DNA of 38,286 bases from Planctomycetota bacterium (GCA_023261445.1 JAHFOX010000004.1:1-38286), one strand, 5' to 3'. Numbered from the stretch's first letter, positions 1-38,286 are shown. Numbers and translations are program-made. The notes: generated by a model from the sequence alone, not told the origin.

Positions 1-2
1 AA

Positions 3-248
3 TTCAGGTTTATTGGCGTTTTTGGGAAACCTTTGTTTGCAGGTGTTCTCATGGCAATAGCTGCTATACTATTGCAGAAATATTGCCATATAAGCGTAGC
101 AATATTTCTGGTTATTACTACTTATATTTTGGTTGTTTTGATGACGAAGACGTTTACTCGAAGTGACATTAAATCTATAAAAGAAATACTGAGATATAGG
201 ACAGAGTTCCAAAACAAACAAATAAACGAAGCGGGAGAATTGTTATGA
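3..248 (+). CDS. C-terminal fragment of polysaccharide flippase (Wzx/MATE-like membrane protein), truncated by window start
   Basis: Frame is open to the window edge (FRFIGVFGKPLFAGVLMAIAAILLQKY...); hydrophobic TM segments; stop overlaps the next start (ATGA); glycan-gene context. Confidence 0.55.
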   Translation, partial: FRFIGVFGKPLFAGVLMAIAAILLQKYCHISVAIFLVITTYILVVLMTKTFTRSDIKSIKEILRYRTEFQNKQINEAGELL

Positions 249-1906
249 AGCCTAAAGTATTGGTAATAGGCATAGACGGCGGGACTTTTGATATAATAAA
301 TCCACTGATTAATAAAGGGTTTTTGCCAAATCTTAAGAGGCTTATTGAAAATGGTTCATCGGGGATTCTTCAATCAACTATTCCGCCAGTTTCCCCTGCC
401 GCATGGTCAACATTTATAACCGGGGAAAACCCGGGCTTACATGGGATATATGATTTTTTCGATATATGGCCAAATACATATAAGCTGAGAATCCTGAATG
501 CAAGCATGAGAAAAGGTAAAAGCTTTTGGAAATACGCAGAAGATACCGGCAAAAAGGTATGTCTTATAAATGTTCCATTTACCTTTCCTCCTGAGAAAGT
601 TAATGGAATTATGATTTCGGGGATGGATACACCATCTTACGATTCTGATTTTATGTGTCCAAAGGAGTTGAAGGAGGAGATAGAAAGGCACGTTGGTAAA
701 TATAGGGTAGATACTCATGTATCTGACATTCAAGGATATGAATCAATGGAAGAACATAAGCTTCTCGATATTTTCAAGAAGCATGTTTTTGAGCAGATTG
801 ACATACATGCCAGAACAGCCCTTTACCTCATTAAAAAGGAAGAATGGGACATATTTACCGTTGTCTTCACTTCTACCGACAGGGCTCAGCATCATTACTG
901 GAAATTTTATAAAAATGGCAAAGATCCTTTGTCAAAAGTAATCCCACAGGTATACGAAAAAATTGATAGTTATATTGGTGAAATTATAAAAGCGAGTGGT
1001 CCTGACACTAACGTTATAATCATGTCGGACCACGGCGCAGGACCCATTGAGAGAGTAGTTGTGCTGAATAACTGGCTGGCGGAAAGGGGATACCTTGCGA
1101 CTCAAGCAACCAGCATTAATCATAATTTTAAAATTGGCATCTATAGAACAGCCAAAAAGCTTTTTCCACAGAAGTTTAAAAAGAAACTTAAAAGCGTATT
1201 TCCTGAGATGAAAAGTAAACTTTCAAGTTTCCTGATACTATCCGGGATAAATTGGGGTGCAACTAAAGCCGTTGCTGAAGGATTTTACGGTAGTATTTAT
1301 ATTAACACTTTAGGTGAAAGACCTTTAGGGATTGTAAGCGCAGAAGATTATAATGCTGTATGTGATAAAATAATAAATGAACTCAAGGGCTTAGTTGATC
1401 CCAAAACTGGGGAAAGCCCTATTCGTGGTATTTATAAGAAGAAAGACATTTACTTTGGAAGTTCAATAAACAGTGCACCGGATATAGTCATTCAGCCTGC
1501 GCCTGGCTATCAGTTCGTGGGAGACTTTGTAAAGCTTCAGCATTCAGGCTCACTTAAAGGACAGGAAGTTTTTGTTGATACCATGAGGACTAGGGTATCC
1601 GGCACGCACACTCCGGAAGGAATACTAATAATGCAGGGAGACTCAATAAAGAAGGGAGAAAAAATCGTTGGCGCAGAGATTGGTGACTTGCCTGTAACAA
1701 TTCTTGGCATTTTAGGGATTCCAATACCAGAAGATATGAACGGTAGATTTTTGAAGGATATTTTGAATACGCCATCCGAAGTAAAATATATCTCTGATAA
1801 AGAAGTGACTAAGAAAGCCACTGATTTGCATGACATGAGAGTATATACCAAAGAGGAAGAAGCGGCAATAACCAAACAACTCAGAAATCTTGGTTATATT
1901 GACTAA
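245..1906 (+). CDS. Alkaline phosphatase superfamily protein (type I phosphodiesterase/nucleotide pyrophosphatase-like), no signal peptide
   Basis: Motifs GIDGGTFD (metal/nucleophile), STDRAQHH, MSDHGAGP, GTHTPEG; ATGA overlap with upstream gene. Confidence 0.88.
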   Translation: MKPKVLVIGIDGGTFDIINPLINKGFLPNLKRLIENGSSGILQSTIPPVSPAAWSTFITGENPGLHGIYDFFDIWPNTYKLRILNASMRKGKSFWKYAEDTGKKVCLINVPFTFPPEKVNGIMISGMDTPSYDSDFMCPKELKEEIERHVGKYRVDTHVSDIQGYESMEEHKLLDIFKKHVFEQIDIHARTALYLIKKEEWDIFTVVFTSTDRAQHHYWKFYKNGKDPLSKVIPQVYEKIDSYIGEIIKASGPDTNVIIMSDHGAGPIERVVVLNNWLAERGYLATQATSINHNFKIGIYRTAKKLFPQKFKKKLKSVFPEMKSKLSSFLILSGINWGATKAVAEGFYGSIYINTLGERPLGIVSAEDYNAVCDKIINELKGLVDPKTGESPIRGIYKKKDIYFGSSINSAPDIVIQPAPGYQFVGDFVKLQHSGSLKGQEVFVDTMRTRVSGTHTPEGILIMQGDSIKKGEKIVGAEIGDLPVTILGILGIPIPEDMNGRFLKDILNTPSEVKYISDKEVTKKATDLHDMRVYTKEEEAAITKQLRNLGYID

Positions 1907-1907
1907 T

Positions 1908-3077
1908 ATGAAGATTGCGTATGTATACGGAAGCACTCCACTCAGGCATGGTGACATTACGGATATGGAGAGGGCTGTAAAAGAAAACCGTGACTGGCTG
2001 GGTGATACAGCAAATTATGTTGCCACTCTTGGACACGATGTTTCTATCTTTTTAATGCATAAAAAAATCTCAGGTCATCTGGAGTACAAAGGCGTTAAAT
2101 GGCATGCATATAAACCATTAATTACGCATAAGAAATTAATCGCTGGTAAAGAACCTTGTATGAAAATGTTGAAGGATGTCTTTGAAAGCAAACCTGATAT
2201 TATTCACTTCCAAACTGTTTCATATTGTATAAATTATGCCATTTATGTGCGCAAAGCAAGGCGCAGTGGAATACCTATAGTTGCCCAGTATCATGGAGGC
2301 AGATTTCCGCGTCATTTCTGGGACAGATGGGCACAGGGTTATGCATTAAGAAATTCAGATGCCGCCATTTTTTTGACTAGAGAAAGCAGTGAAATGTATA
2401 TTCAGCGTTATAATCTCAACCCGGAAAAAATCCATATTATTCCTTGTGGCTTTGCCGAGGAATTTTTTCCAATAGATAAAAGTATTGTGCGCAAAAAAAC
2501 AGGGCTACAGGGGAATCCGCTTATAATATGGGTTGCATTCCTGAGAAAGGTTAAGGACCCCATGATATTACTGAGAGCCTTTTCAAATATAGTAAAGAAA
2601 TATCCGGAGGCGAGGCTTTGTTATATAGGAAGCGGCGAGATGGAAGAACCTCTTAAGCGCGCTGTTGAAGAAGATAAATCTATTCAAGGAAAAGTTACTA
2701 TAAAAGGTTTTGTGCCAAAAGATGAGATACCTTCTTACCTAAATTCAGCAGATATATATGTCCTTGCAAGTCATGTTGAACCATTTGCAATTTCTCCAAT
2801 GGAGGCAATGGCATGCGGGGTAGTTCCAATTCTAACTACACTGCCTTGTTTCAAGATAATGACAGATAGTGGTAAATATGGTTTACTATTCGAACCCGGA
2901 TACCAAAAAGGGCTTGAGGATCAGATTGAAAAACTTATAAATGATAGACCGCTTATACAAAGGCTTTCGAGAGAAGTTGCAAAAAGAGCCTCTGATTACT
3001 TTTCATGGAAGGCTTCTGCAGAAAAATTAGTAAACCTTTACAAGAAAGTTTTGAGCGATAGAAAAGGAATTAAATAA
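1908..3077 (+). CDS. Glycosyltransferase family 4 (GT-B)
   Basis: Start trimmed to ATG at 1908 (MKIAYVYGST); C-terminal GT4 pattern ASHVEPFAISPMEAMACGVVPI; 1-nt gap after preceding gene. Confidence 0.87.
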   Translation: MKIAYVYGSTPLRHGDITDMERAVKENRDWLGDTANYVATLGHDVSIFLMHKKISGHLEYKGVKWHAYKPLITHKKLIAGKEPCMKMLKDVFESKPDIIHFQTVSYCINYAIYVRKARRSGIPIVAQYHGGRFPRHFWDRWAQGYALRNSDAAIFLTRESSEMYIQRYNLNPEKIHIIPCGFAEEFFPIDKSIVRKKTGLQGNPLIIWVAFLRKVKDPMILLRAFSNIVKKYPEARLCYIGSGEMEEPLKRAVEEDKSIQGKVTIKGFVPKDEIPSYLNSADIYVLASHVEPFAISPMEAMACGVVPILTTLPCFKIMTDSGKYGLLFEPGYQKGLEDQIEKLINDRPLIQRLSREVAKRASDYFSWKASAEKLVNLYKKVLSDRKGIK

Positions 3078-3078
3078 G

Positions 3079-4773
3079 ATGCAAAGGAAGGTATTTGGTA
3101 TAGGGCTCGATGGCGCTACTTATGACCTGTTAATTCCCTGGTTTAAGAAAGGAAAACTTCCAAATTTATACAAGCTATACTCTAACGGCGCTAAGGGGAC
3201 GCTGGAATCAAGCATTCCATACATGAGTCCAACGGCATGGACATCCTTTATGACAGGCAAAAACCCTGGGAAACATGGCATCTATGACTTTGTGCAGCAT
3301 AAAGATAATAGTTATGAAATATTTTTCTGTAACGCTGCCACAAGAAAGGCAAAGAGCTTATGGAAAATTCTAAGTGAAAACGATAAATGGGTGGGAGTAA
3401 TCAATGTCCCTATGACCTATCCTCCTGAAGAAGTTAAGGGATTCTTGATTTCCGGGATGGAGGCGCCAGGCGTTCAGAGCCAATTCACATACCCCGCCAC
3501 TCTTTATAAAGAACTTAAAGATGCCACAGGGGAGTACAATCTGCACGGTGACTATTACACACGATTCGGTCCAGAGGTTTATCTTAAAAATGTATTTGAG
3601 ACTATAGAAAGCCAGTGCCGCGCTGCAAAGTATCTCCTCAGAAATCATACATGGGACTTTTTTTTCTTTGTTTTTGGTTCTACAGACAGAATTCAGCATT
3701 TTTTCTGGAAATACATTGACCCAAAGCATCCGGGCTATAGAAAGGAAGAAGCAGAAAAATATGGTGATTACATTCTTAAAGTATATGAGGCAGTTGACGG
3801 AGAAATAGGGGAGTTCATGTCAATAGTTCCTAAAGACACCTTAGTATTTGTTATGTCAGATCATGGAGCCGGCGGATACCACAAGATAATACATCTTGAC
3901 AGATGGTTGTCCAGAGAGGGTTATTTAAGATACCAGCTTCAAAAACGAAATATTGGCAAGGAGGTTTTCAAAAAGGTTTATGTGCAGACGAGGAAGTATT
4001 TCCCCAGATTTTTAAAAGACGCCTTGAAAAGCTACTTTCCCGAATTCAGAACAAAGATTGAGTCGAATCTTATCCTGTCAAACATTGATTGGCAAAAGAC
4101 CAGAGTGTTTTCTCTGGGTATAGAGGCAACGCATATCTTTATCAATGAGGAGGGACGATTTCCGATGGGTGTTGTTAAGTCGGGTCGGGAGTATGAGGAA
4201 TTAAGGGCGGAAGTGATAAGGAAGCTTTATGAACTTAAAGACCCTTCTACAGGAGAAAAGGTGGTTGCTAAAATTTATAAAAGGGAAGATATTTTCAGCG
4301 GTGAGTGTGCCCGTAAGGCTGCGGATCTTATAGTATTATGGAAAAACGATACATATATAACAAGACGATCTTATGGCGGAGACTCGGCCTCTTCTGGTAA
4401 TGATATTTTTGATGACAATCTTAAATATGGTGAAATAGGGGAACTGATGGCCCTTGAACAGACAGGAACGCATAGGATTAATGGAATGTTTATTTTATAC
4501 GGCGATATCTTTGACAAGAAAGAAATTCACAGTGCAAAAATAATAGACCTTGCACCGACAATCATACACATGCTGGGATTGCCTGTTCCCTCAGATATGG
4601 ATGGCAGGGTGCTAACTGAGGCATACAAGGAAGATTTCCTGCAAAAGAACCTTATAAAGCACAAAACAAAGAGTGTCAAAGATGTTTCAGGACAGCATGG
4701 TCAAAATGTCTTCTCTCCTGAAGAAGAATCTGTGATCAAAGAGAGATTAAAACGACTTGGATATATTGAATGA
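3079..4773 (+). CDS. Alkaline phosphatase superfamily protein, paralog 2
   Basis: GLDGATYD, STDRIQHFFWKY, MSDHGAGGYHK, GTHRINGMFILYG; collinear with 245..1906. Confidence 0.88.
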   Translation: MQRKVFGIGLDGATYDLLIPWFKKGKLPNLYKLYSNGAKGTLESSIPYMSPTAWTSFMTGKNPGKHGIYDFVQHKDNSYEIFFCNAATRKAKSLWKILSENDKWVGVINVPMTYPPEEVKGFLISGMEAPGVQSQFTYPATLYKELKDATGEYNLHGDYYTRFGPEVYLKNVFETIESQCRAAKYLLRNHTWDFFFFVFGSTDRIQHFFWKYIDPKHPGYRKEEAEKYGDYILKVYEAVDGEIGEFMSIVPKDTLVFVMSDHGAGGYHKIIHLDRWLSREGYLRYQLQKRNIGKEVFKKVYVQTRKYFPRFLKDALKSYFPEFRTKIESNLILSNIDWQKTRVFSLGIEATHIFINEEGRFPMGVVKSGREYEELRAEVIRKLYELKDPSTGEKVVAKIYKREDIFSGECARKAADLIVLWKNDTYITRRSYGGDSASSGNDIFDDNLKYGEIGELMALEQTGTHRINGMFILYGDIFDKKEIHSAKIIDLAPTIIHMLGLPVPSDMDGRVLTEAYKEDFLQKNLIKHKTKSVKDVSGQHGQNVFSPEEESVIKERLKRLGYIE

Positions 4774-4795
4774 CAGGAAAGTATAAAAGATTAAA

Positions 4796-6463
4796 ATGAA
4801 CGTTGAAAAATCTCATAACAAAAAAGTATTTGTCATTGGAATAGATGGGGCGACCTTTGATTTGATAAAACCCTGGATTAACGAAGGAAGACTCCCAAAC
4901 ATTGCAAATATTATGCGTAATGGAGTGCATGGGCTTTTAAAATCAACTATCCATCCGTTGACGGCTCCGGCATGGACATCCTTTATGACAGGCAAGAATC
5001 CCGGTAAACATGGTGTATTTGACTTTATTATAAAAGTTCCCGGCAGCTACAACGTCAAACTGATTGATTCAAGGATGAGAGGCGCTGAAAGTCTGTGGAA
5101 TATATTAAGCTCTAAAGGCAAAAAAGTAGGGGTGATAAATGTTCCGTTGAATTATCCGCCGGAAAAGGTTAACGGATTCCTCATTTCATGGATGGATGCT
5201 CCGGGCACAGACTGTGAATTTACTCACCCTGCAGAACTTCATAATGAGATAAAAAAACATATAGGTAAATATGTTCTTACTGTAAATTTTAACTTGGGGC
5301 TGGATGATTACATTAAAGATATTTTCAATATGATTGAGAACAGGGCTGCTACAGCGAACTATCTGATGAAGGCAAAAGAATGGGATTTTTTTATGGTGTT
5401 GTTCAGCGCCACTGATTATGTGCAGCATGCGTTCTGGAAATACATGGATAAAAATCACCCTGGACATATCCCTGAACTTGCAAAGAAATATGGCAATGTA
5501 ATCAGGGATGTCTATGAAAAGATAGATGAGAAGGTTGGATATCTAATAAACGAATTGCCCGAAGATACCAATCTTTTGATTGTATCAGACCACGGGGCAG
5601 GACCCCTTAAAGGCGTGGTGAATCTTAACAGGTGGCTTGAACAGAAAGGTCTTCTTAGATTTGAGAAGGATAAAAGACCTTTCGCTGTAAAGATTGCGAA
5701 AAAAAGTTTTATATTCCTTAAGAGAAGACTTCCTGTAAGGGTAAAGGGTTTGCTGAAATCTATGATTCCGGAGGCAAGAGATATGCTCGAATCTAAGTTC
5801 CTTAGCTCTTCTATAGACTGGGAAAACACCAAGGCGTTTGCATACGGAGCTTATGGCAATATTTGGATAAATTTGAAAAGCAGAGAAGCTAACGGCATTG
5901 TAGAACCTTCGGAATTGCATGCATTGGAGGACTACATCTGCGCGGAACTCTTAAAACTTACAGACAATAAAGGTCAGAAGGTTGTAGAAAAGGTCTATAA
6001 AAAGGAAGAACTGTATTGGGGAGATTTCACTGACAGAGCGCCCGACCTCATAGTCAGGTGGGTTGATTACGCATATCACAGCAGGCAAAGGTTTGGTGAG
6101 GAAGAGAAGGAAATATTTATGGATACTCAAAAAATGCCGATGACCAATCTTGAGATGAACGGCTTTCACAAAATGGACGGTATATTTATTGCCAGCGGTG
6201 CTGGAATAAGAAAAGGTGTTGAGATTTCTGGAGCAGAGATAATAGACATGGCTCCTACGATACTTTCTATTATTGGACTGCCAATACCAGAAGATATGGA
6301 TGGTAAAATGTTGAATGATATATTTGAAAGTGAGTGTAATAAGAAAGGTGAAGTTGTGACAGAAGGCGTAGTTTCAGGCAGAAAAAAGATTTCTGAAGAT
6401 GGATACTCGGAATCAGAGTCTAAAAAGGTAGAGGAAAGGCTTAGAAATCTTGGGTATCTTTAG
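4796..6463 (+). CDS. Alkaline phosphatase superfamily protein, paralog 3
   Basis: GIDGATFD, ATDYVQHAFWKY, VSDHGAGPLKG, GFHKMDGIFIASG; collinear with the other two. Confidence 0.88.
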   Translation: MNVEKSHNKKVFVIGIDGATFDLIKPWINEGRLPNIANIMRNGVHGLLKSTIHPLTAPAWTSFMTGKNPGKHGVFDFIIKVPGSYNVKLIDSRMRGAESLWNILSSKGKKVGVINVPLNYPPEKVNGFLISWMDAPGTDCEFTHPAELHNEIKKHIGKYVLTVNFNLGLDDYIKDIFNMIENRAATANYLMKAKEWDFFMVLFSATDYVQHAFWKYMDKNHPGHIPELAKKYGNVIRDVYEKIDEKVGYLINELPEDTNLLIVSDHGAGPLKGVVNLNRWLEQKGLLRFEKDKRPFAVKIAKKSFIFLKRRLPVRVKGLLKSMIPEARDMLESKFLSSSIDWENTKAFAYGAYGNIWINLKSREANGIVEPSELHALEDYICAELLKLTDNKGQKVVEKVYKKEELYWGDFTDRAPDLIVRWVDYAYHSRQRFGEEEKEIFMDTQKMPMTNLEMNGFHKMDGIFIASGAGIRKGVEISGAEIIDMAPTILSIIGLPIPEDMDGKMLNDIFESECNKKGEVVTEGVVSGRKKISEDGYSESESKKVEERLRNLGYL

Positions 6464-6543
6464 ATTGTAAGTATACTAACGATTTGCATATTCAATAATG
6501 AAATACCATAATTCAGAAAGCAGAAAAAAATAGTATCACAATT

Positions 6544-7599
6544 CTATTGTTTCGCTTTTGAAATAATCTGCTTGAGTGTATTGTATGCCTTTTTTTTGTT
6601 GCCATTCCCATAAAGTAATCCCATATCACTAAAAAGACCTTCTGTGCTGTCAAATATTTTTAACCAGAATATTGCCTTAACACCTTTTTCTCTTGATATT
6701 TTTGCCAGACTTATAAGGTCTTTTGACTGTTTCTCTTCATTAGATAAATATGGCTTGATTCCTTTAGGGAATTTGAAAGTCACACCGGGAACACCAACCT
6801 CACTAAGCCATACAGGGACATTAGTATTTTCTTCTTCCAATACTTTATTGATTCTATCAATTAAATCAGTAAAAGTAATGGGGTACGGAGTGTCGCTGGT
6901 ATCTATAGGAAAATAATTATGAATGTCAAATATATCGAATGAATGGCTTTTTATAATTTGCCTAGCCATGTTCATATACTCATCTATTCCATAAGGAATT
7001 GCTTTTGGTCTGGATGCCCCGCAGGCAAGCCCAGCCGAAAGCACCTTTATATCAGGGTTTGCCTTCTTTACTGTCTTGTATGCTGCCTGAAGAAGTGTTA
7101 TATAATCATTGATGCTTCCATGCCAAAAGGCTTTGGCATTGGGTTCGTTTTCAATCTGTATGTAGTTTATCTTTCCTTTGTAATGGGTAACGAGATTGGT
7201 AATGAAATCCTCGTAGTCGCCAATTTTTCTGGGTAGAGAGCTAAAATGATAACCTTTTCTTCCAAGTTCTGATACTTCACTGCTCCCCCATGACGATATT
7301 GCCTTAATTGTAAAGAGTATCTCTATATTATGTTTTCTTGCAAGTCTAACCATTTCATCGTAACCATCCCACTGGTAACCACCTTTTTTAGGCTCTGCAA
7401 CCTGCCAGAAAAGCGACACCCGCACAATATCCATGCCTAAATCTTCCATGATTTTCAATTCCTTCTCAAACTCTCCTGGATTTTGTTTAATTATATGACT
7501 GCCAAAATGTATTTTATCTTCGGCAGAGATAATCATAGGGATTGTTAATAATAGAAAGAAGTTGCACAAAACTGTAAAAATAATATATTGTTTCTTCAT
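6544..7599 (-). CDS. Secreted glycoside hydrolase, (beta/alpha)8 clan A type (GH5/GH39/PslG-like)
   Basis: N-terminal signal peptide; QIENEPNAK (acid/base, NEP) and VWLSEVGVPG (nucleophile E) motifs. Confidence 0.75.
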   Translation of the reverse strand: MKKQYIIFTVLCNFFLLLTIPMIISAEDKIHFGSHIIKQNPGEFEKELKIMEDLGMDIVRVSLFWQVAEPKKGGYQWDGYDEMVRLARKHNIEILFTIKAISSWGSSEVSELGRKGYHFSSLPRKIGDYEDFITNLVTHYKGKINYIQIENEPNAKAFWHGSINDYITLLQAAYKTVKKANPDIKVLSAGLACGASRPKAIPYGIDEYMNMARQIIKSHSFDIFDIHNYFPIDTSDTPYPITFTDLIDRINKVLEEENTNVPVWLSEVGVPGVTFKFPKGIKPYLSNEEKQSKDLISLAKISREKGVKAIFWLKIFDSTEGLFSDMGLLYGNGNKKKAYNTLKQIISKAKQ

Positions 7600-7619
7600 T
7601 TTATTGGCCTCTTATAGCG

Positions 7620-8618
7620 TTATTGTTTTTTAGTACTTTCTGTGCCAGTGGATGTAAAAGGATTCGATATAAAACCATAAACACTCCCAAGCCCTATGGC
7701 TGTTGCTCTAAGCATAAGGAAAAATGGCGCAAGCAAGGCAACGCCAATATCTCTCCTAATTGAGAAGTTTAAAAAAGGAATAGCTGAGATTAAGAATAAA
7801 AATATAAATGTTAAGAATGCATAAAAAAACAAGAAATGAAATAGGCTTAAAATTAGTGTGACTAACAATAAGAGTGAAAGTAATACCTGAAATTTCAGCA
7901 TTTTTGGAGTATAAGTATCAGTCACAATCTTTTCTGGGAATTTTTTGTATACAATTACTCTCCAGAAACCCCTCCAGAACTTAAGTCTAAAATATTTTAA
8001 GATGCTGTTAGGGTGTCCGCTATGGTATACCTTTGCATTGGGATTGAAAATCATTCGATATTTTGTTTTGGACAATCTGTATGAGAGTTCCGTATCCTCA
8101 TTATTAGCCTTCGGGAAATTCGTATTAAATCCTCCATACTCGATAAAAATATTTCGCCGAAAGGCGGCGGAATATGTATCAATCATATCTACAGAATTTA
8201 ATTTTGAAAGCACCTCGTATCGTTCCTCAAACTCCGTCTGCACAAAGCGTATGATTAGATTGCCTTTCCCCCTTTTGTACGCTCCTTTTACTGCTATAAT
8301 TTCCTTGTCCTTAAAAGGCGAGATCATTTCTTCTATCCAGTTGGGCTCTGCTATACAATCAGCGTCTGTGAAGATTATTATTTCTCCTGATGAGTTTTTA
8401 GCCCCAAGATTTCTGGCGGTTGCAGGACCCGAATTTTCTTGCCCAAAAAGCTTAACGGGATATCTTTTTGTTAATTCTGGAGTTGAATCGGTTGAACCAT
8501 CGTCAACCACTATCACCTCATAAGATTCCTTTTGTATTGTCTGGTTTAGCAAAGAGTTTAAACACGATTCTATGGTGTCCTCCTCATTATATGCAGGGAT
8601 GATTACTGACACTAACAT
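7620..8618 (-). CDS. Glycosyltransferase family 2 with C-terminal TM segments
   Basis: VSVIIPAYNEEDTIESCLNSLLNQT, VVDDGSTDST, FTDADC; hydrophobic C-terminus. Confidence 0.9.
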   Translation of the reverse strand: MLVSVIIPAYNEEDTIESCLNSLLNQTIQKESYEVIVVDDGSTDSTPELTKRYPVKLFGQENSGPATARNLGAKNSSGEIIIFTDADCIAEPNWIEEMISPFKDKEIIAVKGAYKRGKGNLIIRFVQTEFEERYEVLSKLNSVDMIDTYSAAFRRNIFIEYGGFNTNFPKANNEDTELSYRLSKTKYRMIFNPNAKVYHSGHPNSILKYFRLKFWRGFWRVIVYKKFPEKIVTDTYTPKMLKFQVLLSLLLLVTLILSLFHFLFFYAFLTFIFLFLISAIPFLNFSIRRDIGVALLAPFFLMLRATAIGLGSVYGFISNPFTSTGTESTKKQ

Positions 8619-10084
8619 TTCTTAGCCTCATTGCCAGGAGAACTTCCTTTTATCAGGTATTTGATAAATGTCCTGAATGCCTTGAATTTCCTTACAATTT
8701 CATCAGGAGTTCTTACTATTTGATATAACTTGGAGAATACATAGCTGGGACGCAAATAGAACTTTTTTCTTGCAAAGTCGCAAAATTTCACAAGTTCATC
8801 AGGGGAGAGTTCTTCTGTGCCAACGACTGAATTGTGTAGCCCTTCTTCAGTTAACCACTTTGAATAATCCTCGGTTTTCAGAAACTTTTTTTCTTTAGCC
8901 CATTCATAGGCTTCTGTTCCCGGATATACCATTATAGGATAAAATTGGGCGGTGTCAGGGTTAAGATGCATTGCAAGATCCAAAGTTTTTAATAGGGATT
9001 CTTTGGTTTCTCCTGGATTTCCTACCATGAAGCAACCATGCACTAGAACTTTTGCTTTTTTTGCATCTTCCATGAACTTATACATCATTTCCAGTTTCAT
9101 GCCTTTGTTCATGTCGTTTAGTATACACTGGTCGCCACTCTCAAAACCAACGCACAACGATCGGCAGCCGGCATTTCTCATCAATCGCAACGTTTCATAA
9201 TCAACATCTGCCCTTGCGTTTGCCGTCCACCGTATTTTAATACCTCTTTTCATGATAAGCTCCGAGATATCCCGGCACCTCTTCTTGTTTACGGTAAATG
9301 TGTCGTCCTCTATAAAGATGCCCTTTACTTCAGGAAAATTCTCCTTTATGTATTCAAATTCTTCGACCACACTTTCAGGACTTCTTTGCCTGTACCCTCG
9401 CCCCTGAAGGGTCTGTGGAATTACGCAGAACGAACATTTGTTAGGGCATCCGCGGCCAGTAATTAATGTTATCATAGGGTAAAAGGAATTGGGATTAAAA
9501 TAGTGCATGGTATTAAGATGTTTCTTGATTACCTTACTAATAAAGGGAAGTTTGTCTATTTCCTTTATAAACGGTCTGCTTGGATTGTGAGTTACTCCTT
9601 TCTCTTTCCGATAACTTAAGCCAGCGATTGATTCAATAGAAGATTTTTTGCCAATTGCGCTAGATAACTCGAGTAATGTATAGTCATATTCATGTCGGGC
9701 TATTGCATCAAAATGACTACTAAACTTAAATGTCTCGTCTGGAAGCGCTGACACATGCGTTCCTACGAGTGTTATAAATGAGTCTGGCAGTGCCTTTTTG
9801 ATGTTCTCTGCGACATGCAAATCATTAAATATGCTTGGGGTACTGGTATCAATAACAACTAGTTGCGGATTAAAATGTGTAGATATGTCTAATACCTCTT
9901 TTAACGAGAGTCCTTCAGCGGGGGCATCTATAAGTTTTATGTTAAAGCCAGCATCTTCAAGTACGCCAGCTGCATACGCTAACCATATTGGGTAATAGAG
10001 AGTACCACTTTTTGTAACGGCAGGACTCCTCTGTGCCCTTGAAAATTTCTTGAAATATGGTGGATTTAGTAACAGAACATTCAT
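8612..10084 (-). CDS. B12-binding domain radical SAM protein
   Basis: N-terminal cobalamin-binding-like domain; CPNKCSFC (CxxxCxxC) radical SAM motif; IRWTANARADVD, VGFESG. Confidence 0.9.
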   Translation of the reverse strand: MNVLLLNPPYFKKFSRAQRSPAVTKSGTLYYPIWLAYAAGVLEDAGFNIKLIDAPAEGLSLKEVLDISTHFNPQLVVIDTSTPSIFNDLHVAENIKKALPDSFITLVGTHVSALPDETFKFSSHFDAIARHEYDYTLLELSSAIGKKSSIESIAGLSYRKEKGVTHNPSRPFIKEIDKLPFISKVIKKHLNTMHYFNPNSFYPMITLITGRGCPNKCSFCVIPQTLQGRGYRQRSPESVVEEFEYIKENFPEVKGIFIEDDTFTVNKKRCRDISELIMKRGIKIRWTANARADVDYETLRLMRNAGCRSLCVGFESGDQCILNDMNKGMKLEMMYKFMEDAKKAKVLVHGCFMVGNPGETKESLLKTLDLAMHLNPDTAQFYPIMVYPGTEAYEWAKEKKFLKTEDYSKWLTEEGLHNSVVGTEELSPDELVKFCDFARKKFYLRPSYVFSKLYQIVRTPDEIVRKFKAFRTFIKYLIKGSSPGNEAKKC

Positions 10085-10168
10085 CTAAGATTTTACTCCA
10101 AATAAATTAATTTGTGATAATCACAGGGTTTTTAAATTTAATTAGAACCATGCACACAGTCATATAAT

Positions 10169-11377
10169 TCAGGCAAAGACAGATAGTATTTCCTTTTTTA
10201 TGCTGTTAAACGTTGTTTCAATATTAAACATTTTCAACGCCCTTTCTCTCCCTCTTTTGCCCATCTCAATGGCTTCTTGCGGGTTCTTCAGGAGATAGTC
10301 TATACTCAGCGCCAGATTGTCTGCATTGCTTGGCGTGTAAAGCAAGCCTGTTTCACCATGGATTATTATTTCAGGTGCAGCGCCAAAACGAGGTGCTATT
10401 ACAGGTTTGGAGGAAGCCATAGCTTCGATAATAGTGAGTCCAAAAGGTTCGGGCTTTGTAGATGCACTCACAACGATATCTAATGCATGCATTACATCCC
10501 TTATATTATCTACATGACCTATAAAATGGACATGTTCTTTCAAACCAAGCTGTTCCGATAATTCCTTTAACTCCTCGCCATATACAGGGTCTTCCCAGAA
10601 TAGTCCTCCTATTATATAAAAATTAGCCCTGTTCGTTACTTTTGCCGCTGCCTTTATAAATAGGTACTGTCCCTTCCATCTCATGAGTCTGCCTATTACA
10701 CCAACTGACGGAAGACTACTCATTTTCATGTAATTTTCTCTGAATATACTTATGTGAGATGTTGTGGTGAATGAATTTATGTCAGTACCGTTGTATATCA
10801 TGATAATCTTTTCTGAATTAACTCCAATAGAGATAAGTGTTTCCTTAACGGCATTTGATATGGCGATTATTCTTACAGGTATATTGAATAACAGTTTGAT
10901 TATAAATAATGTAACAGGATTAAAATCTTCTTTTATTAACAAATCCTGAACATGCTGGACAGCGTGTATTCCAAATAATTTACACGGCACACTGCATAGT
11001 ATCCCCGCTTTAAGGGTGTTAAGGTAAATAACGTCGGGTTTCAAGCTCCTTAGTATTTTTATAAAATTAAAGAGGAATCTGACTATTTCTAAAAAACTTT
11101 TTAAAACATATTTAAGGATTTGGAATACCGAAGCACTTCTGATCATATTCGTGTCAAGGAATGACGACCGCAAATTTATTGGTATTACAGTAAATCCTTC
11201 GGTTTTTAGTTTCCCAAAGAAGGGCCCCCACGGCGGGCAAGCCACTTGTAGTTCAATGTCTTTGGGATCAATATGTTTAAAGATATTGATAAGATTTATC
11301 TCGCTACCTCCAAGTTCTGTATGGTGATCAATAGCAAGTAGTTTTATCTTTTTCGGCGGTTCTTTGTGGTAATTCAT
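10169..11377 (-). CDS. Glycosyltransferase family 4
   Basis: LAIDHHTELGGSEINLINI N-domain; PEPFGLTIIEAMASSKPVIAPRFGAAPEII GT4 motif. Confidence 0.88.
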   Translation of the reverse strand: MNYHKEPPKKIKLLAIDHHTELGGSEINLINIFKHIDPKDIELQVACPPWGPFFGKLKTEGFTVIPINLRSSFLDTNMIRSASVFQILKYVLKSFLEIVRFLFNFIKILRSLKPDVIYLNTLKAGILCSVPCKLFGIHAVQHVQDLLIKEDFNPVTLFIIKLLFNIPVRIIAISNAVKETLISIGVNSEKIIMIYNGTDINSFTTTSHISIFRENYMKMSSLPSVGVIGRLMRWKGQYLFIKAAAKVTNRANFYIIGGLFWEDPVYGEELKELSEQLGLKEHVHFIGHVDNIRDVMHALDIVVSASTKPEPFGLTIIEAMASSKPVIAPRFGAAPEIIIHGETGLLYTPSNADNLALSIDYLLKNPQEAIEMGKRGRERALKMFNIETTFNSIKKEILSVFA

Positions 11378-12884
11378 AAAGAGCTTTCTCTGTATTTCGT
11401 GTGATTACTGAAACCGCAAGGAGCATTCCTATGGTAGTTGATAATACCCTGTTTTCAAAGAAAAGGCCAAAGGTCAGACCTCCAACCGCCTGCGCTATCA
11501 ATGCACCTGTTAATCCTATAGATATAATTCTGAGAGTGGAATCTTTTGTTTTTAAAAGAGGTCTTATTATTTTTATAATGTTGGCTATAAACCACAAAAA
11601 AAGCATAAACCCAAATGGACCAACAGCGATTAAGACCTCTAAATATATGTCATGCGCAAGGGTCGGGTCTTGACAAACACTCCCAACATAATCAGGCAAA
11701 ACATCTGGTAAGGCTCCAACACCTATCCCGAAAATGGGATTTCTTTTAAATATCTCCCAAATTCCTTGCCATATAGCAATCCTGTAGGTTTCTCCAACGT
11801 CTGGTTTATATTGGGTTTCAAAGAGATCAATAAACCTCTCGAAAGGTGCAGTAAAGTTGTCAACGATATCCCGTTGCGATAAATTCATTACGAAGAACAT
11901 TATAAAAGTACAAATGGTTAGGAGTGTCACTATAACAATTGACCAATAACTTAGCCGTCGCATCTCTTTTGAAAATATCCAGAAAAAGAAAATGCCCGCC
12001 GCCATTCCCAAAAGCGGTCCCCTTGAACCAGATACTAACGATCCTACTATAAATACAAGTATCGAACCCAATACGATTGTTTTTAACCATTTGTTTTTTA
12101 GTGTAAAAAAAAGACCGAAAGCAATTAATACTGGGTAATTCAAGTACTCACCTGTTTCCAGGGCTGAGGTATCAACAGATTCAGCCCTTCCTTCTTCTGA
12201 GAATTTTTCCATAATACCAGTAGCGCTTAAAAGAATGCCGCCGATTAGCCAGCCAATAAAAACAAAGTTGAGGCTCTTTTTTGTCTTCACAGTATCTATA
12301 ATTATCAAAACTATAATAACGCTGTATACTAGTTGAACTAGCTTTGACACCGTTCCTGACTTTGAGTAAGTCCATGCCATGGAAAGTACGCACCACCAGA
12401 AAAAGAATAGAAAAGATGTTTCTGCTCCGGTAGATTCAAATTTAAGCCCTTTCCTTTCAACAAATATCCTGTTGAGCGCCCATCCTGTAATGGCGGGTAA
12501 AATAAAGAAGTCGGCTATCCGTATTTCGGCTCCGCTAATATCAATGATTGTATAGTCTTCACTCCTGTAAGGAAGAAACATTGTGAAAAAGAATATACCT
12601 AAAACAGGTTTCACGAAACAAGCTACCATGATCGCAAGCCCTATTATTCCAAATATGTAATAGGGTGCATAATCAGGCAGGATATTATGTATGTCTATGA
12701 CTTCACCAAATTCCCATTGAAAGACTCCGGCAAAAGGAATGGATAAGCCGAAGCCCAGGGCTATCAAAATAGTAAAAATAATGCCCCTGAGTGAGAGTCC
12801 TCCAAAAAAGTCCTGCCTGTTCCTTGTTAAATAATAGAATATTTTACTCATTTCATTACCTGTAAAAACAACGTTACTTCTCAA
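11328..12884 (-). CDS. O-antigen ligase / polymerase family membrane protein (WaaL-like)
   Basis: Multiple TM segments; periplasmic-loop pattern NPIFGIGVGALPDV...AHDIYLEVLIAVGPFGFMLFL typical of Wzy_C/O-antigen ligase. Confidence 0.82.
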   Translation of the reverse strand: MRSNVVFTGNEMSKIFYYLTRNRQDFFGGLSLRGIIFTILIALGFGLSIPFAGVFQWEFGEVIDIHNILPDYAPYYIFGIIGLAIMVACFVKPVLGIFFFTMFLPYRSEDYTIIDISGAEIRIADFFILPAITGWALNRIFVERKGLKFESTGAETSFLFFFWWCVLSMAWTYSKSGTVSKLVQLVYSVIIVLIIIDTVKTKKSLNFVFIGWLIGGILLSATGIMEKFSEEGRAESVDTSALETGEYLNYPVLIAFGLFFTLKNKWLKTIVLGSILVFIVGSLVSGSRGPLLGMAAGIFFFWIFSKEMRRLSYWSIVIVTLLTICTFIMFFVMNLSQRDIVDNFTAPFERFIDLFETQYKPDVGETYRIAIWQGIWEIFKRNPIFGIGVGALPDVLPDYVGSVCQDPTLAHDIYLEVLIAVGPFGFMLFLWFIANIIKIIRPLLKTKDSTLRIISIGLTGALIAQAVGGLTFGLFFENRVLSTTIGMLLAVSVITRNTEKALYELPQRTAEKDKTTCY

Positions 12885-13143
12885 ATAGCTATGTTTTATA
12901 AATAAAAATTTAACACTAATAGTATTGTAAAAGCAATTTTATTTTAATAAGGTAATGACGTATGGCTTAGCCCCATTTCCCTTTCAATTTTTGTTGCGTA
13001 GCATTCGATTCTGTTTTCTTTGTCATTTCATAATAAATACTTTTTTAGTTGATATTACGACGTTACAGAATATAAAATATAAAACCAGTTATTTTGTAAT
13101 AACAATATTATACGCCAAAATATTTAACAGAAAGTGTTTCCTA

Positions 13144-13926
13144 ATGAAATGGGTCTTTATTCCATTTAAATTTATTGGAAGTGTCGTCAACAAATTCATA
13201 AGAGAACTGGGAAGGATGGCGTGCTTTCTGGTTGAGGCATTTTTCTGGATGTTGTTCCCGCCATACTTAATACAAAGGGTTATTAGACGGATAAATTTTA
13301 TTGGTGTAAAGACGACTTCAGTTATTATTCTGACAGGTTCGTTTACAGGGATGGTTCTGGCTTTGCAGATTTATTACGTTTTAGCCAAGTTTGGAGCTGA
13401 AGCAAGCCTGGGACCTGTAGTGGCTTTGTCACTGATTCGGGAATTAGGCCCGGTTATTTCTGCATTAATGGTTACAGGGTGCGCAGGTTCTGCATTAACG
13501 GCAGAAATTGGTATTATGAGAATATCCGAGCAAATTGATGCCCTCGATGCTATGGCATTGAATCCTTACAAATATTTAATAGTGCCTAGTCTGTTGGCAG
13601 GTGTTATATCGCTTCCGCTTTTGAATGCTATATTTGTTACGGTTGGCGTTTTTGGTGGGTATCTTGTGGGTGTAGGGCTTACGAGCGTGTCCAGTGGAAC
13701 ATATTTTGGCGGTATACAAGATTTTGTTGAGGCGCGAGATATACTGGAAGGGATATACAAATCGCTGAGTTTCGGTGTTCTGATAACATGGGTTAGTTGT
13801 TATAAGGGGTATTATACAGGATACGGCGCAGAGGGCGTAAGCAAGTCAACCACTCAGGCTGTGGTGCTTTCATCGGTTATTATCCTTGTATGGGATTATT
13901 TTATGACGTCACTGCTGGTGTCTTAA
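13144..13926 (+). CDS. mlaE: MlaE-family ABC transporter permease (lipid asymmetry maintenance)
   Basis: Start trimmed to ATG 13144 (260 aa); [55 protein letters not shown]. Confidence 0.92.
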
Positions 13927-13939
13927 TTTAAGGGTACGC

Positions 13940-14686
13940 ATGATTGAGGTTGTTGATTTATACAAAGATTTTAATGGCTACGAGGTGCTTCGGGGCATTA
14001 ACTTAAAGGTGGAAGAAGGACAAACCCTTGCTTTGATTGGAGGCAGCGGCAAGGGAAAATCCGTGTTGCTAAAACACATCATCGGTCTGATAAAACCAGA
14101 TCGCGGCAGAATATTGATAGATAATCATGATATTAGCAAGTTGAGAGGAAAGGCGCTTAAACGATTAAAAGAACGGTGCGGCATAGTATTTCAGGGCGGC
14201 GCCCTTTTCGATTCTCTTACTGTATTTGAAAATGTTGCATTTCCTCTCAGAGAAAAGACCAAAATGAAAGCCTCACAAATTCAGGATACGGTATTCAGGG
14301 AACTGTCCAGAGTGGGTCTCTCGGGAGCCGAAAATAAATACCCTGCTGAGATAAGCGGCGGTATGAAAAAGCGGGTCGCACTTGCGCGATGTCTTGTTAT
14401 GAGTCCCGAGATAGTTCTTTTTGATGAACCTACAACCGGTCTTGATCCGTTGATAGGTAAAGCGATACACAAATTAATAAGAGATTGTCAGAAGAGTCTC
14501 AATTATACCGCAATTATAGTTACGCATGAAATTCCGGAGATTTTTTCTCTGGTAGACCGTGTTGCCATGTTGTTTAATGGGAAGATACTTGCAATAGGGA
14601 CTCCGGAAGAAATACAGGCGTCGAAAGATCCTGTGGTTCACCAGTTTATTCACGGAGAACTGGAAGGTCCTATTTCCATACAATAA
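13940..14686 (+). CDS. mlaF: ABC transporter ATP-binding protein MlaF
   Basis: Walker A GGSGKGKS, signature [14 protein letters not shown], Walker [15 protein letters not shown]; follows mlaE. Confidence 0.93.
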
Positions 14687-14715
14687 ATGTATTTCAATAA
14701 AAGGCGGCTAAAATT

Positions 14716-15162
14716 ATGAAGAAATTTGATGTTGAAATTGCTGTTGGTATTTTTGTTTTTTTTGGTATACTCTGTCTAGGTTATATATCTGTAAAACTGG
14801 GCAAGATTAATCTGATAGGTGACCATTGTTATCCGGTAAAGGCAGTCTTTAGCACTGTTAAGGGACTTAAAAAGGATACTGTAGTTGAAATATCAGGAGT
14901 TGAAGTAGGCAAGGTTAAGGATATTAAACTTGATAATTATGAGGCAGTTGTTACTTTACTGATTCGAAACGGTATAGAACTGCAGGAAGACGCCATTGCA
15001 TCCATTCGTACCAAGGGACTTATGGGAGAAAAGTATGTGGAGATTATGCCCGGAGGGTCAGATAATGTGGTACAGCCCGGTGGCACATTACGCGAGACAG
15101 AGCCGCCAATTGATTTGGAAAAGTTAATAGGAAATTTTGTATTTGGGAAGGTAAAGGAATAG
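14716..15162 (+). CDS. mlaD: MlaD (MCE domain) substrate-binding protein
   Basis: Single N-terminal TM; MCE signature VKGLKKDTVVEISGVEVGKVKDI, GLMGEKYVEI. Confidence 0.92.
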   Translation: MKKFDVEIAVGIFVFFGILCLGYISVKLGKINLIGDHCYPVKAVFSTVKGLKKDTVVEISGVEVGKVKDIKLDNYEAVVTLLIRNGIELQEDAIASIRTKGLMGEKYVEIMPGGSDNVVQPGGTLRETEPPIDLEKLIGNFVFGKVKE

Positions 15163-15166
15163 AGAA

Positions 15167-15793
15167 ATGAAATGTAGAAAAATGATGCTGGGAATAGGTG
15201 TTGGTATGTGTGTTTTGTTATTTACGTCTGCCTTTTCTTTGGCAATAGAACCGGGAAAACTGCTTATGGAAACAGTTGACAAAGGGTTTATTGTTCTTAA
15301 GAATCCATCGCTGGGCGGAGTGGAAAAGACGCAGGAACGCAGGCAGGCGCTATGGAAAGAGATTTCATTCGTTTTCAACTTTGAAGAGATGTCCAAAAGG
15401 GCGCTTGGTCAGCACTGGAAAAAACGTTCATCAGAGGAAAAGAAAGAATTTGTGGAGTTATTTACCAATATTCTCAAAGACGCCTATATCGGGAAAACCG
15501 ATACTTATAACGGCGAAAAAATCGTTCTTCTAAGGGAAAAGCAAGATAGTGAATACGCCGTTGTGCAAACAAAGTTTGTCACAAAAAACGGCACAGAAAT
15601 AGCCGTTGATTATAGTATGCTTAATAATGGCGGGGAGTGGAAGATATACGATGTTGTTATTGAAGGGGTGAGTATGATCAATAATTACCGCAGCCAATTT
15701 TATAACATCTTGCTTAAGTCTCCATACGAAACTCTCGTTAAAAGAATGAAAGAGAAGAAAACCGAAGGCGAGACTGCAACCGCTGCCAAGTAA
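15167..15793 (+). CDS. mlaC: MlaC periplasmic phospholipid-binding protein
   Basis: Signal peptide; FNFEEMSKRALGQHWK, VVIEGVSMINNYRSQF. Confidence 0.92.
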   Translation: MKCRKMMLGIGVGMCVLLFTSAFSLAIEPGKLLMETVDKGFIVLKNPSLGGVEKTQERRQALWKEISFVFNFEEMSKRALGQHWKKRSSEEKKEFVELFTNILKDAYIGKTDTYNGEKIVLLREKQDSEYAVVQTKFVTKNGTEIAVDYSMLNNGGEWKIYDVVIEGVSMINNYRSQFYNILLKSPYETLVKRMKEKKTEGETATAAK

Positions 15794-15846
15794 AAAAATA
15801 TCACAATAATTACACTAACTATTTAACAGGTTAACAGGAGTTAAAA

Positions 15847-16902
15847 ATGAGAAAATCTATTTTTTCGTCGGTCTTTTTTGTTTTGGTAGTGTGTATGTGC
15901 ATGTGTTTTGTATTGGCTGATGACCCAACGCCTACGGTAAATCAGTCTGATGAAACGGCAGGCGATAGCAAAGGTACTGCTCCGTACGCAGTTAGTGAAG
16001 ATAAGGAATTAAAAGGCACACATGTAGAATTAAAAACTCCCGCTCCTGTGGAACAGCCTATCGAAACGGCAAATAAAAACAAGGGTATAGCTGAGACTCC
16101 TGCAGTTAGTGAATCTAAAGAACCGGAAGGTACTAAAGATACTAATGTAGAGTCAAATACTCCTGCTCCTGTGGAACAGGCTGTTAATGCCGTTAATGCA
16201 GAAGGCGAAAGCAAAAGTACCTCAACCGTATATGCAGTAAATGAAGACGTAGAATTGGGAGATAACAATCTGAAGATAGAAGCCCCTTCCGTTAGAGACC
16301 CGTTCCAGCCTTATAATCGAGGCGTCTTTGTCTTCAATGACAAGGCATACTATTACGTGATTAGACCAGTTTATAAAGGGTACAATAAAGTGGTTCCTGA
16401 AAAGGCGCGGTTAAGTGTCAGGAACTTCTTCTCGAACATCAGAATGCCAGGCCGCTTTTTGAATTGTCTCTTTCAGGGCAAAATAAACGGCGCTGCTACA
16501 GAGCTGGCCCGTTTTGTTATTAATAGCACTCTTGGGTTAGGTGGGCTTTTCGATCCTGCAAAATCATTACTTCATCTGGATAAACAGAATGAAGACTTCG
16601 GACAGACTCTAGCCAAAGCCAATATGGGTCCCGGCTTTTATATCGAATGGCCTTTCTTAGGATCGTCTAATGTTCGTGACACAATTGGATATATTGGAGA
16701 TTTAGCAATGGATCCTCTGTCAATACTATCGTTTATTATCAACCCGCTAATAGCTGGAGGGACCAGTGGTTACAACACTTTCAATGATATTTCTGTAGAT
16801 GGCGGGGATACCTATGAGAGCGTAACGAAATCAGCCGTTGATCCGTACATTGCACTCCAGGACGCTTATCAGCAAAATCGAATTAAGAAAATAAAGGAAT
16901 AA
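15847..16902 (+). CDS. mlaA: MlaA/VacJ lipoprotein-family protein with extended repeat-containing N-terminal linker
   Basis: Signal peptide; DPFQPYNRGVFVFND, LGLGGLFDPA, DFGQTLAKANMGPGFYIEWPFLGSSNVRDTIG; operon context. Confidence 0.93.
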   Translation: MRKSIFSSVFFVLVVCMCMCFVLADDPTPTVNQSDETAGDSKGTAPYAVSEDKELKGTHVELKTPAPVEQPIETANKNKGIAETPAVSESKEPEGTKDTNVESNTPAPVEQAVNAVNAEGESKSTSTVYAVNEDVELGDNNLKIEAPSVRDPFQPYNRGVFVFNDKAYYYVIRPVYKGYNKVVPEKARLSVRNFFSNIRMPGRFLNCLFQGKINGAATELARFVINSTLGLGGLFDPAKSLLHLDKQNEDFGQTLAKANMGPGFYIEWPFLGSSNVRDTIGYIGDLAMDPLSILSFIINPLIAGGTSGYNTFNDISVDGGDTYESVTKSAVDPYIALQDAYQQNRIKKIKE

Positions 16903-16930
16903 AAAAACAATTATTTTTTAGATAGATTAG

Positions 16931-16954
16931 CTTGTAAAAGTATATTTTTACAAG
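16931..16954 (+). terminator. Hairpin 1 downstream of mla operon (9-bp perfect stem, T-rich tail)
   Basis: CTTGTAAAA-gtatat-TTTTACAAG followed by TTTTTAAA. Confidence 0.5.
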
Positions 16955-17000
16955 TTTTTAAACTAATATATAAGCGGTTTTCAGTTACGAAATTTCATAT

Positions 17001-17037
17001 AAAGCTTCATCCTGTGCCAAAAACAGGATGAAGCTTT
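17001..17037 (+). terminator. Hairpin 2 downstream of mla operon (15-bp perfect stem)
   Basis: AAAGCTTCATCCTGT-gccaaaa-ACAGGATGAAGCTTT followed by GTTGTTTTG. Confidence 0.65.
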
Positions 17038-17266
17038 GTTGTTTTGTGGGGTTTCGAATCTGAATTTGTGGATCAATAAGGATGTTAATACTTGAGAATA
17101 TGTCATTTATTAAACTTTATTAAAGAACACCTTCCGGACTCAAATACAATTGAATTTGTCACCCCTTTCTGATAAAATTTTCGATAAATCTATTTTGAAA
17201 CATTAGCTTGCAAAAAGCACTAAATATTTATCTTAACTATTAACAATGCGTTTCATCAAGAATTAA

Positions 17267-18082
17267 ATGGCATTAGAAGAACTAAATTCATCGAACTTCT
17301 TTAGTAAGTCACGTATTAATGTCTTGCTATTTATCGCAACTTTTTCGACCACATATTATGTTAATGGGATATGGTATTCAATTACCCTTATGACGATCCT
17401 GCTTTCACATGAATTGGGACATTTTTTTATGTGCCGCAAGTATCACGTTGAAGCCACAATGCCTTATTTTTTGCCTCTTCCGTTTCCACCTTTCGGCACC
17501 TTTGGCGCTGTGATCAAGATGAAGGGGATTATGCCTAACAAAAGGGCTTTGTTTGACATCGGCGCTGCTGGTCCACTGATGGGGCTTCTCTTCGCCATCC
17601 CAGCCATTATTATTGGCTTAAACCTTTCAGATGTGCGTCCTGTTCCTGAAGATGCTTCTAATTATCTCGGGCTTGGAGAGCCCATTCTGTTTTCATTTAT
17701 TTCCAACCTTGTGTTTGGTAACTTGCCGGAGGGAATGGACATTTATTTACATCCAATTGCCTTTGCTGGCTGGGCGGGATTATTTGTTACAGCGCTTAAT
17801 TTGCTGCCAATAGGACAACTTGATGGCGGACATATTATGTATGCATTACTTGGCGAAAAAAGCAAGATTGTTTACCGCATTGGGATTTTTATTTTTTGTG
17901 TAATTGCCATCTTATTATATCCGGGATGGATGGTCTTTGCTGTATTGCTCCTCATTTTTGGATTCAGGCATCCCTTACCAACGGATGAATATACCCCTCT
18001 CGACCCCAAACGCAAGATACTTGGTATCATCATGTTTATCATATTCTTAACCTCTTTTACACCCGTACCTCTTAAATTTTAA
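17267..18082 (+). CDS. Site-2 protease family (M50) intramembrane metalloprotease
   Basis: HELGH and NLLPIGQLDGGH motifs; multiple TM segments. Confidence 0.9.
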   Translation: MALEELNSSNFFSKSRINVLLFIATFSTTYYVNGIWYSITLMTILLSHELGHFFMCRKYHVEATMPYFLPLPFPPFGTFGAVIKMKGIMPNKRALFDIGAAGPLMGLLFAIPAIIIGLNLSDVRPVPEDASNYLGLGEPILFSFISNLVFGNLPEGMDIYLHPIAFAGWAGLFVTALNLLPIGQLDGGHIMYALLGEKSKIVYRIGIFIFCVIAILLYPGWMVFAVLLLIFGFRHPLPTDEYTPLDPKRKILGIIMFIIFLTSFTPVPLKF

Positions 18083-18192
18083 TTTAATAGAACCTCGGCT
18101 GCAGAGGACCGCAGATTAGTAGATTCAAAATAATTATAAAATGAAACGATTGTCTGTGTTTGTCTGCAAGAAGCTGTGTCCTAATTAATTCA

Positions 18193-19269
18193 ATGAAAAC
18201 AAAAGTAGTTATTGCTATGAGCGGTGGAGTTGATAGCAGCGTTGCCGCACATTTTCTGGTTGAACAAGGCTACGAAGTCATAGGCTTATTTATGCGGCTG
18301 GGTATTGATAAGCTTGACACGATAACCAAGGCAAAGGTTTGTTGTAGTCTGGAGGATGCAAATGATGCCCGCAGTGTGGCAGATCAATTAGGGATTCAAT
18401 TCCATGTCTTAAATTTCAAGGAAGCCTTTAATCGTATCATTGATGCCTTTTGTACAGAATACCTCAATGGCAGGACACCGAACCCATGTATTATGTGTAA
18501 TCAGGAGTTAAAGTTTGGCAGGCTGTTGGACTTTGCCAGGATGCTTAATGCTGATTTTATTGCCACAGGACATTATGCAAAGGTAGAAAGGTTTGATGAG
18601 AGGTATTTACTCAAAAAGGGCGCTGATGCCCGCAAAGATCAATCTTACGTATTATTTTCACTTAATCAAGACCAACTTTCAAAGACCCTTTTTCCGCTGG
18701 GAATTGTAACTAAGGAGACTGTTCGCCGGGTTGCTAAAGACTTGAACTTAAAAACTAAGGACAAACCAGAAAGCCAGGATATTTGTTTCGTTCTGGATAA
18801 TAACTATCACTCCATTTTATATGAAAGATTTGGAGATAGTATAACGCCGGGACTTTTAAAAGATACGCATGGTAACATTTTAGGAAGGCATCCGGGAGCG
18901 CCTTTCTTTACAATCGGACAGCGTAAAGGACTCGGCGTTGCCTTAGGAACGCCGAGATATGTAGTTGATATAAATCCTCAGGAAAACACTGTTGTAATTG
19001 GAACGGATGACGAACTCATGGAAAATGAATTAGCGGCGTCTGCTATAAACTGGATTTCCATTGATAAGCTGGAAGCTCCGTTAGAAGTGCAGGCAAAAAT
19101 TAGGTATAACCATATTCCAGCGCCTGCCGTTGTATATCCATGCGGCGCTGGTAAAGTACGTGTTGTGTTTAAAGAACCTCAAAGGGCTATTACACCTGGG
19201 CAGGCAGTTGTTTTCTACAATGATGACATTGTTATAGGCGGGGGGTGGATAGAGAGAAAAAACACATAG
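18193..19269 (+). CDS. mnmA: tRNA-specific 2-thiouridylase MnmA
   Basis: Start trimmed to ATG 18193; AMSGGVDSSVAA PP-loop, NPCIMCNQELKFG, KPESQDICFV. Confidence 0.96.
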   Translation: MKTKVVIAMSGGVDSSVAAHFLVEQGYEVIGLFMRLGIDKLDTITKAKVCCSLEDANDARSVADQLGIQFHVLNFKEAFNRIIDAFCTEYLNGRTPNPCIMCNQELKFGRLLDFARMLNADFIATGHYAKVERFDERYLLKKGADARKDQSYVLFSLNQDQLSKTLFPLGIVTKETVRRVAKDLNLKTKDKPESQDICFVLDNNYHSILYERFGDSITPGLLKDTHGNILGRHPGAPFFTIGQRKGLGVALGTPRYVVDINPQENTVVIGTDDELMENELAASAINWISIDKLEAPLEVQAKIRYNHIPAPAVVYPCGAGKVRVVFKEPQRAITPGQAVVFYNDDIVIGGGWIERKNT

Positions 19270-19325
19270 CAGGATATGTTGCTGTACCGTTTATCTAACC
19301 TCTAACCTCCAGCCTTATTTATTAT

Positions 19326-21053
19326 TCACTTCTGTTTGAGTTCTTCGCCTTGCGTCCTTAAAACTGTTCCTACACTATATAATCCTTTTTTTTCGTAGGC
19401 ATCGGCAAGTAAGAAATATACGTCCCTATACTCAGGATTAAACTTCAACACATCATTGAAATAATCTATAGCTTGTTCAATATTTCCATTTTTTAAATAG
19501 GATAATCCCTGAGTTATCCTGTCCTGAACGTTCTTATATTGAATTTTCAATGCCTTGTCATAATCGTTTAACGCATTTTTTATTTCTCCTTTTTGTACAT
19601 ACAAATTTCCTAAGCACACATGGACATTATATGAATTTGGTGTTAGCTCAATAGCCTTTCTTAAGGCTGTAATTGCCTTTTCAACATCTCCATTTCTTGA
19701 ATATAACCATCCCAGACACAGATATGCTTCTGCATAGTCAGGCTTTACTTCAATAACGTCCATTACCTCTTGGATCTTTTGTTCGATCGAGGGGACATTT
19801 CCTTTAACCCAACTATAATCTGTAAAAATAGTATCTTTTGCGGATGTTTTATTAACAGCCATATTACACATTGCTATTGCATCATTTGTCTTTTTTTGAG
19901 ACGCATAGATAAAAGCCAGCAGTGCTCTGGCTTCAACATTTCCGGGGTCACGGCTGATTGCCTGTTCCGCTAGGTTCATAGCTTCTTCAAATGAATCACA
20001 TTGTGCATATATCCATCCAAGAAGCAGATAAGCATGACTGTCGTCGGGATATAAGCAAATAACTTCTTTACATATTTTAATTGCCTTATCCAAATCGCCA
20101 TTTTTAGTATATACTGTTGCAAGAAGGTGATATGCTTTTTTATCCTTAGAGGGCATTTTAATAATATTCCTTGTCACAGATATTGCTTTGTCAAACGCAC
20201 ACTCGTGGATATATCGTTCTGCCTCCTTAAGTTGCTTTTCAACAAGACCGTTTCTGAGTATTTTTGCCTCATTCAATTCTTTTAATGCCTCGTCCAGCAT
20301 CCATTTTTTTGTATAAAAACAACCTAAATATACGTGTGTTTCTATCCGCTCAGGTTCCAGAGATATTGCCTTTTTTAAGTCTGCAATTGATTGCACAAGC
20401 ATTCCCTTCTCCGCATGAGCGCATGCCAATTTAATGTATGCTTCTACATAATCGGGTTTCAGCTTTAGAGCTTCCTCGTATTCATTTATAGCCTGATCAA
20501 TTACAAAAGGTGTATTTTTTTTACCGTAGATAGGGTTAATTTTTAATGTTTCTTTATATTCACTTAAGGCATTACCCAATCTTCCCTGCAGTACATAATA
20601 CAACCCCAACTCCGCATGTGCGCCTGAAAATTCGCCTATATAATCAATCATATCTTCAAAGATTGTGGTAAACTCCTGGATTTTAACAGGAATGCTTTTT
20701 GCCATTGGATAAGCAAAGGGCGTGTCTTGAAGGTTGGGATTAATCTGTAAAACCTTTTGAATCTCCTCTACCGCATTGGCTATTAATCCTTTTTGACTAT
20801 ATGCCCATACAAGATATGCATAGGCTTTAAGGTCATCTGGGTAAAGCTCTACCGCCTTTTTTAACTCAGGAATTGCAACGTCAACTAATCCTCTTTCTAC
20901 ATTTTGTAAGGCTTGTTGATAAGATGATTTTTGTGAGGTCGCAACAATGGGAATATTAGTATTTAAATCTCCAAAGGTTTTTGGTGAAAAAAATAGCCCT
21001 TGTTGTGCAAGGGCTATTATACAGAAAAATATCATGGATTTTAAAATGTGCAC
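19326..21053 (-). CDS. Secreted tetratricopeptide (TPR) repeat protein
   Basis: Signal-like N-terminus; multiple TPR units (AEAYLCLGWLYSRNGDVEKAITALRKAIELTP); GTG start 1 nt after the amtB stop. Confidence 0.9.
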   Translation of the reverse strand: MHILKSMIFFCIIALAQQGLFFSPKTFGDLNTNIPIVATSQKSSYQQALQNVERGLVDVAIPELKKAVELYPDDLKAYAYLVWAYSQKGLIANAVEEIQKVLQINPNLQDTPFAYPMAKSIPVKIQEFTTIFEDMIDYIGEFSGAHAELGLYYVLQGRLGNALSEYKETLKINPIYGKKNTPFVIDQAINEYEEALKLKPDYVEAYIKLACAHAEKGMLVQSIADLKKAISLEPERIETHVYLGCFYTKKWMLDEALKELNEAKILRNGLVEKQLKEAERYIHECAFDKAISVTRNIIKMPSKDKKAYHLLATVYTKNGDLDKAIKICKEVICLYPDDSHAYLLLGWIYAQCDSFEEAMNLAEQAISRDPGNVEARALLAFIYASQKKTNDAIAMCNMAVNKTSAKDTIFTDYSWVKGNVPSIEQKIQEVMDVIEVKPDYAEAYLCLGWLYSRNGDVEKAITALRKAIELTPNSYNVHVCLGNLYVQKGEIKNALNDYDKALKIQYKNVQDRITQGLSYLKNGNIEQAIDYFNDVLKFNPEYRDVYFLLADAYEKKGLYSVGTVLRTQGEELKQK

Positions 21054-21054
21054 T

Positions 21055-22380
21055 TTAATATCCTTTTATACCGCTAAAACCGCCAGAGACGAACTCTGGA
21101 TAGGTTGGCGTCATGTGCTCGGCAGAATCAAGTCCTATTGTTTCATCTTCCTCGCTTACACGGCCTAATCCTATAGCCTTAAGGCCTCCAAAAATAATAA
21201 TTGCACACAAGCAGGCATAACCTATACAGATAATAAAACCCAGTGCTTGTATGCCTATACTGCAGCTTACGCCGTGATAAGCTGGTCGTATGAGACCCAT
21301 TATTCCTGTTGATATTCCCCCAATAGCCCCGGCAGTACAATGTACGCCGCATGTCCCTACCGTATCGTCTATTCCTAACTTGTCCAATGATTGTACCACT
21401 AGCGGAATGATTCCACCACTTATTACTCCTACGACAATCGCAAAGCCGGGGTGGGCAAAACCAACACCGGCACATACAGACACCATACCCGCTATTGCTC
21501 CATTTCCCGTAGTGAGTGGGTCTGGTTTTTTATTAACTAACCATCCGCCGAACATGGCGCCAAGAATACCACCAGCCATGCTCATAGTAACGTTGATGGT
21601 GGTTGTAGGTAGGTCGTTAACCAGAACATTAATCATTTCACGAGCTGTTGTATTGACTGTTGGGTCGCTCAATGTCCCAACCAGAACAGAGCCTACATTG
21701 AAACCATAAAAACAAACACACAATATAAACACGCCGAGCATCATTTGGGAGACATTGTGTCCTGGAATGGTGTAACACTCTCCGCGTCCAAATTCGAACA
21801 GCCATGTTTTTTTATTGGTGCGTGCGTACTTTTCTAATCGTGGACCAACAATCATTGCAGCAATGAGTGCCGTCAAACCACCTTGAAAATGTACTACCAC
21901 AGAACCTGCATAATCCACATAGCCCCATCTTAAAAGCGGACCTGCAGACCACGCCATCCATCCAAAGAACGGATACATGAAACCACAGTAAAGAGCAACA
22001 TATATAAGATATGCCTTAAAACTAAATCTTTCAGCTATAGAACCCGAAGCGATAGAACATGAAACCAGGCAAAATCCCCACATGGTAAACCAGTGACCAT
22101 ATACGTTCAGCATGTCTATGTTTCCCGGGTCAACTACTCCAATAAGACAGTAGTTCCAATTACCTGAAAAGATAGCATATCCAAACAACCACCAAACCAG
22201 TGTACCAATGCCAATATTTGCGCAGACTTTCATATAGACATGAGTAGCATTTTTAGAGCGAACCTGCCCGCTTTCCAGGAAAGCGAAACCTGCTTGCATA
22301 AAGAAAACCAATATTCCAGTGATGATTAACCAAAAAATATAGATAATAAGGATTATATCTCTTGCCAATATGTCTACCAC
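21055..22380 (-). CDS. amtB: Ammonium transporter (Amt/MEP/Rh family)
   Basis: QAGFAFLESGQVRSKN, GSIAERFSF, VVVHFQGG and GVHCTAGAIGG (twin-His regions), WLFEFGRGECYTIPGHN; RBS-like aggagg upstream. Confidence 0.96.
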   Translation of the reverse strand: MVDILARDIILIIYIFWLIITGILVFFMQAGFAFLESGQVRSKNATHVYMKVCANIGIGTLVWWLFGYAIFSGNWNYCLIGVVDPGNIDMLNVYGHWFTMWGFCLVSCSIASGSIAERFSFKAYLIYVALYCGFMYPFFGWMAWSAGPLLRWGYVDYAGSVVVHFQGGLTALIAAMIVGPRLEKYARTNKKTWLFEFGRGECYTIPGHNVSQMMLGVFILCVCFYGFNVGSVLVGTLSDPTVNTTAREMINVLVNDLPTTTINVTMSMAGGILGAMFGGWLVNKKPDPLTTGNGAIAGMVSVCAGVGFAHPGFAIVVGVISGGIIPLVVQSLDKLGIDDTVGTCGVHCTAGAIGGISTGIMGLIRPAYHGVSCSIGIQALGFIICIGYACLCAIIIFGGLKAIGLGRVSEEDETIGLDSAEHMTPTYPEFVSGGFSGIKGY

Positions 22381-22673
22381 TGGTTATCCTCCTTTTACTA
22401 AAAACTTCAAATTACAGGAACAACGGAGTTCCGAGAAAGCCTTTAATGTCCCATATACTACCAACATAAAAAAAATAATCAATAGAATATTAAACGGCTT
22501 TGTTGTTTGCGAGGTTTTGTGTTGGCATGCCTCCTGCCTGAGTGTGAACTTATAGAGTGGCAAGTTGAATCAAGAAGATGTACTAAGCAGGAATTAAGTA
22601 AACGTAAGGATGTGATTGATTGTAAGTGTGCAGGCTTTTAGTAGTTGGAAATAATGGTTTTTCTCAGTGTTAG

Positions 22674-24224
22674 TTAATAGCCGATTTGCCCTATGCTGCT
22701 TCCCCATATTCTTGAGTTGTTAATCTTTTCGTTGACGATCCAAGCAGATAGCGAATCGTTTGTGTCTATTGTTACGGCCGAGTAGTCTCCCCACCTTTCA
22801 GGACTGTCATTTGTAGGTTTGTAGTATGTAGAACTTGTGTACAATTTATTACCGCTTGGGATAATACCGAGCGGATCGGAGACTCTTCGCCCAGAGAACC
22901 TTACCTCTGCATTTATGCCTGCAGAAGGATCGGTTGACGACCATGTCACAAATACATCTCCATTTGTATTCGCAGCAATTGATGCATTCCAGTCGTGCGA
23001 GGTTTCGGATGCATAGAAAAAACCACTTTGAGTGACCGTATCAATAGCAGTGTTGAATTCGTAGAATTTAGGCGTTGGGCGATTACCATTTTTTATTGTA
23101 TGTACCTGCCAGAGTGAATCTGCGTATTGTATGCATGCGTTGACGAAACGACAGTCTAATGTGTCAAGCAAGGTGGTAGTACCCGGTTGTTTGGCATCAG
23201 GCGGTATACTGTATTCTGGAACTGTTATTGTAGAAGAAGTCAAAGTGGGTAGATTGTCTGGATACATCAAAATGTACTTTGTTATTGTATTGCCTTTCCA
23301 TGTCGGTGATACCAGAAACGTTTTTTCTCCATCATCCAATACAATTGGTGGGGTAATATTCATTTTGAGTCCGCTGAAAAATTTAACCTTTATACTCAAA
23401 CCGCTATAAAGTCGGGATTTTTCCGCTACAAACATTCTTGCGTACTTTGGGATAATTCCAGCGAGGAAGACGTTTCCCGTTATGATAATCGCATTTTTAT
23501 CTATGCCGAGTTGTGGAAAATCCCAAAAGTCCTTGTTGTCTTGAATATTAACGTCAACATTGTAAATATAAAATGAACCTAATGGATCAGAGGTTTTAGA
23601 TATGCCAATGAACTGGTATTGTTCTGTATAAGATTCAGGGAAAGCATCGGCAGTTATTATCCAGCGATTGCGCACATGGTCATACACGCATCTCGGATCA
23701 AATAAGTCTCTTTTGGTGTAACCAAAGAAGCTTGCAAGAGAAACACCTTTGACAAGCGTACCAGTATTTTTGTTATAGATATCCACATGCTGATTTGTTA
23801 CTTCGATGAAGTAATCGCCCCCGATTGCGCCATGTGTGTCTGGCGGATAAGATCCTCCGGCTTCTATTTGGTTAACGCCTTCAATGTTTATATCTTTTAA
23901 AGTTGGTATAGTAATTGGAACATTTAAAATTTTTGCATCTGAACGTTTTGTTTCGGTATCAGTGGATGCCTCATATTTTGCTGTCTTGTATTCAAGCTTG
24001 TTTAATACTGGTCTGAATGGTATCTTAGTCACACTTGGTGCTTTGCCAGCTTCTAGCAATTCAGCCTCGGCTGATTCCATATCTTTCGGTGTTCTTAATT
24101 GTGCCCGCTTAACCTTAACAATGTCCTCTCGGATTCTTTCTTTAGCCTCTGCCACGGCATGCACAGATATGACAAGTGTTAAGGCAAACGATAACAGTAA
24201 GAATATTTTAAATATTTTATGCAC
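22674..24224 (-). CDS. Secreted protein of unknown function (PPDTxGAIG-type, probably beta-rich/propeller)
   Basis: Signal peptide; PPDTHGAIGGDYFIEVTNQHVDIYNKNTG motif; C-terminal WGDYSAVTIDTNDS. Confidence 0.7.
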   Translation of the reverse strand: MHKIFKIFLLLSFALTLVISVHAVAEAKERIREDIVKVKRAQLRTPKDMESAEAELLEAGKAPSVTKIPFRPVLNKLEYKTAKYEASTDTETKRSDAKILNVPITIPTLKDINIEGVNQIEAGGSYPPDTHGAIGGDYFIEVTNQHVDIYNKNTGTLVKGVSLASFFGYTKRDLFDPRCVYDHVRNRWIITADAFPESYTEQYQFIGISKTSDPLGSFYIYNVDVNIQDNKDFWDFPQLGIDKNAIIITGNVFLAGIIPKYARMFVAEKSRLYSGLSIKVKFFSGLKMNITPPIVLDDGEKTFLVSPTWKGNTITKYILMYPDNLPTLTSSTITVPEYSIPPDAKQPGTTTLLDTLDCRFVNACIQYADSLWQVHTIKNGNRPTPKFYEFNTAIDTVTQSGFFYASETSHDWNASIAANTNGDVFVTWSSTDPSAGINAEVRFSGRRVSDPLGIIPSGNKLYTSSTYYKPTNDSPERWGDYSAVTIDTNDSLSAWIVNEKINNSRIWGSSIGQIGY

Positions 24225-24508
24225 TATATAGTTCCTTTTTTATTTGAATTCTTATGCAGATTGTCTGTTTCTAAATTCAAGTAAGCCAAGATAAGTATGC
24301 TCTTACCTCAATAGACATTACAAGACAGGAAAGTATTAAATTTGAATACTATAATATCACCTGTTGTTTGTTTTGTCCACAATTTCCCTAAGCGATGTCA
24401 GTAAATTTTCAACAATTTCTGTCGAATTATATTTTTTACTATTGAATTGACAAGTATTCGATTACTGGTTATATATACAGAAAAACCTAAGACAGTAATT
24501 ATAAATTT

Positions 24509-24874
24509 ATGAAGTTGACATTTTTAGCTTTGACGCTTTTTTTTGTGCTTAACACGCTATCAGAGGCTGTGCCTGTAATGCCCAACGAGACTGTGATAAA
24601 GGGGCGTATAGATGAATACTGCCTGACCTCGTCAAGTCTTTTGAAAATAGAGCCGGAAATAACTCTTTGCAAACTGGTCGTTTCTGTGGAAAATGTAGAG
24701 GGTGTTAAAGGACCTAATTTTTTAAAGGGGAAGGAAGGGCAATCTGTTACCCTATATTCAAAGGAGAAACAGCCTGTTGAACTATTTGGTAAGAAAGTTA
24801 AGATAACGTTAGAATACAGAGGGGACGAAAGAGGCGGCCTTTTCTGGATAAAGCGGATAGAGATTATAGAATAA
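24509..24874 (+). CDS. Small secreted hypothetical protein (121 aa)
   Basis: Signal peptide MKLTFLALTLFFVLNTLSEA; ends 17 nt before the M6 protease start. Confidence 0.65.
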   Translation: MKLTFLALTLFFVLNTLSEAVPVMPNETVIKGRIDEYCLTSSSLLKIEPEITLCKLVVSVENVEGVKGPNFLKGKEGQSVTLYSKEKQPVELFGKKVKITLEYRGDERGGLFWIKRIEIIE

Positions 24875-24891
24875 AAAAAGGAGGCTATACG

Positions 24892-26571
24892 ATGAAGAAA
24901 AGAATTATTTTTTGTTTGTCTTTTTGTGTAGTAGTGGCATTTTTTGGGTTTATTTTTTCTGCGAAAGGATATGCAATACCAGCGGCTCCAATTTTACACC
25001 CATTGATACAACTAGACGGTATAATCATAAATGCAAGACAATGGGGCGACGAATCTTGTCATGGCTGGGAAACAGAAGATGGATTTACTATTATATTCGA
25101 TAAAGGTTTGAATAGCTGGGCGTATGCAATAAATGACACAGATGGGGAACTGATTAGTTCTTCAAGAGTTGTCGGAAGGGATGATCTGCCAGATGATTGC
25201 CTTCCTCACGTAAGGAAATCAGGGCAGGCACGTTCAAAGATTGTTAGGCGGATGACTACAAAAGAAGCTTCTGCGGTGTTATTTCGAGCGGAAAATAACA
25301 AATTGGGTGACGAAAGTCATCAAAAAGTTGTGCCATCTAGTGGAACAGCTAATATTCCCGTTATTCTTATAAATTTTAAAGACACCTCTGCTACTTACAC
25401 AACCGGAAACTTTAATTCCCTTCTTTTTGGCACAGGTAACCACAGTATGAAGGATTATTATGAGGAGGTCTCCTATGGTAAATTTAGTGTTTCTGCTGGT
25501 CCCAGCGGTGTAGTTGGGTGGTACACAGCGTCGAAAGAACATGATTATTATGGAGAAAATGATTCCAGTGGTAACGATAAATGGCCTGGAGACCTTGTAT
25601 ATGAAGCGGTAGCGGCGGCAGATACGAATGTTGATTTTTCCGCTTATGATATGGATAACGACGGTTACGTGGATGCAGTAAATGTAATTCATCAGGGTAC
25701 AGATGAAGCGGCAGGCGGGAAAGAAACGGATATATGGTCTCATCGTTGGACTCTCAGTAGCGCCAAATTCTTTGGAAATAGCCACTATGGTGCATACACG
25801 ACAAACGACAAAAACTCAAAAGGAAATTATGTAAAAGTTGATGATTACACCTTAGAAGCTGAAAAACACTCCGATGGGAAACAAGAGACGGTTGGAGTTT
25901 TTGCCCATGAATACGGGCATGCACTGGGACTTCCCGATCTCTATGATACAGATTATAGTTCGGAAGGCAATGGTGATTGGACTATAATGGCATCCGGGTC
26001 GTATAACTACGTGAGTGTATATGGAGATCGTCCAGCGCACATGGATGCAGGATGTAAATACTATCTCAAATGGGTAACGCCAACACAGGTAACAGGAACC
26101 ATGGAGAATGAAACCATAACTGAGGCATCTTCTACTGCTGATGTATATAAACTGGTTAATAAAAACCTATCCTCAAGTGAATACTTTTTGGTGGAGAACA
26201 GGCAGAAGACAGGATTTGATGTGGGATTACCCGGTTCAGGGCTCCTTATTTGGCATATAGATCAAAAAACTGTTTTCAAAAATATCTCAACAAACAGTGT
26301 AAATGACAATGAATGCTATCCGCCTTCTTCATGTAGTAGCAAGCATTATGGTGTTGCCTTAGTACAGGCTGATAATAATTGGGATTTGGAAAAGGGTAAT
26401 AACTGGGGAGATAACGGAGATACCTATCCGGGCTCAAAAAATAACACTAAATTTACAAGCACTTCTTCCCCGAATAGCAAACTATATAATGGAAGCAATA
26501 GTCTTATCAGTATCACAAACATAAGTGCTTCTGGTACCAATATGACCGCTACGCTCTCGGTGGGGAATTAA
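24892..26571 (+). CDS. Secreted M6-family metalloprotease (immune inhibitor A-like), paralog 1
   Basis: Signal peptide; HEYGHALGLPDLYD; Met-turn WTIMASGS; aspartate-rich DMDNDGYVD; RBS aaaggaggc. Confidence 0.9.
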   Translation: MKKRIIFCLSFCVVVAFFGFIFSAKGYAIPAAPILHPLIQLDGIIINARQWGDESCHGWETEDGFTIIFDKGLNSWAYAINDTDGELISSSRVVGRDDLPDDCLPHVRKSGQARSKIVRRMTTKEASAVLFRAENNKLGDESHQKVVPSSGTANIPVILINFKDTSATYTTGNFNSLLFGTGNHSMKDYYEEVSYGKFSVSAGPSGVVGWYTASKEHDYYGENDSSGNDKWPGDLVYEAVAAADTNVDFSAYDMDNDGYVDAVNVIHQGTDEAAGGKETDIWSHRWTLSSAKFFGNSHYGAYTTNDKNSKGNYVKVDDYTLEAEKHSDGKQETVGVFAHEYGHALGLPDLYDTDYSSEGNGDWTIMASGSYNYVSVYGDRPAHMDAGCKYYLKWVTPTQVTGTMENETITEASSTADVYKLVNKNLSSSEYFLVENRQKTGFDVGLPGSGLLIWHIDQKTVFKNISTNSVNDNECYPPSSCSSKHYGVALVQADNNWDLEKGNNWGDNGDTYPGSKNNTKFTSTSSPNSKLYNGSNSLISITNISASGTNMTATLSVGN

Positions 26572-26678
26572 GTAGATTTGAAATGAAATTACTTTATCCT
26601 TGTGTAGCTTATGTGAATTTTTGTAATTTCCTTTGCAATGATTGACTATCTATAAAAATTTTATTAAATGGAGGTTGC

Positions 26679-28364
26679 ATGTTGAAGAAGCGGATTAATG
26701 CTTGTCTATGTTTTCTTATTGTAATGACTTTCGTTGGATTTACCTTTTCTTATAAAGGATATGCCGTACCTGCTGCGCCTATTATACATCCGCTAACTCA
26801 ACCGGATGGGACAATAATCAAGGCGCGACAATGGGGCGATGAATCTTGCCATGGCTGGGAGACAGAAGATGGTTATACTATTGTGTTTGACAAAGGTTTG
26901 AATAGCTGGACGTATGCAATAAATGACACAGAGGGCGGACTAATTAGTTCTTCAAAGGTTGTCGGATGGGATGATCTGCCAGCCGATTGCTATCTGCATA
27001 TAAGGCAGGGTGGTCGGGCGCTTTCTAAGATTGTTATGCGTGTGACTACAAAAGAATCCTCAGCTAAGATTTCTCCGACAGAAGACCTCACGAAAAGAAA
27101 CAAAAGTTCCCAAAGGAATGTGTCTTCAAAGGGAACTGCCAATATCCCGGTAATCCTCGTGAATTTTAGCGATACGAATACCACTTACACAAGTGAAGAT
27201 TTTGACTCCCTTCTTTTTGGAGAAGACACTTATAGTATGAAGAAATTTTATGAAGCGACATCCTATGGTAATTTTAGTGTTTCTGCAGGTACTGATGGTG
27301 TAGTTGGGTGGTACACAGCAGCGAAAAAACATGATTACTATGGGGAAAATGATGAAATAGAGTACGATAAGTGGCCCGGAGACCTTGTATATGAAGCAGT
27401 AGCAGCGGCAGATGAAGATATTGATTTTTCCGCTTATGATATGGATAACGACGGTTATGTGGATGTGGTAGATATAATCCATCAAGGCACTGGCGAAGAG
27501 GCTAGTAGTGATGAAACTGATATATGGTCACACCGTTGGTCTCTTGAAGGTGCTGAATATTATGGGTACAGTCACTATGGGAAATATACTACCAACGACA
27601 AGAATTCTAAAGGGGAATATGTCAAAATTGATGATTACGTATTAGAACCTGAGAAGTTAGATAATAATACTCAGGAAACAATTGGGGTTTTTGCCCATGA
27701 ATACGGGCATGCACTGGGTCTTCCTGATCTTTATGATGTAGATTATAGCTCGCAAGGTATTGGTGAGTGGAGCATAATGGCGGGTGGGTCATGGAACTAT
27801 GTACAAGAGACTGGAGACCGTCCTGCGCTTATGGATGCATGGTGTAAATATTTTCTTGACTGGGTAACGCCGACACAAGTGACTGGAACGCTTGTGAATG
27901 AGTCTATAACGAATGCTTCCACTGCTGCTGACGTGTATAAACTCCGTAAAGGTGAGTCACTGGAAGGAGAATATTTTTTAGTAGAAAACAGACAAAAGTC
28001 TGGGTTTGATGCAGGATTACCAGGGGCAGGACTACTTATATGGCATATTGACGGAGACCTTATTAAAAAGAAAATGTCTTCAAATAAGGTTAATAAAAAA
28101 GAGTGTTATCCGGATAATAATTGTTCCAAAAAGCATTACGGTGTTGCCCTTGTGCAGGCTGATAATGATTGGGAATTGGAAAAGGGTATTAACTACGGCG
28201 ATAGTGGAGACCCCTATCCTGGTTCGACAAATAATACATCATTCACGAGCAGTTCCTCCCCTAATAGTAACCTCTACAAGGGGAAAAGTAGCGGCGTTAG
28301 TATTACAAATATAAGCGTTTCTGGTTCTACTATGACTGCTACACTTTCAGTAGAAACTAAATAA
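26679..28364 (+). CDS. Secreted M6-family metalloprotease, paralog 2
   Basis: HEYGHALGLPDLYD; WSIMAGGSWNY; collinear with the preceding gene; RBS atggaggt. Confidence 0.9.
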   Translation: MLKKRINACLCFLIVMTFVGFTFSYKGYAVPAAPIIHPLTQPDGTIIKARQWGDESCHGWETEDGYTIVFDKGLNSWTYAINDTEGGLISSSKVVGWDDLPADCYLHIRQGGRALSKIVMRVTTKESSAKISPTEDLTKRNKSSQRNVSSKGTANIPVILVNFSDTNTTYTSEDFDSLLFGEDTYSMKKFYEATSYGNFSVSAGTDGVVGWYTAAKKHDYYGENDEIEYDKWPGDLVYEAVAAADEDIDFSAYDMDNDGYVDVVDIIHQGTGEEASSDETDIWSHRWSLEGAEYYGYSHYGKYTTNDKNSKGEYVKIDDYVLEPEKLDNNTQETIGVFAHEYGHALGLPDLYDVDYSSQGIGEWSIMAGGSWNYVQETGDRPALMDAWCKYFLDWVTPTQVTGTLVNESITNASTAADVYKLRKGESLEGEYFLVENRQKSGFDAGLPGAGLLIWHIDGDLIKKKMSSNKVNKKECYPDNNCSKKHYGVALVQADNDWELEKGINYGDSGDPYPGSTNNTSFTSSSSPNSNLYKGKSSGVSITNISVSGSTMTATLSVETK

Positions 28365-28417
28365 CTTTGATTAGAAATTCAGCCAGCCAAAAAAATACCA
28401 AGCACGAAGAAAATATC

Positions 28418-28448
28418 TGTGGGGACATGTTTGAAACCTGTCCCCACA
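28418..28448. terminator. Near-perfect palindrome between convergent genes; possible bidirectional terminator or REP-like unit
   Basis: TGTGGGGACATGTTT-g-AAACCTGTCCCCACA (one arm mismatch). Confidence 0.55.
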
Positions 28449-28450
28449 AG

Positions 28451-30124
28451 TTATTTCTCAAGTTCCTGTAACCATGCAAGGATACTGCCGTCCATGTACT
28501 TTACATTTTTAAATCCTGCATTTTTTAAAATACGATAGGCATGAGCGGCGCGCAGACCTGCACGGCAGTATGTAATAATTTCTTTAGAACTATCAAGCTC
28601 ACTAATCCGTGATGTCAGCTTATCCAAAGGGATATGCTTGCATCCCTTAATATGACCGCTATTGTATTCCAATTCCGATCTTACATCCAGTAGTACGAAA
28701 TCTTCTTTTCTGTCAAATTTTTCTACCACTTTTTGTGGCAGAATGCCTGTAGTTTTTCCTAATATTTTGTTGTTCAGAACATTTGCGGCTACAATAACGG
28801 CATCCATTGCCATAGCATAGGGCGGGGCATAAGCAAGATCAAGCTTTGAGATTTGGTCAACTGTTGCGCCGAAGGTCAGAGCCGTTGCAATAATGTCAAT
28901 GCGTTTATCTACCATGCCTTCTCCAACCATTTCCGCACCTAAAAGCTTTCTAGTGGTTATATCCGCAATTAATTTAATGATAATATCCTTTGCGTTCGGA
29001 TAGTAATGGGCTTTGTCCGATGCTGGGACAATGGTGGATTCGGTCTTATAACCTTCCTTAACAGCTTCTCGTTCAGATAGACCAACCTTACCAACATTCA
29101 AATCAAAGATTTTTACAATCATGGTGCCTAGAATACCTTTGAAAGCATCAACACCGCTGGTAGCATTAATAGCGGCTACACGCCCCATTTTTGCCGCAGT
29201 GGAACCCATGGCAATCCACGCAGGCTTTCTTGTTACTAAGTGAGTGGTTTCTGCGCAATCACCAACGGCATAGATGCCGGGAATATTTGTTTCCATACGT
29301 TCATTGACCTTGATAGCGCGTGTTGTACCAATTTCTATGCCTGCATCTTGTGCCAGTTTTGTGTTAGGTTTAATGCCAATGGAGAGGATGACCATATCTG
29401 CGGGCAGTTGTCGTTTGCCTGTAATCACTCGTGTGACAATATTGTTCTCATTTCCCTCAAAGGATTTGACACCGTCCGATATGATTACTTCCACGCCTTT
29501 TTCTATCAGGTGTTTCTGAACGAGCAATGACATGTCTTTGTCCAGCGGCGACAGGATTTGATCGAGAAGTTCTACAACCGTTACCTTAATACCCCTCAAT
29601 ACAAGATTTTCAGCTACTTCCAAGCCTATAAGCCCACCTCCTACAATTACCGCATTTTTAACGTTTCCACTGTATACAAGTGTTTTTATCTTTACTGCAT
29701 TGGCAATAGTTCTAAGCGTAAAGACGTTACCTAATGAGATTCCGGGCAGTGGCGGTACAATAGGCTGTGCCCCTGTGGCGATAATAAGCTTGTCATAGCT
29801 GAATCTGAGTTCCTGTCCTTTCTCAAGGTCATTTACTTTGATTTGTCTAGACTGGGTATCTATTGCGGTGACCTGATGCCGGATAAGAACGTCAATGTTA
29901 TGCATATTCTTAAAGTAAGCGGGTTCACGGATAATGAGTTTTTTAGAATCTTTGATAATATCACCGATAAAATAAGGCATGCCACAACCTGCATAGGAAA
30001 TATATTCTTCGTCTGTTAAAACAGTAATTTTCATGGCAGGCGACTCGCGCCTTGCCTTTGCAGCCGCTTTCATTCCAGCCGCAACACCACCGATGATTAT
30101 TAGATGTTTATCTTCGTTTTTCAT
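28451..30124 (-). CDS. CoA-disulfide reductase-like pyridine nucleotide-disulfide oxidoreductase fused to C-terminal rhodanese domain
   Basis: IIGGVAAGMKAAAKARR FAD motif; YAGCGMPYFIGD (single Cys); YAPPYAMAMDAV; rhodanese loop TYCRAGLRAA. Confidence 0.92.
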   Translation of the reverse strand: MKNEDKHLIIIGGVAAGMKAAAKARRESPAMKITVLTDEEYISYAGCGMPYFIGDIIKDSKKLIIREPAYFKNMHNIDVLIRHQVTAIDTQSRQIKVNDLEKGQELRFSYDKLIIATGAQPIVPPLPGISLGNVFTLRTIANAVKIKTLVYSGNVKNAVIVGGGLIGLEVAENLVLRGIKVTVVELLDQILSPLDKDMSLLVQKHLIEKGVEVIISDGVKSFEGNENNIVTRVITGKRQLPADMVILSIGIKPNTKLAQDAGIEIGTTRAIKVNERMETNIPGIYAVGDCAETTHLVTRKPAWIAMGSTAAKMGRVAAINATSGVDAFKGILGTMIVKIFDLNVGKVGLSEREAVKEGYKTESTIVPASDKAHYYPNAKDIIIKLIADITTRKLLGAEMVGEGMVDKRIDIIATALTFGATVDQISKLDLAYAPPYAMAMDAVIVAANVLNNKILGKTTGILPQKVVEKFDRKEDFVLLDVRSELEYNSGHIKGCKHIPLDKLTSRISELDSSKEIITYCRAGLRAAHAYRILKNAGFKNVKYMDGSILAWLQELEK

Positions 30125-30171
30125 GGGTACCTCAATTAAAAATCAGGTGATAGGTTTTTGGTTTATTTAAT

Positions 30172-31818
30172 CTACATTTTCTGAAAGGTTTGAGCCTTAT
30201 TGAAGGCTAGGGCAGCATCTTGAGTTAGACCCTCTTTCTGATAAGCAAGACCAAGATTATTATAAATAAGCTGAAAATCTATTGTGGATTCAGGCATAAG
30301 CTCTAACGCCCTTTGAAATTCGATTACAGCCCTGCTATATTTGGCTTTATTCATATAGTACATACCAAGTGCATTATGCGCCTCATAATTGTTCGCTTCG
30401 AAATACAATGCCAATCTGATTTTTTTAAAGGCATCTTCTAATTGACCGTTATTTATATCAATATAGGCAAGATTTGCCCAAGCGCCTGCTCGTTTAGGAT
30501 TTATCTGAAGAGCCATTTTGAGTTCTACGACTGCCTTGTCTTTGAACCCTCTTTTCATGTAGGAGCCGGCAAGATAAGTATGTGCCAGCGCACCATCGGA
30601 ATCTTTCTTCACGCAATCTTCCCATAGGGCTATACTATCCTTCCATGTCCTGTTCCTCAGTACAGTAAGGGTTGAATAAAAAGCCATTAGCATAATTAAA
30701 AAAGCAACAGTAACTATTTTTAATTTACCTGAGTTTTTGAACGCCTTACAGTACTGTAAGATTTTCTCAAACAGGATAGCAATAAACAATGAAAATCCGA
30801 AAGAGGGGAAATACAAATACCTGTCTGCCATCCATTGACATGTTGGAAATATATTGGATACAGGAATTAGGTTTATGAAAAACCACATGATACAAAAAAA
30901 AATTGCGATTTCTTTTTTGCAACTTTTATATGCAAAAAAGGTTATAAGGGATAAAACAAGGATTGATATTATTATTTCGTAGTCAAAGAACGATGATGAA
31001 AGATAGTTAACGTAAAAATTATTAAGATGCACAGGTATAAAAATTTTTTCAATGTACGTGGAAAATATTCTGAACATACTCAACATTTTTAGGTAATGGT
31101 TTCCACTGTAAATTTCAAAGGCTGGAATTCCTTTAAATGTTGTAACCGTTATAATTGATGTCATACAGCTAATAAATAAAAACGGTATTTTGTAAAATAT
31201 CTTTTCTTGTAATTTTTTTTTGGTAAAACAAAAATCGTAAAGAAATAGTATGAACGGGAACATGACTGCGCTTGATTTGGAAAGTATTGCGAAGATATAT
31301 GTGATTATAGAAACCAAATAGTGGTGCCTGTTTTCGTCTTTTTGGTATTTAATATAAAGGTAAAAGGAAACGAGAAAAAAAAGAAAAGATAATATGTTTT
31401 TTCGTTCCGAGGCCCACACTACAGTCTCAACGTTTACGGGAAGCATTATAAAAATAATGGTTGCAATGGAAGCTACGGGAAATCTATTTAGTATAGTTGT
31501 TATTATTTTGAATATTAAGATGGCATTTAATGAATGAAGAAATACGTTAGTAATATGGTAACCCAAGGGGTTTAATCCCCAGAAATGATAATCTATAGCG
31601 TATGACAATAAATTTACGGGGTAATATTCAGTGAAAAAAAAGGAAGAATAAATTAACTTTAAGCTGCTAAAGCTTAAGGATTTTATTAATTCGTTTCCTG
31701 TTATGTAAGTGTTATCGTCCCAGTAATCTATAAACTCATTTTGTAGTGAATTAAAGTAAGTGCAGAACGTGATGAAAATGATAATAAAACATATTGCGAT
31801 ATGTGTTCTTTTTCTCAT
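30172..31818 (-). CDS. GT-C-type (Tmtc/PMT-like) multi-TM protein with C-terminal TPR repeats
   Basis: DYWDDNTYITGN first-loop acidic motif, about 10 hydrophobic segments, then TPR units (AHTYLAGSYMKRGFKDKAVVELKMALQINP). Confidence 0.8.
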   Translation of the reverse strand: MRKRTHIAICFIIIFITFCTYFNSLQNEFIDYWDDNTYITGNELIKSLSFSSLKLIYSSFFFTEYYPVNLLSYAIDYHFWGLNPLGYHITNVFLHSLNAILIFKIITTILNRFPVASIATIIFIMLPVNVETVVWASERKNILSFLFFLVSFYLYIKYQKDENRHHYLVSIITYIFAILSKSSAVMFPFILFLYDFCFTKKKLQEKIFYKIPFLFISCMTSIITVTTFKGIPAFEIYSGNHYLKMLSMFRIFSTYIEKIFIPVHLNNFYVNYLSSSFFDYEIIISILVLSLITFFAYKSCKKEIAIFFCIMWFFINLIPVSNIFPTCQWMADRYLYFPSFGFSLFIAILFEKILQYCKAFKNSGKLKIVTVAFLIMLMAFYSTLTVLRNRTWKDSIALWEDCVKKDSDGALAHTYLAGSYMKRGFKDKAVVELKMALQINPKRAGAWANLAYIDINNGQLEDAFKKIRLALYFEANNYEAHNALGMYYMNKAKYSRAVIEFQRALELMPESTIDFQLIYNNLGLAYQKEGLTQDAALAFNKAQTFQKM

Positions 31819-32014
31819 GGAATCAGATTGCTATACAAAGTAAAATGCGGTTAAAAGGAATTCTTTCTTCGCGAGTTTAAAAAGATAATACAGGAAACCA
31901 TAAAATTTTCAAGCCATAATCTTTTTTAATAAAAACAACTTCTTAAGACATAGAACACTTAGACAAGAATTAAAGCTACTTTTACGCAAAACTCATAGGG
32001 AGGTTTTATTTTTC

Positions 32015-32042
32015 TTGACAATTTATCCTGTAATACTAAAAT
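32015..32042 (+). promoter_or_regulatory. Putative sigma70-type promoter for TPR lipoprotein gene
   Basis: TTGACA - 16 nt - TAAAAT, about 50 nt upstream of ATG 32092. Confidence 0.5.
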
Positions 32043-32091
32043 GCTCCTTAGATTGATAATTTTACTCTAAAATATCCAGAGGAGTAGGAAT

Positions 32092-33099
32092 ATGAAAACT
32101 ATATCTCAGGTTGGGGTTTTGTGCCATTTAAAATATATTTGTATCGGCTTAACAGTTGTTGCCTGTGTTTTCCTAATTGTATGTTGTGGATGTGGCAAGA
32201 AAGAAGAGGTGGCTGAAAATCCTGTAGAATTCAAAGAAATTGTTGCAACCGAAGCCGAAAGTCAAACAGGAATTGCAGTCGAAGGGACTGTTTCTCTTGA
32301 TGCTAAACGATCAGAAACAAAGCAACCTAACCAGTCTGAAAAGATTGGACAGGCAAATCAGCCTGTTGTTAAGCCAGTTGCAGCGCAAGATATTTATATC
32401 ATGGGGTTGGAGTGTTTCGACAGAGGTCGGCTAGAAGAAGCCATCAAGGCATTTAACAAGGCAACGGATATGGATGCCACAATGGTTGATGCCCATAAAA
32501 AGAAGGCTTCGGCTTACAGCAAGCTTGGAATGATGGACGAGGCAATCGCTTCCTTCCGAAAGGTTGTTGAATTAAATCCAAACGACGCAGAGCCATGCCT
32601 TAACCTTGGAACTCTTTATGCTAAGAGACAAATGACTGATGATGCTATCCAGTCGTTTGAAAGGTATATATCGTTGAATACCAATAATGCCAAAGTGTAT
32701 TACAATCTGGGTTGTCTTTATGGCAAAAAGAAACAGACTGACAGGGCAATTGCAAATTATATGCAGGCAGTAAAGATTAATCCTAATTATGTTGATGCGT
32801 ATTATAATTTAGGTACTGCATACAATGAAAAGGGGATGTTTGACGAAGCAATTGATACCTTTAAGAAATTGTTAGCCCTGAACGCTGATAATAATGAAGC
32901 GCAATATAATCTTGCTTTCGCATGCAATCAAAAAGGGTTATATAATGATGCCGTAGTTATATGTGGGAAACTATTGGAGCAAACGCCTGAAAATGCTTAC
33001 GCACATCTTCTTTTGGGTGATACCTATGTCAAGTTAGGAAAACTCAAAGAGGCAAAAGATGCGTATGGTTCTTATAAGAAATTGATATTAGTTAAGTAA
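32092..33099 (+). CDS. TPR repeat lipoprotein-like protein
   Basis: Hydrophobic leader ending VCCGCG; many TPR units; RBS aggag. Confidence 0.88.
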   Translation: MKTISQVGVLCHLKYICIGLTVVACVFLIVCCGCGKKEEVAENPVEFKEIVATEAESQTGIAVEGTVSLDAKRSETKQPNQSEKIGQANQPVVKPVAAQDIYIMGLECFDRGRLEEAIKAFNKATDMDATMVDAHKKKASAYSKLGMMDEAIASFRKVVELNPNDAEPCLNLGTLYAKRQMTDDAIQSFERYISLNTNNAKVYYNLGCLYGKKKQTDRAIANYMQAVKINPNYVDAYYNLGTAYNEKGMFDEAIDTFKKLLALNADNNEAQYNLAFACNQKGLYNDAVVICGKLLEQTPENAYAHLLLGDTYVKLGKLKEAKDAYGSYKKLILVK

Positions 33100-33106
33100 A
33101 ATCAAC

Positions 33107-33382
33107 CTGAAATCAAACGTCAGAAATATCTTTATAAGCCTTTATCTGCTTTTGTCGTTTGTTGCGTGTCCAGCCTCTAACGCCCAAATCCAGACATTAC
33201 AAGCAAGTTCGGCAGGCACATCGGCAACGTTACAATCCATACAGGTTTCAGAAACAACAAGATCCAAACTCGAAATCATTCAATATATTTTACTGCCGTT
33301 TGCTATTGGCGCATGTGTCTGGTTCATATTGCGTTTAGGAAGGGAAGACCAAGAGAAATTAAAGGAAAATAAAGACCAGTAG
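33107..33382 (+). CDS. Small protein with signal peptide/TM segments, start codon uncertain
   Basis: Frame upstream of the track's TTG (33152) encodes a leader-like LKSNVRNIFISLYLLLSFVACPASNAQ; second TM near the C-terminus; CTG 33107 is one candidate start. Confidence 0.45.
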   Translation: MKSNVRNIFISLYLLLSFVACPASNAQIQTLQASSAGTSATLQSIQVSETTRSKLEIIQYILLPFAIGACVWFILRLGREDQEKLKENKDQ

Positions 33383-33449
33383 TCTTGTAAAGGGAAAGCT
33401 AACCGCAATTTTCTAATTTAGGGGATAAGAGGTAAATAGCACGAAAAAG

Positions 33450-33489
33450 GGGTCAAGTACCAAGGTTTATTGTCCTTGATATTTGACCC
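33450..33489. repeat. REP-like imperfect inverted repeat
   Basis: GGGTCAAGTACCAAGG-tttattgt-CCTTGATATTTGACCC, 14/16 arm identity. Confidence 0.6.
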
Positions 33490-33564
33490 TAGCTACTTAT
33501 TTGCGTTTTTTTGTTGTGAGATAATCTGTGTGTCTCTGTGTAAATCTGTGTCCGAATTGATTCC

Positions 33565-34584
<1,020 letters not shown>

Positions 34585-34600
34585 TCAAAATAATCTTTTC

Positions 34601-35080
34601 TTATTTTGTACCCCTTGCAATAGCAATGCTTCCCGTCTGTACTAATTCTTTGATTCCATAAGGTTTCAAAAGACTTAACATTGCCTCAAGCTTATCTCCT
34701 GTACCAGCTATCTCTATAATGAGGTCTTTCTGTCCTACATCAACGATCCTTCCCCTGAATATGTCTACTATTTCAATGATTTCACCGCGCTTACCGATAG
34801 GGCAGTTGACCTTGACCAGCATTAAGTTCCGTTCGACAATCTCTTCGTCTGCGAAATCAAGCACCTTGATAACATCTATAAGTTTGCCCATTTGTTTTCT
34901 AACTTGTTCAAGGATTGCATCATCGCCTTTGACTATGATTGTAATGCGTGAAAGGGCAGGATTTTCAGTTTCTCCAACAGCAAGGCTATCAATATTAAAC
35001 CCTCTTCCGCTGATTAAGCCTGTGATACGTGCCAGGACTCCGACTTTGTTTTCAACAAGGAGTGATATAACGTGTCGCAT
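34601..35080 (-). CDS. ilvN: Acetolactate synthase small subunit
   Basis: HVISLLVENKVGVLARITGLISGRGFNIDSLAVG; ACT domain; adjacent to ilvC. Confidence 0.95.
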   Translation of the reverse strand: MRHVISLLVENKVGVLARITGLISGRGFNIDSLAVGETENPALSRITIIVKGDDAILEQVRKQMGKLIDVIKVLDFADEEIVERNLMLVKVNCPIGKRGEIIEIVDIFRGRIVDVGQKDLIIEIAGTGDKLEAMLSLLKPYGIKELVQTGSIAIARGTK

Positions 35081-35083
35081 AGT

Positions 35084-35737
35084 TTACTGAACCATTCCTG
35101 AAAAACCAAAAAATGCAAGCGCCATGAGTCCCGTGCAAATGAATGCAATAGGAACTCCGCGCAGAGGTTGTGGTATATTAATCAGCGCCAAACGTTCCCG
35201 AATACCTGACATTAAAAGCATTGCTACTGTAAAGCCGATTCCGGCGCCAAATCCCTGCACTGTAGCCTGCAAAAATCCAAGATGCGTTGGAGAATCAGTT
35301 GTATTTAAAAGAGCAACTCCCAGTACAGCGCAATTGGTTGTAATTAAGGGAAGGTAAATACCGAGACTTTCATATAGCGCAGGCACCATTTTTCTGAGCA
35401 TCATTTCAACCAATTGCACTAGCGTTGCAATTACAAGTATATAGCTGATTGTTTTTAGCACTTCAATAAGTCCCAGTTCTCTTATGGATGGGAAGACTAT
35501 TGCAATTATGTTTGTGTCGCCGGGCAGCAGGATGTAATTATAAACAATCCATGTAATCGCTGAAGCAATAGTCATAACAAACGTAACTGCCACGCCCATG
35601 CCCATTGCGGCGGATGTTTTTTGGGAAACACCCAGAAACGGACAGAGCCCAAGAAATTTTGAAAGGACAAAGTTATTGACAAAAACCACACTTACAATAA
35701 TTATTGCAATTTCTTTAATCATGTTCCATATAGGCAT
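35084..35737 (-). CDS. rnfA: Electron transport complex subunit RnfA (RnfA/NqrE family); alternative start ATG at 35722
   Basis: [35 protein letters not shown]; multi-TM. Confidence 0.9.
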
Positions 35738-36350
35738 TCAGTGCCTTCTCGCTCTTTCTGAGTTTTAGCCAGTTGAAAAACCCTAATAAAAGTCCTAACA
35801 CAATAAATGCCCCCGGAGCCATAATCATTACCGAAGCTGGTTGATAGGATTCCGATATCTTTATGCCAAAGATGGTTCCCGCACCGAGAATTTCACGTAT
35901 TGACGAAACAAGACAGAGTGACATAGTCCAGCCCAAACCGAGACCTGCTCCATCCAGAACAGAGGCTAAGGGTTTATTTTTATATGCGAAGGATTCTGCG
36001 CGGTACATGATAATGCAATTGACGACGATGAGCGGGATAAAGATGCCCAGCGAGGCATTCAATTCCGGAGGTAGATATGCCTTCATAAGCAGTTCTACCA
36101 TAGTCACAAAAGCGGCAATAACGACAATAAAACATGGGATACGAATTTCACGCGGAATATATGCCCTTACAACAGAAATGATGAAGTTGGAACAGATTAG
36201 CACGAAGGTTGCTGCCCCGCCCATTGCCAATCCGTTTTTCACTGAGGTTGTGACGGCAAGGCTGGGGCATATTCCCAGCACCAGCACAAACATGGGATTA
36301 TATTCAAAAATGCCCTTTGTAAATTCCCTCAGTTTGCTTTGCTCTGCCAT
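35715..36350 (-). CDS. rnfE: Electron transport complex subunit RnfE (RnfE/NqrD family)
   Basis: [44 protein letters not shown]; multi-TM. Confidence 0.9.
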
Positions 36351-36414
36351 AGTAATAAAGCTCCAAAATTTTTCAAAAGGCTAAACGTTTTATATACGAA
36401 AGTCAAGTGCATAT

Positions 36415-36678
36415 TCAACGAAGATACTTATCTATTTCTTTCTTATCAAACCCATACAGCACCTTTTCGCCAACAACTACAATAGGCAGCTTGTCCAGCG
36501 ATTCAATATCATCAGTTCCCACAATTTTTACTGCTTCTTTTCGGGCATTCTCATCTTTGTCAATGTCGTAGGAAATATAATCTGCCTTTTTCTTATTTAA
36601 ATAAGCTAGTAGTTGGTTACACTTTGGGCAGAAGGGTGTGCAGAAAACCTTTAGTTTATTTGTAGCCATACATTGCAC
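36415..36678 (-). CDS. Glutaredoxin/thioredoxin-fold small redox protein
   Basis: FCTPFCPKCNQLLAYL (CPKC active site), KLPIVVVGEKVLYGFD; second Met (36669) may be the start. Confidence 0.8.
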   Translation of the reverse strand: MQCMATNKLKVFCTPFCPKCNQLLAYLNKKKADYISYDIDKDENARKEAVKIVGTDDIESLDKLPIVVVGEKVLYGFDKKEIDKYLR

Positions 36679-36854
36679 TCACATTTATGTTAAAAGTTAT
36701 AATATTTAGAGAGATTCAAACAAAAAAGGCGAAGACAGTCAATGAAAAAAGCCTAATGTTATTCTTTTGACTTGATTTTTACGTTCTGCTAAAATCACGA
36801 AGCGAAGAAGGCAGACCGCAGAACATGCGGAGAATAATTGGGTTTTGAATACTG

Positions 36855-36884
36855 TAGGAGGGTGAACTGCCGTTCGCCCTCCTA
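36855..36884. repeat. Strong hairpin (13-bp stem, one G.T pair, TGCC loop)
   Basis: TAGGAGGGTGAAC-tgcc-GTTCGCCCTCCTA. Confidence 0.7.
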
Positions 36885-36917
36885 ATTTAATGTTCAGGAA
36901 TTTCAAAACGCCCTCTT

Positions 36918-36992
36918 TGTCATTCCCATGAAAATGGGAATCCATAAGAAAAATAAATAAAGAACTGGATTCCAGCTTTCGCGGGAATGACA
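36918..36992. repeat. Short inverted-repeat element (MITE-like, 27-nt termini)
   Basis: TGTCATTCCCATGAAAATGGGAATCCA ... TGGATTCCAGCTTTCGCGGGAATGACA, termini match 22/27; each terminus also folds on itself. Confidence 0.7.
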
Positions 36993-37007
36993 GAAAAAGG
37001 TAAAGTC

Positions 37008-37034
37008 GTTTTGTTTTGCATTGCAAAACAAAAC
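37008..37034. repeat. Perfect 27-nt palindrome (13-bp arms, 1-nt centre)
   Basis: GTTTTGTTTTGCA-t-TGCAAAACAAAAC. Confidence 0.85.
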
Positions 37035-37070
37035 CTAATTTAAATGTATAGTAATTTCAAAGCAACTTAA

Positions 37071-37160
37071 ACCCACTAAATACGCGAAAAACACAAAAGA
37101 GTATAATTTCTGGACTTGATTAAAAAAAGTTTTGTAACTTTTCGTGGTATTTCGTGGGTA
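37071..37160. repeat. Imperfect inverted-repeat element (dispersed-repeat-like)
   Basis: Left ACCCACTAAATACGCGAAAA, right TTTTCGTGGTATTTCGTGGGTA; complementary except at a few positions. Confidence 0.5.
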
Positions 37161-37264
37161 GTCGTTAAAGTTGACGAAGGGTTTATCACAAGAGTTTTTG
37201 AGTATTTTTTCTGTAGGATCTATGGGGTCAGGTTTTGTTAGTATGAAATAATGAGGAGTGAAAG

Positions 37265-38286
37265 ATGGCAAGATTAGAAAGGGCTCTTATCAGTGTTTCA
37301 GATAAGACAGGCATTGTTGAATTTGCAAGGGAGTTGCAACATTTGGGGGTTGAGATTGTTTCTACGGGCGGCACTTCCAAGTTGCTAAAAGAGAATGGTA
37401 TTCGAGTGGTTGAAATATCAGAGCATACGGGGTTTCCTGAAATTATGGACGGTCGTGTGAAGACCTTGCATCCAAAGGTGCACGGGGGATTGTTAGCTTT
37501 AAGGGACAACGAAACCCACAAAAAACAAATGAAAGAACTGGGGATTAAACCCATTGATATGGTCGTTGTTAACCTATATCCATTTGAAAAGACGATTGCT
37601 AAAAAAGGTGTAAGCATGGAGGAGGCAATTGAAAATATAGATATTGGCGGGCCTTCTATGATTCGTTCTGCTTCCAAAAATTACAGGCATGTGATTGTGG
37701 TTGTAAATCCCAAGCGTTATGAGTTTATTATCGAAGAACTCAAGGCAAACCGAAATGACATTTCCGAGAAGATGCGTTTTGAGCTTGCTATTGAGGCATT
37801 CAGGACGACAGGCCGCTATGACAGAATTATTGCCAATTATTTCGACAGTCTGGATAAAGAGAAAAGGGGTTATCCAACGGCGCTATCGCTTGATTATATC
37901 AAGCGTCAATCCCTGCGCTACGGCGAGAATCCGCATCAGACGGCAGCGTTCTATGTGGAGGAAAATGTCCAGGAACCTTGTGTGTCAAACGCGCAGCAAT
38001 TGCACGGCAAGGGGCTTTCGTATAACAATATTATAGACCTTAACGCCGCTCTGGAATTGGTAAAGGAATTTGAGAAACCTTCTGCCATTGTTATAAAACA
38101 TACAAACCCCTGCGGTGCGTCATCAGCGGGTACTCTGGCTGATGCCTTTAAAAAAGCGTATAACAGCGACCCTGTTTCTGCATTTGGATGTATACTGGGG
38201 TTAAACAAGATTGTTAACACCTCAACGGCTGAGGCTATTACTGAACCGGGTCACTTTGTTGAGGCGATTATTGCGCCGGAGTATGA
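37265..38286 (+). CDS. purH: Bifunctional phosphoribosylaminoimidazolecarboxamide formyltransferase/IMP cyclohydrolase, 5' part, truncated by window end
   Basis: MARLERALISVSDKTGIVEFAREL, EIMDGRVKTLHPKVHGG, IDIGGPSMIRSASKN, LRYGENPHQ; absent from ORF track because no stop lies in the window. Confidence 0.96.
   Translation, partial: MARLERALISVSDKTGIVEFARELQHLGVEIVSTGGTSKLLKENGIRVVEISEHTGFPEIMDGRVKTLHPKVHGGLLALRDNETHKKQMKELGIKPIDMVVVNLYPFEKTIAKKGVSMEEAIENIDIGGPSMIRSASKNYRHVIVVVNPKRYEFIIEELKANRNDISEKMRFELAIEAFRTTGRYDRIIANYFDSLDKEKRGYPTALSLDYIKRQSLRYGENPHQTAAFYVEENVQEPCVSNAQQLHGKGLSYNNIIDLNAALELVKEFEKPSAIVIKHTNPCGASSAGTLADAFKKAYNSDPVSAFGCILGLNKIVNTSTAEAITEPGHFVEAIIAPEY

Follow-up and report, generated by a model that had tools for sequence, protein, structure and literature searches.

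In Halobacterium salinarum, Agl30 and Agl31 (VNG1056C and VNG1057C), encoded in the aglB cluster, are AlkP-superfamily glycan sulfotransferases (PMC11980604). On the basis of deletion and of expression in Haloferax, Zaretsky and colleagues found that Agl30 and the soluble Agl31 sulfate sugars of the N-glycan, and that the acceptor is apparently the assembled dolichol-phosphate-linked tetrasaccharide (PMC11980604). By analogy, this pair may be taken as the closest precedent for three AlkP-fold enzymes of a Planctomycetota bacterium, here called A, B, and C, that would act in the cytosol ahead of a flippase. The likeness, drawn from published descriptions, lies in the AlkP fold and in the placement within a glycan cluster, around aglB for Agl30 and Agl31 (PMC11980604) and with a glycosyltransferase and a flippase for A, B, and C; Agl31 is moreover soluble, and A, B, and C are predicted to be cytosolic. 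The systems differ in that Agl30 and Agl31 serve an archaeal N-glycan and have sulfatases as their nearest structures, and in that Agl31 was assigned to an arylsulfatase or arylsulfatase-like family and not to PF01663, the family of A, B, and C. An earlier note on this DNA had called the module undescribed. For the kind as a whole that description is not supported: Halobacterium already offers AlkP-superfamily sulfotransferases encoded in a glycan cluster (PMC11980604), and PF01663 enzymes without a leader occur commonly in both Planctomycetota and archaea.

The stretch of DNA analyzed here (the window; 38,286 nucleotides) covers the opening 38 kb of a contig 51.6 kb long, which belongs to a 2.08-Mb draft genome that is 91% complete. 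Because HZS_alpha (hydrazine synthase) was found in 27 of 39 related genomes, we assigned the order to Brocadiales, the anammox bacteria. HZS_alpha was absent from the window's own draft genome and from a genome of the same genus (G001), so the organism is probably a non-anammox member of the family.

The genes for A (positions 245 to 1906, 553 amino acids), B (3079 to 4773, 564 amino acids), and C (4796 to 6463, 555 amino acids) lie on the plus strand around a GT4 glycosyltransferase gene (1908 to 3077, plus strand; PF00534, E = 1.4e-32, and PF13439) whose ortholog occupies the equivalent place in G001. They follow directly on a Wzx/MATE-type flippase (3 to 248, plus strand), of which only the C-terminal 81 amino acids are seen, since the window starts at the contig end. 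The fragment matches the end of the whole flippase of G001 (L047:14575-16059, 494 amino acids; PF01943, E = 3e-21). The tight junctions reported earlier were found again, with an ATGA overlap at 245 and 1-nucleotide gaps at 1907 and 3078; a 22-nucleotide gap precedes C. Downstream, a convergent glycan operon on the minus strand encodes a glycoside-hydrolase-like TIM barrel that appears to carry a signal peptide (6544 to 7599; PF00150, E = 7e-9), a GT2 glycosyltransferase (7620 to 8618; PF00535, E = 2e-38), an HpnJ-like B12-binding radical SAM protein (8612 to 10084; PF04055/PF02310, with 437 bits to TIGR03471, below the 578 cutoff of that model), a second GT4 glycosyltransferase (10169 to 11377; PF00534, E = 1e-36), and a Wzy/O-antigen-ligase-like polymerase (11328 to 12884; PF04932, E = 6e-20). 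The gene order in G001 runs Wza-like export protein, EF-hand protein, ketoacyl synthase, Wzz, lipid-A-type acyltransferase, Wzx, A, GT4, and B. A second G001 contig (L053) carries the end of the C ortholog beside the glycoside hydrolase, GT2, radical SAM, GT4, and Wzy genes, the same flanking genes as in the window. This gene content points to a Wzx/Wzy-type surface-glycan locus. An exosortase (PEP-CTERM) locus, hinted at by weak TIGR03097 and TIGR03088 matches, was rejected because a search of the genome gave no PF09721 exosortase. Elsewhere in the window, a likely Mla phospholipid-transport operon (MlaE, MlaF, MlaD, MlaC, and MlaA-like; 12955 to 16902), recognized from sequence alone, adjoins the glycan operon, and a tandem pair of secreted M6-type (HEYGHALG) metalloprotease-like paralogs, 559 and 561 amino acids long, is encoded at 24892 to 28364.

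All three open reading frames are intact PF01663 members, with scores of 155 (A; E = 4.4e-45), 135 (B; E = 6.5e-39), and 168 bits (C; E = 7.2e-49) against a curated cutoff of 23. They are certainly leaderless: in-frame codons between the preceding stop and the start number only 15 (A), 8 (B), and 3 (C), and a hydropathy scan found no segment in any of the three hydrophobic enough for a transmembrane helix. Aligned relatives likewise have no more than about 20 residues ahead of the first metal-binding Asp. Each protein retains all seven AlkP/NPP-type catalytic residues (D11, S50, D212, H216, D262, H263, and H455 in A; D11, S50, D203, H207, D261, H262, and H465 in B; D17, T56, D207, H211, D265, H266, and H458 in C). 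The motif list of the earlier note needs three corrections: C reads ATDYVQH and not [ST]TD, the nucleophile lies outside DG[GA]T, and a conserved C-terminal LxxLGY tail had been overlooked. Alignment with PhnA placed the nucleophile at the Ser/Thr of [ST]xxAW (S50, S50, and T56), a position fixed by comparing chain 3szy of PhnA with the mutant chain 3t02, in which exactly that column changes from Thr to Ala. In an alignment of 23 Brocadiales and haloarchaeal members, the six metal ligands (D; D..H; DH; H) were invariant and position 56 (C numbering) was Ser or Thr in every sequence. The column of the NPP/PhnA phosphate-contact Asn, which we take to be N111 of Xac NPP, after the TG..P..HG motif, held Phe or Trp in all 23.

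An AlphaFold2 model of C, run on a seven-sequence alignment (pLDDT 79.9, pTM 0.83), gave an NPP-like fold, and its best Foldseek matches were Xac NPP (7n1s, E = 3e-17), ENPP enzymes, and PhnA, with E values from 3e-17 to 1e-14 at 12 to 16% identity. NPP enzymes (Xac NPP 2gsn/7n1s and the ENPP family) share with A, B, and C the PF01663 domain, the metal ligands, and the nucleophile position; A, B, and C differ from them in the missing leader, a helical insert near residues 285 to 340, the LGY tail, and the replacement of Asn by Phe or Trp. PhnA (3szy, 1ei6) was the best sequence-profile match in the PDB (E = 3e-11) and shares the core, whereas it is a C-P bond hydrolase without insert or tail and is only 14 to 15% identical in structural alignment. 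Fold and motifs suit hydrolases and transferases equally.

We then compared gene neighborhoods. In ten related genomes, with flippases defined by Pfam, a Wzx flippase lay within 10 kb of 10 of 14 loci encoding full-length AlkPs, across 8 genera, versus 0.33 expected by chance; the nominal P of 2e-14 exaggerates the enrichment because the loci are related to one another. No flippase was detected in 20 random 20-kb regions with a flippase model built from the case loci. The Pfam-based count supersedes a phylum-wide neighbor scan that recorded a flippase at 5 of 20 loci; that scan was weak, since its flippase model had been built on loci of Brocadiales and genes in GC-rich genomes were hidden by spurious long open reading frames. 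The earlier proposal that the AlkP-fold enzymes are cytosolic and serve a glycan pathway was supported: of the two outcomes that would have refuted it, a lack of conserved linkage and a hidden signal peptide, neither was seen, and the flippase linkage is conserved well beyond chance. One full-length group adjoins the housekeeping genes pyrF/trpG without a flippase. In the haloarchaeon Natronorubrum, one AlkP gene and a gene annotated as an oligosaccharide flippase overlap, with glycosyltransferases and a sulfatase-like protein with an LGY end nearby. Many loci encode two to four deeply diverged AlkP paralogs, and recurrent neighbors include GT9, PIG-L deacetylase, GNAT, PQQ beta-propeller, and B12 radical SAM proteins, the last resembling the HpnJ-like protein of the window's glycan operon. 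In anammox relatives, PKS-like synthase modules (KS, AT, ACP, KR, DH, and phosphopantetheinyl transferase) lie directly upstream of Wzx-AlkP-GT clusters (L046:13015-19999, L040:17881-19998, and L044:16591-18969), which suggests a polyketide-type lipid or glycolipid product. Another AlkP/flippase neighborhood contains a 757-amino-acid open reading frame with a C-terminal PF05635 (23S rRNA intervening-sequence-protein) fusion (L043:6262-8535).

A census of C termini and a profile HMM defined the overlooked tail. LxxLGY plus up to three residues ends 44 of 48 full-length AlkPs, including A (YTKEEEAAITKQLRNLGYID, 1844 to 1903), B (FSPEEESVIKERLKRLGYIE, 4711 to 4770), and C (YSESESKKVEERLRNLGYL, 6404 to 6460), all on the plus strand; in the model of C, the tail is a helix behind a low-confidence linker. 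Most of the order also encodes a short paralog of about 465 amino acids, mostly without the tail. At 10 of 16 Brocadiales loci examined, an APS-kinase-like PF01583 gene lies next to the short paralog, and 6 of these 10 kinase-like proteins carry the same tail (L121:5813-6421, L122:5940-6521, L123:6017-6625, L124:4821-5432, L126:6885-7493, and L132:5920-6522), as does one from another planctomycete family (L070:5522-6199); the short AlkP beside these tailed kinase-like proteins is tail-less. Alignments to ordinary CysC proteins mostly end near residue 189, ahead of the tail. When the HMM, trained on AlkP tails only, was run against 1152 open-reading-frame ends, these seven kinases were the top non-AlkP matches (E = 1.6e-10 to 3.6e-7), and the tail of B is very similar to the kinase tails, for example that of L121:5813-6421. 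In genome G008, a short AlkP without a kinase neighbor carries the tail itself. This switching of the tail between adjacent genes suggests that AlkP and kinase act together, and the tail is possibly an exchangeable docking peptide. The idea that the tail tags proteins throughout the window's genome was rejected: pattern scans gave A and B alone among convincing proteins, C being missed because it ends in TAG, outside the pattern. Two proteins of about 318 amino acids (L071:7300-8259 and L076:8300-9253) combine LDACRYD and DHGELLGE motifs and a weak PF00884 match with an LGY tail; they lie beside PF01663 AlkPs and may represent a further AlkP-fold glycan family.

Our preferred reading, held tentatively, is that A, B, and C add sulfate, or less likely phosphate, to a lipid-linked glycan before Wzx acts. 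They would be two-metal transferases of AlkP fold that work in the cytosol for a Wzx/Wzy-type surface-glycan pathway. With its Ser/Thr nucleophile and D/D/H/D/H/H metal site, each would attach an anionic ester to one particular sugar in a lipid-linked oligosaccharide built by the GT4 and other glycosyltransferases. The neighboring Wzx would then flip the decorated unit outward, and the disordered LGY tail would probably let each enzyme dock on a shared partner or on a site at the membrane. The group added would most likely be sulfate from an APS/PAPS-type donor, with phosphate or a phospho-substituent next; sulfate leads on account of the Agl30/Agl31 precedent and the APS-kinase-like pairing. 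Of the phosphoryl chemistry proposed earlier, the AlkP-fold family holds, but a phosphoryl substrate does not follow, sulfate transfer now being at least as likely. The window's genome encodes an ATP sulfurylase. Two observations speak against sulfate: APS kinase was not found in that 91%-complete genome, although it is present in G001, and the trio has no adjacent kinase gene.

The first alternative is that A, B, and C are phospho-transferases adding phosphate, phosphoethanolamine, or phosphoglycerol in the cytosol before flipping, in analogy to GPI synthesis. There, PIG-N, PIG-G, and PIG-O are three AlkP-superfamily paralogs, ethanolamine-phosphate transferases of a pathway that also has a GT4 and a PIG-L deacetylase. 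PF01663 is a family of phosphodiesterase-type enzymes, the closest structures work on phosphodiesters or phosphonates, and PIG-L deacetylase and GT4 genes recur near the relatives. However, the GPI enzymes are membrane embedded and lumenal, whereas A, B, and C are soluble and leaderless; the phosphate-contact Asn is replaced by Phe or Trp, and the APS-kinase-like pairing indicates sulfate. We consider this role unlikely. The same low probability attaches to hydrolases, cytosolic phosphodiesterases or phosphatases that would trim or recycle nucleotide sugars, sugar phosphates, or by-products such as PAP. The top fold matches are indeed nucleotide pyrophosphatases/phosphodiesterases and phosphonoacetate hydrolase, but the two to four deeply diverged paralogs of many loci are easier to reconcile with tailoring specific to each acceptor than with a single recycling step, and the Asn replacement speaks against ordinary NPP chemistry.

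A phosphomutase of the independent phosphoglycerate mutase or phosphopentomutase type, supplying sugar-1-phosphates for nucleotide-sugar synthesis, appears improbable. Both known AlkP-fold mutases are cytosolic with a Ser/Thr nucleophile, but no mutase was among the 50 best structural matches, and sequence matches to mutases were confined to the C-terminal metal region. Sulfatases or alkaline phosphatases working outside the cell, hinted at by a sub-cutoff PF00884 match of C (E = 0.001), are very improbable and largely excluded, as A, B, C, and aligned relatives have no leader and the formylglycine motif (C/S-x-P-x-R) is absent from the alignment of A, B, and C, which reads [ST]xxAW at that position.

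The trio is old and maintained. A is 90% identical to its G001 ortholog with a dN/dS of 0.09, which argues against a chance set of open reading frames; within the genus, dN/dS was also 0.09 for the GT4 and 0.17 for the tail of C, and the trio is under purifying selection. A tree of 52 sequences gave A, B, and C long separate branches, with B and C only weakly sister, so recent tandem duplication was rejected; sets of paralogs differ between genera. Family matches occurred in 37 of 39 relatives of the order and in 75 of 246 genomes of the phylum (E ≤ 1e-40), and none among phages or viral contigs, so a viral origin was rejected. Full-length homologs on haloarchaeal replicons and plasmids (29 to 31% identity) are annotated just as "alkaline phosphatase family protein." We take the homologs to be COG3379-type "alkaline phosphatase family proteins" of archaea and bacteria. 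The literature searched yielded no characterized COG3379-type member and nothing relevant on COG3379 or on this locus type, and as far as that literature goes the family is widespread and uncharacterized.

Three points are new: a flippase linkage that is conserved among relatives, the diagnostic replacement of Asn, and an exchangeable tail shared with APS kinases, which offers a direct route to partners and to testing the idea. A broader proposal, which we regard as doubtful, is that leaderless PF01663 proteins are widespread unrecognized cytosolic glycan sulfotransferases of Planctomycetota and archaea, held in a sulfation complex with a dedicated APS-kinase-like protein by an exchangeable LGY docking tail on either partner. 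Anammox granules have been reported to contain sulfated glycosaminoglycan-like extracellular polymers (as cited in PMC10483923). Such polymers are also reported from further granular sludges, yet known sulfotransferase references give few matches in genomes of this kind, and the authors suspected that the true sulfotransferases differ from known ones (PMC10483923). A, B, and C are concrete candidates for the missing glycan sulfotransferases of such genomes. Because the fold is usually taken for that of a hydrolase, whole arrays are annotated "alkaline phosphatase" although they may build glycans rather than degrade them. If our reading is true, enzymes like A, B, and C would provide the class that is still missing to explain how anammox-type bacteria make their sulfated slime.
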